Assembly: GCF_027924565.1 (NCBI RefSeq)
Contig: NZ_AP027041.1
Coordinates: 3,286,001-3,350,000 of the forward strand
Length of the DNA stretch: 64,000 bases
Source of the DNA: Lysobacter auxotrophicus
GTDB taxonomy: Bacteria > Pseudomonadota > Gammaproteobacteria > Xanthomonadales > Xanthomonadaceae
Direction of reading: 5' to 3'
Of the stretch, positions 1 through 64,000 are shown piece after piece. The notes under the pieces were generated by a model. That model ran no database searches. It saw only the letters and a list, made by a program, of their open reading frames with translations, and was not told where the DNA came from. Each line of letters begins with the position of its first letter. The stretch's first letter is position 1. The position numbers and the translations under genes were made by a program.

Positions 1-2882
1 ACGACATCACGGCGCAGGGCCTGACCTCGGTCGGCGACGTGATCCAGAACATCACCGCCAACGGTTCGACGCTCAACAGCACCTACAACAACGGCGGTAA
101 CGGCGAGACGCGCGTCAACCTGCGCAACCTCGGTTCCAACCGCACGCTGGTGCTGGTCAACGGTCGTCGCTGGGTTGGTGGCACGGGCCTGGGCGGCGCG
201 GTCGACCTCAACACGATCCCGACCGCCGCGGTCGAGCGCATCGAAGTGCTGAAGGACGGCGCATCGACGATCTACGGTTCCGACGCCATCGCCGGCGTGG
301 TCAACGTGATCCTGCGCCAGAACTTCGAAGGCGCCGAAGCCAACGCCTACATCGGCCAGTTCGACAAGGGCGACGGTACCCGCCAGGCCTACGACTTCAT
401 CATCGGCACGAGCGGCGACCGCTTCTCGGCGATGCTGGGCTACGGCTACGTCAAGGAAGAGCCGGTCATGGCCGGCGACCGCTACATCTCGAAGGAGCCG
501 ACCTACACCACCGGCAACTTCTTCGGTTCCGGCACCAGCCCGAACGGCCGCTTCGGCGCCGGCGAAGGCTGCCAGCGCCAGAACGCCGCCGGCCAGCTGC
601 TGTGGACGCGCGCCGACGGCCAGCCGGGCTTCGTGACGACGCCGCAGTTCGACGAGGAAGGCAACGAGCTGCAGGCCCGCGTGGCGCGTGGCGCCAAGCT
701 GCCGGGTTCGGCCCTCTGCGTTCCGGGCACCCTCACCTACGACGGCCCGGGCACGGCCGCCCGTCCGTACGTGCCGGGCGCCGACGCGTACAACTTCGCT
801 CCGGAAAACTACCTGCTCACGCCGCAGGAGCGCCGCTCGGTCTTCGGTAACGCCTCGGTCGACATCACCGACGACATCCGCTTCAAGACCACGGTGACCT
901 ACAACGAGCGCGTCTCCGAGCAGCTGCTCGCCGCCATGCCGGTCACGCTCGGCCAGCCGGTCGCCGGCACGCCGGCGGGCACGGTCGTCATCGACGCCGA
1001 CAACGCCTACAACCCGTTCGGCGAAGACATCACCCGCATCAGCCGTCGTACGACGGAAACCGGCGGTCGTTCGTTCAACCAGGACGTGCGCACCTTCGCG
1101 ATGACGGCCGGCCTGGAAGGCACGCTGAACTTCGCCGAGAAGTACTTCGACTGGGAAGCGGGCTACTTCCGCGGCCAGAACAAGGCGAACAACACCACCT
1201 TCGGCCTGTTCAACGTCGAAGCCCTGCGCAGCGCGCTCGGCCCGTCGTTCGTCGACGCCGACGGCACGCTCAAGTGCGGCACCTCGGCCGATACCGTCAT
1301 CGACGGCTGCGTCCCGATGAACTTCCTCGGCGGCGTGGGCGGCATCACGCAGGAAATGCTGGACTACTCGACGTTCACCGCGCACGACGAGTACAGCTAC
1401 ACCCAGCAGTCCTACTACGCCAACATCAGCGGCGACCTGTTCGCGCTGCCGGGCGGCCCGCTGGGCTTCTCGTTCGGCCTGGAACACCGCACCGAAGACG
1501 GCTACGACTCGCCGGACGCGCTGATCAACTCCGGCAGCACCACGGGCAACGCGCGCACCGCGACCGCCGGTGGTTACAAGCTGGACGAGGCCTACCTCGA
1601 ACTGGCCGTGCCGGTGCTGAGCGACGTGCCGTTCGCCAAGCTGCTCGACTTCTCGCTGGCCACGCGCTACTCGGACTACTCGAACTTCGGCGACACGCTC
1701 AACAGCAAGTTCGGTTTCCGCTGGAAGCCGATCGAAGACCTGCTGGTCCGCGGTAACTGGTCCGAGGGCTTCCGCGCTCCGTCGATCGCCGAACTGTTCG
1801 CCGGCCAGGCCGACTCGTTCCCGACCCTGTCCGACCCCTGCAACAGCTCGAACTTCGCGACGCTGGCCCCGCAGGCGCAGGCACAGTGCTTGGCCGAAGG
1901 CGTTCCGGCTGGCGGCTACCGCCAGGACAGCCAGCAGATCCGCATCACCGTCGGCGGCAACCCGGACCTGAAGCCCGAGAAGGCCGAGTCGACCACGTTC
2001 GGCTTCGTCTACAGCCCGAGCTACGTCGAAGGCCTGGACGTGTCGCTTGACTGGTGGACGATCAAGATCGAAGACGCCATCACCACCATCGGTGGCGAAA
2101 CGATCATCCAGCAGTGCGTGGATTCCGGCGGCGCCGGCCAGACCTGCGGTCTGTACACCCGTCAGTCCGACGGCAACATCCTGACCCTGATCAACACCAC
2201 CACGAACATCGGTGGCACCAAGGTCGAGGGTTACGACCTGACCGTCGGTTACCGCCTGCCGGAAACCGCGTGGGGCAAGTTCAGCTTCACGTGGGACACG
2301 ACCTACCTGGCCGAGCAGAAGGACGACATCGACGGCGACGGCGTGTACGGCGAAGACAACCAGCTCGCCCCGGCGATCGGCCAGCCGCTGCACTACAACG
2401 AAGGCGGCAACCTCGTCGGCGAGTACCTGCAGAACGACAACAAGTGGCGCATCCGTTCGAACCTGATGGCCCGTTGGGAACTGGGCGACTGGGGCGCGAC
2501 CTGGAGCGTTCGCTACTACTCGTCGCAGGACGAGTCGTGCAGCCCGGCGTACGAAGAGTACGGCTTCGGCTACCTGTGCACCGACGGCGACCGCCGTATC
2601 GGCATCCCGACCGACGCCAACAACAACGGCGTGTGGGACGGCACCGCCGGCGGCGACACGATCGAGTCGATCCTGGATCCGCAGCACCACATCGGCGCCA
2701 CCACGTACCACGACGTTTCGGTCTACTGGAACGCCCCGTGGAACGCGAAGATCGCCATCGGCGTCAACAACCTGTTCGACAAGAACCCGCCGATCGTGCT
2801 CAACGCGTTCGCCAACACGTTCGACCCGCAGTACGAGCTGCCGGGCCAGTTCATCTACTTCCGCTACTCGCAGAAGTTCTGA
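1..2882 (+). CDS. TonB-dependent receptor, 5' end outside window
   Basis: Outer-membrane active transporter energised by TonB/ExbBD; the substrate cannot be read from sequence. The frame is open from base 3 to the TGA at 2880-2882 (about 959 residues seen). Alignment with the complete paralogue immediately downstream indicates that roughly 72 N-terminal residues (signal peptide and start of the plug) are missing. Visible are plug features (LVLVNGRRWVGG, IYGSDAIAGVVNVI), a long beta-barrel, and the terminal aromatic signature FRYSQKF expected by the BAM complex. It is followed by its own intrinsic terminator. The family in Lysobacter-like bacteria is about 1000 residues, so this is a full-size member. 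The adjacent oxygenase suggests the pair belongs to a receptor/modifying-enzyme locus (inference). Confidence 0.93.
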   Translation, partial: DITAQGLTSVGDVIQNITANGSTLNSTYNNGGNGETRVNLRNLGSNRTLVLVNGRRWVGGTGLGGAVDLNTIPTAAVERIEVLKDGASTIYGSDAIAGVVNVILRQNFEGAEANAYIGQFDKGDGTRQAYDFIIGTSGDRFSAMLGYGYVKEEPVMAGDRYISKEPTYTTGNFFGSGTSPNGRFGAGEGCQRQNAAGQLLWTRADGQPGFVTTPQFDEEGNELQARVARGAKLPGSALCVPGTLTYDGPGTAARPYVPGADAYNFAPENYLLTPQERRSVFGNASVDITDDIRFKTTVTYNERVSEQLLAAMPVTLGQPVAGTPAGTVVIDADNAYNPFGEDITRISRRTTETGGRSFNQDVRTFAMTAGLEGTLNFAEKYFDWEAGYFRGQNKANNTTFGLFNVEALRSALGPSFVDADGTLKCGTSADTVIDGCVPMNFLGGVGGITQEMLDYSTFTAHDEYSYTQQSYYANISGDLFALPGGPLGFSFGLEHRTEDGYDSPDALINSGSTTGNARTATAGGYKLDEAYLELAVPVLSDVPFAKLLDFSLATRYSDYSNFGDTLNSKFGFRWKPIEDLLVRGNWSEGFRAPSIAELFAGQADSFPTLSDPCNSSNFATLAPQAQAQCLAEGVPAGGYRQDSQQIRITVGGNPDLKPEKAESTTFGFVYSPSYVEGLDVSLDWWTIKIEDAITTIGGETIIQQCVDSGGAGQTCGLYTRQSDGNILTLINTTTNIGGTKVEGYDLTVGYRLPETAWGKFSFTWDTTYLAEQKDDIDGDGVYGEDNQLAPAIGQPLHYNEGGNLVGEYLQNDNKWRIRSNLMARWELGDWGATWSVRYYSSQDESCSPAYEEYGFGYLCTDGDRRIGIPTDANNNGVWDGTAGGDTIESILDPQHHIGATTYHDVSVYWNAPWNAKIAIGVNNLFDKNPPIVLNAFANTFDPQYELPGQFIYFRYSQKF

Positions 2883-2907
2883 TCGGTACGAACGGCACTT
2901 GCGTCAT

Positions 2908-2939
2908 AACTACGGCCCCGAAAGGGGCCGTAGTTTTTT
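2908..2939 (+). terminator. Intrinsic terminator after first TonB receptor
   Basis: Perfect 12-bp stem (AACTACGGCCCC / GGGGCCGTAGTT) with a GAAA tetraloop, followed by a T run. The loop and stem core are nearly the same as in the terminator after the paralogous receptor, so the terminator was probably duplicated with the gene. Confidence 0.93.
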
Positions 2940-2945
2940 GCGATC

Positions 2946-3112
2946 GTTTCAGAAATGAAACAATGCGCGTTCAGACTGTTGAAGATTAACAACACTTTAA
3001 GTATTCGCTCTGCAGGTCTACCATCGGGCCCGACCTTGCCGGACTTGGCGCGGTTGTTTGCTCCGCCCGGCGGGTTCCCATGGGAACAACTTTGACCGAC
3101 TTGGAGAGAGCG
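2946..3112 (+). promoter_or_regulatory. Upstream region of second TonB receptor
   Basis: An AT-rich stretch (2945-3005) carries a perfect inverted repeat GTTTCA-GAAA-TGAAAC at 2946-2961. The stretch is the likely promoter region, but no convincing -35/-10 pair was found. The ribosome-binding site GGAGAG lies at about 3103-3108, spaced correctly for the ATG at 3113 and not for the upstream in-frame ATG at 3080. Confidence 0.35.
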
Positions 3113-6100
3113 ATGAATCCGAAAACAACGAAGCTCCGGGACGCAATTCGCGTGACGCTCGCCCTGGGCACAACGACGGCGGCGGGCATGGGTGCGGCAC
3201 AGGCCCAGGAACCCGCCCCGGCCTCCCCGCAGGAAGCGACCACCCTCGATCGCATCGAAGTCACCGGTTCGCGCATCAAGCGCGCCGACATCGAGACCTC
3301 GCAGCCGATCTTCTCGCTCAGTCGCGACGACATCACCGCGCAGGGCCTGACCTCCGTCGGCGACGTGATCCAGAACATCACCGCCAACGGTTCCACGCTC
3401 AACACGACCTTCAACAACGGCGGTAACGGCGACACCGGCGTCAGCCTGCGCAACCTCGGCGCGAACCGGACGCTGGTACTGGTCAACGGCCGTCGCTGGG
3501 TCGGCGGCGCGTCCGGCACCGGCCTCGGGGGACAGGTCGACCTCAACTCCATCCCGACCGCTGCGGTCGAGCGCATCGAAGTGCTGAAGGATGGCGCGTC
3601 CGCGATCTACGGTTCGGATGCCATCGCCGGCGTGGTCAACGTGATCCTGCGCCAGAATTTCGAAGGCGCCGAAGCGAACGCGTACCTCGGCGTGTACGAC
3701 AAGGGCGACGGTTTCCGCCAGTCGTACGACTTCACCATCGGCAGCGCATCCGACCGCTTCGCCGTGATGCTGGGCTTCGGCTACGTCAAGGAAGAACCCG
3801 TGTGGGCGGGCGACCGCTACATCTCCAAGGAGCCGATCTACACGACCGGCGCGGCGCTGGGCGGCAGTTCGACCACGCCGAACGGCAATTTCTCCATGCG
3901 TTTCGGCGAGTGCTTCACCGATCCGGACGATCCGGACTCGGCCACGCGCTGCCGTCCCGACGGCACGCCCGGCAGCTTCACCTACAACCCCGGCGCGGGC
4001 GCAGCCAACTGGCGCAACTTCACCAACAACGACATCTACAACTTCGCGCCCGACAACTACCTGCTCACGCCGCAGGAACGCCGCTCGGTGTTCGGCAACG
4101 CGTCGGTGGACATCACCGACAACGTCCGCTTCAAGACCACGCTGACCTACAACGAACGACAGTCCGAACAGCTGCTGGCGGCCATGCCGATCACGCTCGG
4201 CGTGCCGGTCGCAGGCACCAACGCGGGCAACGTCGTCATCAGCGCCGACAGCATCTACAACCCGTTCGGCGAGGACATCGACTGGGTGCAGCGTCGCGCC
4301 GTGGAAACCGGCGGTCGCCGGTTCGAGCAGGACGTGCGCACCTTCGCGATGAACGCCGGGTTCGAAGGCACGTTGAACTGGGGCGAGAAGTACTACGACT
4401 GGGAAGCCGGTTACTTCTACGGTCGCAACAAGGCCAACAACACCACCAACGGCCTGTTCAACGTGATCTCGCTGGGTAACGCGCTCGGTCCGTCGTTCAT
4501 CGATGCCGAGGGCGTCCCGACCTGCGGCACGCCCGACGACCCGATCGCCGGCTGCGTACCGATGAACATGCTCGGCGGCGTGGGCAGCCTCACGCAGGAC
4601 ATGCTCGACTACACCACCTTCGTCGCGCACGACGAGTACAGCTACACGCAGAAGACCTACTACGCCAACATCGGCGGCGATCTGTTCGACCTGCCGGGCG
4701 GTCCGCTCGGGTTCTCGGTCGGCCTGGAACACCGCAGCGAAGACGGCTACGACTCCCCCGACGCACTGATCAATTCCGGCAACACCACCGGCAACGCGCG
4801 CACCGCGACATCCGGCGGTTACACCGTCGACGAGGCGTACCTGGAACTCGCGATTCCGGTGCTTGCCGACGTGCCCGGCGCGAAGCTGCTCGACTTCTCG
4901 CTGGCCACGCGTTACTCGGACTACAGCAACTTCGGCGACACGCTCAACAGCAAGTTCGGTTTCCGCTGGAAGCCGATCGAAGACCTGCTGATCCGCGGCA
5001 ACTGGTCCGAAGGCTTCCGTGCACCGTCGATCGCCGAACTGTTCGCCGGCCAGGCCGACTCCTTCCCGCAGGTCAGCGACCCCTGCAACCAGACCAACTT
5101 CGGTAACCAGACCGCGCCCGCGCAGGCCCGCTGCCGCGCCGAAGGCGTGCCGGAGGGCGGCTACGCGCAGAACAACACGCAGATCCGCATCACCGTCGGC
5201 GGCAACCCGAACCTGCAGCCGGAAAAGGCCGAATCGACCACCGCCGGCTTCGTCTACAGCCCGAGCTTCGTCGAAGGCCTCGACGTTTCGCTGGACTGGT
5301 GGAAGATCAAGATCGAGGACGCGATCACCACCGTCGGCGCCGCGCCGATCATCCAGCAGTGCATCGACTCCGGCGGCACCGGCTCGACCTGCGATCTCTA
5401 CAGCCGCCAGCCCGGTGGCGAGATCCTGACGCTGCTCAACACCACGGTGAACATCGGCGGCACCAAGGTCGAAGGTTGGGACATGACGGTGAGCTATCGC
5501 CTGCCCGAAACCTCGTGGGGCAAGTTCAGCTTCACCTGGGATACGACGTACCTGTCCGAGTTCCTCAACGACCTGGACGGCGACGGTCGCTACGGCGAGG
5601 ACGTCTTCCGCGAGCCGGCCATCGGCAGCGAAATGGAGGCCAACGAAGGCGGCAACCTGGTCGGCGAATACGACGGCCCGAACCTGCTCAACTACTGGCG
5701 CATCCGTTCGAACCTGGCGGCGCGCTGGGAGAAGGGCGACTGGGGCGCGACCTGGAACGTGCGCTACTACTCCGACCAGACCGAGCCCTGCCAGACGTTC
5801 GAGGACTACGGTTACGGCTGGCTGTGCACGACCACCGACCGCTTCCGCAGCCAGCCGACCGACGTCAACGGCAACGGCGTGTGGGACGGCGAGGCCGGCG
5901 GCGACGGCTTCACCACCGTGGCGGCGAACGAGCACCACGTCGGTGCCGCGACCTACCACGATGCGAGCGTCTACTGGAACGCACCCTGGAACGCGAAGGT
6001 GACTTTCGGCATCAACAACCTGTTCGACAAGAACCCGCCGATCGCCTACACCTCGTTCGCCAACTCGTTCGATCCGCAGTACGACCTGCCGGGACGCTTC

Positions 6101-6130
6101 ATCTACTTCCGGTATTCGCAGAAGTTCTGA
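3113..6130 (+). CDS. TonB-dependent receptor, complete paralogue
   Basis: Outer-membrane TonB-dependent transporter of 1005 residues, substrate unknown. The start at 3113 is preferred over 3080 because GGAGAG precedes it and because it opens directly into a signal peptide ending AAQAQ at about residue 32. A TonB-box-like segment (IEVTGSRIKRADI) lies near residues 48-60. The plug follows, with LVLVNGRRWVGG and IYGSDAIAGVVNVI, and then the beta-barrel ending FRYSQKF. It shares long blocks of near-identity with the receptor at 1-2882, so the two arose by tandem duplication. They diverge most in two segments, at about 3870-4010 here and in the last extracellular loops around 5560-5950. The ~1000-residue length and the N-terminal pattern resemble receptors found beside 2OG oxygenases and TPR sulfotransferases in related genomes. 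Own terminator follows. Confidence 0.95.
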   Translation: MNPKTTKLRDAIRVTLALGTTTAAGMGAAQAQEPAPASPQEATTLDRIEVTGSRIKRADIETSQPIFSLSRDDITAQGLTSVGDVIQNITANGSTLNTTFNNGGNGDTGVSLRNLGANRTLVLVNGRRWVGGASGTGLGGQVDLNSIPTAAVERIEVLKDGASAIYGSDAIAGVVNVILRQNFEGAEANAYLGVYDKGDGFRQSYDFTIGSASDRFAVMLGFGYVKEEPVWAGDRYISKEPIYTTGAALGGSSTTPNGNFSMRFGECFTDPDDPDSATRCRPDGTPGSFTYNPGAGAANWRNFTNNDIYNFAPDNYLLTPQERRSVFGNASVDITDNVRFKTTLTYNERQSEQLLAAMPITLGVPVAGTNAGNVVISADSIYNPFGEDIDWVQRRAVETGGRRFEQDVRTFAMNAGFEGTLNWGEKYYDWEAGYFYGRNKANNTTNGLFNVISLGNALGPSFIDAEGVPTCGTPDDPIAGCVPMNMLGGVGSLTQDMLDYTTFVAHDEYSYTQKTYYANIGGDLFDLPGGPLGFSVGLEHRSEDGYDSPDALINSGNTTGNARTATSGGYTVDEAYLELAIPVLADVPGAKLLDFSLATRYSDYSNFGDTLNSKFGFRWKPIEDLLIRGNWSEGFRAPSIAELFAGQADSFPQVSDPCNQTNFGNQTAPAQARCRAEGVPEGGYAQNNTQIRITVGGNPNLQPEKAESTTAGFVYSPSFVEGLDVSLDWWKIKIEDAITTVGAAPIIQQCIDSGGTGSTCDLYSRQPGGEILTLLNTTVNIGGTKVEGWDMTVSYRLPETSWGKFSFTWDTTYLSEFLNDLDGDGRYGEDVFREPAIGSEMEANEGGNLVGEYDGPNLLNYWRIRSNLAARWEKGDWGATWNVRYYSDQTEPCQTFEDYGYGWLCTTTDRFRSQPTDVNGNGVWDGEAGGDGFTTVAANEHHVGAATYHDASVYWNAPWNAKVTFGINNLFDKNPPIAYTSFANSFDPQYDLPGRFIYFRYSQKF

Positions 6131-6154
6131 ACCTCGTCCGCGATGGTTCATTCG

Positions 6155-6184
6155 CCACGGCCCCGAAAGGGGCCGTGGTTTTAT
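6155..6184 (+). terminator. Intrinsic terminator after second TonB receptor
   Basis: Perfect 10-bp stem CCACGGCCCC / GGGGCCGTGG with a GAAA loop, followed by TTTTAT. It resembles the terminator at 2908-2939. Confidence 0.92.
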
Positions 6185-6236
6185 CGGGGTTCGGCCGGGC
6201 TACACTCGAGGTTCCGCAACGCGCCGCAGCGATCGC

Positions 6237-6896
6237 ATGTCCTTCGAGATCCGCCCCGTCTTCTCGGTTCCCTTCGCGCAGGACGTGCTGCCCGAGGCCA
6301 GCGCGATCAATCCGCAACTGCGCGCCTTGATCCTCGCGCGCGAAGCCGAAGGCGCGCGCTACGCGAACCCGAATCCGTCGTTGCAGCAGCAGCCGGGCGT
6401 GTTCGAAAGCGACTTCAACCTGTTCGCGTGGCCGCAGGCCTGCATCCAGCAGCTGCGCCAGTTCTGCTGGGCGACGCTCGGCCGCACCATCGCCGACCTC
6501 AACGGCTACAGCGCCGAGGAGATGAAGCAGCTGCAGATCTTCTCGCACACCTGGTTCCATGTGACGCGAAAGGGCGGCTTCACCATCAACCACACGCATC
6601 CGATGGCGTCGTGGTCGGGCGTGTATTGCGTGGACCCGGGCACGACGCCGGAAGACCGGCCCGATTCGGGCGTGCTGCGCTTCCACAACCCGCATCACTA
6701 CAGCAACTACTTCCTCGACGCCGGCAACGCGCGGCTGCGTCCGCCGTATCACCACGGCACCTGGAACGTGCGTTTCCAGGCCGGGCAACTGGTGCTGTTC
6801 CCGTCGTGGCTGCAGCACGAGGTCATGCCGTTCCATGGCGATGACGAACGCATCACCATCGCGTTCAACTGCTGGTTCGGCATGAAGAACGGCTGA
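6237..6896 (+). CDS. Putative 2OG-Fe(II) oxygenase (PF13759/TIGR02466 type)
   Basis: 219-residue member of the putative 2-oxoglutarate/Fe(II) oxygenase family; members are expected to hydroxylate a protein, peptide or small molecule, but the substrate is unknown. The family pattern is visible in order: NHTHPMASWSGVYCV (residues 118-132, metal-binding His), SGVLRFHNP (144-152), LVLFPSWLQHEVMPF (185-199, second His) and ERITIAFN (204-211, with the Arg expected to hold 2-oxoglutarate). A possible -10 box TACACT sits at 6201-6206, about 30 nt before the ATG, just after the preceding terminator, so the gene is probably transcribed on its own. It lies directly behind two TonB receptors, and a second, unrelated 2OG oxygenase lies on the opposite strand at 11765-12349. 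Confidence 0.85.
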   Translation: MSFEIRPVFSVPFAQDVLPEASAINPQLRALILAREAEGARYANPNPSLQQQPGVFESDFNLFAWPQACIQQLRQFCWATLGRTIADLNGYSAEEMKQLQIFSHTWFHVTRKGGFTINHTHPMASWSGVYCVDPGTTPEDRPDSGVLRFHNPHHYSNYFLDAGNARLRPPYHHGTWNVRFQAGQLVLFPSWLQHEVMPFHGDDERITIAFNCWFGMKNG

Positions 6897-6938
6897 GCGA
6901 AGCCGGCGCGCCTCGCCTGTCCGGGCGATACAAACATG

Positions 6939-6967
6939 AAAAAAGCCGCCAAAAAGGCGGCTTTTTT
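6939..6967. terminator. Bidirectional intrinsic terminator
   Basis: AAAAAAGCCGCC-AAAAA-GGCGGCTTTTTT: perfect stem flanked by A and T runs, so it works in both directions. It separates the oxygenase from the convergent DUF4097 operon. Confidence 0.93.
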
Positions 6968-6996
6968 GCATTCAGGCATCGCGCCCGATCAAGCGA

Positions 6997-7914
6997 TCAC
7001 TCCAGCCGCAACGTCGCGTCGCCCGAAAAACTTTCGATCGATACATCGCCATCGCCGTTGCCGTAACGGTGGTCGAAGCTCGAACCCGGGCCGTGTTTGG
7101 GCCGGTTGATCTGCGCGCCCGGCGCAGTCAGGTCGCCGCTGAAACTCTCGCCGCGCACGTTCGCCGACAGGCTCCTGGGCAGCGTGAGGTCGAGGTCGCC
7201 GCTGACGGTTTCCAGCGTGACGCGGCCGTTGTTCGCCAGCGCGGTGTTGATGCGGATGTCGCCCGACACTGTAGAGCCCGACAGCTTCTGCACGCGCGTG
7301 TTGAGCGTGGACACATCGACGCGGCCGGACACCGTTTCGACGCGCACCTCGCCGTCGAGGCGGCCGCGCAGGTTGAGGTCGCCGCTCACCGTTTCCGCGC
7401 TGACGCGGCTGGAATTGATGGTGAGCATCAGGTCGCCGCTGACGCTGTCGAAGTCGGCTTCGCGCGGCGCGGCGGCGACGGTGACCTCGCCGCTGACCGA
7501 GTCGACCGACAGCTCGTTCGACGCGACACCTTCGATGTTCACGTCGGCGGAGACCACGTCGATGTCGAGGTCGGCGCGGATCGGCACCATCAGCACCAGG
7601 TCGGTCGGCTCGCTCTTGTCGCTTCCGCCGAACACGCCCATGCCGCTGCGGTTGGGGTACTTCACGCGGATGCTGAGGTGCTCGCGGTCGCCGTCGATTT
7701 CCAGGCGTTCCACGCCCTGACCGAGGCTGCCTTCGATCTTCACTTCCGGCTTGTCCCAGGCGCGGACCTGGACGTTGCCCTTGAGGTTTTCGATCTCGAC
7801 CCGGCCGCGCGGGTCCAGCGGACGCGACTCGTTGATCGGCGTGGCGGCGAAGGCGCCGTGCGCCGTCAGCAGGGCCAGGCCGAATGCGAGGCGTTGGATG
7901 TGGGCGCGGGTCAT
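6997..7914 (-). CDS. DUF4097-family beta-repeat envelope protein
   Basis: 305-residue exported protein; the exact role of the family is not known, but it commonly travels with ECF sigma/anti-sigma pairs in envelope-stress loci. The start at 7914 follows GGAG and opens into a signal peptide (HGAFAA cleavage region near residue 23). The body is a run of short beta-strand repeats of the form D/E-(T/S)VSG-(D/E)-(V/L), seen about eight times (for example SVSGEV, TVSGDL, SFSGDA), the hallmark of a beta-solenoid-like DUF4097 domain. It is the last gene of the reverse-strand operon, 74 bp after the probable anti-sigma gene, and the bidirectional terminator at 6939-6967 follows. An earlier in-frame ATG exists near 7992 but would bury the signal peptide. 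Confidence 0.85.
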   Translation of the reverse strand: MTRAHIQRLAFGLALLTAHGAFAATPINESRPLDPRGRVEIENLKGNVQVRAWDKPEVKIEGSLGQGVERLEIDGDREHLSIRVKYPNRSGMGVFGGSDKSEPTDLVLMVPIRADLDIDVVSADVNIEGVASNELSVDSVSGEVTVAAAPREADFDSVSGDLMLTINSSRVSAETVSGDLNLRGRLDGEVRVETVSGRVDVSTLNTRVQKLSGSTVSGDIRINTALANNGRVTLETVSGDLDLTLPRSLSANVRGESFSGDLTAPGAQINRPKHGPGSSFDHRYGNGDGDVSIESFSGDATLRLE

Positions 7915-7988
7915 GGACGTTCTCCGGGAATCGGGCTTCGGTTCTTGGGGTTGCAGGTGGGTGGATCGCGGCATCTGGATGGCTACCG

Positions 7989-8507
7989 TCATGCGTAGGC
8001 GACACGTTGCGCAAGTGCGAGTCGGCGCGCGTAGGTCCTGCGAAGCTGCTCCAGCAGCAGGCGCGAGTTGGGGTCGTGGGCCAATGCGTCGAGGATCAGT
8101 GCCGCATTGCGATCGAGTTCGTCGAACGCCGGCTGCAGTTCCGCCGGCGGCCGGCCGGGGCCGACTTCGATCATCGCGGCCTGGTACTGGCGCTGCATGC
8201 CGTGCGCTTCCAGCTGCACGAGCGTTTCGCGCGGCGCGGATTCCGCGCCCGGATTCGCCGGACCCTGCGCGCCGTCGCGCCACAGGCCGATCATGCCGAC
8301 GGCCAGTACGAGCGTGGCGGCCATCGCGACCGGCGCGATCCAGCGCGGCCGCTGCGGTGCGACCTGGCGCGGCTGCGCCTGGATGCGCTGCGCGATGCCG
8401 GCCCACAGGTCGCGTTCGGGCGCTTCGTCGCGGCGCATCGCCCGAAGCTGCCAGCGCAGCGCATCGGGCAGGTCGTCGCGGGTGTCGTCAGTGTGCTTGG
8501 TGTTCAT
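7989..8507 (-). CDS. Probable membrane anti-sigma factor
   Basis: 172 residues with a cytoplasmic N-terminal part, one transmembrane helix near residues 56-76 (APVAMAATLVLAVGMIGLW) and a periplasmic C-terminal helical part. That is the usual topology for a regulator that holds an ECF sigma factor at the membrane. No zinc-binding HxxxCxxC anti-sigma motif is present, so the call rests on topology and context: the ATG overlaps the sigma-factor stop codon by four bases (ATGA), giving translational coupling. Downstream is the DUF4097 protein, the likely output of the system (inference). Confidence 0.7.
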   Translation of the reverse strand: MNTKHTDDTRDDLPDALRWQLRAMRRDEAPERDLWAGIAQRIQAQPRQVAPQRPRWIAPVAMAATLVLAVGMIGLWRDGAQGPANPGAESAPRETLVQLEAHGMQRQYQAAMIEVGPGRPPAELQPAFDELDRNAALILDALAHDPNSRLLLEQLRRTYARRLALAQRVAYA

Positions 8508-9100
8508 CCGTGTGCCTCCAACCGGTCGCGCAACAGGTTGCGCGCGCGATGCAATTGCGCTTTCGAACTGCCGACCGCCATGCCGAGTTCGGCGGCGATC
8601 TCCTCGTGCTTCCAGCCTTCCACGTCGTACAGGACCAGCACCGCGCGGGCGCGCGGCGGCAGGCTGGCGACGGCGCGGTCCAGGTCCATGGACAGCGCGG
8701 TGGTATGTCCGGCCGAATCGGCGCTGCCGATCAGGTCGAAGATTTCCTCGTCCGAGTCGCCCTCGTCCTGAGGCCGGCTGCGGCGGCTGCGCAGTTCCAT
8801 CAGCGCGGTGTTGACGGCCAGCCGGTGCAGCCAGGTCGAGAACGACGACTCGAACCGGAACGCCGGCAACGCCTGCCACGCGCGGACGAAGGCTTCCTGC
8901 GTCAGGTCCTCGGCACGGGCGCCGTGGCCGCCGACCAGCCGGGCGATCACGCCATGGACGCGGCCGGCATGGCGGCGATACAGCGCCTCGAAGGCCCGCA
9001 TCTCGCCGCGCGCGGCCGCCGCCACCAGGCTGCGCTCCTCGCTGCCGTCGTCGGGGACGGCGGGGGCATCGGTCAGGCTTTCGGTCACGACGGTCAGCAT
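8504..9100 (-). CDS. ECF-type RNA polymerase sigma factor
   Basis: 198-residue sigma-70-family regulator. Region 2 is visible (FEALYRRHAGRVHGVI, then AEDLTQEAFVRAWQ), followed by a linker and region 4 with a helix-turn-helix (LPPRARAVLVLYDVEGWKHE, then EEIAAELGMAVGSSKAQLHR). The length matches ECF sigma factors. It starts 32 bp after the end of the TPR-sulfotransferase gene on the same strand and overlaps the probable anti-sigma gene by four bases. No ECF target promoter was found with confidence in front of any gene here, so its regulon is unknown; the DUF4097 gene and the sulfotransferase operon are the natural candidates. Confidence 0.92.
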   Translation of the reverse strand: MLTVVTESLTDAPAVPDDGSEERSLVAAAARGEMRAFEALYRRHAGRVHGVIARLVGGHGARAEDLTQEAFVRAWQALPAFRFESSFSTWLHRLAVNTALMELRSRRSRPQDEGDSDEEIFDLIGSADSAGHTTALSMDLDRAVASLPPRARAVLVLYDVEGWKHEEIAAELGMAVGSSKAQLHRARNLLRDRLEAHG

Positions 9101-9132
9101 GTCCCTATGGATGCGCCGAACGGAGCGCGGGT

Positions 9133-10713
9133 TTAAGGGGCCGGCGTCGGCTCACGCCAGGGGGCCAGGCCTTCGAGCAGCGGACCCAGCTTGTCGGCGT
9201 ACGGCGCCCAGGCTGCCTTGCGGTCCTTGATGATGCCGCCACGCATCTGCGGGCTGCTGGCGGTCGCCACGGCGCCGGGACGGTCCAGTGTGGTCGCCGC
9301 CGTGTCCCACGGCAGGCCGCAGAACGCGAGCACCTGTCGCATCACGCCTTCGGGGTCGGCCACCAGCGCGTCGTAGCGTACGTCCAGGATCCGGCCCGGC
9401 ATCACCGCGTGCCAGTGGTCCATCAGCCGCCGGTACTGGCCGTACCACTCGGCCAGTTCGCGCTGGTCGTAGGAGAACGTATTCACGTCGGAGAACATCG
9501 TGCGCAGGTTCGAAAAGCACGTGTCGACCGGGTCGCGCACCATGTGCAGGATGCGCGCGTGCGGCAGGGCGCGGGCGATGAAGCCCAGGTTGAGGAAGTT
9601 CGACGGCAGCTTCTCGGTCAGCACCGCCCTGCCCTTCGTGCGCGCGGCCGTGTGCTCCAGGAAACGCCGGCCGAGCGCGGCGTAATCGACCTTGTCCGCC
9701 CGCCGCACCAGTTCCGCGTCGAGCACGCCGCGGCTGCGGTAGTCGGCGAAGTAGCGCATCTGCGAGGTGAACGAGTACGTCTCGCCGCCATCGGTGACGT
9801 CCGGATGCCCGCCCAGCAGTTGCTCCAGCAACGTGCTGCCGGAGCGGTGCATGCCGACGACGAACACCGGCCGGTACGGCGCCGGTTCGTCGGCGTGGGC
9901 GCGCCCGGCGTCGACGAACGCGGCATCGCACGTCTTCATCAGGCCTTCGAACATGCGTCGTGCGTCGGTCCGGTCGTGCGGCGTGAGCTGGCGCTTGGTG
10001 CGGCAGGCGTGGTCGAGCGCCTGCCAGGATTCCTCGTAGGCGCCGATGTCGTGCGTCTCGTTGTGCACGGCGTAGGCGAGGTACACGCGGCTTTCGCTGC
10101 CCGGCGGCACGCGCGGGATGAGCGCCTTCATGCGCGCGACGTGGTTGTTGTCCGGCGTCTGCTTGCGCAGGCGCGAAAGCACCCAGTGCGCCTGCGCGTA
10201 AGTCGGCAGGATGGCGATGCACTGCTCCAGTTCGCGATCGGCCTCGTCCATCTGGCCGAAGAACATGTGCACCACGCCGCGGAAATAGCGCGCCGGCGCG
10301 TGCCGCGCGTCGCGCTGCACGGCAAGGTCCAGCAATTGCATCGCCAGTTCGTTCTCGCCGCTGGTGCTCACCAGCATGGCGACTTCCGTCAGCCACGCAG
10401 CGGAACGCCGCTCCTCCCAGCGCGAATGCGCCAGGCACTCCATCAGCAACGCGGGCTCGTTGAACAGACGAAGCGCGCGCGCGAGGTTCAGTACCGCCTC
10501 GTCGCCTTGCGGCCGCGCCGCCAGCGCGCGCACGGCGTAGTCGCGCGAATCGCGATAACGGCCGAGCGACAGCGCCATGCGCGAGGCGCGCAGCATGGCC
10601 ATGACGTGGCCGGGGTCGTGTTCGAGCACGCCGTCGTAGGCGGACAGCGCGGCAGCCCACTGGCCCTGCTTGGCGTAGGTCTCGGCGCGCTGCCAGAGCG
10701 TTGCGACGTTCAT
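9133..10713 (-). CDS. TPR-repeat sulfotransferase
   Basis: 526-residue two-part protein. Residues 1 to about 270 form helical TPR-like repeats (pairs of helices with G/A-Y/F spacing), a protein-binding platform. Residues from about 280 form a PAPS-dependent sulfotransferase domain with the 5'-phosphosulfate-binding loop FVVGMHRSGSTLLEQ at 283-297, a glycine-glycine-glutamate turn after it, and a 3'-phosphate-binding segment ILHMVRDPVDTCFSNL in the last third. Members of this family sulfate unknown acceptors, and tyrosine sulfation of peptides is one precedent for bacterial sulfotransferases. Its ATG overlaps the stop of the upstream sulfotransferase-like gene (ATGA), so the two proteins are probably made together. 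Neighbouring 2OG oxygenases and TonB receptors suggest a shared modification function (inference). Confidence 0.9.
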   Translation of the reverse strand: MNVATLWQRAETYAKQGQWAAALSAYDGVLEHDPGHVMAMLRASRMALSLGRYRDSRDYAVRALAARPQGDEAVLNLARALRLFNEPALLMECLAHSRWEERRSAAWLTEVAMLVSTSGENELAMQLLDLAVQRDARHAPARYFRGVVHMFFGQMDEADRELEQCIAILPTYAQAHWVLSRLRKQTPDNNHVARMKALIPRVPPGSESRVYLAYAVHNETHDIGAYEESWQALDHACRTKRQLTPHDRTDARRMFEGLMKTCDAAFVDAGRAHADEPAPYRPVFVVGMHRSGSTLLEQLLGGHPDVTDGGETYSFTSQMRYFADYRSRGVLDAELVRRADKVDYAALGRRFLEHTAARTKGRAVLTEKLPSNFLNLGFIARALPHARILHMVRDPVDTCFSNLRTMFSDVNTFSYDQRELAEWYGQYRRLMDHWHAVMPGRILDVRYDALVADPEGVMRQVLAFCGLPWDTAATTLDRPGAVATASSPQMRGGIIKDRKAAWAPYADKLGPLLEGLAPWREPTPAP

Positions 10714-11738
10714 GTCCACTCCTGCGGCGGTTGCATCGGCAGCGGCGTTCCCAGGTACGGAAGGACAAAGCGTTCGGCCCAGTCGCGGGCGCGGGCCAGT
10801 TCGGTACCGAACCGCGCCTGCACCATCCGCGCTTCCTGTTCGCGTTGCTGCGCGCTGTATTCCACGGCCATCGCCTTCGCGTTGCGATGGGCGACCTCGC
10901 GGGTGCGCTCGCGCAATGCGTTCTCCGGCGATGACCATCGCCACCAGCGTGCGCAGGCGACGACGACGTTTTCCGGATCGTCAGCAAGCGTGGCGAAATC
11001 CAGCACGCGCACGCGTTCGCCGAACCCGCGCACGAGGCCGGCGAGCAGATCGCGTTGCGCCGCCCACTGCAGCGCCACCGCGCACAGCAGGTCCGGCGGC
11101 TGCAGCGCCTGCGCGGGTAGCCGCGCGTGCAGCGTTCCGGCGCGCAGCGCGCGCTCGGCGAGCTCGGGCACTTTCGCCTGCGTTTCCGGGGTTTTCTTGA
11201 GGTTCGAGACGAGGAAATCGTCCAAGGTCGAGGTCAGCAGCACCGCGCGGCTGTCCGGCGTGACACGCAGCAGGTCCGGCGCGATGTTCAGCGCGGCATG
11301 CGTGGCCTTCACCAGCACGTCGCCATCGGGCGTCCATGGGCGCGACAGCAGCCGCACGGCGATGTCGCAGAGCCCGTCGATCGACCAGCCCGCGTGCCGC
11401 GCGTCGGCCAGTCGCCGCAGGACCAGCGGCTCCTTCAGCGCTACGTGGTGCGCGGGCAGGTGCGCGGCGCGCGCGAGCAGCGTCGAACCGCAGAACGAGG
11501 TGTGGAACAACCATGCCGGGGTGCGCTGCGGCAGCATCGCGAAGCGGTCGGCCGCGATCGGCTCGACGGACGCAAGCGTCGCGTCCAGTCGTGTGTCGAG
11601 GAAGGTCGAACGCTCCAGCACGCCGGCGTCGAGCATCGCCATGTCGAAGCGGCGATCGGGTACGTGCAGGTCCACGGGGAACCACCGCGCGTCGCTCGCG
11701 TGCGTCGGCAACGTGGCTTCGAAGCTCGTGGTTTCCAC
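10710..11738 (-). CDS. Sulfotransferase-like P-loop protein
   Basis: 342 residues from a GTG start at 11738, chosen because GGGGAGG lies just upstream; no ATG is suitably placed. A P-loop resembling the sulfotransferase phosphosulfate loop, HTSFCGSTLLARA, occurs at residues 79-91, followed by a KEP turn at 102-104. A helical C-terminal region with YSAQQREQEARMVQARFG closes the protein. Sequence is far from the TPR-sulfotransferase that follows, so this is a separate subfamily and its activity is unproven. It sits 26 bp after the 2OG oxygenase gene and overlaps the next gene by four bases, indicating a tightly coupled three-gene set. Confidence 0.75.
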   Translation of the reverse strand: METTSFEATLPTHASDARWFPVDLHVPDRRFDMAMLDAGVLERSTFLDTRLDATLASVEPIAADRFAMLPQRTPAWLFHTSFCGSTLLARAAHLPAHHVALKEPLVLRRLADARHAGWSIDGLCDIAVRLLSRPWTPDGDVLVKATHAALNIAPDLLRVTPDSRAVLLTSTLDDFLVSNLKKTPETQAKVPELAERALRAGTLHARLPAQALQPPDLLCAVALQWAAQRDLLAGLVRGFGERVRVLDFATLADDPENVVVACARWWRWSSPENALRERTREVAHRNAKAMAVEYSAQQREQEARMVQARFGTELARARDWAERFVLPYLGTPLPMQPPQEWT

Positions 11739-11764
11739 GCGCCCTCCCCGGGTCGGATGTGCGG

Positions 11765-12349
11765 TCAGGCCGGGGCGCGCTGGCGTTCGAACTTGATCGC
11801 GAACGTGTAGCGCGGCGCGTAGCAGATGCGATTGGGCGGACGGCCGACGTGCTTGATCGCACCGTCGAAGATCACCAGCCTGCCCGGACGCGGCTGCACC
11901 GCGGCGGCCACTTCGTCGTTCGCGTCGAAGAACATCGTCTCGCCGCCCCACTCCAGGTCCCACTGCTCGCACAGGTACCACAGCGCGGTGAGGTCATGCT
12001 GCTCGGGCAGGCAGTCGGTATGACTGAAAAGCATGTCGCCGAACGTGGCGACGTTGGTGTACGCGCGGTACGGTCGGTAGCCGTATTCGCGCGTGGTGAA
12101 CCCCAGCACCGCGCGCGCGGTGACCTCGAAGATCGGCTGCTGCACGAGCGCCTCGAGCTTCACTTCCGTGGCCCAGTGCTTGTGCTCCGCCGTCTCAGGC
12201 CGGGCGACTTCGGTGCGGGTGAACGCGGCCTTCGCCAGGCCGCGCACGTAGTCCGCCACGTTGGGCAGGTGCCCGTCGAACACCCGCAGCGGGCGGCCGT
12301 CGATCTCGAATTCACGACTGGCCGCGAGCGCGGCGGGGTTCGGTGTCAT
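11765..12349 (-). CDS. 2OG-Fe(II) oxygenase, prolyl-4-hydroxylase-like
   Basis: 194-residue double-stranded beta-helix dioxygenase. The iron-binding facial triad is visible as H110-x-D112 in FSHTDCLPEQHDL and H167 in FDGAIKHVGRPP. R180 (PRYTFAIKF) fits the 2-oxoglutarate-binding position. GGETMFFD (135-142) is typical of the P4Hc/2OG-FeII_Oxy_3 group. Expected chemistry is hydroxylation of a peptide or protein side chain; the substrate is unknown. It begins 7 bp after pckG on the same strand and is followed by two sulfotransferase-type genes, so it may be cotranscribed with pckG. It is not related in sequence to the oxygenase at 6237-6896. Confidence 0.88.
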   Translation of the reverse strand: MTPNPAALAASREFEIDGRPLRVFDGHLPNVADYVRGLAKAAFTRTEVARPETAEHKHWATEVKLEALVQQPIFEVTARAVLGFTTREYGYRPYRAYTNVATFGDMLFSHTDCLPEQHDLTALWYLCEQWDLEWGGETMFFDANDEVAAAVQPRPGRLVIFDGAIKHVGRPPNRICYAPRYTFAIKFERQRAPA

Positions 12350-12356
12350 GCAGGCC

Positions 12357-14162
12357 TCAGTTGCCCAGTGCCTTGGCGATGCGCTGCTGCTCGTCCTTCA
12401 ACGCCTGCGGCATGCGCGGGCCGTATTCGTCGAGGTATTCGCCGATGCTGGCGAACTCCGCCTGCCAGCCCTCGCGCTCGAAACCGAACAACTTCGCGCG
12501 CGCCTCGTCGGTCAGCTGCACGCCGTCGAGGTTGATCTCGTCGTCCTTCGGCAGGTGGCCGATCGGCGTTTCGACCGAACCGGCCTCGCCCTTCACGCGC
12601 TGGATCATCCACTCCAGCACGCGCAGGTTCTCGCCGAACCCCGGCCACAGGAACGAGCCGTCGTCGCCCTTGCGGAACCAGTTGACGTGGAAGATCTTCG
12701 GCAGGTTCGCGCCGGCCTGGTCGAACGAGAGCCAGTGCGTGAAGTAGTCGGCGAAGTTGTAGCCGCAGAAGGGCTTCATCGCCATTGGATCGCGGCGCAT
12801 CACGCCGACCGCGCCCGTGGCGGCGGCGGTGGTTTCCGACCCCATCGCGGCGCCGACCAGCACGCCGTGCGTCCAGTCGCGCGCTTCGAACACCAGCGGC
12901 ACCAGCGACGGGCGGCGACCGCCAAAGACGATCGCGCTGATCGGCACGCCCGCGGCGTTCTCGGCTTCCGGCGAGTAGCTCGGGCACTGCTTCGCGCTCA
13001 CGGTGAAGCGGGAGTTGGGATGTGCCGCCGGGCCCTTCGCCGGGTCGTAGGCGTTGCCGCGCCAGTCGGTGACCGGCGTCTGGCCGTCGTCCAGGCCTTC
13101 CCACCACGGCTGGTTGTCGGCGGTGACGCCGACGTTGGTGAAGATGGTGTTGCTCTGGATCGACTTGAGCGCGTTCGGGTTCGACTTGGCCGAGGTGCCC
13201 GGCGCGACGCCGAAGAAGCCGGCTTCCGGGTTGATCGCGTAGAGGCGGCCGTCCGCGCCCGGGCGCATCCAGCAGATATCGTCGCCGACGGTCCAGACCT
13301 TCCAGCCCTTCGCGCGATAGCCTTCCGGCGGAATCAGCATCGCCAGGTTGGTCTTGCCGCACGCCGACGGGAACGCCGCGGCGATGTAATGCGTCTCGCC
13401 CTGCGGGTTTTCCAGGCCGAGGATCAGCATGTGCTCGGCGAGCCAGCCTTCCGAACGCGCCTGGTGCGAGGCGATGCGCAGCGCATGGCACTTCTTGCCC
13501 AGCAGCGCGTTGCCGCCGTAGCCCGAACCGAACGACTTGATCGTAAGTTCTTCCGGGAAATGCATGATGAAACGGCGCTCCGGATCGAGCTCCCCGATGG
13601 AGTGCAGACCCTTCACGAACGTGCCTTCGCGCTCGATGCGCGCCAGCGACGGCGCGCCCATACGCGTCATGATGCGCATGTTCGCCACGACGTACGGGCT
13701 ATCGGTGATCTCCACGCCGCAACGCGACAGCGGCGAATCGATCGGGCCCATGCAGTACGGGATCACGTACATCGTGCGGCCCTTCATGCAGCCGTCGAAG
13801 AGCGCGTCCATCTTCGCGTGGCCGTCGGCCGGGGCCATCCAGTGGTTGTTCGGACCCGCGTCGTCCTGCCTGCTCGTGCAGACGAAGGTGAGGTGCTCGA
13901 CACGAGCGACGTCGTCCGGATGCGAGCGGTGCAGGTAGCTGTTCGGATGCGTGGACTCGTTGAGCTTGACGAGCGTGCCGTCGGCCTCCATCTGCGCGAT
14001 GAGCGCGGCGTTCTCGGCATCGCTGCCGTCGCACCAGTGGATCGCGTCGGGCTTGGTCAGCGCGGCGACTTCGGCGACCCAGGCGTTGAGGGCGGCGAGC
14101 TTGCTGCCCTGGCTCCCCGGCGCGACGGCAGGTTTGGCGACGTCATGGGAAATGGCATTCAT
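12357..14162 (-). CDS. pckG: Phosphoenolpyruvate carboxykinase (GTP)
   Basis: Converts oxaloacetate and GTP to phosphoenolpyruvate, GDP and CO2 (EC 4.1.1.32), the entry step of gluconeogenesis, in the cytoplasm. The 601-residue length is normal for the GTP class. The kinase P-loop with the reactive cysteine is at 264-275 (FPSACGKTNLAM, C268), and the FGSGYGGNALLGKK substrate-binding segment is at 211-224. A strong ribosome-binding site (GGAGG) precedes the ATG. The TetR gene lies 47 bp upstream on the same strand and a 2OG oxygenase gene starts 7 bp downstream. Association with a fatty-acid-type TetR regulator and fadE suits growth on lipids, where PEPCK is needed (inference). Confidence 0.97.
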   Translation of the reverse strand: MNAISHDVAKPAVAPGSQGSKLAALNAWVAEVAALTKPDAIHWCDGSDAENAALIAQMEADGTLVKLNESTHPNSYLHRSHPDDVARVEHLTFVCTSRQDDAGPNNHWMAPADGHAKMDALFDGCMKGRTMYVIPYCMGPIDSPLSRCGVEITDSPYVVANMRIMTRMGAPSLARIEREGTFVKGLHSIGELDPERRFIMHFPEELTIKSFGSGYGGNALLGKKCHALRIASHQARSEGWLAEHMLILGLENPQGETHYIAAAFPSACGKTNLAMLIPPEGYRAKGWKVWTVGDDICWMRPGADGRLYAINPEAGFFGVAPGTSAKSNPNALKSIQSNTIFTNVGVTADNQPWWEGLDDGQTPVTDWRGNAYDPAKGPAAHPNSRFTVSAKQCPSYSPEAENAAGVPISAIVFGGRRPSLVPLVFEARDWTHGVLVGAAMGSETTAAATGAVGVMRRDPMAMKPFCGYNFADYFTHWLSFDQAGANLPKIFHVNWFRKGDDGSFLWPGFGENLRVLEWMIQRVKGEAGSVETPIGHLPKDDEINLDGVQLTDEARAKLFGFEREGWQAEFASIGEYLDEYGPRMPQALKDEQQRIAKALGN

Positions 14163-14209
14163 TGCGGAACTACCTCCAGCGGGGGCCGGTTTTCAGGGGA
14201 AACTGGTTT

Positions 14210-14890
14210 TCAGGCTGACGGGATGAGCGTCGCCATCATGTGCTCGACGTACGCCTCGAACTCGTCGTGCTGCATGCGCGCCTGGTGCAGCTGCAGGTTC
14301 AGCTGCAGGAAGCCGACGTACGCCGCGTAGAGCAGGCGGGCGCGATGCTGGGCGTCGGTCCGGCTGAGCCCGGCCTGTCGGAACGAGGCGGTCAGGTATT
14401 CCAGGCGACGCTCCGACACGCGCCCGATGACCGGCTGCACCGCCGGATGATCCAGCGCCTTGAGCAGCTCGGAATAGATGACGTGCGACTTGAACTCGTG
14501 CGCGACCAGCGTGAACAGCGCGCGCAGGCGCTCGCGTGGGTCGGAAATGGGTTCGAGCTGGCCGAAGACGGTTTCCTGTTCGACCTTCTCCCAGCGCTCC
14601 AACGCAGCGACGAGCAGGGCGTCGCGCGAGGGGAAATGCCAGTAGAAGCTGCCCTTGGTGACGCCGAGCCGGCGCGCGAGCGGTTCGACCGCGACGGCGG
14701 CGACGCCCTGTTCGGCGATCAGGTCGAGCGCGGCCTGGGCCCAATCGTCGGCGCTGAGCCGGCCGGTGCGTTCGGGCGCGGGCTTCGCGTGCGCCGCCCT
14801 GTCGCCGGGTCCGCTTTCGCCGGGGCGATCCTGGCCGGCTCCTTCGTGCTTCGTCTGGGCGTCTGAGCTCATGGTTTCAAGTTTAACCAT
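14210..14890 (-). CDS. TetR/AcrR-family transcriptional regulator
   Basis: Up to 226 residues. The N-terminal DNA-binding domain is recognisable: AALDLIAEQGVAAVAVEPLA followed by the recognition helix in LGVTKGSFYWHFPSRDALL. The C-terminal ligand/dimer domain is all-helical. About 45 charged, low-complexity residues precede the domain. The start is uncertain: ATG at 14890 or ATG at 14872, neither with a strong ribosome-binding site. It is divergent from fadE, and the intergenic region holds a palindrome over the fadE promoter, so repression of fadE by this protein, released by an acyl-CoA-type ligand, is likely (inference). CCATAC, the operator half-site, recurs at 14887-14892 over its own start, hinting at autoregulation. 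Confidence 0.9.
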   Translation of the reverse strand: MVKLETMSSDAQTKHEGAGQDRPGESGPGDRAAHAKPAPERTGRLSADDWAQAALDLIAEQGVAAVAVEPLARRLGVTKGSFYWHFPSRDALLVAALERWEKVEQETVFGQLEPISDPRERLRALFTLVAHEFKSHVIYSELLKALDHPAVQPVIGRVSERRLEYLTASFRQAGLSRTDAQHRARLLYAAYVGFLQLNLQLHQARMQHDEFEAYVEHMMATLIPSA

Positions 14891-14971
14891 ACGCCAGTGG
14901 CGGGAACAGTATGCAGGCCGTCAAGAACCCCGAAAGAAGGCATGAAGGCCGCCGACAATGGGGAAAGCGAG

Positions 14972-15012
14972 TTGACAGGTACGCGGCGATATTACCATAC
15001 TCGTCCGTATGG
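14972..15012 (+). promoter_or_regulatory. fadE promoter with TetR-type operator
   Basis: TTGACA (-35) lies at 14972-14977 and CATACT (-10) at 14996-15001, 18 bp apart. A perfect inverted repeat CCATAC-TCGTCC-GTATGG at 14995-15012 covers the -10 element, so a bound dimer would block initiation. Confidence 0.65.
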
Positions 15013-15129
15013 CAAGCGTTTGATGCGCGCGCTTGAATGCCTCGTTTCCCGCCAGGCGCCTGCGCATCGCCGCGACCCGACCCAACATACCTTCTATACG
15101 TACCGCCGCACCGCTGCTGGAGCGCTGTC

Positions 15130-17598
15130 ATGAGCATCGCGATTCCCTTCATTGCCTTCCTGCTGGTCGGCGCCATCGCCGCCTACCATCGCCTTCGACT
15201 TCCGGTCTGGGCGGCGCTGACCGCGACCGCGTTGGTCGCGTGCTGGCTCCTCGGCGCCAGCGGCACGGCGACGGTCGTGGCCGCCATCGTCACCGCGGTG
15301 ATCGCGGTGCCGCTGCTGCTGCCGCAGTTCCGCCTGCCGTTCATCACCAAGCCGCTGCTGGGCTTCTACACCAAGATCCTGCCGCCGTTGTCGGAAACCG
15401 AGCGCGTCGCGCTGGAAGCCGGCACCGTCGGCTGGGAAGGCCAGCTGTTCTCCGGCAAGCCCGACTGGGACGTGCTGCACAACCAGCCGCGGCCGACGCT
15501 GAGCGCCGACGAGCAGGCCTTCCTCGACGGCCCGGTCGAAGAACTGTGCAAGATGATCGACGACTGGCAGATCACGCACGTCGACGCCGATCTGTCGCCG
15601 GAGCTGTGGGACTTCATCAAGAAGAACAAGTTCTTCGGCATGATCGTGCCGAAGGAATACGGCGGCCTGGGCTTCACCGCGCTGGGTAACCACAAGGTGA
15701 TCCAGAAGCTGGCGTCGATGTCGTCGGTGGTGTCCTCCACCGTCGGCGTGCCGAACTCGCTCGGCCCGGCCGAGCTGCTGATGCACTACGGCACGCAGGA
15801 ACAGAAGGACCATTACCTGCCGCGCCTGGCCGACGGCCGTGAAGTGCCCTGCTTCGGCCTGACCGGTCCGTGGGCGGGTTCGGACGCGACGTCGATCCCC
15901 GACTACGGCATCGTCTGCATGGGCGAATGGAACGGCGCGCGCGTGGTCGGCGTGAAGCTGACCTTCGACAAGCGCTACATCACGCTCGCCCCGGTCGCCA
16001 CGCTGATCGGCCTGGCGTTCCGCATGTACGACCCGGAAGGCCTCATCGGCGACAAGGAAGACATCGGCATCACGCTGGCGCTGCTGCCGCGCGACACCGC
16101 CGGCGTCGAGATCGGCCGCCGCGCGATGCCGCTCAACAGCCCGTTCCAGAACGGCCCGATCCGCGGCAAGGACGTCTTCATCCCGCTGAGCCAGCTGATC
16201 GGCGGCGAAGCCTACGCCGGCAAGGGCTGGCAGATGCTGGTCGAATGCCTGTCGATCGGCCGTTCGATCACGCTGCCGTCCACCGCCTCGGGCGGTTCGA
16301 AGTTCGGCGCCGTCGTCACCGGTTCCTACGCGCGCATCCGCAAGCAGTTCGGCCTGTCGGTCGGCCGCTTCGAAGGCGTGGAGGAAGCGCTCGCCCGCAT
16401 CGGCGGCAATGCGTACACGATCAGCGCGCTGGCCGAAGCCTCGGCCGCCGCAGTGGCGCGCGGCGAACTGCCGGCGGTGCCGTCGACGATCTCGAAGTAC
16501 CACTGCACCGAACTGGGCCGTGAAGTCGCACGCGACACGATGGACATCATCGGCGGCAAGGGCATCATTCTGGGGCCGCGCAACTTCGCCGGCCGCAACT
16601 GGCAGGCGGCGCCGATCATGATCACGGTGGAAGGCGCGAACATCATGACGCGCTCGCTGATGATTTTCGGCCAGGGCGCGATCCTGTGCCACCCGTGGGT
16701 GCTGAAGGAAATGAAGGCCGCCACGCTGCCCGATCCGGACGAGCGCCTGCGCGAGTTCGACCGCAACCTGTTCGGGCACATCGGTTTCGCGATTTCCAAC
16801 GCCGTGCGTTCGTTCTGGTTCGGCCTGACGTCCGCGCGCTTCGGCAAGGCGCCGGGCGATGCGTACACGCGCCGTTACTACCGCAAGCTCAACCGCTATT
16901 CGGCGGCGCTGGCGCTGTGCGCGGATACCTCGATGCTGCTGCTCGGCGGCAAGCTGAAGTTCAAGGAATCGCTGTCGGGCCGCCTCGGCGACGTGCTGAG
17001 CAACCTGTACATCGCCAGCGCGCTGCTCAAGCGCTACCAGGACGAAGGCTGCCCGGTGACCGACCAGCCGCTGCTGGCGTGGTCGATCCACAATGCGACC
17101 TTCAAGATCGAAAAGGCGTTCTCCGGCGCGCTGCGCAACTTCCCGATCCGTCCGATCGGCTGGCTGCTGTGGGCGCTGGTGTTCCCGCTGGGCCGCCGCG
17201 CGCAGTACCCGAGCGATCGCCTCGGCCACAAGGTCGCATCCCTGCTGATGTCGCCGAACGAAGCACGCGATCGTCTCGCCAAGGGCGTGTTCCTCACGCC
17301 GACGGCGAACAACCCGGGCGGCCGCATCGCCAGTTACCTGCAGAAGGCCGTGCTGGCCGAGCCGGTGGAGCGCAAGTTCCTCAAGGCGCTCAAGCAGAAG
17401 GGCATCGAGGCGCACGATTTCGCCGCGCAGCTGGAGGAAGGCGTGCGCGAGGGCTGGATCACCGCCGACGAGCGTCGCCAGCTGGAAGAGCTGCGCGAGC
17501 TGACGATCGACACGATCAGCGTCGACGACTTCGATCCCGAGGAGCTGCGCGCCGCGACCTCGCAGATCGGCAAGCAGGACAACCGCTACGCCGCCTGA
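15130..17598 (+). CDS. fadE: Acyl-CoA dehydrogenase (FadE type)
   Basis: FAD-dependent first step of fatty-acid beta-oxidation: acyl-CoA to trans-2-enoyl-CoA. At 822 residues it matches the large membrane-associated FadE class (about 815 in E. coli) rather than the usual 380-residue dehydrogenases. Residues 1-60 contain two to three hydrophobic segments. The dehydrogenase core follows (KEYGGLGFTALGNHK, FGLTGPWAGSD, TMDIIGGKGIILGPRN), then a long C-terminal domain found only in FadE proteins. The start at 15130 follows GGAGCG; an earlier in-frame ATG at 15037 would place a proline-rich tail before the membrane segment. A TetR regulator is divergent and a hotdog-fold gene follows 75 bp downstream. 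Confidence 0.96.
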   Translation: MSIAIPFIAFLLVGAIAAYHRLRLPVWAALTATALVACWLLGASGTATVVAAIVTAVIAVPLLLPQFRLPFITKPLLGFYTKILPPLSETERVALEAGTVGWEGQLFSGKPDWDVLHNQPRPTLSADEQAFLDGPVEELCKMIDDWQITHVDADLSPELWDFIKKNKFFGMIVPKEYGGLGFTALGNHKVIQKLASMSSVVSSTVGVPNSLGPAELLMHYGTQEQKDHYLPRLADGREVPCFGLTGPWAGSDATSIPDYGIVCMGEWNGARVVGVKLTFDKRYITLAPVATLIGLAFRMYDPEGLIGDKEDIGITLALLPRDTAGVEIGRRAMPLNSPFQNGPIRGKDVFIPLSQLIGGEAYAGKGWQMLVECLSIGRSITLPSTASGGSKFGAVVTGSYARIRKQFGLSVGRFEGVEEALARIGGNAYTISALAEASAAAVARGELPAVPSTISKYHCTELGREVARDTMDIIGGKGIILGPRNFAGRNWQAAPIMITVEGANIMTRSLMIFGQGAILCHPWVLKEMKAATLPDPDERLREFDRNLFGHIGFAISNAVRSFWFGLTSARFGKAPGDAYTRRYYRKLNRYSAALALCADTSMLLLGGKLKFKESLSGRLGDVLSNLYIASALLKRYQDEGCPVTDQPLLAWSIHNATFKIEKAFSGALRNFPIRPIGWLLWALVFPLGRRAQYPSDRLGHKVASLLMSPNEARDRLAKGVFLTPTANNPGGRIASYLQKAVLAEPVERKFLKALKQKGIEAHDFAAQLEEGVREGWITADERRQLEELRELTIDTISVDDFDPEELRAATSQIGKQDNRYAA

Positions 17599-17619
17599 CC
17601 GGCGACCTCGCAACGACCA

Positions 17620-17648
17620 CACGACGGCGGGCATGTCCCGCCGTCGTG
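17620..17648 (+). other. Strong intercistronic stem-loop
   Basis: Perfect 12-bp stem CACGACGGCGGG / CCCGCCGTCGTG with a 5-nt loop, between fadE and the hotdog gene. There is no T run, so it is more likely an RNA-stabilising or processing hairpin than an intrinsic terminator. Confidence 0.6.
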
Positions 17649-17673
17649 CTATCCGGCCCACGAAGGACATCGC

Positions 17674-18141
17674 ATGTCGACGCCCCTGCTCTCGCTGTAT
17701 CGCAAGATCACCCGCTGGCCCGCCGGACACTGGCTGTTCTCGCGCGCGATCTGCTTCAAGGCGCCCTACTTCGGCACCATCGCGCCACGCATCGTGTCGC
17801 TGGCGCCGAACTGCTGCGAGGTGCGCATCCGCGACCGCCGCCGCGTCCACAACCACATCGGCACCGTGCACGCGATCGCGCTGTGCAACCTCGCCGAACT
17901 GGCCGCCGGCGTCATGACCGATGCGACCTTGCCGCCGTCGATGCGCTGGATCCCCAAGGGCATGACGGTCGAGTATTTGAAGAAGGCGACCGGCACGATG
18001 CACGGCGTCGCGACGCCGGACGTCCCGCTGGTCGAATCCGCGTCGGGTTACGAACTGCCCGTCACCGTCATCGTGAAGAACGACGCGGGCGAAGCGGTCT
18101 TCCGCGCATCGATCTCGATGTGGGTGTCGCCGAGGAAGTAG
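17674..18141 (+). CDS. DUF4442-type hotdog-fold protein, probable thioesterase
   Basis: 155 residues with the single-domain hotdog fold pattern of DUF4442/PaaI-like proteins: a helix-strand core around NHIGTVHAIALCNLAELAAG (about 60-79), then paired beta strands. The HIGTVHAI segment carries the polar and histidine positions typical of acyl-CoA-binding hotdogs. Probable substrate is an acyl-CoA, but activity is not proven by sequence. It lies 75 bp after fadE on the same strand, separated by a strong stem-loop, and is a plausible partner in acyl-CoA turnover. Confidence 0.8.
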   Translation: MSTPLLSLYRKITRWPAGHWLFSRAICFKAPYFGTIAPRIVSLAPNCCEVRIRDRRRVHNHIGTVHAIALCNLAELAAGVMTDATLPPSMRWIPKGMTVEYLKKATGTMHGVATPDVPLVESASGYELPVTVIVKNDAGEAVFRASISMWVSPRK

Positions 18142-18234
18142 GTGGCCGAGGATAGACGGGAAACGAAACATTCCCATGGTGCCGGGCACCGAAGCTAGCG
18201 ACCCTTGGCATGTCGAGTCCTCGGGGAATGTTCG

Positions 18235-18512
18235 ATGTCCACACTAACCTGCCCTCACTGCTTGAACGAGAACGTGCCTCATGGCGCAACGGTATGCCGC
18301 GGTTGCCATGCAGAAGTCGAGTACGGCGTCCCGCCGATGGCCTATGTATGGATTCTGCTCTTAGCGGTGGTTCTCGGCTTTTGGCTTGGCTTCAGTCTCC
18401 ACCCGTGGATCGGATGGGCCGTGTTCGGCACTGCATTGTCGGGGGAGTGCACCTCGGCAAAAAGGCATTCTCCGATCGCGTGGAGTTCAAGCGGCGCTAC
18501 CACACCCGATGA
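18235..18512 (+). pseudogene. Zinc-ribbon membrane protein with probable frameshift
   Basis: The ATG at 18235 opens a zinc-ribbon (CPHC...CRGC, residues about 6-26), then one transmembrane segment (VWILLLAVVLGFWLGFSL). The frame then meets a run of five G at 18441-18445. Read as is, the frame continues to 18588 into a proline-rich tail that overlaps the opposite gene. If one G is added, the protein continues as GGVHLGKKAFSDRVEFKRRY and stops at 18512, five bases before the convergent DUF1304 stop. That ending is basic, protein-like and tidy, so a one-base deletion (real or a sequencing error) is the best reading. Function unknown. Confidence 0.6.
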
Positions 18513-18517
18513 ACTGC

Positions 18518-18868
18518 TCAGCGGATCAATACGGCTAAACCAGCCACCAGCGCCGGCACCGCTTGCACGTAGAAGATCCGCTTGTTGACCGTCGCCGCGC
18601 CGAACACGCCGGCGATGACGACGCAGGCGAGGAAGAACGTCGCGACGTCGCGGCGTTCGCCGATGATCGACCAGACGAGGCCCGCGGCGAGGAAGCCGTT
18701 GTAGAGGCCCTGGTTCGCGGCGAGGACCTTCGTCGACTCGGCCTTCTCGCGCGTGAGGCGGAAAACCTTCATGCCCAGCGGGCGCGTCCACAGGAACATC
18801 TCCAGCACCAGGAAGTAGGCGTGCAGGAGTGCGACGAGGGCGATCAGCAGCAACACGAGCATGGACAT
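18518..18868 (-). CDS. DUF1304 membrane protein
   Basis: 116-residue inner-membrane protein with four predicted hydrophobic helices. The DUF1304 family signatures are clear: the LEMFLWTRPLGMKVF segment (about 22-36) and LAANQGLYNGFLAAGLVW (about 49-66). The family function is unknown. It starts with a normal ATG and ends five bases from the convergent zinc-ribbon gene. The ~210 bp upstream hold a dispersed repeat rather than another gene. Confidence 0.88.
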   Translation of the reverse strand: MSMLVLLLIALVALLHAYFLVLEMFLWTRPLGMKVFRLTREKAESTKVLAANQGLYNGFLAAGLVWSIIGERRDVATFFLACVVIAGVFGAATVNKRIFYVQAVPALVAGLAVLIR

Positions 18869-18900
18869 TCCGGTTCTCCGCGCGACTGCCTCTGGAAGCC

Positions 18901-19080
18901 GTCATCCCGGCGAAGGCCGGGCCCGAGGCTGACACGCGCACCGTAGCGGTTGCCGCGGCGTGATGCACGTGTTCCGCAGGGGTGGGCCACAGAGCGAAGC
19001 GATGCGGCGTATGGCGTGACGACCTGGGTCCCGGTCTTCGCCCGGCTGACGCCGATCCGACGCGCGTTCTTCGGCGGACG
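18901..19080. repeat. REP-like intergenic repeat region
   Basis: Begins with GTCATCCCGGCGAAGGCCGGG (18901-18921, an imperfect hairpin common between Xanthomonadaceae genes). A related half follows at 19024-19050 (GGGTCCCGGTCTTCGCCCGG). No gene is supported here. Confidence 0.5.
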
Positions 19081-19082
19081 CA

Positions 19083-20411
19083 CTACGTCGCCGGTTGCGC
19101 CTCCGGCTGCGGCGATTCCTCGACGCGCCGCGACATGCGCCAGCCGATCGTCGCCGCGCTCAGCGCGGCGAGCGCGCTGATGCCGGCGAACGCGCCGATG
19201 CTGACGCCCAGCGTGCGCAGTGCGTTCATGCCAAGCGCGATGGCCGTGTCGCCGAAGCGCCACACCGCGGTGTCCACCGCGTTCTGGCCCTTGTAGCGGA
19301 CGTTGCGCGGCACGCGTGCGTAGAGGCTGTGGCGCGCCGGTTCGGCCATGCCGTAGGCCAGGCCGCGACTGACGATCAGGGCGATCGCCACCGCAGGGAA
19401 ACCGAACGCCATCGGCGCGTGCGGGTCGGGCGAGAACACCACCAGCGACAACGCGAACATGCTCACCACCGCCCACACCAGGATCACCGGCCCTGGCCCA
19501 CGACGCGGCAGCAGCCAGCGCGTCAGCGTGAGCTGGGTGAGGACCGTGAGCACGTTCGCCACCTGGTCCACGCGCGCGGCGAACGCAGTGCGCGAGACCG
19601 CATCGGTGAACGTCGCGCCCGAATAGTCGGCGACCAGCGCGTAGTTCACCGTGCCGATGCCATCGGCAAGCAGCAGCAGGATCGCCATGTTGCGCATGAA
19701 CGGGTCGGTGAACACCTGCTTGAGGCCGTCGAGCATGCCGCCACCGATCGGCGCTTCATGCGCGGCTTCGAACCGCCGTTCGCCGTGCGTCCGCGCCCAG
19801 CGCCCGAGCAGCACGATGCACACCACCGCCACGCCCAGCAGCGACGCCGACACCAGCAGCAGCGGCGCCACGCCGATGATGTTGACCAGCGTCGCGGTGA
19901 GCGTCGGGCCCGCGAGCGCGCCGCAGGTGCCCGCGACGGCGATGACGGGGAACAGCCGCTTGGCCTGTTCCATGTTCCAGATGTCGGACATGAAGATCCA
20001 GAACACCGACACCACGAACAGGTTGAACACGCTGACCCACACGAAGAACACCGTGCCCAGCGCGCGCGGACCGATCAGCGAGGGATCGGCGAACAGCGGC
20101 ACGAACGCGAACAGGCAGCCGATGAAGAACAGGTACACCAACGGCACGACGATGCGCCGCGAGTAGCGCGCGATGAGCCAGGCGAATACCGGCGTCAGCA
20201 CCAGCGTGGCGATGAAGGTCGCGCCGTAGAACCACGGCAGCTGCGTCGAACCAACGGCCGCGGTCAGCTGCTCGCGCAGCGGCCGGATCACGTAGTACGC
20301 CGCCAGCACGCAGAAGAAATAGGCGAAGGACAGCGCCACCGCGGGCCATTCCCCGCCGCGGATGCGGCCGCCCGGGACGGCGGGCACGCGGTCGTCGTGA
20401 GCCTGCGGCAT
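19083..20411 (-). CDS. ATP/ADP-translocase-like MFS carrier
   Basis: 442 residues with about twelve hydrophobic helices. The first helix reads AYFFCVLAAYYVIRPLREQL, the signature of the nucleotide translocase (Tlc/NTT)-related branch of the major facilitator superfamily; later blocks such as NLFVVSVFWIFMSDIW and ARHSLYARV support it. True NTT proteins exchange ATP for ADP in intracellular bacteria. Free-living proteobacteria carry distant relatives whose substrate is not known, so ATP exchange should not be assumed. The start at 20411 is preferred because upstream in-frame residues are arginine-rich and not protein-like. It is divergent from the GMC oxidoreductase. Confidence 0.8.
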   Translation of the reverse strand: MPQAHDDRVPAVPGGRIRGGEWPAVALSFAYFFCVLAAYYVIRPLREQLTAAVGSTQLPWFYGATFIATLVLTPVFAWLIARYSRRIVVPLVYLFFIGCLFAFVPLFADPSLIGPRALGTVFFVWVSVFNLFVVSVFWIFMSDIWNMEQAKRLFPVIAVAGTCGALAGPTLTATLVNIIGVAPLLLVSASLLGVAVVCIVLLGRWARTHGERRFEAAHEAPIGGGMLDGLKQVFTDPFMRNMAILLLLADGIGTVNYALVADYSGATFTDAVSRTAFAARVDQVANVLTVLTQLTLTRWLLPRRGPGPVILVWAVVSMFALSLVVFSPDPHAPMAFGFPAVAIALIVSRGLAYGMAEPARHSLYARVPRNVRYKGQNAVDTAVWRFGDTAIALGMNALRTLGVSIGAFAGISALAALSAATIGWRMSRRVEESPQPEAQPAT

Positions 20412-20620
20412 CGCGGTGGAGCTCCGGGGAAGGTGCGGCGAGTTTAACCGCCGTCGACGACGGGGCTTTACCTCGAAGGCCGGCCATCGTGCCGCAACCG
20501 GACCGGATGCGTCGCCGCCGGTGCACGGCGGGAGCATTTGCTCTAATGGCGCCACTTACGGTCGGCCGGCGGCCCGGGTTTCGGGTCGGCCGGACGGGCA
20601 AGCGCAAGGGCCAGGCACAC

Positions 20621-22201
20621 GTGTTCGACTACATCATCATCGGTGCCGGCTCGGCCGGCTGCGTGCTCGCCAACCGGCTCTCCGCCGATCCCGACGCGAA
20701 GGTCCTGCTGCTGGAAGCCGGCCCGCGCGACAGCCATCCCTTCATCCACATGCCGGCGGGCCTGGCCAAGCTGGTGAACAACCGGCGGGTCAACTGGGAC
20801 TATCACACCGCGCCGGAACCGGCCCTCGACAACCGCACGCTGTGGTGGCCGCGCGGCAAGGTGCTTGGCGGCTCCAGTTCGATCAACGCCATGTGCTACA
20901 CGCGCGGCGTGCCGGGCGACTACGACGACTGGGCCGCGCAGGGCGCCGACGGGTGGGACTGGGCGTCGGTACTGCCGTACTTCCGCCGCAGCGAACGCAA
21001 CGCGCGCGGCAGCGACGCGCTGCACGGCGACGAGGGTCCGCTGTACGTGGCCGACCTGCGCCACAGCAACCCGCTGTCGCACGCCTTCATCGAGGCCGGG
21101 CACCAGGCGGGGCATCCACTCAACGACGACTTCAACGGCCCCGTGCAGGACGGCTTCGGCCTTTACCAGGTCACGCAGAAGAACGGCGCGCGGTGTTCGA
21201 GCGCGGTCGCCTACCTGGATCCGGTGCGCACGCGGCGCAACCTCACCATCGTCACCGACGCGCAGGTCAACCGGATCACCTTCGAACGCGGCCGCGCCAA
21301 CGGCGTGGTGTACCGCTCGAAGGGCCGCGCGTTCCACCAGGCCGCGGCGCGCGAAGTGCTGCTGTGCGGCGGCGCGCTCAACTCGCCGCAATTGCTGATG
21401 CTGTCGGGCATCGGCCCCGCGATGCAGCTGCGCCGCCACGGCATCGACGTCGTCGTCGATGCGCCGCAGGTCGGCGAGAACCTGCAGGACCATCTGGACA
21501 TCTGCACGCTGCGGCATTGCCCGCAACCGATCACCTACGACCGCCTGAGCGACGCGCGCATCGCGTTCGACTACTACCTGCGCGGCCACAGCGGCATCGG
21601 CTCCAGCAACATCGCCGAAGCGGGCGGTTTCGTGCGATCGCGTTTCGCGCCGGACGAACGTCCCGACATCCAGCTGCACTTCGTGCCGGCGATGCTCGAC
21701 GACCATGGCCGCCATCGCCTGCCGGGCGACGGCTACACCGTGCACGCGTGCTTCCTGCGGCCGCGCAGCCGCGGGCGCGTGCGGCTGATGAGCGCCCATG
21801 CCGGCGACCACGTCCGCATCGAGGCCAACTACCTCAGCGACGCGGACGGGTTCGACCTGAAGATGATGGTCGAGTGCGCGAAGCTCTCGCGCGAACTGCT
21901 CGCGCAACCGGCCTTCGACGCGTACCGCGGCGCGCCGATCTTCCCGGCGCGCGACGATCTCGACGATGAGGACCTCGTCGCCTTCATCCGCGCGAAGGCC
22001 GAGACGATCTACCACCCCGTCGGCACCTGCCGCATGGGGTCGGATGCGTTGTCGGTCGTCGATCCGCAGCTGCGCGTGCGCGGCGTCGAAGGCCTGCGCG
22101 TGGTCGATGCATCCGTCATGCCGATGCTGGTCGGCGGCAACACCAACGGGCCAACGATGATGATCGCCGAGCGCGCGGCCGAGCTGATCCGGACCGCCTG
22201 A
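20621..22201 (+). CDS. GMC-family FAD oxidoreductase (choline dehydrogenase-like)
   Basis: 526-residue flavoprotein alcohol dehydrogenase. The ADP-binding GxGxxG is at the extreme N terminus (IIIGAGSAGCVLANRL, residues 5-20), with GMC signature 1 at WPRGKVLGGSSSINAM (about 83-98) and signature 2 near GALNSPQLLMLSGIG. The C-terminal active-site block YHPVGTCRMG and GGNTNGPTMMIAERAA are also present. The GTG at 20621 is taken as the start because it places the dinucleotide fold at residue 4 as in relatives; in-frame upstream ATGs (20489) encode an arginine-rich leader without family support. The substrate is an alcohol of unknown identity; no betaine genes are nearby. Confidence 0.93.
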   Translation: MFDYIIIGAGSAGCVLANRLSADPDAKVLLLEAGPRDSHPFIHMPAGLAKLVNNRRVNWDYHTAPEPALDNRTLWWPRGKVLGGSSSINAMCYTRGVPGDYDDWAAQGADGWDWASVLPYFRRSERNARGSDALHGDEGPLYVADLRHSNPLSHAFIEAGHQAGHPLNDDFNGPVQDGFGLYQVTQKNGARCSSAVAYLDPVRTRRNLTIVTDAQVNRITFERGRANGVVYRSKGRAFHQAAAREVLLCGGALNSPQLLMLSGIGPAMQLRRHGIDVVVDAPQVGENLQDHLDICTLRHCPQPITYDRLSDARIAFDYYLRGHSGIGSSNIAEAGGFVRSRFAPDERPDIQLHFVPAMLDDHGRHRLPGDGYTVHACFLRPRSRGRVRLMSAHAGDHVRIEANYLSDADGFDLKMMVECAKLSRELLAQPAFDAYRGAPIFPARDDLDDEDLVAFIRAKAETIYHPVGTCRMGSDALSVVDPQLRVRGVEGLRVVDASVMPMLVGGNTNGPTMMIAERAAELIRTA

Positions 22202-22362
22202 CGGGCGCTGCGACCGTGCGTTCCCGCGCAATCTGAATGCCGCGGTTCGCGCAGTCTTCACGCACGAGGGTGCGTCCACAAAAGTGAATGCGAAAATCGT
22301 CGGCTCGCGAACTGCGACGCAGTCCACTAAAGCCTGAAAAATCAGGGATGTGTTGCCGACTG

Positions 22363-22393
22363 TTGCGCTGCCCCCTGAGATAGGCGCTATGAT
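22363..22393 (+). promoter_or_regulatory. Possible promoter of serine hydrolase gene
   Basis: TTGCGC at 22363-22368 and TATGAT at 22388-22393 are spaced 19 bp. The -10 element is good and the -35 weak. Transcription would start near 22400, just before the chosen ATG at 22425. Confidence 0.35.
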
Positions 22394-22424
22394 CCCGCGA
22401 GATCGTGAAGCAGGGGCGAAGGCC

Positions 22425-23798
22425 ATGAAAAGCAACGTGAAAAAGCCTTCGCGCACCCTGCGCCGCATCGGTGCCGTCGCGCTGTTGCTTCCGCTCACGC
22501 TGGGCTCGACCGCGCAGACGCCGCAGCATTCCGGTGCAGCGGTCGCGAGCACCACCGCCTTCAACACGCCGAACGTGCGTCCCGTCGCGCCCCTGCCGCC
22601 GGCAGTGCCGCTGCCCGCGGCCTTCGACGTGCGCCAGTTCGAATCGATGGCGCAGCAGCTTGTCGCCAACCAGCGCGTGCCGGGCATGGCGATGGCGATG
22701 GTGCACAACGGTCGCGTCCTGAGCGCGCGCGGCTACGGCATCACCGACACCAGCCACGCCGCGCCGGTCGACTCGCACACCGTGTTCCGCCTGGCCTCGC
22801 TGTCCAAGAGCTTCGCCGGCACGATGACGGGCCTGCTCGTCAACGACGGCTCGCTGCGCTGGGACAGCAAGCTGGTCGATTACCTGCCGAGCTTCCGCCT
22901 CAGCAACCCGCTGGCGTCGCAGCAGCTCACCGTCGCCGACCTGCTCAGCCATCGCGTGGGCCTGACGCACAACGCGTTCGATCGCGACCTGGAGCAGTAC
23001 GTCGACTACCGCACGCTGACGCAGAAGCTGGCGTACGCGCCGCTGCAGTGCGCGCCGGGCACCTGCTACAGCTACCAGAACGTCGCCTTCAGCCTGGTCG
23101 GCGACATGGTCTTCGCCGCCACGGGCGACTTCTACGCGCAGGAAGTGCAGCGCCGCATCTTCAAGCCGCTGGGCATGAACGACGCGAGCCTCGGCCTGGA
23201 AGGCATCCAGGCGAGCCCGAGCTGGGCGCGTCCGCACGTGCGCGGTCGCGGCGGCTGGGTGTCGCTGATGCCCAAGACCACCTACTACCAGGTGCTGCCG
23301 GCCGCGGGCGTCAACGCCAGCGCGAGCGACATGGCGCAGTACCTGATCGCGCACACCGGCCATCGCCCCGACGTGCTGCCGGCGCCGCTGCTGGCCACGC
23401 TGCACCAGCAGCTGGTCGATACGCCGAGCGAGATCCGCGGCTCCTCGTGGCGTCGCACGCGCCTGACCGGCGCCGGGTATGCGCTGGGCTGGCGCACGTA
23501 CAAGTACGCCGGCCACGACGTCGTCTTCCACGGCGGCGCGGTACAGGGGTATCGCGGCCTGATCGCGATGGTGCCGGAGCTCGACTTCGGCGTGGCGCTC
23601 ATGTGGAACAGCGAGAGCTCGCTGCCCTCGGGCCTGCTGCCGACGATCCTCGACACCGCACTCGGCCTGCCGCCGGGCCAGTGGCTGGACGACGACATCG
23701 ACCCGACGCTCTACGCCGAAGCGACCGACGACGCGTCGCCGGATGCCCCGCACGCACCGGGCTCGCACGCTTCGGCTTCGACGGCTGCGCCGCAGTAG
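22425..23798 (+). CDS. Class-C beta-lactamase-fold serine hydrolase
   Basis: 457-residue exported enzyme of the beta-lactamase/penicillin-binding-protein-like (PF00144) group, acting in the periplasm on an unknown ester or peptide. A signal peptide covers residues 1-30 after KKPSRTLRR. The catalytic serine-lysine motif is S125-L-S-K128 (FRLASLSKSF), the second motif Y217-Q-N219 (CYSYQNVAF), and the third HGG in DVVFHGGAVQG near residue 370. All three are intact, so it is probably active. The start at 22425 is preferred over ATGs at 22350 and 22389, because it follows AGGGGCGAAGG and begins the signal peptide. The tail is alanine/serine-rich. Substrate may be peptidoglycan or a small ester. 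Confidence 0.9.
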   Translation: MKSNVKKPSRTLRRIGAVALLLPLTLGSTAQTPQHSGAAVASTTAFNTPNVRPVAPLPPAVPLPAAFDVRQFESMAQQLVANQRVPGMAMAMVHNGRVLSARGYGITDTSHAAPVDSHTVFRLASLSKSFAGTMTGLLVNDGSLRWDSKLVDYLPSFRLSNPLASQQLTVADLLSHRVGLTHNAFDRDLEQYVDYRTLTQKLAYAPLQCAPGTCYSYQNVAFSLVGDMVFAATGDFYAQEVQRRIFKPLGMNDASLGLEGIQASPSWARPHVRGRGGWVSLMPKTTYYQVLPAAGVNASASDMAQYLIAHTGHRPDVLPAPLLATLHQQLVDTPSEIRGSSWRRTRLTGAGYALGWRTYKYAGHDVVFHGGAVQGYRGLIAMVPELDFGVALMWNSESSLPSGLLPTILDTALGLPPGQWLDDDIDPTLYAEATDDASPDAPHAPGSHASASTAAPQ

Positions 23799-24444
23799 GC
23801 GGCAGGCGGCGCGATAAGGCGGACGCTGGCGCGCGTTCCTCATGTGGAAGAGGAAACCGGTTGCGCCGGTCGTCTAAGCTCGTCCCGGCGCCATCTGGAT
23901 CCACGCTGTCGCGCGTGCGTGGATCGTTCGGCAAACCTCACCGGCGCGCCGACGCGCACGACCGGCGTTCTGAGCGCCAGTCATTCCAGCGAACACTGGA
24001 ATGCATCTTGAGCTCCGACGCCGGCCCCTTCGGCTGACGCACCCGCGTCGCACCGCCGCGCATTCCGCTCCTACGTAACCCCCCTCGCGCGGAAGTGGGC
24101 TGAATGCTGCGCCATGCCTCAGCGGAAGCGAACGTGCTTTGTTCCGCTCGCTTCGTCGACCGGCCACCCCGTGTGCGCTTCGCTTACCCGGAGCACACCC
24201 ACCGCAGCGGTCCCGACGCCAACAACGACATGCACCCCGTCGTCGCGGCGCATGCCGGGCCCCGGACTGATCGCGCGCGCACTCGCCATCCCGGCGACAC
24301 CGCCCACGACGACGTGCGGTGCCCGAAACGCAGCTGAGCCTGCTTCAAGCAGGCCGCGAACCTGTCGACTCACGGAAGAGGTCCCGCACAGACGCATGAA
24401 CCTCACCGCGCCCGTCTTCGCCATCCGCCTCTTTCCGACGCCCC
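23799..24444. other. Gene-free stretch with short hairpin repeats
   Basis: No supported gene. It contains a perfect 8-bp hairpin CATTCCAG-CGAACA-CTGGAATG at 23982-24003 and a copy of the dispersed GTGCGCTTCGCTTACCCGG element at 24173-24191 (see 32588 and 63915). A GGGCCCCGG half-repeat lies near 24259. Confidence 0.6.
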
Positions 24445-24484
24445 AAAAAAAAACTCTCCCCCCGCCTGGGCTGCGGGGAGAGAG
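24445..24484 (-). terminator. Intrinsic terminator of H1-like gene
   Basis: On the reverse strand CTCTCCCCGC pairs with GCGGGG...GAGAG and is followed by nine T residues (A run at 24445-24453). Confidence 0.9.
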
Positions 24485-24509
24485 CTCGATTACGGTCTTC
24501 GGGGCTTTC

Positions 24510-24956
24510 TTAGATCATCGGCGCCGGGGTAGCCGGCATCGCCGTCACAGCCGCCTTCTTGGCGGTCTTCTTGCGGCTCGACTTCTTGGCAGCCTTCTTC
24601 GGAGCCGCCTTCTTGGTCGCCTTCTTGGCGGTCTTCTTCGCGCCAGCCTTCTTGGCCGTCTTGCGGGCGCCGGTCTTCTTGGCGGCCTTCTTCGCGGTCT
24701 TCTTGGCGGCGGTCTTGCGGGCACCGGTCTTCTTGGTGGCCTTCTTGGCGGCGGTCTTGCGGGTCGCCTTCTTCGCGGTCTTGCGCGCGCCGGTCTTCTT
24801 GGCGGCCTTCTTCGCGGTCTTCTTGGCGGCGGTCTTGCGGGCGCCGGTCTTCTTGGCGGCCTTCTTCACGGTCTTCTTCGCGCCAGCCTTCTTGGCGACC
24901 TTCTTCGTCGCCTTCTTGGCGGCGGTCTTTTTCTTCGCAGCTTTCTTCATGGCCAT
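24510..24956 (-). CDS. Histone H1-like lysine/alanine-rich DNA-binding protein
   Basis: 148 residues, almost entirely K, A, T, R and G in KKTGARKTAAKKTAKKAAKK-type repeats, closely resembling the eukaryotic H1 tail and bacterial AlgP/HctA-like proteins. It is expected to bind and compact DNA without sequence specificity. The ATG at 24956 follows GAGGAGCC at good spacing; an ATG two codons later is possible. The C-terminal end (AVTAMPATPAPMI) is not basic. Copy number of the repeat usually varies between strains in this family. It has a strong terminator and an unusually long upstream region with a possible small RNA at 25111-25299. Confidence 0.92.
   Translation of the reverse strand: MAMKKAAKKKTAAKKATKKVAKKAGAKKTVKKAAKKTGARKTAAKKTAKKAAKKTGARKTAKKATRKTAAKKATKKTGARKTAAKKTAKKAAKKTGARKTAKKAGAKKTAKKATKKAAPKKAAKKSSRKKTAKKAAVTAMPATPAPMI
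24661..24840 (-). repeat. Direct repeat inside H1-like gene (120-bp period)
   Basis: The 60-bp blocks 24661-24720 and 24781-24840 differ at only one base in the plus-strand text. Unequal recombination between them would change the protein by 40 codons in frame. Confidence 0.9.
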
Positions 24957-24977
24957 GGTATGGCTCCTCGTCAGTGG

Positions 24978-24995
24978 TTGATCAGCATTGATCAG
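24978..24995. repeat. TTGATCAG direct repeat upstream of H1-like gene
   Basis: TTGATCAG occurs at 24978-24985 and 24988-24995, ten bases apart (one helical turn), each containing palindromic TGATCA. CAGTGG flanks the pair at 24972-24977 and 24993-24998. It lies 22-39 bases before the start codon, so it could be an operator or an mRNA element. Confidence 0.5.
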
Positions 24996-25110
24996 TGGTC
25001 GTGCAGGTCTATCGCCCAGTAGAACCTAAGCCGCGGGAGTCGGACCCGCGAGCAGCCGCCGACGCGCGAACGCGCCGGTACGGATTTGGTGCCGTCTGCC
25101 CATGCGGGCA

Positions 25111-25145
25111 AACAAAAACCCGGCGCGCGGAATGCGGACCGGGTT
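25111..25145 (-). terminator. Intrinsic terminator inside the H1-like leader
   Basis: Reverse strand: AACCCGG (25145-25139) pairs with CCGGGTT (25123-25117) around a 15-nt loop, followed by TTTGTTT. It sits between the strong promoter at 25306-25334 and the H1-like start codon. Confidence 0.75.
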
Positions 25146-25299
25146 GGATGGAGTGCCTGGCCTGCGTGTGCACGGTTCGCGTTTTCGCGGAGGAAACGAA
25201 CCCTGCGTCCACCGTTTCGACAGCCCGGTCGGAGGTTCGTTTTGTGCCGCGAGTTGTCGCGCTGTCTGTACTCACTCTCTTCCGCAGGAGACGTCTGCT
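25111..25299 (-). ncRNA. Candidate ~190-nt small RNA or attenuated leader
   Basis: A strong promoter (25306-25334) and an intrinsic terminator (25111-25145) bracket about 190 nt on the reverse strand with no start codon/ORF of note. Internal stems are visible: GACAGC/GCUGUC, ACGAACC/GGUUCGU, GCGACAACUCGC and CGCGAAAACGCG. CUCC or CCUCC, complementary to ribosome-binding sites, occurs four times, two in likely single-stranded loops. The length is like 6S RNA, but the 5' and 3' ends do not pair as 6S requires. It could be a free sRNA or a leader that terminates before the H1-like gene. Confidence 0.55.
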
Positions 25300-25305
25300 G
25301 GGCGA

Positions 25306-25334
25306 AACCTAATCACGCTTTTTCGGACTGTCAA
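25306..25334 (-). promoter_or_regulatory. Strong sigma-70 promoter upstream of H1-like gene
   Basis: Reverse strand TTGACA (25334-25329), 17-bp spacer, TAGGTT (25311-25306). A run of nine A residues lies just upstream of the -35 (25350-25358 region), resembling an UP element. Predicted transcription start is near 25299. Confidence 0.7.
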
Positions 25335-25902
25335 CAACTTCGCTCATTTTTTTTTCAGGCAGGTCGGGATGGCGTCATCGCCGCCGCCGTTCCAAGCGAC
25401 GCGTCGAACGACGACGACGAAGTTCACCGATCGGCCGACGCGACGACACGCAATTCGCAAACTGCTTTTTTTAAGGGGTTTGCGAAAACGCATCGGCGTG
25501 CGGACAGGTTCGACGGTGCGATCGCATGCATGCGTCGCGATGCCGACGACGGGTCGTCGAGGGTGCGCGAAGGCACCCGAAAAAAGTTTTCGCCGACGCC
25601 CTCGTTTCGCGTCGCACAAACCCGATTTGCGCGAAAGTGCGCGAACCCGGACGACACTGAAACGACGGTCGGACACGTTCGCGAACAACGCGTCGGGGAT
25701 GTCGGCGACACCTTCGCGATGCATGCGATGCACCGCGATGCGCGCGGCCGACGCGTCCATCGCCGCATGCCGAAGGTCACCGACGGTGCACCCGGAACGT
25801 GTCGTGCATCGCGTTGCGAAGACATCGCGACACCGTCGTCGGACGCTCGCGACGACCGCGCTCACCGGACCGTCACTTCCCGCAACGCGCATCGCGTGCC
25901 GC
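25335..25902. other. Gene-free 0.57-kb stretch of unusual composition
   Basis: No convincing gene. Several open frames of 130-300 codons overlap on both strands, but they are arginine/threonine/histidine-rich, without domains or ribosome-binding sites. The DNA is rich in GCGATGC/GCATCGC and CGACGAC words (for example three GCGATGC within 25717-25742). It contains AAAAAAGTTTTCG at 25580-25592 and TTTTTTTAAGGGGTTTGCG near 25467. It lies between the gcvH terminator and the promoter at 25306-25334. Confidence 0.55.
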
Positions 25903-25935
25903 AAAAACAAGACCGGCCGCACTGGGCGGCCGGTC
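25903..25935 (-). terminator. Intrinsic terminator of gcvH
   Basis: Reverse strand GACCGGCCGC-loop-GCGGCCGGTC (perfect 10-bp stem), then TTGTTTTTG. Confidence 0.92.
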
Positions 25936-25988
25936 GGTGATCGCTTCGGTTCCCGCGCGGCGCGCCGTGCGGGAATGCCGGACGAGGA

Positions 25989-26384
25989 TCAGTGGTCTTC
26001 TTCTTCGAGCAGCTCGGCGTAGTCGTCCGGCGCCAGCAGCTCGTTGAGCTGGTCGGCGTCCTCGATCTCGAGGGTGTAGATCCAGCCTTCGCCGTAGGCG
26101 TCCTCGTTGATGGTCTCCGGCTTGTCGGTCAGCGCGGTGTTGACCGACACGACCTTGCCGGTGACCGGTGCGTAGACGTCGGACGCGGCCTTCACCGATT
26201 CCACGACGGCGGAGGCGGCGCCGGCTTCGACGCGGTCGCCGACGTTCGGCAGTTCGACGTACACCAGGTCGCCGAGCAGGCCCTGCGCGTGGTCGGAGAT
26301 GCCGACGGTCACCTTGCCGTCGCCATCGATGCGAGCCCACTCATGGGACTTCATGAACTTCAGATCGCCGGGAATTTCACTCAT
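25989..26384 (-). CDS. gcvH: Glycine cleavage system H protein
   Basis: 131-residue lipoyl carrier that shuttles the methylamine group between the P, T and L proteins of glycine cleavage. The lipoylated lysine is K65 in [20 protein letters not shown] near the N terminus and the acidic C terminus are typical. Length is normal. gcvT lies 106 bp upstream on the same strand; the P protein gene is not in this window. It ends with its own terminator. Confidence 0.97.
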
Positions 26385-26490
26385 GACGGGAGCCTCGAAA
26401 CGTTTGCGGGGGCGGCGGAACAGCGGATGTGGCGCCTAGTCTAACGGCGCAGGATGGGGCGTGCGACAGGGCAATGATCGCGTCGCGGGT

Positions 26491-27627
26491 TTACGCCAGC
26501 ACGCCGTCCTGCGGCTGGCCGTCGCGCACGAACGGGAACTTCACCACGCGCACCGGGACTTCCTTGCCGCGGATGTCGACGCGGACATTGCCGGCGGCGC
26601 CCAGCGCGATCTTCCCCGCCGGCACGCGCGCGAAGGCGATCGCCTTGCCCAGCGTCGGCGAGAACGTGCCCGACAGGATCTCGCCGTCGCCGTGTTCGGT
26701 GACGACCTTCTGGCCGTGGCGCAGCACGCCCTTCTCGTCCATGACCAGGGCGATCATCTGGCGCGGTGCGCCGGCGGCCTTCTGCTGTTCGAGCACGTCG
26801 CGACCGATGAAGTCGCGCGGCTTTCCATCGGCCTGGTCGTCGAGCGCGATGGTCCATGCGAGCGCGGCTTCATACGGCGACACGGTGTCGTCCATGTCCT
26901 GGCCGTACAGGTTCATGCCCGCTTCCAGGCGCAGCGTGTCGCGCGCGCCGAGGCCCGCCGGCTTCACGCCCGCATCGAGCAGCGCGTTCCAGAACGCGAC
27001 CGTCCGCGCTTCGGGCACGACGACCTCGAAACCGTCCTCGCCCGTGTAACCGGTGCGCGCGACGAACACGTCGATGCCGTCGACCGTCTTCGCCTCGCCG
27101 GCGGCGAACTTGCCCAGCTTGCCGATCGCGTCGCGGTCTTCCTCGCGCAGCAGGCCCAGCACCTTCGCGCGGGCGTTCGGGCCCTGCACGGCGATCATGC
27201 CGAAGTCCGGGCGCTCGGTGACGGTCACGTCGAAGGCCTTCGCCTGCTGCGTGATCCACGCCAGGTCCTTCTCGCGCGTGGCGGCGTTGACCACCAGGCG
27301 GAAGAAGCCCTCGGCCCGGTAATAGATGATGAGGTCGTCGATCACGCCGCCCTGCGGGTTGAGCATGCAGGTGTACAGCGCCTTGCCCGGGACCTTGAGC
27401 TTGTCGACCGAGTTGGCGACGAGGCGGCGCAGGAAGTCGCGCACCTTCGCGCCGTTGAGATCGACCACCGTCATGTGGCTGACGTCGAACATGCCGGCGT
27501 CGAGGCGAACCTGGTGGTGTTCCTCGATCTGCGAGCCGTAGTGGATCGGCATGTCCCAGCCACCGAAGTCGACCATCTTGGCGCCGAGGTCGCGGTGGGT
27601 CTGGTTGAGGATCGTCTTCTGGGTCAT
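26491..27627 (-). CDS. gcvT: Glycine cleavage system T protein (aminomethyltransferase)
   Basis: 378-residue enzyme that transfers the C1 unit from the H protein's aminomethyl-lipoyl arm to tetrahydrofolate, releasing ammonia (EC 2.1.2.10). It begins [20 protein letters not shown], with the folate-binding region [20 protein letters not shown] and the [17 protein letters not shown] block near the end. The start at 27627 matches the family; the frame stays open upstream but without similarity. The 118 bp upstream contain GATAAT (plus-strand 27661-27666 as ATTATC), a possible -10. No glycine-riboswitch core was found in front of it. Confidence 0.97.
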
Positions 27628-27745
27628 GGCGCGGGAACCTGTCTGCGGGAGCGAGCCCGCGATTATCCCAGAACCCGGCGAGCCCGGCCTGTACGGACTT
27701 TCTCCCACGCCTACGCCGGCGAATGGTCCAACGCCGCGGCTGCGC

Positions 27746-28294
27746 CTATTCGCTCGCGCCTTCGTTGTAGCAGCGCACCGTGGACGGCGTGACGCGCAGG
27801 AACTTGCCGGTGCCGCGATCCAGCCGCATCGCCCAGCGCACGGCGGGCAGCATGTCCAGTTCCGACGCGCCATCGGCGCCGGTGTCGATGATCGCGACCA
27901 CGCCGGTGTCGTCCACGCCGTTGCGCTGGCAGGTGGCGATGGCGACCAGCTCGTCGCGACGCAGCGCCGGATACGGCACGGCATCGGTGATGCGCCATCG
28001 CGGCTGGTCGCCGACGCGTTCGACGAACTGCGCGGCGAGCAGCTGCACGGTGCGGTCCTCGTCGTCGTCGAGTGTGGCGATGCTGCGCGCGCACAGCTGC
28101 TCGATGCCGGTGCCGACGCCCACGCAACTGCCGGTGTTGGAGCGGAACCCCTTCGGGTACGGCGGCACGAGCTTGCCGATCATCATCGGATTGCCGCCCG
28201 CGCGCACGTCGCCCGCGAACGCACTGCCGGCGAGGCACAACGCCGCGATGAGCAAGCCGCGTGCCACGTCGCGTCGCGCCGCCCGTCCCGTCAT
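27746..28294 (-). CDS. Exported protein of unknown function
   Basis: 182 residues with a clear signal peptide ([17 protein letters not shown], cleavage near residue 28). The mature part contains several cysteines ([27 protein letters not shown]), suggesting periplasmic disulfides. No domain is recognised. The ATG overlaps the stop of the nfeD-like gene by four bases, so it is translationally coupled to the SPFH/NfeD pair and may serve the same membrane function (inference). It ends 118 bp before gcvT. Confidence 0.75.
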
Positions 28295-28731
28295 ACCGCC
28301 GGCTCGACCAGCAGGCTCATGCCGCGGCTGGAGACGATGCGCACCACCGTGCCGGCCGGAAGCTCCGGGCCGGTGACGTCCCAGTACGCGTCGGCGATCT
28401 GCACGCGGCCGTGGCCGTTGACGATGGCGCGTTCCAGCGGAACGACGCTGCCGATCAGCGCCTCGGTGCGGCGGTTGAGCGTGGGCTTGTCGCTGCGCGG
28501 TTCGCGGCCGCGGAACCAGCTGCGGTACACCTGGATCGACACGAAGCTCAGCAGGACGAACGCCGCCGCCTGCACGAGGACCGGGACGCCCGGGATCACC
28601 AGCACGATCGCGAACACCGCAGCGGCGGCGAAGCCGAGCCACAGCATGAACGCGCCCGGCGCCATCGCTTCTGCGGCGAACAGCAGCAGCGCCACCACCG
28701 CCCAGGTCATCGTCTCGGTGTTCCACTGCAT
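28291..28731 (-). CDS. NfeD-family membrane protein
   Basis: 146-residue short-form NfeD: two to three N-terminal transmembrane segments (AVVALLLFAAEAMAPGAFML, AAVFAIVLVIPGVPVLV) followed by a C-terminal OB-fold beta domain (IGSVVPLERAIVNGHGRVQI, TVVRIVSSRGMSLLVEP). NfeD proteins pair with SPFH/stomatin proteins in membrane microdomains. Here the SPFH gene ends 3 bp upstream, matching that rule, and a secreted protein overlaps its stop codon. Confidence 0.93.
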   Translation of the reverse strand: MQWNTETMTWAVVALLLFAAEAMAPGAFMLWLGFAAAAVFAIVLVIPGVPVLVQAAAFVLLSFVSIQVYRSWFRGREPRSDKPTLNRRTEALIGSVVPLERAIVNGHGRVQIADAYWDVTGPELPAGTVVRIVSSRGMSLLVEPAV

Positions 28732-28734
28732 CGG

Positions 28735-29709
28735 TCAGCCTCCCAGCCGGGGCGACGGCGGCGGCGTGCGCGTCGAGGCCTGCGCGGCGAGCGCGTCGCT
28801 GCCCAGCGCGTTCTTCGCCAGCTCGGCGATGCCGGCGAGCGAGCCGATCACGCCGGTGGCTTCCATCGGCATCATCACGAACTTCTGGTTCGGCGCCTCG
28901 GCCAGCGCCTTGAACGCCTCGATGTATTTCTGCGCGACGAAGTAATTGATGGCGTTGACGTTGCCGCCGGCGATCGCGTCCGACACCAGCTGCGTCGCCT
29001 TCGCTTCCGCCTCGGCCAGGCGCTCGCGCGCCTCGGCTTCGCGGAAGGCGGCTTCGCGCTTGCCTTCGGCTTCCAGGATCGCCGCCTGCTTCTCGCCTTC
29101 GGCGCGCAGGATCTCCGCCTGGCGATGGCCTTCGGCTTCCAGGATGTTGGCGCGCTTCTCGCGTTCGGCCTTCATCTGGCGCGCCATCGAGTCGACCAGG
29201 TCGCGCGGCGGCTGGATGTCCTTGAGCTCGATGCGGTTGACCTTCAGCCCCCACGGATGCGTGGCCTGGTCCACCGCGACCAGCACGCGGGCGTTGATCT
29301 CGTCGCGCTTGGACAGCGATTCGTCCAGGTCCAGCGAACCGATCGCGGTGCGGATGTTGGTCATCACCAGGTTGAGGATGGCGACCTCCAGCTGCGCGAC
29401 CTCGTAGGCGGCCTTGGCCGCGTCGAGCACCTGGAAGTAGACGACGCCGTCGACCTTCACCACGGCGTTGTCCTTGGTGATCACGTCCTGGCTGGGGACG
29501 TCCATCACCTGTTCCATCATGTTGATCTTGCGGCCCACGCCGTAGACGATCGGGATCAGGAAGTGCAGGCCCGGATCCATGGTGTGGGTGTAGCGGCCGA
29601 ACCGCTCGACCGTCCATTCATAGCCCTGCGGCACCATCCGCACGGCCTTCAACACCAGGATGACGCCCGCGAACAGCAGGACGACGCTCAGCACCGCACT
29701 CAGTCCCAT
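28735..29709 (-). CDS. SPFH/Band-7 (stomatin-like, QmcA-type) membrane protein
   Basis: 324 residues: an N-terminal transmembrane helix (VLSVVLLFAGVILVLKAVRM), then the SPFH domain (QGYEWTVERFGRYTHTMDPG, DVPSQDVITKDNAVVKVDGV). A long alanine/glutamate-rich coiled coil follows (about 190-270, EAEGHRQAEILRAEGEKQAA). It is predicted to oligomerise in the inner membrane and organise protein quality control with its NfeD partner. The start at 29709 has an excellent ribosome-binding site (AGGAGGGG). First gene of a three-gene reverse-strand operon, divergent from the ECF sigma gene at 29819. Confidence 0.95.
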   Translation of the reverse strand: MGLSAVLSVVLLFAGVILVLKAVRMVPQGYEWTVERFGRYTHTMDPGLHFLIPIVYGVGRKINMMEQVMDVPSQDVITKDNAVVKVDGVVYFQVLDAAKAAYEVAQLEVAILNLVMTNIRTAIGSLDLDESLSKRDEINARVLVAVDQATHPWGLKVNRIELKDIQPPRDLVDSMARQMKAEREKRANILEAEGHRQAEILRAEGEKQAAILEAEGKREAAFREAEARERLAEAEAKATQLVSDAIAGGNVNAINYFVAQKYIEAFKALAEAPNQKFVMMPMEATGVIGSLAGIAELAKNALGSDALAAQASTRTPPPSPRLGG

Positions 29710-29818
29710 GATCCCCTCCTGAAAGCCTGTCTTCCGAGTATAGGCCGACCGCTGCGACGGTTTCGGCGCCTCCCGCATCCATGGGGAGGACGATCCAACA
29801 AACGCAGGACGCGAGCCC

Positions 29819-30454
29819 TTGCCCACCAGCGTGCCACCCACTGCCGACGCGCCCCGGAGCAGCTTCGCCATCGACGTCCCCGAGGCGTTGCTGGCACGCG
29901 TTCGCGCCGGCGAGCGGGCGGCGTTCGAGCAGATCTACCGCCGCTTCGAGCGGCCCGTGTTCAACCTGGCGCTGCGGATGCTCGGCGGCGCCCACGGGCC
30001 GGACGGCGTCGAGGAGGCCTCCGACGTGCTGCAGGAAACCATGCTCAAGGTGTTCAACAAGATCGGCGACTTCCGCGGCGCGGCGAGCGCCGGCCACGGC
30101 GACGCCGCCAGCCCGTTCTGGGGCTGGGTCCGGCAGATCGCCGTGAACGAGGCGTTGATGCGGCTGCGCGGGCAGCGTCGTCACCAGTACGACGTGGCGC
30201 TGGAAGACGACGAGTTCGCCGTCGACACCGGCCCGCTGCCGACCGCGGCCGCCGATGCCGCCGCACTGAACCGCGCCCTCGCCCGCCTGCCCGCCGCCAC
30301 CCGCAGCGTGCTGTGGCTGTACCACGCCGAGGGCTACACGCACGAGGAAATCGCGTCGCTGATGCAGCGCACGCCGAGTTTCTCGAAGTCCCAGCTCGCA
30401 CGCGGCGGTCGCCGCCTGCGCGAACTACTCGAACCGGAGAAGGCCCATGCCTGA
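29819..30454 (+). CDS. ECF-type RNA polymerase sigma factor (second module)
   Basis: About 211 residues. Region 2 is visible in FEQIYRRFERPVFNLALRML and DVLQETMLKVFNKIGDFRG; region 4 in LPAATRSVLWLYHAEGYTHE followed by EIASLMQRTPSFSKSQLARG. The start is uncertain: TTG at 29819 (after AGGAC) or GTG at 29831; no ATG is available before the conserved region. It overlaps the next gene by 8 bp, so sigma and putative anti-sigma are coupled. It is unrelated in detail to the sigma factor at 8504-9100. Confidence 0.9.
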   Translation: MPTSVPPTADAPRSSFAIDVPEALLARVRAGERAAFEQIYRRFERPVFNLALRMLGGAHGPDGVEEASDVLQETMLKVFNKIGDFRGAASAGHGDAASPFWGWVRQIAVNEALMRLRGQRRHQYDVALEDDEFAVDTGPLPTAAADAAALNRALARLPAATRSVLWLYHAEGYTHEEIASLMQRTPSFSKSQLARGGRRLRELLEPEKAHA

Positions 30455-31205
30455 CACCGACCGCAACGATTCACGCGCCGACTGGAGTAGCGCCTTCGCC
30501 GCCCTCCCGATGGAAGCACCGCCATCGGGCGGATGGCAGCGCATGGAACGCGCACTCGACGCGGCGCCCGCGCGCCGGCAGCGGCGCCATTGGCCGGTGT
30601 GGCTCGCCGCCGCGGCGATCGGGGCGATCGCGCTCGTGCCGGTGCTGCATCGCAGCGCCGATGAGGCGACTGCGCCGGCGTCGAACGAACTGGCCGCACG
30701 CAAGCGCACGCCGGTCGATACCTCGCGCCCGCCGCTGCCCGCCTCGAAGCGACCGGAAACGCGCGTCGCGAACACGACCGAACCGGCGCCATCGAGCGAG
30801 GCGACGCGGATCGACGACGCGCCGGCCGCAACGCGCGCCGACGAAACACCGCGCATCGCCAGCGCGATGCCTACCGAAACCGCGCCCGACCCGCGCGCCG
30901 CCGAACTTCGCAACCAGGTCGCCACGCTGCAGGCCGAGTCGGCGCAACTGGAAGCGCTCCTCGCCATCGCCCGCGACGATCGCGTCGCATCGGCCAGCGG
31001 CGCGGCGCTCGCGGTGGAGTTCGACCGCCGCATCGGCCGCATCGACGCCTCGCTCTCGCAGCCGGGCCTTGACGATGTGGATCGCGCGGCGCTCTGGCAG
31101 GCGCGCGTGTCGACGATGCGCGAACTGGCCGGCATCGAAACCACCCAGCGCTGGCTGCTTTCGAGCGGCGAACGCTACGACGGCGCGCTCGTCAGCGTCG
31201 ATTGA
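30447..31205 (+). CDS. Membrane protein, probable anti-sigma factor
   Basis: 252 residues with a short cytoplasmic N terminus, one transmembrane helix (HWPVWLAAAAIGAIALVPVL, about 48-67), a low-complexity Ala/Pro/Thr linker (70-150) and a helical, coiled-coil-like periplasmic domain (RAAELRNQVATLQAESAQLE onward). Topology and its 8-bp overlap with the sigma gene support an anti-sigma role. No zinc motif is present. A PDZ protein gene starts 25 bp downstream, suggesting a periplasmic sensing branch. Confidence 0.65.
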   Translation: MPDTDRNDSRADWSSAFAALPMEAPPSGGWQRMERALDAAPARRQRRHWPVWLAAAAIGAIALVPVLHRSADEATAPASNELAARKRTPVDTSRPPLPASKRPETRVANTTEPAPSSEATRIDDAPAATRADETPRIASAMPTETAPDPRAAELRNQVATLQAESAQLEALLAIARDDRVASASGAALAVEFDRRIGRIDASLSQPGLDDVDRAALWQARVSTMRELAGIETTQRWLLSSGERYDGALVSVD

Positions 31206-31230
31206 CCCCTCTCATCCGCAGGACCACGCC

Positions 31231-32448
31231 ATGATTCCTACCCGCAACACGACGCGACTGACCGCGACGATCGCCCTGCTCGTTCTGTGCATGGGCGCCG
31301 GCGCGCAGACGCCGAAAGCCGACGCCGAGCGCGCGCGCCAGGACGCCGATAAGGCACGGCAGGGTGCGCAGCTCGCCCGACAGGACGCTGCGAAGGCGCG
31401 GCAGGACGCCGAACGGACGCGGCAGATCGAAGCCGCGCGCGCCGACCTCAATCGCGCCGCGCAGCGTTATGCCGAGCTCAGCCGCCAGAACGCGAACTTC
31501 GACCGCGCGCACTTCGAACGCGAGTTCGAGCGGCGCTTCGCGCGCCAGCCGGTGCTCGGCGTGGTGCTCTCGCCGGACGCGAAGGCCGGCGTGCGCATCG
31601 CCGCGGTCACGCCCGGCAGCGCGGCGGCGAAGGCCGGACTCCGCGCGGGCGACGTCCTCACGTCCATCAATGGCGCGAAGCTCGATCAGGCGCAGGCGGA
31701 TGTGCGGCTGGAGCAGGCGCGCGCGCAGTTGCGCAAGAACGAAATCGACAAGCCCGTGACGCTGGTCTATACGCGCGATGGCCGCGTGGCGACGGCGCGC
31801 GCGACCCCGCAACTCGGCGACCGGCTGCTCTTCGCACGCGATGCCGATGGAAACCCGCTTGCGCGTCCGATGCCGATCGTCGCCCCGCAGGTGCGCAACG
31901 AACTAATCCGCCTGGATTGCGAGGACGACGACGGCGACTGCCGCCTGCCGCTGCTGTCGGAAGCCTTCCGCTGGAACGGCCTGAACCTCGCGACGGTCGA
32001 CGCGCAGCTCGGCCGTTACTTCGGTGCGGACCGCGGCGTGCTCGTGCTCAGCACCGGCCCGGAACTGTCGGGCCTGCAGGCCGGCGACGTGATCCAGCGC
32101 ATCGACAACAAGCCGGTCGCGTCGCCGCGAGAGGCCATGGCGGCGCTGCGCGACAAGCCCGCCGACAGTCGCGTCGCAGTGACCTACCTGCGCGATCGCA
32201 AGGGCGCGACGACGCAGATCACCGTGCCGAAGACCGCGATGCTGCGCATCCCGCGTCCGCCGGCGCCGCCCGCGCCGCCTGCCGCACCGAAACCGCCGGC
32301 CGCGCCTGCCACGCCCCCGGCGCCGCCCGCACCCGCCGCTCCGCCGGCACCGAAGCCGCCGCTCGCCATCGTTGCACCCGCGCCGCCCGCGCCGCCGAAG
32401 GCGCCCGAACCGCCGGAAGGTTTCGTCGGGCACGTGTTCTCGCTCTGA
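31231..32448 (+). CDS. Exported PDZ-domain protein with coiled coil
   Basis: 405 residues. Signal peptide (TIALLVLCMGAGAQT), then a charged coiled coil of about 60 residues built from ARQDA/KARQDA repeats. Two PDZ-like domains follow (AAVTPGSAAAKAGLRAGDVL at about 125-145 and LSTGPELSGLQAGDVIQRID at about 275-295), then a proline/alanine-rich tail from about 345 ending GHVFSL. There is no protease domain, so it is probably a scaffold or sensor that binds exposed C termini in the periplasm rather than a DegS-type protease. Third gene of the sigma/anti-sigma cluster. Confidence 0.85.
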   Translation: MIPTRNTTRLTATIALLVLCMGAGAQTPKADAERARQDADKARQGAQLARQDAAKARQDAERTRQIEAARADLNRAAQRYAELSRQNANFDRAHFEREFERRFARQPVLGVVLSPDAKAGVRIAAVTPGSAAAKAGLRAGDVLTSINGAKLDQAQADVRLEQARAQLRKNEIDKPVTLVYTRDGRVATARATPQLGDRLLFARDADGNPLARPMPIVAPQVRNELIRLDCEDDDGDCRLPLLSEAFRWNGLNLATVDAQLGRYFGADRGVLVLSTGPELSGLQAGDVIQRIDNKPVASPREAMAALRDKPADSRVAVTYLRDRKGATTQITVPKTAMLRIPRPPAPPAPPAAPKPPAAPATPPAPPAPAAPPAPKPPLAIVAPAPPAPPKAPEPPEGFVGHVFSL

Positions 32449-32471
32449 TCCCGCGCCCGAATGTCAGGCGT

Positions 32472-32505
32472 AAAAAAAAACCTCCTGCCGACGTACGGCA
32501 GAAGG
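32472..32505 (-). terminator. Intrinsic terminator of heme-uptake cluster
   Basis: Reverse strand CCTTCTGCCG-TACGT-CGGCAGGAGG (10-bp stem with one wobble pair) followed immediately by nine T. It lies downstream of the DUF6607 gene. Confidence 0.88.
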
Positions 32506-32587
32506 GTTGGGGTGAGGGAGAGCGTCCTCTCGGTTCGGCCAATCACTACGTTGCCGGAGAAATGCATCGGGGATTCAACACGCTCTT

Positions 32588-32612
32588 GTAGTCCGGGTAA
32601 GCGAAGCGCATC
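32588..32612. repeat. Dispersed CCGGGTAAGCGAAGCGCA element
   Basis: GTAGTCCGGGTAAGCGAAGCGCATC. The same core occurs at 24173-24191 (reverse) and twice as an inverted pair at 63915-63988. Confidence 0.7.
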
Positions 32613-32713
32613 GCACCGTCGTGTAGTTCAGTTTTCCTGCAATGACCGCGCCGCAGCGCGTTGCCTCGGCAAGGCGTCCATTCTTTTTGCGAACCCCGGG
32701 GCGGCTTTCGGCC

Positions 32714-33661
32714 TCACTTCCGCGCGGCTGCCTCCACCGGCGCGCGCTCGACCCACTCGTCGAACACCGCGTCGATCTGCGCATCGCGCACCTTCTTTCC
32801 GTCCTCAAGCGAACCGGCCTGCTCGAACAGCGGGATGATCATCGCCATGCCGTCGACCTTCGTCTTCAGGCGCACGCCCGGTGCCTGGCCGAGGTAACGC
32901 TCCCAGCGCGCGCGCACCTTCGCCCAGTAGTCCTTCGTCGCGGCCCAGTACGTGTAGGCCGGCTTGAAGTCGACTTCGGTGGTCCTGCGGTAATCGTTGA
33001 AGCCGAACTCGCGCGCCAGCTCGACCTGCATGCCGTCCGGCTTGCGTAGCACCTTCGTGTTGAACTGCTCGTGCGTCCAGCCGCCGGGCGTCAGCGTGTG
33101 GCGGTTCACCGCGCTGATGGCGTTGTAGTCGCTGCGCTTGGTGTACTCGCGACGCGGCAGCGGACGCCAGCTCGTGTCGCTGGTCCACATCGCGACGCCA
33201 TTGTCGTAGGTCCACTTGCCGGTACCGCAATAGCGCGGCGCATCGCTCACCTCGTACACGCATTGCGTCCACGCGCCACGCGTCGTGTCGGCCGGAATCG
33301 CGCGCACCTGCCAGGTCTGGTCGTCGCTGAATTCGAAGCGTGTCGGCGCCTCGTACGTCCAGTCCTGCCGCCAGTGCTTGGTCACGTGGCCGCTCTTCTC
33401 GTCGACGAGGATGTGCTGCAGCACGATCTTCGTCGGCGCGTCCTGCACGACGATCACCGTCTCGTTGCCGCCGCTGCGCATGGCGGGATGGCGTTCGTAG
33501 CCGGGCTGCAACAGCACGGTTTCATCGAAGGCGAAGTCGACGAGGTATTCGCCCTGCATCGCAAGGATCGAATCGTGATCGCGGGATGGTTCAGCGAAGG
33601 CCGCCGGCGAAAGGGCGGCAGCGAAAAGGCCCAGATGCAGGGCGAGCGTGCGGGGGTTCAT
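32714..33661 (-). CDS. DUF6607-family exported protein
   Basis: 315 residues with a signal peptide (LHLGLFAAALSPAAFAE, cleavage near residue 23). Tryptophan/tyrosine-rich mature domain with conserved-looking blocks KHWRQDWTYEAPTRFEFSD and TWQVRAIPA. The DUF6607 family has no assigned function but is repeatedly found next to TonB receptors for heme. Here it is the last gene after the Fur-regulated hemP and receptor genes, 41 bp downstream of the receptor, which supports a role in heme or iron acquisition (inference). Confidence 0.78.
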   Translation of the reverse strand: MNPRTLALHLGLFAAALSPAAFAEPSRDHDSILAMQGEYLVDFAFDETVLLQPGYERHPAMRSGGNETVIVVQDAPTKIVLQHILVDEKSGHVTKHWRQDWTYEAPTRFEFSDDQTWQVRAIPADTTRGAWTQCVYEVSDAPRYCGTGKWTYDNGVAMWTSDTSWRPLPRREYTKRSDYNAISAVNRHTLTPGGWTHEQFNTKVLRKPDGMQVELAREFGFNDYRRTTEVDFKPAYTYWAATKDYWAKVRARWERYLGQAPGVRLKTKVDGMAMIIPLFEQAGSLEDGKKVRDAQIDAVFDEWVERAPVEAAARK

Positions 33662-33702
33662 GGCGGGCTCGATGAAGTGGGAAAGGGAGGAAGTCGGACG
33701 GC

Positions 33703-35997
33703 TCACCAGCTCACCGACAGGCTGACGCCGATGTTGCGGCCGGCGCTGGTGTAGCGGTCTAGCACGGTGCTGCTCGCGAGCGTGCCGGCCGGCACGTCGG
33801 TCGCGTCCCAGTACGTGCGATCGGCGAGGTTGAACACGCCCACGTCGAACACCGCGCCCGGCGCGAAGTTCCAATGCGCGAGCAGGTCGGCGACGCCGTA
33901 GCCCGGCACCTCGAACAGGTTCCCCGCCGGCAGGTCGTCCTTGCGTCCGGCGAAGCGGCCGGCGAGCTCGATGCCCCAGGCGTCGGCGTCGTATGCGATG
34001 CCGATCGTCGCGCGCAGCGGATCGATCGACGGCAGCGGATCGTTCGTCGTGCGGTCCTCGCCCTTCGACCACGAAGCGGCGCCGCGGATCGACCATCCCG
34101 CCAGCGTGTCGCTGTATGCGCCGAGGTCCACGCCGCCGCGCGCTTCGACGCCATGGATTTGCGCGTCCTCGATGTTCTGCGACTGGAACACGATCAGCGG
34201 CGTCTGCGGCGGCGCACTCACCTGCACCGACGATTCGATGAAATCGTCGTAGCGGTTGTAATAGGCGGAGACTTCGGCATAGACGGCCTCGTTCGAGAAA
34301 CGCAGGCCGAACTCGACGCCGTTGCTCTTCTCCGGCTTGAGGTCCGGGTTCGGGATGGCCGTGTAGCCGAACTGCAGGTTGGTGAACCCGAGGTTGACGT
34401 CGCTGTAGGGCGGCGCGCGGAAACCATGCTGGTAGCCACCGAACAGCGACCAGTCCTCGTTGAAATGCCACACGGCGCCGAGCTTGGGCGACACGCTGGT
34501 TTCGCTCAGCTTCGCCACTTCGACGCCAGGATTGTCCTCGGCGAAGATGGAATCGGGCTTCGGCTCCAGCTTGTAGTAGTCCACGCGCACGGCGGGGATC
34601 AGGCGGAATGCGCCGCCCGCGAAGGACATCTCGTCCTGCACGAACACCGCCGCCTGCGTGGTGTCGCTGACGGGGAAATCGCGCACCGGGAAGACGTCGG
34701 GCGAGATCACGTTGGTCACCGCGCCGGTCAGCAGGTTGGCCGCGCGGCCATCGCGCTTCTGCCTGAATTGCGTACGCGTGAGTTCGACGCCGTAGGTGAT
34801 GGCATGTTCGACCGATCCGCCGGCGAGGTCCTTGTGCAGCACGGCGTCGAAGCCGGTCAGGCGCTGGTCGAAATTGAATTTGCGTTCGCGCAGCACGGGG
34901 TTGATCGCCACGCCGCCGCGCAGCGTGGCGCGCTCCTCGCGCGTGCGCTGCGTGGTCTCGCTGTCCTGCCGATAGAGCTGCCATTGCAGCGAATCGGCGA
35001 ATGTCGCGTCGAGCGCATCGACTTCGTGTGAGAACGCCACGCGCGCGCGGGTCTGCCTGTCGTCGCCGGTCTGCGATGCGATGCGCACGGACGCCGGAGT
35101 GCCGGGGATCGTCGACGTGTCGCCGATCGCGTTGAGTACGTCCGTGTCGACGTCGTCCTCGTTGCCCTCGACGGTGAGTTTGAAGCGCTGGTGCTCGCTC
35201 GTGGCGAACACGAGCTTGGCCAGCAGGCTGCGGCCGTCGGCCTCCTGCGGATTGGGCGCGGTGCGCGAGGCGCCGGTGCTGCGGTTTTCGCCCATGTTCT
35301 CGCGCTCCTGGCTTTGGTGATGTCCGACCGCGACCAGGCCCGACCAGCGCTCGCCGCCGAACGCCGCGGTCGCACCGCCGAAGAGGCCGTTGTCCTCGCC
35401 GAAGTAACCGAACTTCAAGCCGAAGTAGGCGTCCTTGCCGTCCGCCAGGTAATCCGACGGGTCCTTGGTCACGAACGACACCACGCCGCCCAGCGCGTCG
35501 GAGCCGTAGAGCGCGCTGCCCGGGCCGCGCACGACTTCGACCGCCTTGAGCGTGTCGAGGTCGACGAAGTTGCGGTTGGCCTTGGAGAAGCTGCCGATCG
35601 AGAACGCGTCCGGCACGGCGATGCCGTCGGTCTCGATGCGCACGCGGTTGCCGCCCAGGCCGCGGATGCGGATGTCGCCCAGGCCGCCGAACCGGCCCGA
35701 ACCGCCGGACACCGTGATGCCGGGCTCGTAGCGGAACAGGTCCTTCAGGTCGCGCACGAGGTGGCGGTCCATCTCGTCGCGATCGATCGCGGTCACGACG
35801 TTCGGTACGTCGTCCAACGCGCGTTGCGTCAGCGTGGCGGTGACGACGATGCGGTCGAGCTCGCTGGCGGACACGGCGCCCGCGGCGGCAGTGGAAAGCG
35901 CCGGGTCGCTTCCTTCGGGCGTCGCGTCGTTGGCGAGGGCGACGGTGGGAATGGCGAGCAGCAAAGCAAGGGCAAGGGTGTTGCGGACAGGGTGCAT
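33703..35997 (-). CDS. TonB-dependent heme/hemoglobin receptor
   Basis: 764-residue outer-membrane receptor of the hemoglobin/transferrin/lactoferrin group. Signal peptide ends near residue 22 (LALLLAIPTVALAN). The TonB box is ELDRIVVTAT. The plug is clear (VEVVRGPGSALYGSDALGGV), and the barrel contains YQHGFRAPPYSDVNLGF, which matches the FRAP motif of heme receptors, together with NPDLKPEKSNGVEFGLR; a conserved histidine in the FRAP/NPNL region fits heme transfer. The start follows the hemP gene by 191 bp with a strong hairpin between. Regulation by Fur through the hemP promoter is likely. Confidence 0.92.
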   Translation of the reverse strand: MHPVRNTLALALLLAIPTVALANDATPEGSDPALSTAAAGAVSASELDRIVVTATLTQRALDDVPNVVTAIDRDEMDRHLVRDLKDLFRYEPGITVSGGSGRFGGLGDIRIRGLGGNRVRIETDGIAVPDAFSIGSFSKANRNFVDLDTLKAVEVVRGPGSALYGSDALGGVVSFVTKDPSDYLADGKDAYFGLKFGYFGEDNGLFGGATAAFGGERWSGLVAVGHHQSQERENMGENRSTGASRTAPNPQEADGRSLLAKLVFATSEHQRFKLTVEGNEDDVDTDVLNAIGDTSTIPGTPASVRIASQTGDDRQTRARVAFSHEVDALDATFADSLQWQLYRQDSETTQRTREERATLRGGVAINPVLRERKFNFDQRLTGFDAVLHKDLAGGSVEHAITYGVELTRTQFRQKRDGRAANLLTGAVTNVISPDVFPVRDFPVSDTTQAAVFVQDEMSFAGGAFRLIPAVRVDYYKLEPKPDSIFAEDNPGVEVAKLSETSVSPKLGAVWHFNEDWSLFGGYQHGFRAPPYSDVNLGFTNLQFGYTAIPNPDLKPEKSNGVEFGLRFSNEAVYAEVSAYYNRYDDFIESSVQVSAPPQTPLIVFQSQNIEDAQIHGVEARGGVDLGAYSDTLAGWSIRGAASWSKGEDRTTNDPLPSIDPLRATIGIAYDADAWGIELAGRFAGRKDDLPAGNLFEVPGYGVADLLAHWNFAPGAVFDVGVFNLADRTYWDATDVPAGTLASSTVLDRYTSAGRNIGVSLSVSW

Positions 35998-36157
35998 GCG
36001 CGGTCTCGGAGTGATTCCGAGGCGGGCTGGCAGCCGTCGCCGGCCGGCTTGCTTGCCTTGGGAGAGAGAGGTTGAAGAGAGAGAGGTGTAGAGATATGCC
36101 GCCGTGCGGCCGTGCGCGGCGTTCCTTCCCCAAGGAGTCGCCGCGCGTCGTGCATCG

Positions 36158-36177
36158 CGGCGGCCGTGCGGCCGCCG
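36158..36177 (-). other. Hairpin between hemP and receptor gene
   Basis: CGGCGGCC-GTGC-GGCCGCCG, a perfect 8-bp stem just past the hemP stop codon with no T run. It may stabilise the hemP message or attenuate reading into the receptor gene. Confidence 0.55.
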
Positions 36178-36188
36178 TCAGGGAAGGA

Positions 36189-36413
36189 TTACTTGGTGAG
36201 GATCAGCTTGTCGTTGCGCGTGTGGCGCAGACGGTAGACCTCGTCGCCGTGGCGGATCAGCACTTCGCGGCCGCCGCGGAGCAGGTCGTCGCTGTCGAGC
36301 AGGCCCTGCGCGAACGACGCGGGCATGGACGGGACGGCGGCGACGGCCGCGATGGGCGGCGACAGGCGTTCGGTACGGGGCTTGAGCTGCAGCAGCGTGG
36401 GGCGCGTCGACAT
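36189..36413 (-). CDS. hemP: HemP/HmuP hemin-uptake regulator protein
   Basis: 74-residue small cytoplasmic protein. The C-terminal HemP signature is complete: REVLIRHGDEVYRLRHTRND followed by KLILTK. HmuP proteins are needed for, or activate, heme-receptor expression in several proteobacteria. It is the first gene after a Fur-box promoter and precedes the heme receptor. Normal family length is 50-80 residues. Confidence 0.92.
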   Translation of the reverse strand: MSTRPTLLQLKPRTERLSPPIAAVAAVPSMPASFAQGLLDSDDLLRGGREVLIRHGDEVYRLRHTRNDKLILTK

Positions 36414-36443
36414 GGGCGTGGCTCGTTCGAGGGCTCGCCACGG

Positions 36444-36471
36444 ATGATAATGATTCTCATTTGACAGTCAA
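36444..36471 (-). promoter_or_regulatory. Fur-regulated promoter of hemP
   Basis: Reverse strand TTGACT (36471-36466), 16-bp spacer, TATCAT (36449-36444). A Fur box GATAATGATTCTCATTTGA overlaps it at 36446-36464 and matches 14 of 19 bases of the consensus. Iron-bound Fur would occlude the promoter. Confidence 0.85.
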
Positions 36472-36488
36472 CCCGCCCCGCCGACCGC

Positions 36489-37457
36489 TTATCCGACGGC
36501 GGCCTCGACGCGCTGCCAGTCGCTTTCCGACAGGCGTTCCGAAAGCTCGAGCGCTTCCAGGTTCTGGATCAGCTGTTCGGGCCTGCTCGCGCCGAGGATC
36601 ACGCTCGACACGTGCGGATTGCGCAGGCACCACGCGATGGCGAGTGGCGCCGGCGCGACGCCGAGTTCCTGCGCGGTCGCGACGAAGCGACGCGCGCGTT
36701 CCACCCGCGCGCCCTCCTCGCCCAGCACGGAACGCTGCAGCCAGCCGAGCCCTTCGCGCCCGAGGCGCGCTTCGGTCGGCACGCCGGCGTTGTACTTGCC
36801 GGTCAGCAGGCCCGACGCCAGCGGCGACCAGATCGTCGTGCCCAGGCCGTACTCGGCGTAGAGCGGCGCATATTCGAGTTCGACGCGTTCGCGATGCAGC
36901 AGGTTGTACTGCGGCTGCTCCATCGTGGGGGCGTACCAGTTGCGTGCGTGCGCAATGCGGTGCGCGTCGCGGATCTGCGCCGCGGTCCACTCCGACGTGC
37001 CCCAGTACAGGATCTTGCCCTGGCGGATCAGCGCGTCCATCGCGCCGACGGTTTCCTCGATCGGCGTGTCGGGATCGGGGCGATGGCAGTAGTAGAGGTC
37101 GAGCGTTTCCACGCGCAGCCGCTTCAGCGCGGCGTGGCAGGCATCGGTGACGTGCTTGCGCGAAAGACCGCGCTGCGTCGGCCCGGGCTGGTCGACCGCG
37201 CCGAAGTACACCTTGCTCGACACGCAGAACCCGTCGCGCGGCAGGCGCAGGTCGGCGATGACGTCGCCCATGACCTTCTCCGCTTCGCCGTTCGCGTAGG
37301 TCTCGGCGTTGTCGAAGAAGTTGATGCCGTTGTCCCAGGCCGCGGCGACGAGGTCCCGCGCGGTCGAACGCCCGATCTGGGCCCCGAAGGTAAGCCAGGC
37401 GCCAAAGGACAGCGCGGAAAGTTGCAGGCCGGACGAGCCGAGGCGGCGGTATTGCAT
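36489..37457 (-). CDS. Aldo/keto reductase (Kv-beta-like)
   Basis: 322-residue NADPH-dependent oxidoreductase of the AKR6/potassium-channel beta-subunit-like group. TIM-barrel active-site residues are visible in order: Asp in FFDNAETYANG with the catalytic Tyr, Lys in SSKVYFG, and His in YYCHRPD. Cofactor-binding segments are YWGTSEW and SSVILGASRPEQL. The start at 37457 gives the usual MxYRRLGxSGLQ beginning. Substrate unknown. It ends shortly before the hemP promoter; divergent from the riboswitch-controlled exporter. Confidence 0.93.
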   Translation of the reverse strand: MQYRRLGSSGLQLSALSFGAWLTFGAQIGRSTARDLVAAAWDNGINFFDNAETYANGEAEKVMGDVIADLRLPRDGFCVSSKVYFGAVDQPGPTQRGLSRKHVTDACHAALKRLRVETLDLYYCHRPDPDTPIEETVGAMDALIRQGKILYWGTSEWTAAQIRDAHRIAHARNWYAPTMEQPQYNLLHRERVELEYAPLYAEYGLGTTIWSPLASGLLTGKYNAGVPTEARLGREGLGWLQRSVLGEEGARVERARRFVATAQELGVAPAPLAIAWCLRNPHVSSVILGASRPEQLIQNLEALELSERLSESDWQRVEAAVG

Positions 37458-37527
37458 GGGAAGGCTCCGGAGGATCGGAAAGGCGGGCTCATTCAGTTTA
37501 GCCCTGCCGCTGTGCGCGCCCGGTGGG

Positions 37528-37533
37528 TACAAT
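37528..37533 (+). promoter_or_regulatory. -10 element of the riboswitch transcript
   Basis: TACAAT, about 20 nt before the riboswitch core. No good -35 was found. Confidence 0.5.
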
Positions 37534-37549
37534 GCGCGCACTTCCTCCT

Positions 37550-37722
37550 CCGGGGAGTAGCCCATCCGCCACACCGGCGGAGACCCGCGTCAACACACTT
37601 GGCCCACAGGCCATGGCGCGGGAGCGGCAGCCAGCCGACGCCTTCGGGCTCCGGCGAGCGACCACGGGCAAGACCGAAGGCAGGCGTCGCGCGAGCAACT
37701 GGCATCCGCCGGGTCGGGCCGC
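37550..37722 (+). ncRNA. yybP-ykoY manganese riboswitch
   Basis: Conserved parts are present in order: CGGGGAGTAG at 37551-37560, GTCAACACAC near 37589-37598, and GGCAAGACCGAAGGC near 37668-37682. Stems fall between them and an expression platform lies before the ATG at 37773. This class binds Mn2+ and controls manganese exporters; the Xanthomonas homologue has been studied structurally. The ends given are approximate. Confidence 0.87.
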
Positions 37723-37772
37723 GTGACGGCTGCCTTTCGCGTCCACGCGAAAGCCCGACCCCGGAGCCCTGC

Positions 37773-38351
37773 ATGGATCACTTTCCCCTGCTCACCGCCG
37801 CGATTTCCGCCGGCACGGTTGCGCTTGCCGAAATCGGCGACAAGACGCAGCTGCTCGCGCTGCTGCTGGCGGCGCGCTTCCGCAAGCCGCTGCCGATCAT
37901 CGCCGGCATTCTCGTCGCGACGCTGCTCAACCACGCGTTGGCCGGCTGGTTCGGCACGCTGGTGGCGCAATGGCTGACGCCCCAGGTGCTGCGCTGGGTC
38001 GTGGCGATCAGCTTCCTCGCCGTCGCGATGTGGACGCTCAAGCCGGACAAGCTGGACGAAGGCGAGGAATCGCTGCCGGCGCGTGGCGCGTTCGTCGCCA
38101 CGACGTTCGCCTTCTTCCTGGCCGAGATCGGCGACAAGACGCAGGTCGCGACCGTGCTGCTGGCCGCCAAGTACTCGCCGCTGTGGGAAGTGGTCGTGGG
38201 CACGACGGTCGGCATGCTGCTGGCGAACGTGCCGGTGGTGCTGCTGGGCAGCAAGCTGGCCGACCGCCTGCCGCTGAAGGCGGCCCGCTACACGGCGGCG
38301 GTGGTGTTCCTCGCGCTGGCGGCGTGGGCCGCGGTGCGCGGGATTTCGTAA
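37773..38351 (+). CDS. TMEM165/GDT1-family manganese exporter
   Basis: 192-residue inner-membrane protein with six predicted helices in two similar halves, each containing the family motif E-x-G-D-K-T (AEIGDKTQ at 20-26 and 118-124). The motif acids and Thr coordinate the cation. The family exports Mn2+ in bacteria. The upstream yybP-ykoY riboswitch, which turns such genes on when manganese is high, strongly supports that role here. The start at 37773 follows CGGAGCC. Confidence 0.93.
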   Translation: MDHFPLLTAAISAGTVALAEIGDKTQLLALLLAARFRKPLPIIAGILVATLLNHALAGWFGTLVAQWLTPQVLRWVVAISFLAVAMWTLKPDKLDEGEESLPARGAFVATTFAFFLAEIGDKTQVATVLLAAKYSPLWEVVVGTTVGMLLANVPVVLLGSKLADRLPLKAARYTAAVVFLALAAWAAVRGIS

Positions 38352-38469
38352 GCGACGCACGCGCAGCCGCGCGCCTTCGCTGCGGCAAAGGCGGCGCGGC
38401 CGCACGGAAAGCCGCCCGGGCGCGCTATGCTCGGCGCGGCCCGTGAGGGCCGGCAAGCGGGGGAAGCGC

Positions 38470-39606
38470 ATGCTCGGAACCGGCGGAAGGGTCCGCGACG
38501 TCGTCGCCGCGCTGTTGGCGCGGCCGGACGAAATCATGTTGGAGATCGGCGCCGGCGGCGAGCTGATGGTCGCGCGCCTGCGCGTGGTCATCGCGGCGAT
38601 GCTGCTGGTGCTGCCGGTGACGAACGCGCTCGGCGGCGGCAGCGTCAAGGACACGCTGGTCGGCCTGGGCGGCGCGATCGTGGTCAACATCTTCGCGCAC
38701 CTGTGGCTCGCGCTCGCGCGGCGTCGCCGACTGTTCCGCTGGCTGCCGTTCGCATCTTCCGCGTTCGACGTCACCGCCACCACGGTGCTGCTGATCATCC
38801 TCGCCGCCGACCACCTGCCGGCCGGCCTGAACAACCTGACGGCCTGGTGCGGCTATGTGGTGGCGATCGTGTTGACCGCGCCGCGCAGCGACGGCCGTAT
38901 CGCGCTGTTCGCGGGCGCATTGGCGATCGGCCAGTACTGCCTGCTGGCGGCCTGGGTGTTCGCCACGGCGGGCTCGCCCGAGCAGCTGATTTCCAGCGAC
39001 TACGGCGCGATCACCCTGCCCGGCCAGCTGCAGCGCGTGATCCTGCTCGGGGTGTTCACGCTGATCACGGCGATGGTCGTCTACCGCATGCAGCGGCTGG
39101 TGGAGATGTCCGGCACCGACGGCCTCACCCGCCTGCCCAACCGCACCTGGCTGATGTACCGCGTGCCGCGCCTGTTCGACAGCGTCCGCCACGACGGCGA
39201 CAGCCTCACGCTGGCGCTGATCGACCTGGACCACTTCAAGCGCATCAACGACGCCCACGGGCACCACGCGGGCGATCGCGCGCTGCGGCACGTCGTGTCG
39301 GTGCTGCGCGAGCTTGCCGAACCGGGCGAATGGCTGGTGCGGATCGGCGGCGAGGAATTCGTGCTGCTGCTGCGCAAGCCGATCGGCACCGCCTGGGAAC
39401 GCGTGGATGCGATCCGCCGCGCGCTCGGCGAGCGGCCGTTCGAACCCGAGCGCGGCGCCGACAACGTGGCGCTGAGCTTCAGCGCCGGGCTGGCCGGGTT
39501 CCCGCACGAGGGCTCGGATCTTTCGCGCCTGCTCCGCCGGGCGGACGGTCGCCTCCAGCAGGCCAAGCTGCAGGGGCGGAACAAGGTCGTCGCGCGGGAT
39601 ACCTGA
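38470..39606 (+). CDS. Membrane GGDEF diguanylate cyclase
   Basis: 378 residues. About six transmembrane helices occupy residues 35-205, followed by a GGDEF domain. The domain has the inhibitory/substrate-binding features (DGLTRLPNR, LIDLDHFKRINDAHGHHAGD) and an intact active loop GGEEF (RIGGEEFVLLL), so it should make cyclic di-GMP. An I-site RxxD is not obvious. The ATG at 38470 follows GGGGGAAG and is preferred over a GTG at 38443. The N-terminal membrane sensor is of unknown type. No EAL domain is present. Confidence 0.92.
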   Translation: MLGTGGRVRDVVAALLARPDEIMLEIGAGGELMVARLRVVIAAMLLVLPVTNALGGGSVKDTLVGLGGAIVVNIFAHLWLALARRRRLFRWLPFASSAFDVTATTVLLIILAADHLPAGLNNLTAWCGYVVAIVLTAPRSDGRIALFAGALAIGQYCLLAAWVFATAGSPEQLISSDYGAITLPGQLQRVILLGVFTLITAMVVYRMQRLVEMSGTDGLTRLPNRTWLMYRVPRLFDSVRHDGDSLTLALIDLDHFKRINDAHGHHAGDRALRHVVSVLRELAEPGEWLVRIGGEEFVLLLRKPIGTAWERVDAIRRALGERPFEPERGADNVALSFSAGLAGFPHEGSDLSRLLRRADGRLQQAKLQGRNKVVARDT

Positions 39607-39806
39607 CGGGTCTTACCCCCTGACGCGCATTTTTCTGACAGCACGCCGCGGCGAGCCCCTGTGGACGCGCCCGCCGCCGCGGCCGCTCGAGCTCGTCGTA
39701 AACTACGCGCCGCCGCAGCCGTGACCCGCCCCCGCGAGGGCTCAGGCCGCATCATTCCTGAACGACAAGACTCGCTGCCGGCCGCCGGTTGCAGGGGAGA
39801 AACTGA

Positions 39807-41105
39807 GTGGAAGCCATTACCCGGGTGGCCTTTGGCCTGTTTGGTCTTGCGGTGCTCATCGGCATCGCGTGGCTGTTCTCGAACAACAAGCGCCGCGTGG
39901 ACTGGAAGCTGGTGATCACCGGCGTGAGCCTGCAGGTCGCCTTCGCCGCGCTGGTGCTGCTGGTCCCGGGCGGCAAGGACGTGTTCGACGCCATCGGCCA
40001 CGGCTTCGTGAAGGTGCTCAGCTTCGTCGGCGAAGGCTCGAAGTTCATCTTCGGCAACCTGATGGACGTGAACACCTACGGCTTCATCTTCGCCTTCCAG
40101 GTGCTGCCGACCATCATCTTCTTCGCCGCGCTGATGGGCGTGCTCTACCACCTGGGCGTGATGCAGGCGGTCGTGCGCGGCATGGCGTGGGTGATCACCA
40201 AGGTGATGCGCGTGTCCGGCGCGGAAACCACCAGCGTCTGCGCCAGCGTCTTCATCGGCCAGACCGAGGCGCCGCTGACGGTGCGTCCGTACATCCCGAA
40301 GATGACCGAGTCGGAGCTGATCACGATGATGATCGGCGGCATGGCGCACATCGCCGGCGGCGTGCTCGCCGCGTACGTGGGCATGCTCGGCGGCGGCGAC
40401 CCGGAGCAGCAGGCGTTCTACGCCAAGCACCTGCTCGCGGCGTCGATCATGGCCGCGCCGGCGACGCTGGTCATCGCCAAGATCCTCATCCCCGAAACCG
40501 GCGAGCCGCTCACGCGCGGCACGGTCAAGATGGAAGTGGAGAAGAACACCGCCAACATCATCGACGCCGCCGCGGCGGGCGCCGGCGACGGCCTGCGGCT
40601 GGCGCTGAACATCGGCGCGATGCTGCTGGCCTTCATCGCGCTGATCGCGCTGGTGAACTGGCCGCTGTCGTGGTTCGGCGACGTCACCGGCATCTCGGCG
40701 GCGATCGGCAAGCCGTTCGACCTCGCGACGATCTTCGGCTACGTGCTCGCGCCGCTGGCGTGGGTGATCGGTACGCCGTGGCAGGACGCGTCCACCGTCG
40801 GCAGCCTGATCGGCCAGAAGATCGTGATCAACGAATTCGTCGCGTACCTGCAGCTGGCCGACATCGTCAACGGCAAGGTCGACGGCGTGACGCTGACCGA
40901 CCAGGGCCGCCTGATCGCCACCTACGCGCTGTGCGGCTTCGCCAACTTCTCCTCGATCGCGATCCAGATCGGCGGCATCGGCGGCCTGGCGCCGGAACGT
41001 CGCCAGGACCTCGCGCGCTTCGGCCTGCGCGCGGTGCTCGGCGGTTCGATCGCGACGTTCATGACGGCGACGATTGCCGGCGTGCTGACGTGGTTCGGCA
41101 GCTGA
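39807..41105 (+). CDS. Concentrative nucleoside transporter (CNT/NupC family)
   Basis: 432-residue inner-membrane nucleoside:cation symporter. GTG start at 39807 after GGGGAGA. Family blocks: Q-x-E-A-P-L (FIGQTEAPLTVRPYI, about 150-164), which holds nucleoside-binding residues, and LCGFANFSSIAIQIGGIGGL in the C-terminal half. About eight or nine helices. A ribokinase gene follows 77 bp downstream, which fits salvage of imported nucleosides. Confidence 0.95.
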   Translation: MEAITRVAFGLFGLAVLIGIAWLFSNNKRRVDWKLVITGVSLQVAFAALVLLVPGGKDVFDAIGHGFVKVLSFVGEGSKFIFGNLMDVNTYGFIFAFQVLPTIIFFAALMGVLYHLGVMQAVVRGMAWVITKVMRVSGAETTSVCASVFIGQTEAPLTVRPYIPKMTESELITMMIGGMAHIAGGVLAAYVGMLGGGDPEQQAFYAKHLLAASIMAAPATLVIAKILIPETGEPLTRGTVKMEVEKNTANIIDAAAAGAGDGLRLALNIGAMLLAFIALIALVNWPLSWFGDVTGISAAIGKPFDLATIFGYVLAPLAWVIGTPWQDASTVGSLIGQKIVINEFVAYLQLADIVNGKVDGVTLTDQGRLIATYALCGFANFSSIAIQIGGIGGLAPERRQDLARFGLRAVLGGSIATFMTATIAGVLTWFGS

Positions 41106-41182
41106 GGCGCCATGCTTCGTGATCGGGGATGCGTGATTCGAGAATGCGCAACCCCGCCACGGAGTTCCTTCTGGATGAAGCG

Positions 41183-42181
41183 ATGAGCCCGTCTCCTGCG
41201 AATCACGAATCACGAATCACGCATCACGTCCTAGTCGTCGGCTCGTTCAACGTCGACCACGTCTGGACGGTCGCTTCCCTGCCGCGGCCGGGCGAGACGC
41301 TCAGCGGGCACTACCACACCGGGCCGGGCGGCAAGGGGTTCAACCAGGCCACGGCCGCGGTGCGCGCCGGCGCTTCGACGACCTTCGTCTGCGCGCTGGG
41401 CGAGGATCTGGGCGGGCAGCTCGCACGGGCGCTCGCGGCCGCAGACGGGCTGGATCTTCGCGAACATTCCAGCGAGGCGCCGACCGGCACCGCCGGCATC
41501 TACGTCGACCACGACGGCCGCAATTCGATCGTGATCGGCCCGGGCGCGAACGCCGACCTGCCGCTCGCGCATGTGCAGGCGCAGCGCGATGGCATTCACG
41601 CCGCGCACGTGCTGCTGGCGCAGCTGGAATCGCCGCTGGCGTCGATCGAAGCGGCGTTCGCGATCGCACGCGAGGCAGGCGTGCGGACCATGCTCAATCC
41701 CGCACCGGCCGATGCGCAGGTGCCGGCATCGCTGCTCGCGCTGAGCGACGTGATCACGCCGAACGAAACCGAGTTCTGCGCGCAACTGGCGCGCCACGTC
41801 GGCGAACGCGTGGACGCCTCCACCGTGGCGTCCCGCGACGACGACACGTTGCACGCCTGGTGCCGCCGCCTGCTGCCGCACGGCACGGTCGTGGTGACGC
41901 TCGGCGCCGCCGGGTGCTTCGTTTCGCATGCGGACGGCGCGCTCCATCGCGATGCCCGCACGCATTACCGCGTGGCCGCGGCGAAGGTGCAGCCGCACGA
42001 CACCACCGGCGCGGGCGACGCGTTCAACGGCGCGCTCGCGGCCTCATGGGCGCTGCGTCCGGACGCGGCGTTCGCCGACCACCTGCATTACGCGAACCGC
42101 TACGCGGCGCTTTCGACCGAGCGCGCCGGTGCGGCGGTTTCCATGCCGCGGGATGAGGAAGTGCGCGCGCGCTTCGCTTGA
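41183..42181 (+). CDS. rbsK: Ribokinase (PfkB family)
   Basis: 332 residues. Phosphorylates ribose at O5 with ATP. PfkB landmarks: the N-terminal GSFNVDHVWTV with PGPGGKGFNQA-type block (TGPGGKGFNQATAAVRAGA, about 49-67), TPNETE (VITPNETEFCAQL), and the C-terminal signature DTTGAGDAFNGALAASW with the catalytic Asp. The ATG at 41183 places the sugar-kinase fold about 17 residues in. Those first residues are encoded partly by four tandem 7-bp units, which is unusual. Downstream of the nucleoside transporter, consistent with pentose salvage. Confidence 0.9.
   Translation: MSPSPANHESRITHHVLVVGSFNVDHVWTVASLPRPGETLSGHYHTGPGGKGFNQATAAVRAGASTTFVCALGEDLGGQLARALAAADGLDLREHSSEAPTGTAGIYVDHDGRNSIVIGPGANADLPLAHVQAQRDGIHAAHVLLAQLESPLASIEAAFAIAREAGVRTMLNPAPADAQVPASLLALSDVITPNETEFCAQLARHVGERVDASTVASRDDDTLHAWCRRLLPHGTVVVTLGAAGCFVSHADGALHRDARTHYRVAAAKVQPHDTTGAGDAFNGALAASWALRPDAAFADHLHYANRYAALSTERAGAAVSMPRDEEVRARFA
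41200..41227 (+). repeat. Four 7-bp tandem units at 5' end of ribokinase gene
   Basis: GAATCAC three times (41200-41220), then GCATCAC (41221-41227). It lies 17 bp inside the coding region. The unit length is not a multiple of three. Confidence 0.85.
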
Positions 42182-42206
42182 GCTTTCAGCCGTCACCCGC
42201 AGAGTG

Positions 42207-42516
42207 GACTCCCTCCCCTGCATGCAGGGGAGGGTTGGGGAGGGGTGCAGTGCACGGCGCCAAGCGCTGACAGTCGCCTCGATCGGCCAAGAGCCGGTAC
42301 CAACCGCATCACTGCATCGCATGTCTTGCCCCTCACCCCAACCCCTCTCCCGTTGGGAGAGGGGCTTTGAGCATTCGGCGCATCACTGCACCGCGCGTCC
42401 CGACCCTCACCCCAACCCCTCTCCCGTTGGGAGAGGGGCTTTGAGCATTGGGCGCATCACTGCACCGCGCGTCCCGCCCCTCACTCCAACCCCTCTCCCG
42501 GTGGGAGAGGGGCTGA
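42207..42516. repeat. Composite intergenic repeat with 74-bp tandem units
   Basis: A perfect 24-bp palindrome at 42211-42234 (CCCTCCCCTGCA and its complement) begins the element. A spacer follows, then a block CCTCACCCCAACCCCTCTCCC...GGGAGAGGGGCT repeated at 42331, 42405 and 42479, an exact period of 74 bp (third copy partial). The outline recurs in reverse orientation at 49856-50026. The stretch 42182-42594 carries no gene. Confidence 0.85.
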
Positions 42517-42594
42517 AGGCCGCTGCGCCACTGCCCGACCCAGGGGCTGAAAGCTGCGCCCAGCCGCCCGCTAGCACAAACTCTCGATCTATCA

Positions 42595-42613
42595 AATAAG
42601 AATTATTCGCATT
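42595..42613 (+). promoter_or_regulatory. Fur box upstream of TonB siderophore receptor
   Basis: AATAAGAATTATTCGCATT, which differs at two positions from the common AATGAGAATTATTCTCATT form. It lies 34 bp before the chosen ATG. The gene should be repressed under high iron. Confidence 0.82.
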
Positions 42614-42646
42614 AACATGGCGGGCTTTCGACGTCCTGGAATCCCG

Positions 42647-44788
42647 ATGCTCCGCCGCCATGCCCTCGCCAGCGCGCTGCTGGCTGTCCTTGTCGCGCCC
42701 GTCGCACACGCCGATGAAGCCACCGACATCGACCGCGTCACCGTTTCCGCCAGCACCAGCCGCATTCCCGATTCCGAGGCCGCGCTGCCCAACACGATCA
42801 CGGTGATCGACCAGGCGCAGCTGCAGCAGCAGCTGGCGCTGACGCAGGACGTCTCGCAGGTGCTGGCGAACCTGATTCCCTCCTTCGCGCCCTCGCGCCA
42901 GAAACTCACTAACAGCGGCGAAACGCTGCGCGGCCGCAAGCCGCTGTACCTGGTCGATGGCGTGCCGCAGTCCACGCCGCTGCGCGACGGCGGTCGCGAC
43001 GGCCACACCATCGATCCGGCGATGATCGAGCGCATCGAGGTCATCCACGGCGCCAACGCGCTGCAAGGCCTGGGCGCGTCCGGCGGCATCATCAACATCA
43101 TCACCAAGCGCGCGCCGCGCCAGGACGGCCAGTCCTTCCAGGACGTGTCGGCGTCCGCGTCCACCGCGCTGCCGCACGAAAGCGACAGCACCGGCTATCG
43201 CGCGTCCTACCTGTTCGGCACGCGCAGCGGCGCGTTCGATTTCGTGGGCGGCGCCTCGTACGCGAGCGAAGGCCTGTACTACGACGGCGACGGCGATTCG
43301 ATCGCGGTCAACGACGTGCAGGGCGACCTGATGGACGCGGAGAGCTACAACCTCTTCGCCAAGGCCGGCTGGAACCTCGACGAAAGCCGCCGCCTGCAGG
43401 TCAGCGCGAACCGCTACGAACTGCAGGGCAACAACCACTACCACGCGGTCAACGGGAACCTCGCGACCGGCGAGTTGGCGACCTCCGCGCGCGGCGGCAG
43501 CGAGGGCGAAGGCCCGCGCAACCGCTCCACGTCGCTGACGCTGGACTACACCGACAAGGCGCTCGCCGGCGGTTATTTCCAGGCGCAGCTGTACTGGGTC
43601 GATTTCGAGGCGCTGTACGGCGGCAGCTACTGGGGCGACTTCTGGGGCGACGGCCGCGATCCGGACTGGTACGACCAGTCGCAGAACCTGTCGGAAAAGC
43701 TCGGCGGCAAGTTCAGCTGGTCGCGCGGCGACCTGTTCGGCCTGCGCCTGCGCGCGACGGTCGGCCTGGACCTCGCGCGCGACACGACCTCGCAGGAGCT
43801 CGTGCGTGCCGGCATCGACTGGGTGCCGGAAACCTCGTACGAATCGGTGTCCCCGTTCGTGCAGCTGGAGTGGTGGGTCGCCGATTCGGTGATGCTCACC
43901 GGCGGCCTGCGCCACGAGCGCGGCAAGCTCAAGGTCGACGACTACCTGACCATTCCCGACCAGCGCCTGACGCCCGGCGTGCACGGCACGCGCTACCTCG
44001 TCCAGGGCGGTTCGCCGCGGACCAGCGAGACGCTGCCCAACGTCGGCATCGTCTGGGAAGCCACCGACGCACTGAAGCTGTACGCGTCGTATTCGGAAGG
44101 TTACACGGTGGCCGACATCGGCCGCGTGCTGCGCGCGATCAACACGCCGAACCAGCGCGTGGACACGCTGGTCGACCTGCAGCCGGTCATCGCCGACAAC
44201 CAGGAAATCGGCCTGGATTACGACGACGGCCGCTGGCTGGTGCATCTGGCGGCGTTCTGGTCCGATTCCGACCTCGGTTCGCGCCTGGCCTTCGACCCGG
44301 CCACGCAGTTCTACCAGGTCGTGCGCGAGCGCACCGAGATCGACGGCTTCGAAGGCAGCGTCGCCTACCAGTTCAACGACGCCACGCGCATCGGCGTCGC
44401 CTACGCGCAGACCGACGGCCGCTACGACAGCAACGGCGACGATCGCGTCGACAGCGACCTGCCTGGCGTGAACGTTGCCCCGGACCGCGCGACCGCGTTC
44501 TGGGACCAGGCCTGGACGCCGGCGATCTCCACGCGCCTGCAGGCGAGCCATTCGTTCGACCGCGATTTCGATTACCGCGGCACGACACTGCCGGCGCAGT
44601 TCGAGGGCTACACGACGGTCGACCTGCAGGCGCGGTTCCCGCTGCCGGTCGGCGCGCTGAACGTGGGCATCGAGAACCTGTTCGGCGAGCAGTACACGAC
44701 GTACTACTCGCAGACCACGCCGCGCGCGGACACCTACACCGCCGGTCGCGGCCGCGTGCTGACGGTAGGCTGGTCGCACCGGTTCTGA
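42647..44788 (+). CDS. TonB-dependent siderophore-type receptor
   Basis: 713-residue outer-membrane iron receptor. Signal peptide (HALASALLAVLVAPVAHAD). TonB box around IDRVTVSASTSRIP. The plug shows GETLRGRKPLYLVDGVPQST and IEVIHGANALQGLGASGGII. The barrel contains LYASYSEGYTVADIGR and ends LTVGWSHRF with terminal F. The ATG at 42647 is preferred over 42617, which would leave only three bases after the Fur box. It is followed 12 bp later by a PepSY protein, a typical pair for ferric-siderophore use. The siderophore is not known. Confidence 0.93.
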   Translation: MLRRHALASALLAVLVAPVAHADEATDIDRVTVSASTSRIPDSEAALPNTITVIDQAQLQQQLALTQDVSQVLANLIPSFAPSRQKLTNSGETLRGRKPLYLVDGVPQSTPLRDGGRDGHTIDPAMIERIEVIHGANALQGLGASGGIINIITKRAPRQDGQSFQDVSASASTALPHESDSTGYRASYLFGTRSGAFDFVGGASYASEGLYYDGDGDSIAVNDVQGDLMDAESYNLFAKAGWNLDESRRLQVSANRYELQGNNHYHAVNGNLATGELATSARGGSEGEGPRNRSTSLTLDYTDKALAGGYFQAQLYWVDFEALYGGSYWGDFWGDGRDPDWYDQSQNLSEKLGGKFSWSRGDLFGLRLRATVGLDLARDTTSQELVRAGIDWVPETSYESVSPFVQLEWWVADSVMLTGGLRHERGKLKVDDYLTIPDQRLTPGVHGTRYLVQGGSPRTSETLPNVGIVWEATDALKLYASYSEGYTVADIGRVLRAINTPNQRVDTLVDLQPVIADNQEIGLDYDDGRWLVHLAAFWSDSDLGSRLAFDPATQFYQVVRERTEIDGFEGSVAYQFNDATRIGVAYAQTDGRYDSNGDDRVDSDLPGVNVAPDRATAFWDQAWTPAISTRLQASHSFDRDFDYRGTTLPAQFEGYTTVDLQARFPLPVGALNVGIENLFGEQYTTYYSQTTPRADTYTAGRGRVLTVGWSHRF

Positions 44789-44800
44789 TCGCCACCCGCC

Positions 44801-45889
44801 ATGGACATGCCCGCCACCGCACCTGCGACGAAGGCACCGCCGAAACGGCGCGTGCGCGCGGTGCTGTCGTGGCTGCACCTGTGGACGGGGCTCACCGCGG
44901 GACTGGTGTTCGCGCTCGCCTCGCTGGCGGGCGCGGTGCTGGTGTTCCATGTCGACCTGCTGAAACTGCAGCATCCGCAGCTCGCGCAGCACGCGCCCGT
45001 CGCCGACGGCCGCGTGCTCGCGCAGCTGATCGAACGCTGGGGCCCCGAAGGCATGCGTTCGCTCGACCTGCCGCGCGACGAGCTCCCGGTGTGGCAGGCG
45101 TATTTCGAGGACGGGCATCGTCAGTACTTCGCGCCGGAAGACGGCGCGTTGCTGCTGTATCGCAGCCACCACGACGACGTACTGCTGTGGCTGCACGAGT
45201 GGCACGTCGATCTGCTCGGCGGGAAGACCGGACGCGACGTGTGGGGCGTGATCGGCTGGATTTCGCTGGCGATGATCCTGATCGGGCTGTACCTGTGGTG
45301 GCCGAAGTCGGGGCGCTACCTGGCGCAACTGAAAATGCACGCGGGCCCGCCGGTGCGGCGCTGGCTCACGTGGCATCGCAGCGCGGGCGTGATCCTGCTG
45401 CCGCTGCTGTTGCTGGCGACCGTGACCGGCGTCGGCATGGTGTATTCGAAAGGTTTCCAGAAGGCGCTGACGGGCGCGTTCGGCGGGAAGAACGTGAAGG
45501 CGCCGGAGCTTCCGGCGAGCACGACCGCCATCGACTGGACGCGCGCGATCGCGCAGGCGCGCGTCGCGATCCCGCAGGCGCGGCTGGCGCGCGTGTCGGT
45601 GCCCGATCCCGATGAAGGCGCGGTGTCTTTCCGGCTGCAGGCCCATGGCGAATGGCATCCGGTCGGGCGCAGTACGGTCGTTCTGTCGCGCGAGGGGCGC
45701 GTCGTGCAGGCGTTCGACGCCACGACGCACCAGCTCGGCATGCGCATGAGCCAGGCGTTCTACCCGCTGCACGTCGGCGCGGTGGGCGGCACGGCGATGA
45801 AGTGGATCACCGCGTTCATCGGCCTGCTGCCGATGTTCCTGCTGGCGACCGGCTTCCTGTTCTGGCGGCGGCGACGCGGGAAGCGCTGA
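44801..45889 (+). CDS. PepSY-associated transmembrane protein (iron-uptake type)
   Basis: 362-residue inner-membrane protein with four predicted helices (LSWLHLWTGLTAGLVFALAS, WISLAMILIGLYLWW, AGVILLPLLLLATVTGVGM, ITAFIGLLPMFLLATGFLFW). It has the PepSY_TM signatures WLHxWHVD (LLWLHEWHVDLLGG) and WHRSAGVILLP. Conserved His residues could bind heme or iron. Relatives (FoxB/PiuB type) work with siderophore receptors, probably in reductive release of iron. It shares the operon and Fur box with the receptor. Confidence 0.9.
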   Translation: MDMPATAPATKAPPKRRVRAVLSWLHLWTGLTAGLVFALASLAGAVLVFHVDLLKLQHPQLAQHAPVADGRVLAQLIERWGPEGMRSLDLPRDELPVWQAYFEDGHRQYFAPEDGALLLYRSHHDDVLLWLHEWHVDLLGGKTGRDVWGVIGWISLAMILIGLYLWWPKSGRYLAQLKMHAGPPVRRWLTWHRSAGVILLPLLLLATVTGVGMVYSKGFQKALTGAFGGKNVKAPELPASTTAIDWTRAIAQARVAIPQARLARVSVPDPDEGAVSFRLQAHGEWHPVGRSTVVLSREGRVVQAFDATTHQLGMRMSQAFYPLHVGAVGGTAMKWITAFIGLLPMFLLATGFLFWRRRRGKR

Positions 45890-45955
45890 CCGACGCTTGC
45901 GCGAGGCGTGAACGCGCGGAGCCCGGCGTTCGCCGGGAAGGCGGACGGCCCCCGG

Positions 45956-45961
45956 TACAAT
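45956..45961 (+). promoter_or_regulatory. -10 element of dusB, predicting a leaderless mRNA
   Basis: TACAAT ends seven bases before the ATG at 45968, so transcription would begin at or next to the start codon. No ribosome-binding site is seen. Confidence 0.5.
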
Positions 45962-45967
45962 GGCGCC

Positions 45968-46978
45968 ATGTCCGCCCTTTCCTTCCGCATCGGCCCGCAC
46001 GAGATCGCCCCGCGCGTCGTCCTGGCGCCGATGGCGGGCGTGACCGACAAGCCCTTCCGCATCCTGTGCAAGCGCATGGGCGCCGGGCTGTGCGTGTCGG
46101 AGATGACGACGTCGGACCCGCGCTTCTGGACGACCTCGAAGTCGCGCCACCGCATGGACCACGACGGCGAGCCGGCCCCGATCAGCGTGCAGATCGCCGG
46201 CACCGTGCCGGAGGTGATGGCCGATGCGGCGCGCTACAACGTCGACCACGGCGCGCAGATCATCGATATCAACATGGGCTGCCCGGCGAAGAAGGTGTGC
46301 AACGCGTGGGCGGGATCGGCGCTGATGCGCGAACCCGAACTCGTCGCGCGCATCCTCGACGCCGTCGTGCGCGCGGTGGACGTTCCGGTCACGCTGAAAA
46401 TCCGCACCGGCTGGGCCGAAGGCCAGCGCAACGCGCTGCAGATCGCGCGCATCGCGGAGAGTGCCGGCATCGCCGCGCTCGCCGTACACGGGCGCACGCG
46501 CGACCAGCAGTACACCGGCTTCGCCGAGTACGACACGATCGCGCAGGTGAAAGCGGCGCTGTCGATCCCGGTGTTCGCCAACGGCGACATCGATTCGCCG
46601 CACAAGGCCGCGCAGGTGCTCAAGCACACCGGCTGCGATGCGGTGCTGGTCGGTCGCGCCGCGCAGGGCCGGCCGTGGATCTTCCGCGAGATCGCGCATT
46701 ACCTGGAACACGGCGAAACCTTGCCGGAACCGACGCTGGCCGAAGTGCGCGACGTGCTGCTCGGGCATCTGGAACACCTGCACGCGTTCTACGGCGAGGT
46801 GTCCGGCGTGCGCATCGCGCGCAAGCACCTGGGCTGGTACGCGAAGGATCGCCCGGAGAACACGGCGTTCCGCGCGGTGGTGAACCGCGCCGAGACGCCC
46901 GAGGCGCAGCTCTGCCTCACGCGCGACTACTTCGATGCGTTGATCGCGGGCGTGCACCCGCTGGGCGTGGCGGCGTAA
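45968..46978 (+). CDS. dusB: tRNA-dihydrouridine synthase B
   Basis: 336-residue FMN enzyme that reduces uridine to dihydrouridine in the D-loop of tRNA. Dus landmarks: VLAPMAGVTDKPFR, the DusB-type active site INMGCPAKKVC with its catalytic Cys (about residue 100-110), KIRTGW, VHGRTRDQQYTG and VGRAAQGRPWIFREI. The MGCPAKK context distinguishes DusB from DusA and DusC. fis is not downstream, unlike in enterics. A possible -10 seven bases before the ATG suggests a leaderless message. Confidence 0.95.
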   Translation: MSALSFRIGPHEIAPRVVLAPMAGVTDKPFRILCKRMGAGLCVSEMTTSDPRFWTTSKSRHRMDHDGEPAPISVQIAGTVPEVMADAARYNVDHGAQIIDINMGCPAKKVCNAWAGSALMREPELVARILDAVVRAVDVPVTLKIRTGWAEGQRNALQIARIAESAGIAALAVHGRTRDQQYTGFAEYDTIAQVKAALSIPVFANGDIDSPHKAAQVLKHTGCDAVLVGRAAQGRPWIFREIAHYLEHGETLPEPTLAEVRDVLLGHLEHLHAFYGEVSGVRIARKHLGWYAKDRPENTAFRAVVNRAETPEAQLCLTRDYFDALIAGVHPLGVAA

Positions 46979-47064
46979 GAAGTCGTCGTTCCCGCGCTGG
47001 CGGGAAACCAATTCCCAGACGCATCACACCCTACGGAAAGGCCGATGCGGCCGGACAGCTGGAC

Positions 47065-47080
47065 CCCCGCCTCCGCGGGG
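47065..47080. repeat. REP-like hairpin
   Basis: CCCCGC-CTCC-GCGGGG followed by ATGACGG, a short hairpin of the kind scattered between genes in this group. The surrounding 46979-47193 holds no gene. Confidence 0.55.
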
Positions 47081-47193
47081 ATGACGGTGGTGTTGCGGGG
47101 ACCGGAATGGGATGGCACGTTCCTGCGATGACGGCTGGTTCTTAACTTCCCGCATGCGAGCATTCCCGCATCCGCTTCATGCACCGGTGCCCC

Positions 47194-48030
47194 ATGTCCG
47201 ATACCTCGTCCTCCTGTTCCGACTTCCCTTATCTGCACGGCTTCTCGTCGACCGAACAGGCGCGCCTGGTGAAGCAGGCCCGACTGGCCGAATCGACGAT
47301 CTTCCACAACATCGACTACAGCAACGCGCGGCGCCTGCTCGAAGTCGGCAGCGGCGTCGGTGCGCAGACCGAGATCCTGCTTCGCCGCTTCCCCGAACTG
47401 CACGCGACCTGCGTCGATCTCAACGAAGCGCAGCTAGACGCCGCGCGCACCAACCTCGATGCGATGCCGTGGATGAAGGGTCGCTACGAGCTGCACCAGG
47501 CCGACGCGACCAGCCTGCCGTTCGAGGCGCGCAGCTTCGATGCGGCGTTCCTGTGCTGGGTGCTCGAACACGTGCCCTCGCCTTCGCGCGTGCTCAACGA
47601 GGTGCGTCGCGTCCTGGCGCCGGGATCGCCGGTGTACATCACCGAGGTGATGAACTCCTCGTTCCTGCTCGATCCCTACTCGCCCAACGTGTGGCGCTAC
47701 TGGATGGCCTTCAACGATTTCCAGTACGACAGCGGCGGCGATCCGTTCGTCGGCGCGAAGCTCGGCAACCTGCTGTTGGCCGGCGGTTTCCGCGATGTCA
47801 CCACCGACGTGAAGACGTTCTATTTCGACAACCGCGAGCCGGCGCGGCGCAAGACGATGATCGCGTTCTGGGAAGAGCTGCTGCTTTCGGCCGCCGACCA
47901 GCTCATCGAAGCGGGCAAGGTCACGCAGGAAGTCGTCGACGGCATGCGCCGCGAAATGCATCAGGTGCAGAACGATCCGGATGCGGTGTTCTTCTATGCC
48001 TTCGTGCAGGCGCGCGCGGTCGTGTACTGA
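47194..48030 (+). CDS. Class I SAM-dependent methyltransferase
   Basis: 278 residues. The SAM-binding motif I is LLEVGSGVGAQTE (about 47-59), the acidic post-I residue is in CVDLNEAQLD, motif II is FDAAFLCWVLEHVPSPSRVL, and motif III is RVLAPGSPVYITEV. The C-terminal part is variable and determines the unknown substrate. The start is ATG at 47194 or 47179; neither has a strong ribosome-binding site. It is isolated, between dusB and a small secreted protein. Confidence 0.85.
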   Translation: MSDTSSSCSDFPYLHGFSSTEQARLVKQARLAESTIFHNIDYSNARRLLEVGSGVGAQTEILLRRFPELHATCVDLNEAQLDAARTNLDAMPWMKGRYELHQADATSLPFEARSFDAAFLCWVLEHVPSPSRVLNEVRRVLAPGSPVYITEVMNSSFLLDPYSPNVWRYWMAFNDFQYDSGGDPFVGAKLGNLLLAGGFRDVTTDVKTFYFDNREPARRKTMIAFWEELLLSAADQLIEAGKVTQEVVDGMRREMHQVQNDPDAVFFYAFVQARAVVY

Positions 48031-48271
48031 GCGCGGGAGCTGGTGTCGGGGCGCTCGTTGCGCGCTTGGTGAGAAAGGTGAAGACCGTCGACAATTTCGC
48101 ATGAAACCTTCATGCGCATGTGCCTTCCACGCGCACGCGACGAACGGTGCAGGTCGAAAGTAACAGCCCCCTTCGGCCGATGTTTTTCTTCGGTGCATGA
48201 CCCAACCTGCAAGCGTCGGGGCGTCCCCTCTGCGGGCCACCGCAGCGCTCCGGCGGACCAGGAGGCCACTC

Positions 48272-48589
48272 ATGAAAGCCAAGATTGCATTCATCGCGCT
48301 GGCGATGGCGGTAACGGCCCCGGCATGGGCCGCCGATCCGGTGGGCGATCTGTCGAAGATCACCGGGCTGTCCGAGCGCAAGGTACAGATGATCGTCGGC
48401 AACCGCACCGCGTTCGCCGAGTATCCGTACACCTACGACCGCGCGCTCGACAAGTTCGTCGCCGCCATCGGCAAGGACAACTACAACCGCCTGATGGACG
48501 GTGAAGCCGTCGCCCTGCACGACGCCAAGGGCAACGAATACCTCGTGCAGATCGATCGCAAGGCGCTGCTGGAGCGCAACGCGCTGTAG
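48272..48589 (+). CDS. Small exported protein of unknown function
   Basis: 105 residues with a signal peptide (IAFIALAMAVTAPAWAAD, cleavage near residue 21). The start at 48272 is certain from CAGGAGG eight bases upstream. The mature part (about 85 residues) is mixed helix/strand with GLSERKVQMIVGNRTAFAEY and DGEAVALHDAKG blocks; no domain was recognised. The 240 bp upstream carry no other gene. Confidence 0.8.
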   Translation: MKAKIAFIALAMAVTAPAWAADPVGDLSKITGLSERKVQMIVGNRTAFAEYPYTYDRALDKFVAAIGKDNYNRLMDGEAVALHDAKGNEYLVQIDRKALLERNAL

Positions 48590-48686
48590 GTCCGGCCGGG
48601 GCGCCGCGGCAGGGCGTCGCTCCGGGCGGGCGGGTTCCCCTCACGACAAGGTGCTGACGTGAACAGTTCAACGTCCGTTTGAAGGG

Positions 48687-48709
48687 ACCGCATGCGCACG
48701 GCATGCGGT
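48687..48709. other. Stem-loop between convergent genes
   Basis: ACCGCATGC-GCACG-GCATGCGGT, a perfect 9-bp stem without a T run, between the small exported protein and the convergent membrane hydrolase. Possibly a transcription-end structure. Confidence 0.4.
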
Positions 48710-48768
48710 TCCGGCGGACGTGTCGGCGCACCTGTGCACCGGACGCGTGTTCACCTCAGTTCGACCGC

Positions 48769-49821
48769 TCAGTTCGCCCCGTCGCGTTCCGCCGAATGTG
48801 CGGCGGCGACGTCACCGTCGGGCTCGTGCCAGATGCGATGCCACATCGCACCGAGTCGACGTCCCGCTTCCCACGGCCACTGCAATTGCTCGGGCGCGAT
48901 GGACTTCCATTCGCCGGCTTCCTGCCGCGCGACCGCGAAACGGAAGCTGTAGTCGGGCTCGGCGCCCATGCGCAGGTCCGACAGCACCAGCGTGCCCTCG
49001 TGCACCTGCGCCTTCATGAAGCCGCGATTGAACCACTGCAGCCGCTGTACGGCCGGCAGCTCGCGCACCTGCGCCAACGCGGCGACGTCGGAGGCGTGAT
49101 GCCGGAAACGCATCGGACCGCGATCGGCCACCAGCGAGCGTTCGCCTTCGACGAATCCATCCGGCGTCATCGCCACCACGCGCCACAGCAGGATGTTGAA
49201 CGGCATCGGCACGGAGAACCGCCGCGCGTTCTCCAGTTGCTGCGCCGCAAGCGCCTGGTCGGCCGCGCGCTCGACCTGATGCTTGGCGAGGAGCGACAGC
49301 CCCAGGTACAGCGAACTCAGCGCGAGCCCTGCGACGAGCGCGGGCTGCGCGATGCGCCGCTCGCGCGCGAACCACGCGATCGCGCACGCGAGCAACAGCC
49401 ACACCGTATAGAGCGGGTCGATGATGAACACGCTGGACCACATCGCCGGCGGCATCGGCAGCGGCCACAGCAGCTGCGTGCCGTAGACGGTGAACGCGTC
49501 GAGCAGCGGGTGCGTCAGCAGTGCGACCTGCATCGCCCAGAACCAGCGCGTCGGCGATTGCGCGACGCGCCCGCCGCGCGAGCGGAACCACGCCCAGATC
49601 GCCCACGCGACGAGCGGCAGCACCAGCAGCGAATGGCTCCAGCTGCGATGCCACGTCATGCGCGCGACGGGGTCGTTGGTGATCAGGTTGATCGGCAGCA
49701 CGTCGAGGTCGGGCAACGTGCCGAGCGCGGCGCCGGCGAGCAGCGCGGCACGGCGATGTTGCGGCGGGGCGATGGCGGCGGCGACGGCGGCGCCGAGGAC
49801 GATCTGGGTGAAGGAATCCAT
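48769..49821 (-). CDS. YdjM-like membrane-bound metal-dependent hydrolase
   Basis: 350 residues of the PF04307 (LexA-binding, inner-membrane-associated hydrolase) family. Starts MDSFTQIVLGAAVAAAIAP; metal-ligand candidates are in LPDLDVLP, WHRSWSHSLLVLP and LLTHPLLDAFTVYGTQ. Four or five transmembrane helices are followed by a C-terminal soluble part. The biochemical role is not established in the family. Two dispersed repeat blocks lie just upstream. Confidence 0.88.
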   Translation of the reverse strand: MDSFTQIVLGAAVAAAIAPPQHRRAALLAGAALGTLPDLDVLPINLITNDPVARMTWHRSWSHSLLVLPLVAWAIWAWFRSRGGRVAQSPTRWFWAMQVALLTHPLLDAFTVYGTQLLWPLPMPPAMWSSVFIIDPLYTVWLLLACAIAWFARERRIAQPALVAGLALSSLYLGLSLLAKHQVERAADQALAAQQLENARRFSVPMPFNILLWRVVAMTPDGFVEGERSLVADRGPMRFRHHASDVAALAQVRELPAVQRLQWFNRGFMKAQVHEGTLVLSDLRMGAEPDYSFRFAVARQEAGEWKSIAPEQLQWPWEAGRRLGAMWHRIWHEPDGDVAAAHSAERDGAN

Positions 49822-49855
49822 GCCGGGATGCTAGCGGGTTCGCGAGCTTGGATGT

Positions 49856-50026
49856 TTGAGCCCCTCTCCCTCCGGGAGAGGGGTTGGGGTGAGGGTCGGG
49901 GCGTGCGGTGCAGTGACGCGGCCAAAGCATGCGCGCCGTTCAAGTCCGCAGCAGCCTTCGTCAGCGCTACGGTGCTGCACTTCACCCCTCCCCATCCCTC
50001 CCCTGCAGTCGCAGGGGAGGGAGTTC
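49856..50026. repeat. Second copy of composite intergenic repeat, inverted
   Basis: The outline of 42207-42516 runs backwards here: GAGCCCCTCTCCC...GGGAGAGGGGTTGGGGTGAGGG (49858-49896), a CGTGCGGTGCAGTGACGC spacer, then CCCTCCCC...CCCTCCCCTGCAG-TCGCAGGGGAGGG at 49986-50021. The last bases overlap the end of the phosphoesterase gene. Confidence 0.8.
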
Positions 50027-50864
50027 ACGCCGCTTGCGGTTCCGCCAACGGCTGCTGCGCCGCTTCGTTCGTCGTATCGCACCGCGGCGCGATCACCTCC
50101 CGCGTCTCCCCCGTGTGCGAAAGCAGCCGCAGCGTGCCGTCCGGATCTTCCGCCAGCGCGCTCAGGCTTTCGACCCAGTCGCCATCATTGGCGTAGATCA
50201 GGCCATCGCGTTCGATCAATGCCGCGCGATGGATATGACCGCAGACGATGCCGTCGAGCCCGCGACGCCGCGCATCGTCGAGCCCCGCGTGCACGAAGCG
50301 CTCGATGTAGCGTTCGGCCGCGCCGCTGCGGCGCTTGAGGAATTCCGACAGCGACCAGTAGCGCTGGCCGGCGAGGCGTCGCGCGCGATTGAGCCACTGG
50401 TTTCCGGTGAGGATGCGGTAATACAGCCAGTCGCCGAACTGCTCCTGCAGTCCGCCGAAATGCGTGACGCCGTCGTAGTCATCGCCGTGCGTGACCAGCA
50501 GGCGGCGGCCATCGGCGGTGACGTGCACCATCCTGCGGCGCACGCGCATGCGCGGCAGCGCGAGGCCGCAGAAGCGGCGGATCGGGCGATCGTGGTTGCC
50601 CGGCACGTAGACCAGTTCGGTCCCGGCGCGACGCAGCGCGTGCAACGCTTCGATCACCCGGTTGTGCGGCGCGCCCCAGCGCGCGCGACGTTGCGCCATC
50701 CACCACAGGTCGACGATGTCGCCGACAAGATAGAGCCGGTCGCAGCGCAGCCCGCCGAGGAAATCGGCGAATTCGGCGGCGTGGCAGTGTTTGGATCCCA
50801 GGTGGACGTCGGACACGAAGACCGCGCGACGGCGCGGCGGCAGCACGGTCGGCGTCGACGTCAT
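50025..50864 (-). CDS. Calcineurin-like metallophosphoesterase, LpxH-like
   Basis: 279 residues with all phosphoesterase metal motifs in order: DxH (FVSDVHLGSKH, near 18), GD (YLVGDIVDLWW, near 50), GNHD (VPGNHDRPIRR, near 90), THGDDYD and GHIHRA. The DxxDLWW pattern after GD is as in UDP-2,3-diacylglucosamine hydrolase LpxH of lipid A synthesis, but other family members share it, so LpxH activity is not assured. The ATG overlaps the upstream acyltransferase stop by four bases, so the two are coupled, supporting a lipid-related role. Confidence 0.85.
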   Translation of the reverse strand: MTSTPTVLPPRRRAVFVSDVHLGSKHCHAAEFADFLGGLRCDRLYLVGDIVDLWWMAQRRARWGAPHNRVIEALHALRRAGTELVYVPGNHDRPIRRFCGLALPRMRVRRRMVHVTADGRRLLVTHGDDYDGVTHFGGLQEQFGDWLYYRILTGNQWLNRARRLAGQRYWSLSEFLKRRSGAAERYIERFVHAGLDDARRRGLDGIVCGHIHRAALIERDGLIYANDGDWVESLSALAEDPDGTLRLLSHTGETREVIAPRCDTTNEAAQQPLAEPQAA

Positions 50865-52603
50865 CCGGCGGTCTCCAGGCAAGGTTCGGCGATGGCTGCG
50901 CCGAGATAGCGTTCGCGCTTCTTCGGGCGAAGCCGGTGCAGGTCGACCTCGATCAGTCCGTCGACCGCGTCGCTGAAGGCCGGGTCCACGCCGAACGCGA
51001 GGAATCGCGCGCCGCCCGGCTCGCACAGGTCGGTGTATTGCTTGTAGAGCATCGGCAGCGTGGCGCCGAGCGCGTCGAGGTTGCCCTTGAGCACGCGGAA
51101 CGCCGTGGCCGCATCGACCTCGCCGAACTGCGGCGGCGCCGCCTGGTAGACGAAAGGCTGCCGCGACACCGCGCGTGCCGCGTCGCTGCCGTAATAGCGC
51201 GCGTAATACGCGACGATCTGTTCGCGCGCCGCGGGTGGCAGCGCGGCGCTGATCGACACCGGCCCGAACAGGTAGCGCACGTTCGGGTGCTTGGCCAGGT
51301 ACGCGCCGATGCCCTGCCACAGGTAGTCGATGCTGCGGCTGCCCCAGTAATCGGGCACGACGAAACTGCGGCCGAGTTCCATCCCCTGCGCGATGCGCGG
51401 AACGGCATCGTCGGCGTACTGGAACAGCGATGCGGTGTAGAACCCCGCGAGCCCGCGCTCGGCGAGCACGCTGGCACCGCGCGCGATGCGGTACGCGCCG
51501 GCGATCTTCGATGCGTCCGCGTCCCAGAGCACGATGTGCTCGTACCAGCTGTCGTAAAGATCCACGTCCAGCCGCTGGCCCGTGCCCTCGCCCACCGCGC
51601 GGAACGTGAGTTCGCGCAGGCGGCCGATTTCCTGCAGCAGCGGCGAACCGGCGGCGAGCCGACCGACGCGGATCTGCTTGCCGTCCGATGTCTGGCCGAG
51701 CAGCGGCATCGCCTCGACGCCATCGCGCACCTGCGCCGGATCGATCGCGTCGATCAGCGGTGCGATGAGCGGCACGACGCTCGCATCGACCGACGCGGCG
51801 GAGTTCGCGCGACGTCGCCCCAGCGAGAACAGTTCGCGACGCACGTCGCGCAGCAGCCGCTGCGGATCGCCGTCCGGCGGAAGCGAAAGCGGATGGCCGA
51901 TGCGCAACGCGATGCGATGCGCGCGCCGGGCGAACATCTCGCGCGCCAGCAGCGCGGTGCCGACCGGCTTGAACAGCGCCGAGGCGCCGTAGAACAGCGC
52001 GGAGTTGCGCGCTTCGATGCGCACCGGCAGCACCGGCGCACCGGCCGAACGTGCGAAGCGCAGGAAGCCTCGGCGCCAGCGCCCGTCGGTCACCCCGCGC
52101 AGGCCCAGTCGCGCCACTTCACCGGCCGGAAAGACGATCACGCACTGGTCGGCACGCAACGCGTCGTCGATCGCCGCGAGGCTCTGCACGCTGGGCCGAC
52201 CACCGAGAATGCGCACCGGCAGCAGCAGCCCGGACAGCGGCTCCAGCGCGCCGAGCAGGTCGTTCGCGACGATGCGCACGTCGCGGCGCACGCGGCCGAC
52301 GGCGTCGAGCAGCGCCAGCGCATCCAGCGCGCCGGAGGGATGGTTGGCGACGATCAGCAGCCGGCCAGAGGCGGGAATCCGCCCGAGTTCGGCCGCATCG
52401 ACCACGTAGCGCGCCTGCAGGTGATCCAGCCCCGCGGCGACGAAGTCGAAATCGCGCAGGTGGCCGTTCGCCGCGAGGAAGGCCTCGACCTGGTCGAAGC
52501 GCGACCAGCGGCCGATGGTGCGCAGCAGCGGCCGGGCGACCGTCGCGCGACGTCCCCGGAACCAGTGCGGAAAGCGTTCTTGCAGGCGGCGTTCGAGTGG
52601 CAT
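50861..52603 (-). CDS. Two-domain acyltransferase, OlsF-like
   Basis: 580 residues. The N-terminal half is a PlsC/LPLAT domain with the catalytic NHPSGALDAL (HxxxxD form; about 86-95) and the substrate segment VIFPAGEVARLG. The C-terminal half, from about 320, is a GNAT-like N-acyl transferase domain (LGRSFVVPDYWGSRSIDYLW). This order matches OlsF, the bifunctional enzyme that makes ornithine lipids. The start at 52603 is an ATG; a GTG at 52657 is possible. It shares an operon with the phosphoesterase. Ornithine or a related amino lipid as product is inference. Confidence 0.85.
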   Translation of the reverse strand: MPLERRLQERFPHWFRGRRATVARPLLRTIGRWSRFDQVEAFLAANGHLRDFDFVAAGLDHLQARYVVDAAELGRIPASGRLLIVANHPSGALDALALLDAVGRVRRDVRIVANDLLGALEPLSGLLLPVRILGGRPSVQSLAAIDDALRADQCVIVFPAGEVARLGLRGVTDGRWRRGFLRFARSAGAPVLPVRIEARNSALFYGASALFKPVGTALLAREMFARRAHRIALRIGHPLSLPPDGDPQRLLRDVRRELFSLGRRRANSAASVDASVVPLIAPLIDAIDPAQVRDGVEAMPLLGQTSDGKQIRVGRLAAGSPLLQEIGRLRELTFRAVGEGTGQRLDVDLYDSWYEHIVLWDADASKIAGAYRIARGASVLAERGLAGFYTASLFQYADDAVPRIAQGMELGRSFVVPDYWGSRSIDYLWQGIGAYLAKHPNVRYLFGPVSISAALPPAAREQIVAYYARYYGSDAARAVSRQPFVYQAAPPQFGEVDAATAFRVLKGNLDALGATLPMLYKQYTDLCEPGGARFLAFGVDPAFSDAVDGLIEVDLHRLRPKKRERYLGAAIAEPCLETAG

Positions 52604-52793
52604 GCGTCGCAGGCGGATCGCCCCGGCGGGGCTTTCGCCGCGGAAGGTTGGACGCACGCGGCGACACCGCGGTGGCGGTTTCGCGTCAGCGACATGACAG
52701 CGCCGCCGGCCCGCCGCCCTCGTTCAGGCGCCTTGCGCTTAACCACCGCGCAACATCTGCGTGGCGCACAATGCGCCGACCGGGACAAGCCTG

Positions 52794-52799
52794 TATCAT
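52794..52799 (+). promoter_or_regulatory. Possible -10 element of metK
   Basis: TATCAT 43 bp before the ATG. No good -35 was found at 16-18 bp. Confidence 0.35.
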
Positions 52800-52841
52800 G
52801 CCCGGCCATCCTTTCATCCGAATCAAGGGATATTGACCTCG

Positions 52842-54062
<1,221 letters not shown>

Positions 54063-54120
54063 GCAACACGCCTCACGAACGCCCCTCTCCCGCCCGCGGG
54101 CGATGGGTCGGACTGAGGGA

Positions 54121-54145
54121 AAAAGGCCGCGAAAGCGGCCTTTTT
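54121..54145 (+). terminator. Intrinsic terminator of metK
   Basis: AAAAGGCCGC-GAAA-GCGGCCTTTTT, with A and T runs flanking the stem; it could work in both directions. Confidence 0.92.
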
Positions 54146-54206
54146 CGTGCGGGCGACAGGGGCCCCGCAGCACGTCCGGATTCACTCACCGGGCCCCGTG
54201 AACCGC

Positions 54207-54212
54207 TAGAAT
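54207..54212 (+). promoter_or_regulatory. -10 element of ahcY
   Basis: TAGAAT, just before the riboswitch; start of transcription near 54219. The -35 is poor. Confidence 0.5.
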
Positions 54213-54220
54213 GTCGTGTT

Positions 54221-54297
54221 CCCACCGAGGGGCGCTGCAAGTCCGGAATTTCCCGGAATCAGGCTCGGCGGGACGCATACCGAATCAACGGCGCCCG
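54221..54297 (+). ncRNA. S-adenosylhomocysteine (SAH) riboswitch
   Basis: Conserved core in order: CCGAGGGGCGCTGCAAG (54225-54241), CAGGCTCGG (54260-54268) and AACGGCGCCC (54288-54297). CCGAG pairs with CTCGG, and GGCGC with GCGCC as the pseudoknot. The class binds SAH and raises expression of ahcY, the gene immediately downstream. The ATG is about 78 nt beyond the core. Confidence 0.92.
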
Positions 54298-54374
54298 GTT
54301 TGGCAGGCCATCACGGCCCGCCCCAACCCACCCTCTCCCGCGAGGGAGAACGGGACACAAACCGGAGCAATCTG

Positions 54375-55820
<1,446 letters not shown>

Positions 55821-55841
55821 TCCACGGCGGTATCGCAACGG

Positions 55842-55869
55842 AAAACGGGCGCTTCGGCGCCCGTTTTTT
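55842..55869 (+). terminator. Intrinsic terminator of ahcY
   Basis: AAAACGGGCGC-TTCG-GCGCCCGTTTTTT with a UUCG-type loop; strong. Confidence 0.95.
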
Positions 55870-55981
55870 GTCAAGGATTAAGCACAGGCGCAACAACCCC
55901 CGCGAGCAGCAACTGCCGGCGCGCCATCCATAGGTTCGACAGCGCGAACAAGCTCGACCTCATAGCGCAGTAAGTCTCCGA

Positions 55982-56698
55982 TTATGGATTCATCCCCTTC
56001 AGTCCTGGATCAGAGAAGCATCTGCTAAGGGGCTGACTCTGGACATCGCTAACTTCAAAGATCCTTCGTGCCACCTTGTTCACTTTCGCGCGAACACATG
56101 CGCAGCCGTAACCGGCAGTATCGTCCGTGCGAACCCAGTGCCCACGACGAAAACCGCCTTGTCCTAGAAGCCCACCATCCGGTCCCTTACGGGTGACCGA
56201 CCAACTCCCATCGCGATCACGCAGAGATACCTCGCTAGACCTACTTAGAGAAAGCCAGCCGCATCGCTTCTCCTCCCGGTTCTCCGCAATCAAGCTCGCC
56301 ATTCTAGGACCGTAAAAGGCTCCACCTGTCGGCACGGTCAGCAGCTTCCAGCTCAGCTGCTCACCGTTGCGAGACAATAGGGCCACACCGCCCGTAGCAC
56401 CAAAAGTTGAACTAAATTTGACGGAAGCAGTTTTTCCGTCCGTGCTCACCACGCCAGACAAATTGCTCTCTGCTGGATCGCAGTCAATCTTCGCGCCATG
56501 ACGCGTGACGTAACAGTAACTACCCATCAACCTCTTATCTTTAGCAATAAGATGAAGCTCGAATGTGGAGTACGGCGTCTCCCCAGCCGAGTCGCCTTGA
56601 GTTACCTCGACCCAGTCTCCAGAGAATCGATCAGGAAGGTCACCGGCCAGGCACCACTGGGGCATAGATAGCAAGAGCGCAAACGCAAAGCGTTTCAT
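55982..56698 (-). CDS. Exported protein, DUF4087-like C-terminal part
   Basis: 238 residues with a signal peptide (FALLLSMPQWCLAGD, cleavage near 18). The C-terminal ~110 residues show the pattern GWLSLS, WSVTRKGPDG, GHWVRTDDTAGYGCACVRA, RIFEVSDVQSQPLSRCF, close to DUF4087, a small periplasmic domain often next to T6SS or polymorphic-toxin genes. Two or three disulfides are likely. GC content is clearly lower than surrounding genes. It is translationally coupled to a preceding short ORF and lies at the distal end of the vgrG gene group, so an immunity or accessory role is possible (inference). Confidence 0.72.
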   Translation of the reverse strand: MKRFAFALLLSMPQWCLAGDLPDRFSGDWVEVTQGDSAGETPYSTFELHLIAKDKRLMGSYCYVTRHGAKIDCDPAESNLSGVVSTDGKTASVKFSSTFGATGGVALLSRNGEQLSWKLLTVPTGGAFYGPRMASLIAENREEKRCGWLSLSRSSEVSLRDRDGSWSVTRKGPDGGLLGQGGFRRGHWVRTDDTAGYGCACVRAKVNKVARRIFEVSDVQSQPLSRCFSDPGLKGMNP

Positions 56699-56971
56699 GG
56701 CGAAGCTCGCAGACAGTCGTCGACACGGTTATGCCAGCCTTTCAAGAACTTCACCTTCGCATTAGGAATGCCCTTACTATCCACAGTGAGCGAGGTGTAG
56801 TACGCCTTTCTTGAAACACCTATTCGTTGAACAAGATGCTCCTGGTCAGCGATCGAGTTTATTGCGTCAATCGTGATTCTCCCCATCACATTATTGACGG
56901 CGACCCAAACGTTCGCTCCGACTTGTTGCCAGCGAACGCACGCTGATACCCACTGCGCCCTTGTCAGTCAT
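56695..56971 (-). pseudogene. Small ORF with probable frameshift, T6SS island
   Basis: The ATG at 56971 overlaps the stop of the lipoprotein gene (ATGA), but its frame ends after 23 codons. One base out of frame, from 56961 on, a protein-like sequence runs to 56695: AQWVSACVRWQQVGANVWVA, then VNNVMGRITIDAINSIADQE, ending LKGWHNRVDDCLRASP. Removing one base in the AAGGGC run (56956-56962) joins them into a ~91-residue protein. If no frameshift exists, an ORF of 64 codons begins at 56889. Either form overlaps the next gene by four bases. Function not recognised. Confidence 0.5.
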
Positions 56972-57552
56972 TGTTTGACTTCCTCTTCAAACAGCCCTTC
57001 TGGGCACGTCGGCTGCACGTCATAGTCAAGGCCGTAGTAGAAGTGAGAGACGAGCTTCCCGTCCTGGCGCACAAATAGGTGACTACCTTCCTGGCTGAAG
57101 CAGGACGTGATGCGTAGCAGTCCAGATTCCGCACGAACAGTCACGTCATCCCCATCTATCGCCTGCGTCATCTCAGCTGCGTTGATCGCCACCACTCCGA
57201 TAAGCGGCTCGCGTGATTTGACTGGAGGAGCTTCAAATCTGAGCATCGACGCGCCTGTCTCCACATCCATCACTGTTTCGGCGGGCTGCTTTGGAAGCGC
57301 AGCGATGGCCGCCAGCTCGCGACAGCAAAGTGTTCCTCCGTCTCCCGACGGATACTGCATCGTCAACTTGTCACTGCGGTACAGATTTCCCGCGATATAG
57401 AGGTCTACCTTCGAATCCCGATAGACGGCAAAGCCGATCCGCACGGGCCCCTTGACCTCAGGCTGCGCGGCACTTGCCAAGGGACTGGTCACTTGAGAAG
57501 AGCAGGCACATGACAGCAGCACTGCCATAAGCAAGCAGATTTTTCCATTCAT
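56968..57552 (-). CDS. Lipoprotein of unknown function, T6SS island
   Basis: 194 residues. Lipoprotein signal with lipobox-like LLSCACSS (Cys near residue 14-16), so probably lipidated. The mature part begins PLASAAQPEVKGPVRIGFAV, with cysteines in GTLCCREL and ITSCFSQEG. No domain recognised. It starts 9 bp after an M15-like peptidase remnant and is followed by an overlapping ORF. Periplasmic or outer-membrane lipoproteins next to peptidoglycan-targeting T6SS effectors are often their immunity proteins; here that is inference. Base composition is AT-richer than average. Confidence 0.72.
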   Translation of the reverse strand: MNGKICLLMAVLLSCACSSQVTSPLASAAQPEVKGPVRIGFAVYRDSKVDLYIAGNLYRSDKLTMQYPSGDGGTLCCRELAAIAALPKQPAETVMDVETGASMLRFEAPPVKSREPLIGVVAINAAEMTQAIDGDDVTVRAESGLLRITSCFSQEGSHLFVRQDGKLVSHFYYGLDYDVQPTCPEGLFEEEVKQ

Positions 57553-57561
57553 GCCAGGACC

Positions 57562-57785
57562 TCAATGTCCGTCATCGGACCAGTGGGGCGGGTCGCTTGC
57601 GAGCTTCACGACGCCGTAGCTCTGACCGACCGTATGTTGATCACTTGAAGAGGAAATTCGGCAGGCGGCACCGCTAGCGTCGCGAACATCACTGCCAACC
57701 GCTCCGGAGATGGTCATGTCAATCGCACGGCGCTCGGTATGCCGGGAGGTAAGCGCTGCGGAATGGGCCATTGCATAGCCCGCTA
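57562..57785 (-). pseudogene. C-terminal remnant of M15-like peptidoglycan peptidase effector
   Basis: One base out of frame with the end of vgrG, an ORF continues to 57562. It has an ATG at 57771 (69 residues), but similarity-like sequence begins a few codons before it. It contains SRHTERRAIDMTI (zinc ligands H and D in the SxHxxxxAxD pattern) and SDPPHWSDDGH (third zinc ligand, PHW pattern), as in D,D- and L,D-peptidases of the M15 group used as cell-wall effectors. The N-terminal half of the domain is missing, so it is probably inactive. The remnant directly follows the VgrG deletion junction near 57785. Confidence 0.62.
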
Positions 57786-59386
57786 CGGTCGTGACCGATC
57801 TGGATCGTCTCGTCGTTGCCGACGTCCTCGCTGCGATCGTGACCGACCTTCGTCGTCTCGTCGTTCTCGACGACGATGTTCTGGTCCTTCTGCGCGTGGA
57901 CGAATATTTCTTCTTGCCCGGCTTCGTCTTCAAAGCGCAGCTCGTTGTAACCCTTGCCTTTGTGAGTTTGGGTTTTAAATGTCGTGCGCGTCTTGTGCAA
58001 CGGCAATTCATACGGCGGCCGATTCGCGGCGTTGTACGCTCGGCCGGTCACGATCGGCTGATCGATCCGTCCGTCCAGGAAGCTGACGATCACCTCGTGC
58101 CCCACCCGCGGGACCGCCATGAAGCCGTACATCGCCCCGGCCCAGCCCTGCGACACGCGGATCCAGCATGAACTGGATTCCTTGCGATCACCCTCGCGAT
58201 CCCAAGGGAAGTAGACTTTTATCCTTCCGTGAACATCGGTGTAGATCTCTTCATTCTCCGGACCAACCACTTCTGCGACTTGCGGCCCGTCGATCACGGG
58301 GTGCGGCGCTGGTTCGGGCTTCCAATCGTAATGGGCGGGGACGACCGTGGCGTTGTAGTCGTAGCGGCTTCCATGCTCAGCACCCGCCGCATCGGCCTCC
58401 TGCGAGACAGCCTGCTCGCCACGATGGCGCATCGTGATCACGCGCCAACGCACATTCAACGCTTCATTCGAATGCCCGGTCAGTTCGAACGCCAAGCCCG
58501 GCCATAGGCGTGCATCGTCGCCTTCGATTAGCGCGTGCTCGGCCAGGTTGCGTAGGCCGGACAGCTTGGTCCGCGTGAAAGGCCGGCCCACCTCGTCCTT
58601 CTTGTACCCCGCAGCATAGTCGTAGAACTCAAAATCACCCGCCGCTTGCTCGGCAGCCCAGGCACGGGTGCCGTGCTCCTGGTTGTACGGCGGATTGTGG
58701 AAACTGTACTCGCGTTGGGTCGCCCTCGTCGGCGCAAGCTGGCGACGGTGGGCGAAATGCCGCACGTGCGGCACCGGCGCGTCGCCGGCCGTTACGGGTT
58801 GATACAGGACTTCGCCATCGAGTGTGGGCGCGGTATCGATACGGTCGCTCAGCACTAACCTGGATTGCGCGCCTTCCGTCTGATGCCAATAGACGATGCC
58901 CTCTTCCGTCGCGAGCCGGTACAGGAATCGGTCGTCGTGTTCCCTGTATTGGACCGCGAACTCCCTGGGCTCGTGCTTAGCGAGGTAGGTCGTTTTGGCG
59001 CCTTGGAGGCGGTGTTCTTTCAGGACGGTCGCAAGGATCTCCGGCGCGTTGACCTGCTGGAAGATGCGGCTGTTGTGACGCAGCGCCAAGCGCGCCAACG
59101 GGGATTCGACCACGGCTCGATAGCGGGTGAAACGATGGCCGCTGTTGCCTTGCTCGAAGGCAGTGACAATGCCGGCCACGGTACGATCAGGGATGCCATC
59201 ACGCTCGATCGTGAAGACTGCGTCTTGGTCCAGTAGCCCCGCTCCGTCAATTGCGTCATCGACACTGGACAGCTCCAGGTTTAACCGAAACGCCTGCGAT
59301 ACGCCTTCGGTCAGCTCGAAACGCACTACGTCGAGCGATTGCTCGCCCACCAGGAATCTAAATCGCACATCCGATTGGTGCGCCAT
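57719..59386 (-). CDS. vgrG: VgrG T6SS spike protein, C-terminally truncated
   Basis: 555 residues from the ATG at 59386. N-terminal gp27-like half (QSDVRFRFLVGEQSLDVVRF, FAVQYREHDDRFLYRLATEEG) and gp5-like OB domain (VVGPENEEIYTDVHGRIKVYF, CWIRVSQGWAGAMYGFMAVP) are complete. The trimerisation repeats have only begun (EDVGNDETIQIGHDR) when the frame runs into about 18 unrelated residues and stops. Full-length relatives continue for 100-350 residues with more GNDxT repeats and a C-terminal domain. So the tip is cut by a deletion whose junction is near 57785. It may still fold but probably cannot carry its effector. hcp lies upstream. Confidence 0.88.
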   Translation of the reverse strand: MAHQSDVRFRFLVGEQSLDVVRFELTEGVSQAFRLNLELSSVDDAIDGAGLLDQDAVFTIERDGIPDRTVAGIVTAFEQGNSGHRFTRYRAVVESPLARLALRHNSRIFQQVNAPEILATVLKEHRLQGAKTTYLAKHEPREFAVQYREHDDRFLYRLATEEGIVYWHQTEGAQSRLVLSDRIDTAPTLDGEVLYQPVTAGDAPVPHVRHFAHRRQLAPTRATQREYSFHNPPYNQEHGTRAWAAEQAAGDFEFYDYAAGYKKDEVGRPFTRTKLSGLRNLAEHALIEGDDARLWPGLAFELTGHSNEALNVRWRVITMRHRGEQAVSQEADAAGAEHGSRYDYNATVVPAHYDWKPEPAPHPVIDGPQVAEVVGPENEEIYTDVHGRIKVYFPWDREGDRKESSSCWIRVSQGWAGAMYGFMAVPRVGHEVIVSFLDGRIDQPIVTGRAYNAANRPPYELPLHKTRTTFKTQTHKGKGYNELRFEDEAGQEEIFVHAQKDQNIVVENDETTKVGHDRSEDVGNDETIQIGHDRSGLCNGPFRSAYLPAYRAPCD

Positions 59387-59466
59387 GCTTTCGTCCTTTG
59401 CGCAGGAGCACCGAAGTCTCCTGACCTCTTGCAACGTGTTCTATAGGAGTGTTTCGTGGCCCGGCC

Positions 59467-59889
59467 TCAGCCCAGCAGAAAGCCGCTGTCGCCTTCGGTG
59501 AGCGTGCCGCCGTGATCTGTGACATCGCCCACCGTGGCCGCTGACTTGCCGTCAATCACGAAGCCCGACGAACCGCTGATGATGGTGGCGCGGAACCACT
59601 TCAAGGTGACGGTCGGCAGCATCTCGCCGGCGGCCAATGCGTTGTACATCAGCGGCACGGCCTTGTTCAGCGCGCAGGTGAACTTCAGCGGGCGGTGCAC
59701 GCGCTGGCCGGACGGCTGGCCTGACTGCGGATCGGTCGGCACGGTGACGATGTGCCTCACTTCCTGCACGAGGATCTCGTCCTCGTGGCCTTCGACGAAG
59801 GTGTTGCCAACGGAGTCGGCGGTGAACGCGCCCTGGGTGATGTTGCCCTGGGTCTTGCCCTGGAGGGCGATGTAGGCGGGGGTTGGCAT
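59467..59889 (-). CDS. hcp: Hcp-PAAR chimera (T6SS tube N-terminus fused to PAAR end)
   Basis: 140 residues from the ATG at 59889 (MPTPAYIALQGKTQGNITQG). Residues 1 to about 101 are typical Hcp (GHEDEILVQEV, DPQSGQPSGQRVHRPLKFTC, MLPTVTLKWFRA). Normal Hcp continues for some 65 residues with EHYFTI and DW blocks; here, in frame, the sequence switches to SGSSGFVIDGKSAATVGDVT and GGTLTEGDSGFLLG, which matches the C-terminal half of a PAAR spike domain. A deletion joining hcp to a PAAR gene explains it. It is unlikely to form tubes; whether it has any function is unknown. The alternative start at 59922 adds 11 residues. Confidence 0.72.
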   Translation of the reverse strand: MPTPAYIALQGKTQGNITQGAFTADSVGNTFVEGHEDEILVQEVRHIVTVPTDPQSGQPSGQRVHRPLKFTCALNKAVPLMYNALAAGEMLPTVTLKWFRATIISGSSGFVIDGKSAATVGDVTDHGGTLTEGDSGFLLG

Positions 59890-60300
59890 CGCCGAACTCC
59901 TTATCTCTTGTTGTAGTGCCACCGACGTTCATCAGTGGTCGATGGCAGGAACGCAATCACCGTGCCAACGCCTCAACACACGGCACATCAATGACTTGCT
60001 CATCGGCGAATACGCGCTCCGGCAATTTCTTGCCAGATCGCTGGCAAGTTCTTGCCAAAACGGCAACCTCTTGCCCGCGTCATTGCGCTGCACTTGGGTT
60101 ACGCGATGTACAAGCATTGTGCGAGCGCGACTCGCCACCATCGGGCAGCCGCGCGCTGGTACGTAGGAAAACCCCTGCGAAAAAAGTCGCGAAACAAAGG
60201 CGACGTTTACTCGCAGCGCCGAACATCTCCAGACTGGCCGCATAAAGACATGGCGATGGAACCGGTTGAGATCCCCAGAGTCGCAATCTCTATTTCGGCC

Positions 60301-60408
60301 TCACCAACCTGGCGTAGTCGCTCCCCTGGTCCCGCGGATGCGGAGCGCTTTGTGCCCACCCGTCTGCAGCATTGCGGCCAGAAATGCCGCGACAAGCATC
60401 CTTCCCAT
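60301..60408 (-). CDS. Possible short exported peptide or truncated gene
   Basis: 35 codons from ATG at 60408, preceded by a strong ribosome-binding site GAGGAGG six bases upstream. It opens MGRMLVAAFLAAMLQTGG, a hydrophobic signal-like start, then turns basic and stops at 60301. In another frame the sequence stays open further down to 60207, so it could be the start of a frameshifted secreted protein of the T6SS island. No homologue recognised. Confidence 0.3.
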   Translation of the reverse strand: MGRMLVAAFLAAMLQTGGHKALRIRGTRGATTPGW

Positions 60409-60540
60409 GCGTGCCTCCTCAGTTCCGCCCCACACCAGCGCTGGACTTCATGCGCTGACGCGGCACGTGAATCGAGGGAAACAGAGGTCCGAAATTGATG
60501 TATTTCTTGAGCAATACGCTTGTCTGATATCAATTAGCAT

Positions 60541-60552
60541 TCATCGCGATGA
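60541..60552 (+). promoter_or_regulatory. Palindrome upstream of metF
   Basis: TCATCGCGATGA, a perfect 12-bp palindrome 39 bp before the metF ATG, next to GATAGA (60556-60561), a possible -10. Could be a regulator site; the protein is unknown. Confidence 0.3.
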
Positions 60553-60591
60553 AGCGATAGACTGCCCACACTTCCCGCCGAGCCGGTGCGC

Positions 60592-61422
60592 ATGGCCACG
60601 ACCCCGATCAGCTTCGAGTTCTACCCGCCCAAGACCGACGAGCAGCGCGCGCAGCTGGACAAGACCGCAGCAAAGCTGAAATCGCACCAGCCCGATTACG
60701 TCTCCTGCACGTTCGGCGCGGGCGGTTCGACGTTGAGCTACACGCCCGAGACGGTCGAGCGCCTGCACACGCAGCATGGGCTGAGCGCGGCGCCTCACCT
60801 GTCGTGCGTGGGCGGCACGCGCGAGGAGCTCGGCGAACTGCTCGAGCGCTACAAGACCATGGGCTGCCGGCGCATCGTCGCGCTGCGCGGTGACCTGCCC
60901 TCCGGCATGGGCCATACCGGCGATTTCCGTTACGCGACCGAACTGGTCGAGTTCATCCGCCGCGAGCACGACGGCTATTTCCATATCGAAGTCGGCTGCT
61001 ATCCCGAATGCCATCCGCAGTCCGATGATGCGCTCGCCGATCTTCGCCATTTCAAGGGGAAGGTCGACGCCGGTGCGGATGGCGCGATCACGCAGTACTT
61101 CTACAACGCCGACGCGTATTTCCGTTTCGTCGACGATGCACGCCGCCTGGGTGTCGAGATCCCGATCGTGCCCGGCATCATGCCGATCTCGAACTTCTCG
61201 CAGTTGCGTCGTTTCTCCGATGCGTGCGGCGCGGAAATCCCGCGCTGGATCGGCAAGCGCATGCAGGCTTACGGCGACGACGTGGAATCGATCCGTGAAT
61301 TCGCGGCCGACTTCGTGGCCGACATGTGCCGCCGCCTCGTCGAGGGCGGTGCGCCCGGCCTGCATTTCTACACGCTGAACCTGACCAAACCGACGCTGTC
61401 GGTGCTCGCGCGGATGGCCTGA
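60592..61422 (+). CDS. metF: 5,10-methylenetetrahydrofolate reductase
   Basis: 276-residue FAD enzyme that reduces methylene-THF to methyl-THF, the methyl donor for methionine synthase (EC 1.5.1.54). TIM-barrel landmarks: ISFEFYPPKTDEQRAQL (catalytic Glu in FEFYPPK, residue about 10), VALRGDLPSG, IEVGCYPECHP and ITQYFYNADAYFRFV. Length is normal. The ATG at 60592 is preferred over a GTG six bases earlier. In related genomes metF follows ahcY closely; here it must use its own promoter because the T6SS island and a terminator intervene. Confidence 0.97.
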   Translation: MATTPISFEFYPPKTDEQRAQLDKTAAKLKSHQPDYVSCTFGAGGSTLSYTPETVERLHTQHGLSAAPHLSCVGGTREELGELLERYKTMGCRRIVALRGDLPSGMGHTGDFRYATELVEFIRREHDGYFHIEVGCYPECHPQSDDALADLRHFKGKVDAGADGAITQYFYNADAYFRFVDDARRLGVEIPIVPGIMPISNFSQLRRFSDACGAEIPRWIGKRMQAYGDDVESIREFAADFVADMCRRLVEGGAPGLHFYTLNLTKPTLSVLARMA

Positions 61423-61466
61423 AAACGCCGGTAAACGGCGCGATCTCACACGTCGCATTGACGGTA

Positions 61467-61500
61467 CCGGGGGGAGGATGAGCGCACCCGCTCCCCCCGG
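61467..61500 (+). other. Strong stem-loop just before the first DUF4124 gene
   Basis: CCGGGGGGAG (61467-61476) pairs perfectly with CTCCCCCCGG (61491-61500) around a 14-nt loop. It ends eight bases before the ATG at 61509 and has no T run. Confidence 0.6.
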
Positions 61501-61508
61501 GAACCGAC

Positions 61509-62114
61509 ATGACCAAGCTGCACAAGGGCGCGCTGCGCAAGAGCACGCCGAAACAGCGCGCGACGGCGTCATGGATCGCACTGTTGGCCTTGTTGTGCGC
61601 GTTCGCCCCCGCGCACGCCGCAGGCGGCCTCCATCGCTGCGAAGCGCCCGACGGCTCGTCCGTCTACACCGACAGCGCCTGCGCGGCGTTCGACGCGAAG
61701 CCCGCCGCGATGTCGACCGACCTGCTCAACCGGCTGGCGTCGGACGATGCGGCGTTCGACACCGATTCGCGCGCGCGTTCGCTCTCCACCGCCATCCGCG
61801 TGCGTCGCGCGCCGCAGGCCGGCTGCGCGCGCAGCCCGACGCAGTTGTCCATGGACCTGCTGGCCTCCTTCGCGATGGGCGATGTGAATCGCATCGCCGA
61901 AAGCGTGCACTGGCCCGGCCTTCGCCATCGCCAAGCGCAGGTGGTGATGAACCGCCTCATGCAGCTCGCGCGCGCGTCGCTCGTCGAAGCCACCTTCTGG
62001 CCCGGGCTCGCCGGTGGCGGGGGTGGCGCGATGCAGCTCACGTTCGACCGCCCGCAGCGTGTGATGGAAGTCGGCGTGGAGCGTTACGCCGGTTGCTATT
62101 TCGTGCGCCTGTGA
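61509..62114 (+). CDS. Exported DUF4124-domain protein
   Basis: 201 residues. After a signal peptide (WIALLALLCAFAPAHAAG, cleavage near 38) comes a DUF4124-type segment, GGLHRCEAPDGSSVYTDSAC (residues 39-58), a small two-cysteine beta unit common in periplasmic proteins of this order. The rest is helical, with LLASFAMGDVNRIAESVHWP and a glycine run before the C-terminal beta part (VMEVGVERYAGCYFVRL). Function unknown. It is paralogous to the next gene. Confidence 0.8.
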   Translation: MTKLHKGALRKSTPKQRATASWIALLALLCAFAPAHAAGGLHRCEAPDGSSVYTDSACAAFDAKPAAMSTDLLNRLASDDAAFDTDSRARSLSTAIRVRRAPQAGCARSPTQLSMDLLASFAMGDVNRIAESVHWPGLRHRQAQVVMNRLMQLARASLVEATFWPGLAGGGGGAMQLTFDRPQRVMEVGVERYAGCYFVRL

Positions 62115-62192
62115 AGGCAGGCTCCGGACACCGTGCCTCGTTGTGCGATCCACGCACTGTCGGCGGGCGGTTCGCCCGGCTAGTCTGCGCCG

Positions 62193-62813
62193 ATGTCAGA
62201 CCCGCGCTTCCGTTCGATCCACACGCTCCTCGCGCTGATGTTGCTCGCATGGTGCGCGCCGGCCGCGGCCGACGTGCGCCATTGCGTGTTGCCCGACGGC
62301 CAGAGCGTTTTCACCGATCGCGGTTGCGCGGAAGTCGGCGGCACGGAGCAGGTCGAGCAGCGGCCGGTGGTCGGCAACGTCGAGAAGAAGCGCGCGCCCG
62401 GCTGCGCACGCAACCTCGATGACCTGCTGTTCGAGATGAATACCGCCTTCGCGGCCCACGACGCCAATCGCCTCGCCGGCGTCTATCACTGGACCGGGAT
62501 GTCCGGCAGCACCGCCTACAACGTGATGGAGCGGCTGGATGCGATCGTGCAGCGGCCGCTGATCGACATCGTGCCCGTGATGCCCGAGGACCAGCCGACG
62601 ACCGACGTCGAGACCGCCGCGCCCCGCCCCGTCTTTACCGAGGCCGTCCTGGCGGACGTCGCCGCCCCCGAGACACCGGCCGCCCCCGCGCCGCCCCGGC
62701 CGAGGAGCCCGGTCGCCGTGCGCGTGGAGCAGACGCTGGAAAACGGCATCACGCCGTCGCGGACGGTGTTCGGCCTGCAGAAGCATTTCGGCTGCTGGTG
62801 GATCAAGGGCTGA
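62193..62813 (+). CDS. Exported DUF4124-domain protein, paralogue
   Basis: 206 residues. Signal peptide (LLALMLLAWCAPAAADV), DUF4124 unit (RHCVLPDGQSVFTDRGCAEV), then DDLLFEMNTAFAAHDANRLA and GVYHWTGMSGSTAYNVMERL, the same order as in the preceding gene. A proline/alanine-rich insertion follows (about 130-165), and the end is VFGLQKHFGCWWIKG. The pair clearly arose by duplication. A possible -10 TAGTCT at 62181-62186 ends seven bases before the ATG, so the mRNA may be leaderless. Function unknown. Confidence 0.8.
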   Translation: MSDPRFRSIHTLLALMLLAWCAPAAADVRHCVLPDGQSVFTDRGCAEVGGTEQVEQRPVVGNVEKKRAPGCARNLDDLLFEMNTAFAAHDANRLAGVYHWTGMSGSTAYNVMERLDAIVQRPLIDIVPVMPEDQPTTDVETAAPRPVFTEAVLADVAAPETPAAPAPPRPRSPVAVRVEQTLENGITPSRTVFGLQKHFGCWWIKG

Positions 62814-62896
62814 ACCGGCCGTGCCGGCAAGCCCGCCGAATGGGAAGCGGCCGCGGCGCGAGGCACAATAGCGGTTTCCCCTGACGGACGGCCGCG

Positions 62897-63808
62897 ATGC
62901 AATACCCCGACTGGATCTGGCACAACGGCGCGATCAAGCGCTGGGCCGACGCCACCACGCACGTGATGTCGCACGCGCTGCATTACGGTTCGTCGGTGTT
63001 CGAAGGCATCCGCTGCTACCAGACGCCGAACGGCCCGGTGATCTTCCGCCTGACCGACCACAACACCCGCCTGTTCGCGTCGGCCAAGATCTACGACATG
63101 GCGATGCCGTATTCGCTGGAGCAGATCAACGCGGCGTGCCGCGAGGTCATCCAGGCCAACGAGAACACCACCGATTACCTGCGCCCCGTCGCGTACCGCG
63201 GCCTCGGCGGCTTCGGCCTGTCGGCCGACACGCCGACCGACGTCGCCGTCGCGACGTGGAAGATGGGCCAGTACCTGGGCGCGAGCGTGCTCGAACAGGG
63301 CATCGATGCCTGCGTATCGAGCTGGCAGCGCTTCGCCCCCAACACCCTGCCCGCCGGCGCGAAGGCGGGCGGCAATTACCTCTCCGGCCAGCTGGTCGCG
63401 CGCGAGGCGCGTCGCCTCGGCTTCGGCGAGGGCATCGCGCTGGCATCGACCGGCCTGCTGTCGGAAGGCGCCGGCGAGAACCTCTTCCTGGTGTTCGACG
63501 GCGCGCTGCACACCACGCCGGTAAGCGCCGCGCTGCTCAACGGCATCACGCGCAACACGATCATCACGCTCGCTCGCGACGCCGGCATCGACGTGGTCGA
63601 GCGCGACCTGCCGCGCGAGTACCTGTACCTGTGCGACGAGTTGTTCATGTGCGGCACGGCGGCGGAAATCACGCCGATCCGCTCCGTCGACGGCCGACAG
63701 GTGGGCGCCGGCAAGCCGGGCTCGGTGACGCGTCGCATCCAGGAGCTGTTCTTCGGCCTGTTCGACGGCAAGACGCCGGACAAGTACGGGTGGCTGGAAG
63801 CGCTGTAA
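62897..63808 (+). CDS. ilvE: Branched-chain amino-acid aminotransferase
   Basis: 303-residue PLP enzyme, fold type IV, interconverting branched-chain amino acids and their 2-oxo acids (EC 2.6.1.42). The PLP lysine is in GAKAGGNYLSGQLVAREARR (about 153-172), followed by STGLLSEGAGENLFLVFDG with the PLP-binding Glu, and SGTAAEITP-type phosphate loop (MCGTAAEITPIRSVDG). Length is normal for IlvE. The ATG at 62897 has CACAAT, a possible -10, about 28 bp upstream. Own terminator follows. Confidence 0.97.
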   Translation: MQYPDWIWHNGAIKRWADATTHVMSHALHYGSSVFEGIRCYQTPNGPVIFRLTDHNTRLFASAKIYDMAMPYSLEQINAACREVIQANENTTDYLRPVAYRGLGGFGLSADTPTDVAVATWKMGQYLGASVLEQGIDACVSSWQRFAPNTLPAGAKAGGNYLSGQLVAREARRLGFGEGIALASTGLLSEGAGENLFLVFDGALHTTPVSAALLNGITRNTIITLARDAGIDVVERDLPREYLYLCDELFMCGTAAEITPIRSVDGRQVGAGKPGSVTRRIQELFFGLFDGKTPDKYGWLEAL

Positions 63809-63832
63809 GTGCTGCGGTCATCGGATACGAAG

Positions 63833-63855
63833 AAGGCGCCGGAAGGCGCCTTTTT
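63833..63855 (+). terminator. Intrinsic terminator of ilvE
   Basis: AAGGCGCC-GGAA-GGCGCC followed by five T. Confidence 0.9.
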
Positions 63856-63914
63856 CGTTGATGGATGCGTTACGCGTGCACGCGCCGTCTGGGCGCTCTT
63901 GCCGTTGTTGTTGT

Positions 63915-63988
63915 GACCCCGGTAAGCGAAGCGCACCCGAGTGGCAGGTGATCGCGTCCCCGGGTGCTTCGCTTACCCGGGCTACAAG
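63915..63988. repeat. Inverted pair of the CCGGGTAAGCGAAGCGC element
   Basis: CCCCGGTAAGCGAAGCGCACCCG at 63917-63939 faces CGGGTGCTTCGCTTACCCGG at 63961-63980, giving a long hairpin. Same core as 24173-24191 and 32588-32612. Confidence 0.8.
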
Positions 63989-64000
63989 AGCGGCGATGCG

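Follow-up and report, generated by a model that had tools for sequence, protein, structure and literature searches.

The window, a 64,000-nucleotide stretch of the Lysobacter auxotrophicus genome, opens on a cluster of TonB receptor (TBDR) genes and genes for putative modifying enzymes. Gene calling and family searches recovered everything that a sequence-only reading had listed there, namely tandem TBDRs, oxygenases, two sulfotransferase-type proteins (PST and TPRST) and a sigma/anti-sigma/DUF4097 group:

1..2882, + strand: TBDR1, 3' part, with PF00593 and PF07715 (Plug) domains; its start lies 199 bases before the window begins (L003:17802)
3113..6130, + strand: TBDR2, a paralogue of TBDR1 by the receptor tree, without an STN domain (PF00593 2.1e-37, PF07715 1e-22)
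6237..6896, + strand: 2OG-Fe(II) oxygenase of the PF13759/TIGR02466 type (75.7 bits; TIGR02466 66.8 bits)
6997..7914, - strand: DUF4097 protein with a signal-peptide-like start, accessory (PF13349 2.9e-22)
7989..8507, - strand: putative anti-sigma factor with one hydrophobic segment, named by position; 4-base overlap with the sigma gene
8504..9100, - strand: ECF sigma factor (PF04542 7.2e-19, PF08281 1.1e-17, TIGR02937)
9133..10713, - strand: TPR-sulfotransferase, TPRST (PF13469 1.8e-54)
10710..11738, - strand: PST, a divergent P-loop sulfotransferase-fold protein with a GTG start; 4-base overlap with TPRST
11765..12349, - strand: 2OG-Fe(II) oxygenase with a prolyl-hydroxylase-like fold (PF13640 4.9e-11)
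12357..14162, - strand: PEPCK (GTP), housekeeping neighbour (PF00821 4e-159)

A third tandem TBDR (L003:14497-17451) and an XOO1806-family gene (L003:13324-14184) lie just upstream of the window. The PEPCK gene ends 7 bp ahead of the PF13640-type oxygenase gene, and PEPCK, oxygenase, PST and TPRST, perhaps together with the sigma genes, are therefore likely to form one operon. The anti-sigma label given to 7989-8507 rests on position, as searches of Pfam and NCBIfam returned no match. With regard to FecI/FecR/TBDR-type signalling, the STN domain (PF07660) was not found in the complete TBDR2, and the N-terminus of TBDR1 falls outside the window.

Co-occurrence beyond this genome, on which the sequence-only reading had staked its proposal, was confirmed, with the set recurring across Lysobacterales and Sphingomonadales. 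Within 6 kb of PST, TBDRs were present at 56/80 loci, 2OG oxygenases at 50/80 and TPRST at 38/80 (loci drawn from Lysobacterales, Sphingomonadales and others, many from related species). As the L. auxotrophicus genome encodes about 35 TBDRs in 4.16 Mb, an interval of this size should hold only ~0.1 TBDR, and chance is excluded for the gene set because it is conserved in other genomes. PEPCK adjoins the set in other lineages too. The PST family was detected in 28/200 genomes of the order. For the collection scan that gave the PST loci a closer subset of sequences was used, the full alignment being too diverse. Most related loci lack the ECF sigma, anti-sigma and DUF4097 genes (DUF4097 was found at 10/80 PST loci), and membership of the core is not supported for them.

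TPRST is most similar in sequence, among solved enzymes, to tyrosylprotein sulfotransferases (TPST; E about 1e-12). TPST-like enzymes are characterised by a basic 5'-PSB residue, a catalytic Glu/His between the motifs and a 3'-PB Ser (PMC6637879), and TPRST carries all three, with R290, E311, R393 and S401 invariant across 19 relatives and aligning with TPST2. It is therefore classed as tyrosylprotein sulfotransferase-like, and protein-tyrosine sulfation is its predicted activity. An APS kinase for PAPS supply is encoded in the genome. PST, by comparison, had no match in Pfam, although one of its paralogues passed PF13469. Its AlphaFold (AF2) model (pLDDT 95.5) has a sulfotransferase fold that best matches TPST1/2 (Z 14.9), followed by CurM (13.6) and further sulfotransferases (about 12). 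The basic residue that sulfotransferases usually have in the 5'-PSB motif is replaced by Phe (His in a sister group), and the 3'-PB motif is without its Arg; E103, K144, S178 and K288 are conserved in place of the canonical residues. The modelled fold thus suggests membership of the PAPS sulfotransferase superfamily, whereas the canonical motifs do not.

Both oxygenases have invariant putative catalytic residues. In the enzyme at 11765-12349, which passes the PF13640 cut-off, these are the HxD...H iron ligands (H110-x-D112, H167) and, for 2OG binding by Arg, R174 and R180. Its nearest folds are PHD2 and the Pseudomonas P4H (Z 15), while some fold neighbours (PolD, PasI, FtmOx1) have small-molecule substrates; its score against the FlmC family (NF052475), at 138 bits, was under the curated cut-off of 240 bits. 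The oxygenase at 6237-6896 exceeds both curated cut-offs (PF13759, 2OG-FeII_Oxy_5, 75.7 versus 27 bits; TIGR02466, 66.8 versus 62.5 bits), and H119, H121, H194 and R205 are invariant in 14 relatives. Similar arrangements occur elsewhere in this genome: sulfotransferase and oxygenase genes are paired again (L003:5558-6810, L035, L036), a TBDR from the same clade has an Asp-hydroxylase gene (G000:3579740) directly next to it, and the only other TPR-sulfotransferase (G000:151257) lies head-on against another TBDR. Separately, an oxygenase adjoining a siderophore-type TBDR at G000:3179654 resembles the known PiuC pairing.

The link between TPRST and the receptors was examined by a covariation scan of 83 sphingomonad receptors, in which 2,647 residue features were compared with the presence of a local TPRST. 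Tyr633 (L117 numbering) ranked first of the 2,647 features (15/16 receptors with a local TPRST versus 7/67 without) and Tyr198 second (13/16 versus 8/67). Correlated evolution of Tyr633 and TPRST on the tree was supported by a Pagel test (p=4e-5, uncorrected, with genome-wide TPRST labels), and in 2,000 tree-based simulations no Tyr column was equally strong, though a column of any residue was in 16%. By parsimony, TPRST was gained or lost only about three times over the receptor tree, which makes the number of independent events small. There are exceptions: L138, L272, L111 and L141 have a TPRST orthologue yet Trp at 633 (the last three also without Tyr198). Of three Tyr carriers lacking a local TPRST, two have the gene at another site in the genome (intact in L132, interrupted by an internal stop in L139), but the same is true of the Trp carriers L111 and L141, which makes this comparison neutral. 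In Lysobacterales receptors the position equivalent to Tyr633 is Ser, Asn, Gly or Pro, and the window's own receptor therefore lacks this candidate site. A tyrosine in a cysteine-closed loop ('FEDYGYGWLC' / 'CVGYYSxNC') was rejected as a sulfation site, being neither conserved nor tracking TPRST. When AspH presence was compared with receptor residues the top feature was an Asp, but many unrelated residues scored alike, and this association was therefore read as clade structure.

Several known systems are close to this locus. RaxST of Xanthomonas, which acts on RaxX, is likewise a bacterial cytosolic, TPST-related PAPS sulfotransferase with an exported polypeptide substrate (PMC6637879), a role here predicted from genes; the present locus differs in adding a TPR domain, a second sulfotransferase, oxygenases and linkage to TBDRs. 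Neither a RaxX-like leader-peptide precursor nor a RaxA/RaxB exporter was found between PEPCK and TBDR1. The metazoan TPST1/2 are closest to TPRST by sequence, including the key Arg, Glu, Arg and Ser, and to PST by fold, but are Golgi rather than cytosolic enzymes; TPRST differs further in its TPR domain and PST in its missing PAPS-motif residues. PHD2/EGLN and the Pseudomonas EF-Tu hydroxylase PPHD resemble the oxygenase at 11765-12349 in fold (Z about 15) and in the HxD...H and Arg signature, but that enzyme has about 15% identity to them and is embedded in a TBDR locus. Side-chain-modifying-type enzymes also flank TBDRs at loci with SapC, a JmjC-like cupin and tryptophan halogenase, one of which occurs in this genome (L203; gene names by sequence inspection), although those enzymes are of other classes. 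A literature search on TBDRs linked to SapC, halogenase, sulfotransferase or oxygenase genes, within limited coverage of subscription papers, returned no account of the combination.

The sequence-only reading had proposed that the locus, listed together with the sigma system, modifies a peptide, a receptor or an imported ligand and may use the receptors for transport. The resemblances of all three enzymes (TPRST by sequence, PST and the oxygenase by fold) point to polypeptide substrates, and the receptor tyrosines that track TPRST favour the same part of that proposal; the sigma system is not supported as part of the core, and an imported ligand is at most a possible target. The reading preferred here, at a probability of about 0.5, is that these genes encode a cytosolic hydroxylation and sulfation set for exported envelope polypeptides, whose client is most likely the neighbouring TBDR, at least for TPRST in Sphingomonadales. 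PST, TPRST and the two oxygenases (the prolyl-hydroxylase-like one and that of PF13759) would make up the core; none has an evident signal peptide, and they are thus presumably cytosolic. These enzymes may hydroxylate and sulfate the polypeptide ahead of secretion, with the TPR domain of TPRST holding the unfolded protein and PAPS as the probable donor. Outward-facing TBDR tyrosines would then carry sulfate, tuning ligand binding, and small secreted two-cysteine proteins would be probable extra clients where encoded.

Such small proteins might instead be the principal substrate, with the receptor binding or importing the modified product, an alternative considered rather unlikely. The sequence-only reading had seen no short precursor-peptide gene at 1-12349. 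Candidates of this type, the short secreted two-cysteine 'C3' proteins, have genes next to PST in Sphingomonadales but not in the window. At 32/80 loci, 1-4 copies of a C3-type gene, each coding for 72-108 aa with a signal-peptide-like start, were found no more than 6 kb from PST, and every confident C3 match in genomes G202-G204 adjoins PST. Four Sphingomonas loci (L118, L126, L128, L137) combine C3 with a TPR-Asp-hydroxylase, PST and TPRST and have no TBDR nearby, and in an independent lineage (L055, L066) three tandem C3-like genes precede an oxygenase and PST. However, C3 is absent from all Lysobacter PST loci, the strongest hit here is weak (G000:645330, E 2e-5) and lies away from any such enzymes, neither Tyr nor Pro is conserved in the C3 motif, and the receptor tyrosine correlation would be left unexplained. 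The C3 'TGSL' motif appears similar to the TonB-box region of the receptors.

It also appears improbable that the enzymes tailor a small molecule, for instance a lipid or a ligand of siderophore type, for export and later re-import via the receptors. Small ligands are the usual TBDR cargo, natural-product tailoring is common for 2OG oxygenases and sulfotransferases, and both the PiuC-like oxygenase/TBDR pair and the small-molecule fold neighbours mentioned above fit this explanation. Against it, no NRPS, PKS or NIS scaffold genes were recognised in the core or recurrent neighbour clusters, the best structural relatives of the enzymes have protein substrates, TPRST bears a TPR domain, and covariation with receptor tyrosines is not predicted. 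Finally, inherited synteny of functionally unrelated neighbours (around PEPCK in Lysobacterales and from ClpB to purD in Sphingomonadales) is very improbable: flanking housekeeping genes are conserved as well and many loci come from related species, but the set occupies several chromosomal contexts with changed gene order and orientation, the second TPRST copy also adjoins a TBDR, and the broad neighbourhood enrichment that counts against mere synteny is largely seen.

Extending the envelope-polypeptide reading, it is tentatively suggested that TBDRs of Lysobacterales and Sphingomonadales are modified in the cytosol before export, dedicated sets of TPR-sulfotransferase, PST and 2OG oxygenase adding sulfate to their tyrosines and hydroxyl groups to other side chains. 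If so, PST, the TPR-sulfotransferases and several receptor-adjoining PF13640, PF13759 and PF05118 enzymes would gain functions, and TBDRs, which few other outer-membrane proteins outnumber in these bacteria, would bear sulfate and hydroxyl groups, marks for which proteomic data are not normally searched. In the sphingomonad receptor, Tyr633 and Tyr198 are named residues open to mass spectrometry, and modification of this kind would be a level of receptor maturation not previously recognised in Gram-negative bacteria.

The sequence-only reading had proposed that a locus of TonB-dependent receptors (TBDRs), oxygenases, sulfotransferases and a sigma system modifies a peptide, a receptor or an imported ligand, with the receptors serving in transport, and gene calls and family searches found every gene that it listed present and correctly placed:

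Cut by the window edge, + strand, TonB-dependent receptor 1
3113-6130, + strand, TonB-dependent receptor 2
6237-6896, + strand, PF13759/TIGR02466 oxygenase
11765-12349, - strand, 2OG oxygenase
10710-11738, - strand, divergent P-loop sulfotransferase-fold protein (PST)
9133-10713, - strand, TPR-sulfotransferase (TPRST)

The minus-strand genes run, right to left, PEPCK, 2OG oxygenase, PST, TPRST, ECF sigma, putative anti-sigma and DUF4097, with 7 bp between PEPCK and the oxygenase, 26 bp between the oxygenase and PST, and a 4-bp overlap of PST and TPRST. Directly upstream of the window come one more paralogous receptor, the third, and a gene of the XOO1806 family; the genome is a single contig of 4.16 Mb. 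Genes were called with a simple codon-usage caller made for this analysis; at other loci some genes escaped it. Elsewhere in the window (55900-60000), G+C falls to 0.56-0.62, and VgrG-like (57719-59113) and Hcp-like (59467-59889) genes were recognised by eye.

Of 200 genomes sampled from the order, 28 carried PST, and a scan of named genomes yielded 80 PST loci in Lysobacter and relatives, Sphingomonadales, Caulobacterales and others (the closest named PST relatives being those of Lysobacter soli, 84% identity, and L. arvi, 83%). Within 6 kb of PST lay a TBDR at 56 of the 80 loci, one of three kinds of 2OG oxygenase at 50, TPRST at 38 and a short secreted protein, C3, at 32, all of them lower bounds because the gene caller missed the TPRST of one locus (L138). 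This genome encodes about 35 TBDRs, giving an expectation of roughly 0.1 per such interval. Related species are not independent, yet gene order, orientation and chromosomal context vary among the loci. The gene-neighbourhood comparison envisaged in the sequence-only reading shows the set recurring beyond this genome. The sigma system is present but not core: ECF sigma, anti-sigma and DUF4097 accompany only 9-12 of the 80 loci, an STN domain is missing from receptor 2, and these genes are therefore treated as accessory. No paper on this gene combination was found in an open-access library.

TPRST joins an N-terminal TPR region to a PF13469 domain (1.8e-54), and among solved enzymes tyrosylprotein sulfotransferases come closest to it (E about 1e-12). 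In sulfotransferases the important positions hold a basic residue in the 5'-PSB, Glu or His as the base and Ser in the 3'-PB (PMC6637879); the invariant R290, E311, R393 and S401 of TPRST correspond to these. An APS kinase, for PAPS supply, is encoded in the genome. PST itself has no Pfam match, while one PST paralogue of the same genome passed PF13469. Its model, built from 60 relatives (pLDDT 95.5), has a sulfotransferase fold ranking TPST1/2 first (Z 14.2-14.9), then polyketide sulfotransferase domains (Z 13.4-13.6, without clear separation), with heparan or small-molecule sulfotransferases at Z about 12. PST keeps E103, K144, S178 and K288 but has neither the canonical basic residue of the 5' motif nor the Arg of the 3' motif, so its donor is not certain. 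The 2OG oxygenase at 11765-12349 retains HxD...H and Arg, and its model (pLDDT 81) is nearest to the HIF prolyl hydroxylase PHD2 and a Pseudomonas prolyl hydroxylase (Z about 15); certain small-molecule oxygenases also rank close by Foldseek. Sequence inspection gave no evident signal peptide in TPRST, PST or the oxygenase.

Similar pairings occur elsewhere in this genome (G000). The second of its two TPR-sulfotransferases (G000:151257; L196:7324-11667, G000 about 148-153 kb) is convergent with a different TBDR across a gap of about 40 bp, and an Asp-hydroxylase directly adjoins a TBDR of the same clade. An Asp/Asn-hydroxylase (PF05118) adjoins a Sulfotransfer_2 protein (PF03567) 8 kb upstream of receptor 3 (L003:5558-6810), and each of the two PST paralogues is accompanied by a 2OG oxygenase, either adjacent or within 4 kb, the one at locus L035 being assigned by homology and motif only. 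Solitary oxygenases occur at G000:20188, 2585863 and 816370, and another (G000:3181587) lies beside a siderophore-type receptor. The repeated sulfotransferase-oxygenase pairs suggest that a hydroxyl may be made first and sulfated afterwards. At a further locus (L203:5058-11827, G000 about 3371-3378 kb) a TBDR is followed by SapC-like, JmjC/cupin-like and tryptophan-halogenase-like genes, named by sequence inspection; the halogenase-like protein weakly matches the protein-modifying flavoenzymes QhpG and LodB.

Receptors linked to PST fall in related clades, and most of this genome's other receptors lie outside these. The resemblance of TPRST to tyrosine sulfotransferases prompted a check of whether receptor tyrosines track its presence. 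A set of 26 sphingomonad receptors, one locus being mislabelled, singled out a position occupied by Tyr or Trp, with a tree-based p of 0.019 among Tyr columns and 0.33, not significant, over all residues. With 60 receptor loci added, giving 83 non-redundant sphingomonad receptors, and TPRST presence in the locus set at an HMM score over 450, Tyr633 (numbering of the L117 receptor) ranked first of 2,647 features for TPRST association (15/16 with versus 7/67 without) and Tyr198 second (13/16 versus 8/67). None of 2,000 tree-based Mk simulations gave a Tyr column as strong and 0.15% made both top features Tyr, while 16% gave an equally strong residue of some kind. Genome-wide TPRST searches gave 17/21 versus 5/62 for Tyr633 (Pagel test p=4e-5, uncorrected for selecting the top one among about 28 Tyr columns; a correction would make it about 1e-3). 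The added TPRST-bearing receptors fall mostly in clades already seen, and by parsimony TPRST presence switches about three times, which limits the independent evidence for the association. Exceptions run both ways: L138, L272, L111 and L141 have TPRST with Trp at 633, and there are Tyr carriers without TPRST. The two tyrosines are each placed where a strand begins, right after a short loop that the common TBDR topology would predict to be outward-facing. In the L139 genome a TGA stop interrupts the TPRST orthologue (G602:C56:28101-28934), and the receptor keeps Tyr633 and Tyr198. As the 633 position is not Tyr in Lysobacterales receptors, the receptor-tyrosine case is an analogy for the window itself.

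The C3 proteins are other candidate substrates. In Sphingomonadales, PST loci have 1-4 genes encoding short secreted proteins that share the pattern C...TGSL...C.T...W. The family is marked by a conserved cysteine pair together with TGSL or TGSR, has no name in Pfam or NCBIfam, and stands in 1-4 tandem copies beside PST at L117:7135-8515, L118:10824-11424, L066:33-1519 and further PST loci. In three genomes all confident C3 matches lie beside PST, and four loci combine C3 genes and enzymes without a receptor. The window has no C3-like gene, and this genome has one weak match, away from such enzymes. The TonB-box region of sphingomonad receptors (for example L117, near residue 50) reads VTGSLIRNPN, resembling TGSLV of neighbouring C3 proteins, possibly by coincidence.

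Two sulfotransferases and two oxygenases make up the locus, a conserved and predicted cytosolic set that resembles protein-modification machinery and is tied to TonB-dependent receptors. On the most likely reading, with a probability of about 0.5, the set would act, by predicted catalysis, on exported envelope polypeptides as its candidate substrate class, and the receptor is the foremost candidate substrate of TPRST. Modification of the TBDRs themselves is a tentative and less probable proposal.

Follow-up and report, generated by a model that had tools for sequence, protein, structure and literature searches.

The RNA that begins upstream of the histone H1-like gene of Lysobacter auxotrophicus raises the question of whether a promoter and an intrinsic terminator bracket a regulator in its own right or the first part of the H1-like message. 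We analyzed the locus within a window of 64,000 nucleotides from a complete 4.16-Mb genome, where a first-pass annotation had proposed either a trans-acting sRNA or an attenuated leader of the H1-like mRNA. The explanation that we favor, with a probability of about 0.6, is that the stretch serves as a 5′ leader for the H1-like gene and would act by translation-coupled attenuation similar to that of pyrBI, by means of a frame that probably once belonged to metJ.

Table 1. Features of the H1-like locus, with coordinates counted from the first letter of the window.
Feature	Position	Strand	Basis and remarks
UP-like A tract	25347–25355	minus	Sequence; A/T-rich position in 111 leaders
−35 element TTGACA	25329–25334	minus	Pattern in 204 loci; also in 17/17 metJ-H1 loci of family f12
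−10 element TAGGTT	25306–25311	minus	Recurs with TTGACA; 17-nt spacer
Predicted transcription start	near 25299–25303	minus	Placed from sequence
About 190 nt of leader RNA, ending with the intrinsic terminator	25109–25303	minus	Family conservation; alignment A1
Leader ORF, 88 codons	25009–25275	minus	GUG start 25273–25275, UAG stop 25009–25011; spans the terminator
Intrinsic terminator within the leader ORF	25109–25145	minus	Hairpin 25117–25145, U-rich tail 25109–25116; compensatory changes, conserved position
Hairpin 3′ of the terminator	25059–25078	minus	Consensus fold of the post-terminator region; predicted
Second hairpin 3′ of the terminator	25032–25050	minus	Consensus fold; predicted
Conserved ACTGGGC	25014–25020	minus	Matches MetJ codons (TGQ) in family f12
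Conserved CCACTGACGAGGAG with H1-like ribosome-binding site GAGGAG	24964–24977	minus	Matches MetJ codons (TDEE) in family f12
H1-like Lys/Ala-rich protein, 148 aa	24510–24956	minus	ATG at 24956; HC2 and hist_H1_lk_Burk matches below cut-off
Terminator of the H1-like gene	24445–24482	minus	Hairpin 24454–24482, T run 24445–24453; sequence

The A tract, the TTGACA-17-TAGGTT promoter and the terminator described by the first-pass annotation are all present on the minus strand, and all three stand above chance. The promoter pattern recurs in 204 loci, which include some genomes twice and correspond to 156 distinct leaders, or 112 after similar ones were removed; A/T content reaches 89% at positions −50 to −46 compared to about 20–30% upstream (111 leaders); and a terminator-like hairpin above the score threshold was found in 90 of 112 leaders vs 9 of 560 shuffled sequences. 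Since a simple consensus scan flagged neither the leader promoter nor the leader terminator, the case for both rests on conservation. The H1-like ATG had been placed about 150 nt past the terminator and does lie there. The H1-like protein matched HC2 weakly, below the cut-off, and hist_H1_lk_Burk likewise stayed below its cut-off. On the same strand, an unusually long gap of about 560 nt (25356–25911) separates the terminator-like hairpin of a gcvH-like gene (25911–25935) from the leader promoter.

The leader sequence was found in all 12 genomes of the genus and in 155 of the 197 genomes of the family (E ≤ 1e-4), the other 42 having no match at that cut-off. Across the order, 111 of 397 genomes carried the promoter pattern, and every one of them belongs to the window's family. 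Among the matches listed, at least 117 stretches in named genomes carry the exact promoter pattern, and the genera represented are Lysobacter, Luteimonas, Xanthomonas, Stenotrophomonas, Pseudoxanthomonas, Thermomonas, Arenimonas and Vulcaniibacterium. L143, L146 and L209 come from records assigned by their labels to Bacillus subtilis, Rhizobium and Burkholderiaceae; these records carry the leader pattern of the window's family and are therefore probably mislabelled or contaminated.

The linkage to the H1-like gene is strict. A Lys/Ala-rich ORF followed 81 of 81 distinct leaders in a first set, and an H1-like ATG lay downstream in 191 of the 204 pattern loci, the sequence of the remaining 13 ending within 313 nt, such that the H1-like gene adjoins the leader at every locus with enough sequence (191 testable loci). 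Distances to the H1 ATG ranged from 282 to 456 nt (80 leaders). Sequence conservation is strongest at the 5′ end of the leader and continues past the terminator up to the H1 ATG, and inspection of the consensus by eye revealed no conserved second promoter between these two points. The proposal of an attenuated leader of the H1-like mRNA thus gains support from this linkage, from the lack of a conserved second promoter and from the covarying terminator described below.

The same comparison leaves the trans-acting sRNA, an independent RNA of ~190 nt whose CUCC motifs would block ribosome-binding sites and which would merely lie upstream of the H1-like gene, quite improbable. A conserved promoter and terminator and the strong conservation of the 5′ end would suit such an RNA, and C-rich sRNAs exist in the window's family, for example sX13 (PMC3771888, in the portion available). 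The repeated CUCC/CCUCC motifs on which the proposal was built are real in the window RNA, with 4 CUCC compared to a mean of 0.72 in shuffled sequences (0.3% of which reach 4), but they are not conserved across the family, where the mean is 1.38 per leader (112 leaders). The one conserved CCUCC sits in a stem with GGUGGA, so that CUCC does not provide a conserved unpaired seed, and a pattern for spaced CUCC motifs gave no match. Furthermore, none of the 191 testable loci had the RNA without an adjoining H1-like gene, conservation does not stop at the terminator and runs on to the ATG, no helix other than the terminator covaries, and the frame-specific lack of stops reported below, which makes the RNA appear translated, has no place in an sRNA.

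The publications that we found do not describe the leader, and none joins sRNA, Xanthomonas and histone H1-like; a published start site or sRNA entry may exist in supplements or in Xanthomonas dRNA-seq data. In the portions available, PMC8578834 lists "Histone H1" genes of Xanthomonas, among which the Xanthomonas orthologue may be included, and PMC7694677 reports many 5′-UTR-derived sRNAs in Xanthomonas campestris. The available portion of PMC5559785 lists 30 new Xanthomonas proteins by their neighbouring genes, and the leader locus could not be placed among them.

We assessed RNA structure using an alignment of 63 sequences (A1), picked from the 82 of 112 leaders in which a stricter score called a hairpin at +140 to +230; a few of the 90 hairpins above the first threshold sit farther downstream than the main position. 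In A1, two-sided changes were seen at 8 of the 11 pairs of the terminator helix, with 94% of cells paired, while helices 1 and 2, upstream of the terminator, showed none, compensatory changes being limited to the terminator helix. A tree-based covariation scan of all column pairs gave a single pair with E < 1, located in the terminator stem, and the other pairs, including three more in that stem, had E ≥ 3. Folding of the window RNA was not better than that of shuffled sequences (z = −0.94; 32/200), and the whole leader had z = −1.35 (7/100 shuffles). The several stems attributed to this transcript are therefore not borne out, the terminator excepted. Two candidates were rejected by eye: a closing pair of 5′ GCCCAG with 3′ ACTGGGC, since changes in the 5′ copy are unmatched in the 3′ copy, and a T-arm-like hairpin 3′ of the terminator, the loop of which is not kept in Xanthomonas-type leaders.

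Besides covariance, the first-pass annotation had suggested a search against Rfam, including 6S RNA. At the gathering threshold, Rfam 15 contained no family matching the leader. With a relaxed threshold, snoRNA sR38 and a betaproteobacterial toxic sRNA appeared at 15–16 bits, far under their cut-offs and at chance level. 6S RNA (RF00013) had no match in the region, the 6S RNA of this genome lying elsewhere (92.7 bits). Above the gathering threshold, the sole match in the whole window was a plus-strand SAH riboswitch (RF01057, 53.3 bits) at 54221–54303, which precedes an adenosylhomocysteinase-like ORF (54216–55820) and has a metK-like ORF directly upstream (gene names by inspection), an arrangement that fits a genome without MetJ.

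These data also bear on a classical cis-acting leader, in which RNA structure would regulate through ligand or protein binding or an antiterminator and translation would play no part. A conserved intrinsic terminator inside a long leader and the UCCGCC/GGUGGA helix, paired in 95% of cells in A1, are what such a leader could display. Helices 1 and 2 are, however, without two-sided changes, and upstream segments complementary to the terminator arms did not exceed shuffled sequences in duplex energy (mean z = −0.10 with the 5′ arm and 0.26 with the 3′ arm; z below −2 in 5 and 4 of the 82 leaders, respectively). Because it also leaves the open frame unexplained, we regard regulation by RNA structure without translation as very improbable.

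The leader was further described as non-coding, and this part of the claim is doubtful, even though its bracketing by promoter and terminator stands. A GUG at about +25, within GAGUGAG, is nearly invariant, and the frame that it opens extends through the terminator to just 5′ of the H1-like ribosome site, with a length of about 75–130 codons across the family. Chosen by position alone, the GUG was present in 109 of 112 leaders and in 63 of 63 sequences of A1. Its frame was open in 106 of the 109 non-redundant leaders, compared to 49 and 72 for the other two frames; when near relatives were included (152 distinct GUG leaders), the values were 147 vs 67 and 104. The exceptions are the 3 leaders in which the GUG is missing and the 3 in which the frame is not fully open. 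In L186 and L160, the GUG is altered (GUA, GUC), which makes these two leaders natural tests of the need for this start. Three more leaders, retrieved by the H1 ribosome-site pattern and not by the promoter pattern, also have an open GUG frame, although they add little because their other frames are nearly open too.

Stops were depleted along the whole frame. Between codons 3 and 37, counts by frame were 2/34/16 (shuffled mean 44), and from codon 37 to a limit 60 nt short of the H1 ATG end they were 2/45/31 (shuffled mean 51; 105 leaders in both cases). The bias persisted when the set was thinned to 60 leaders (open 59 vs 27 and 38) and to 26 strongly divergent ones (open 25 vs 15 and 15; permutation P = 2.3e-4); with 14 leaders, those most divergent from one another, the second part alone did not show a significant bias (P = 0.059). 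A control stretch upstream of the promoter had no frame bias (86/72/66; 108 loci). When leaders were separated by the phase of the H1 ATG, stops by frame were [0,7,7], [2,21,13] and [0,19,12] (n = 26, 35 and 48), demonstrating that the depletion tracks the GUG frame whatever phase the H1 ATG has, and it cannot therefore stem from a fixed frame of the conserved 3′ elements. The first in-frame stop lay 16–61 nt 5′ of the H1 ATG in 106 of 109 leaders, and a stop before the terminator end occurred in 1 of the 80 leaders having both a called terminator and the GUG. The openness of the GUG frame relative to the other frames, in every H1 phase, suggests that the leader is translated, as far as comparison of sequences can indicate. 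Upstream of the GUG, Shine-Dalgarno pairing was no better than in random leader pieces (median −2.4 vs −2.2 kcal/mol). The frame was also open in all 29 GUG leaders without a called terminator, which implies that lifting the leader terminator cannot be the only role of the ORF; these cases would be consistent with protection from Rho or with a role in bringing ribosomes to the H1-like start.

An open frame with an invariant GUG might equally encode a functional small protein, produced in an operon with the H1-like gene. In its favor, the N/S ratio is 0.76 in the GUG frame compared to 0.99 and 1.14 in the other two, a mild excess of synonymous change, and the first 35 codons have a GC3 of 0.67 vs 0.50 and 0.61 at codon positions 1 and 2. 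The constraint on amino acids is nevertheless weak: beyond codon ~35 the ORF sequences are poorly alike and their phase relative to shared elements varies by species, the second part of the ORF lacks a codon-position signature (GC 0.70/0.69/0.69), and the 3 leader ORF products tested had no match in Pfam. We consider this small protein unlikely.

A possible origin of the frame emerged from the H1 ribosome-site pattern, found in 75 of 299 genomes of the order. Families f9 and f3 had a single match each, and the matches included 2 genomes of family f12, where a MetJ protein carries the H1-like stretch as an in-frame tail. All 17 of the f12 MetJ loci read carry this MetJ-H1 fusion gene, with a TTGACA-17-TA promoter. 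In f12, the codons ACT GGG CAA CCA CTG CCA ACT GAY GAG GAG are almost fixed, third positions included, while the preceding codons vary, and in the window's family ACTGGGC and CACTGACGAGGAG are the conserved elements before the H1 ATG. The two arrangements thus share the TTGACA-17-TA promoter, a similar distance to the start codon, ACTGGGC and CTGAYGAGGAG before the H1-like part, and a Lys/Ala-rich tail. They differ in that f12 makes a single in-frame protein with the full MetJ domain, whereas the window's family has no MetJ domain, has a terminator, and keeps the H1-like gene separate. MetJ (PF01340) was detected in 52 of 200 genomes of the order, all 52 in three other families; a search of 119 genomes from the window's family gave no match above the cut-off. 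The reconstruction in the available portion of PMC4239095 likewise assigns no MetJ regulon to 4 Xanthomonadales genomes and names a different regulator, SamR. A motif search at the MetJ loci left 13 loci of family f8 unmatched, and their open frames of 95–143 aa may point to the lack of a long tail. Judging from these sequences, we infer that the leader stands where metJ stood in a metJ-H1 fusion and that its GUG lies close to the earlier start codon.

Two further observations concern these loci. In f12 (L251–L267), a stretch conserved at the nucleotide level precedes an internal ATG having its own ribosome site, and H1 may be made there both as the MetJ tail and alone. In the window, AGACGTCT at 25289–25296, just after the predicted start site, equals the MET-box consensus quoted in the available portion of PMC4239095, and most of the family has AGACGTTT at this place; AGACGTCT may have arisen by chance or be left over from autoregulation of metJ.

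With such a descent, the open frame could itself be a passive relic of the lost metJ under no present selection, as the absence of MetJ from the window's family and the resemblance of promoter and 3′ end to the metJ-H1 loci would allow. No MetJ match above the cut-off remains, however, and indels have moved the phase into all three classes, yet stops avoid only the GUG frame, so that a passive relic is, to us, the least probable account of all.

Translation-coupled attenuation would accommodate these results as follows. A strong conserved promoter would start the transcript, in which the GUG-started leader ORF overlaps the intrinsic terminator and stops a short way 5′ of the H1-like ribosome-binding site. 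Ribosomes moving on the leader ORF close behind RNA polymerase would block termination at the hairpin, and possibly termination by Rho, before reaching the H1-like start; without leader translation, transcription would stop and an RNA of ~190 nt would be released. Translation into or near a terminator is described to suppress termination, and pyrBI works in this manner (PMC4824070 and PMC5021804, in the portions available). An RNA of about 190 nt, ended at the terminator, may still build up. The locus would derive from a metJ-H1 fusion gene whose MetJ meaning was lost in the window's family, with the frame kept open. The weak amino-acid constraint argues against a sensor of a specific amino acid and for one of general translation. 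More tentatively, and with less than even odds, the former metJ region could serve as a "blank" leader ORF in which amino acids drift and selection keeps stops out, such that H1-like output tracks the translation of the cell, as a general translation sensor, rather than one for a single amino acid or nucleotide, linked to chromosome packing.

If the leader does act by translation-coupled attenuation, a nucleoid-protein gene conserved across the family, including Xanthomonas, Stenotrophomonas, Lysobacter and Luteimonas, is governed by the passage of ribosomes through a leader frame, providing a simple tie between DNA packing and translation. The locus would also be one of the rare cases in which a coding region can be seen to have kept its reading frame after its protein meaning was lost, and it would warn that "sRNAs" bracketed by promoter and terminator may be leaders that are translated.

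Among known RNAs, sX13 of Xanthomonas resembles the leader in being a conserved, family-restricted RNA with pyrimidine-rich motifs, and differs in its length of 115 nt, its position at polA, and its three stems with C-rich loops (PMC3771888, in the portion available, which gives nothing on the location of sX6). 6S RNA is similar in length to the leader RNA and is encoded at another place in this genome. Compared to the pyrBI attenuator of Escherichia coli, the window leader concerns a different gene and taxon, starts with GUG, has a Shine-Dalgarno sequence not above random and no known nucleotide-sensitive pause, and its ORF seems to descend from a metJ domain. The pyrL leader ORF of pyrBI reads across an intrinsic terminator and stops shortly before the gene that follows, as the leader ORF does here, and is the shorter of the two. 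Two features of a pyrBI-type attenuator were found in the family, namely an intrinsic, covarying terminator in the leader and a leader ORF that covers it. We do not claim membership of that class; the H1-like leader would work like pyrBI, where a ribosome close to the polymerase stops the hairpin from forming (PMC4824070 and PMC5021804, in the portions available), with translation of the window leader suggested by the frame-specific lack of stops.
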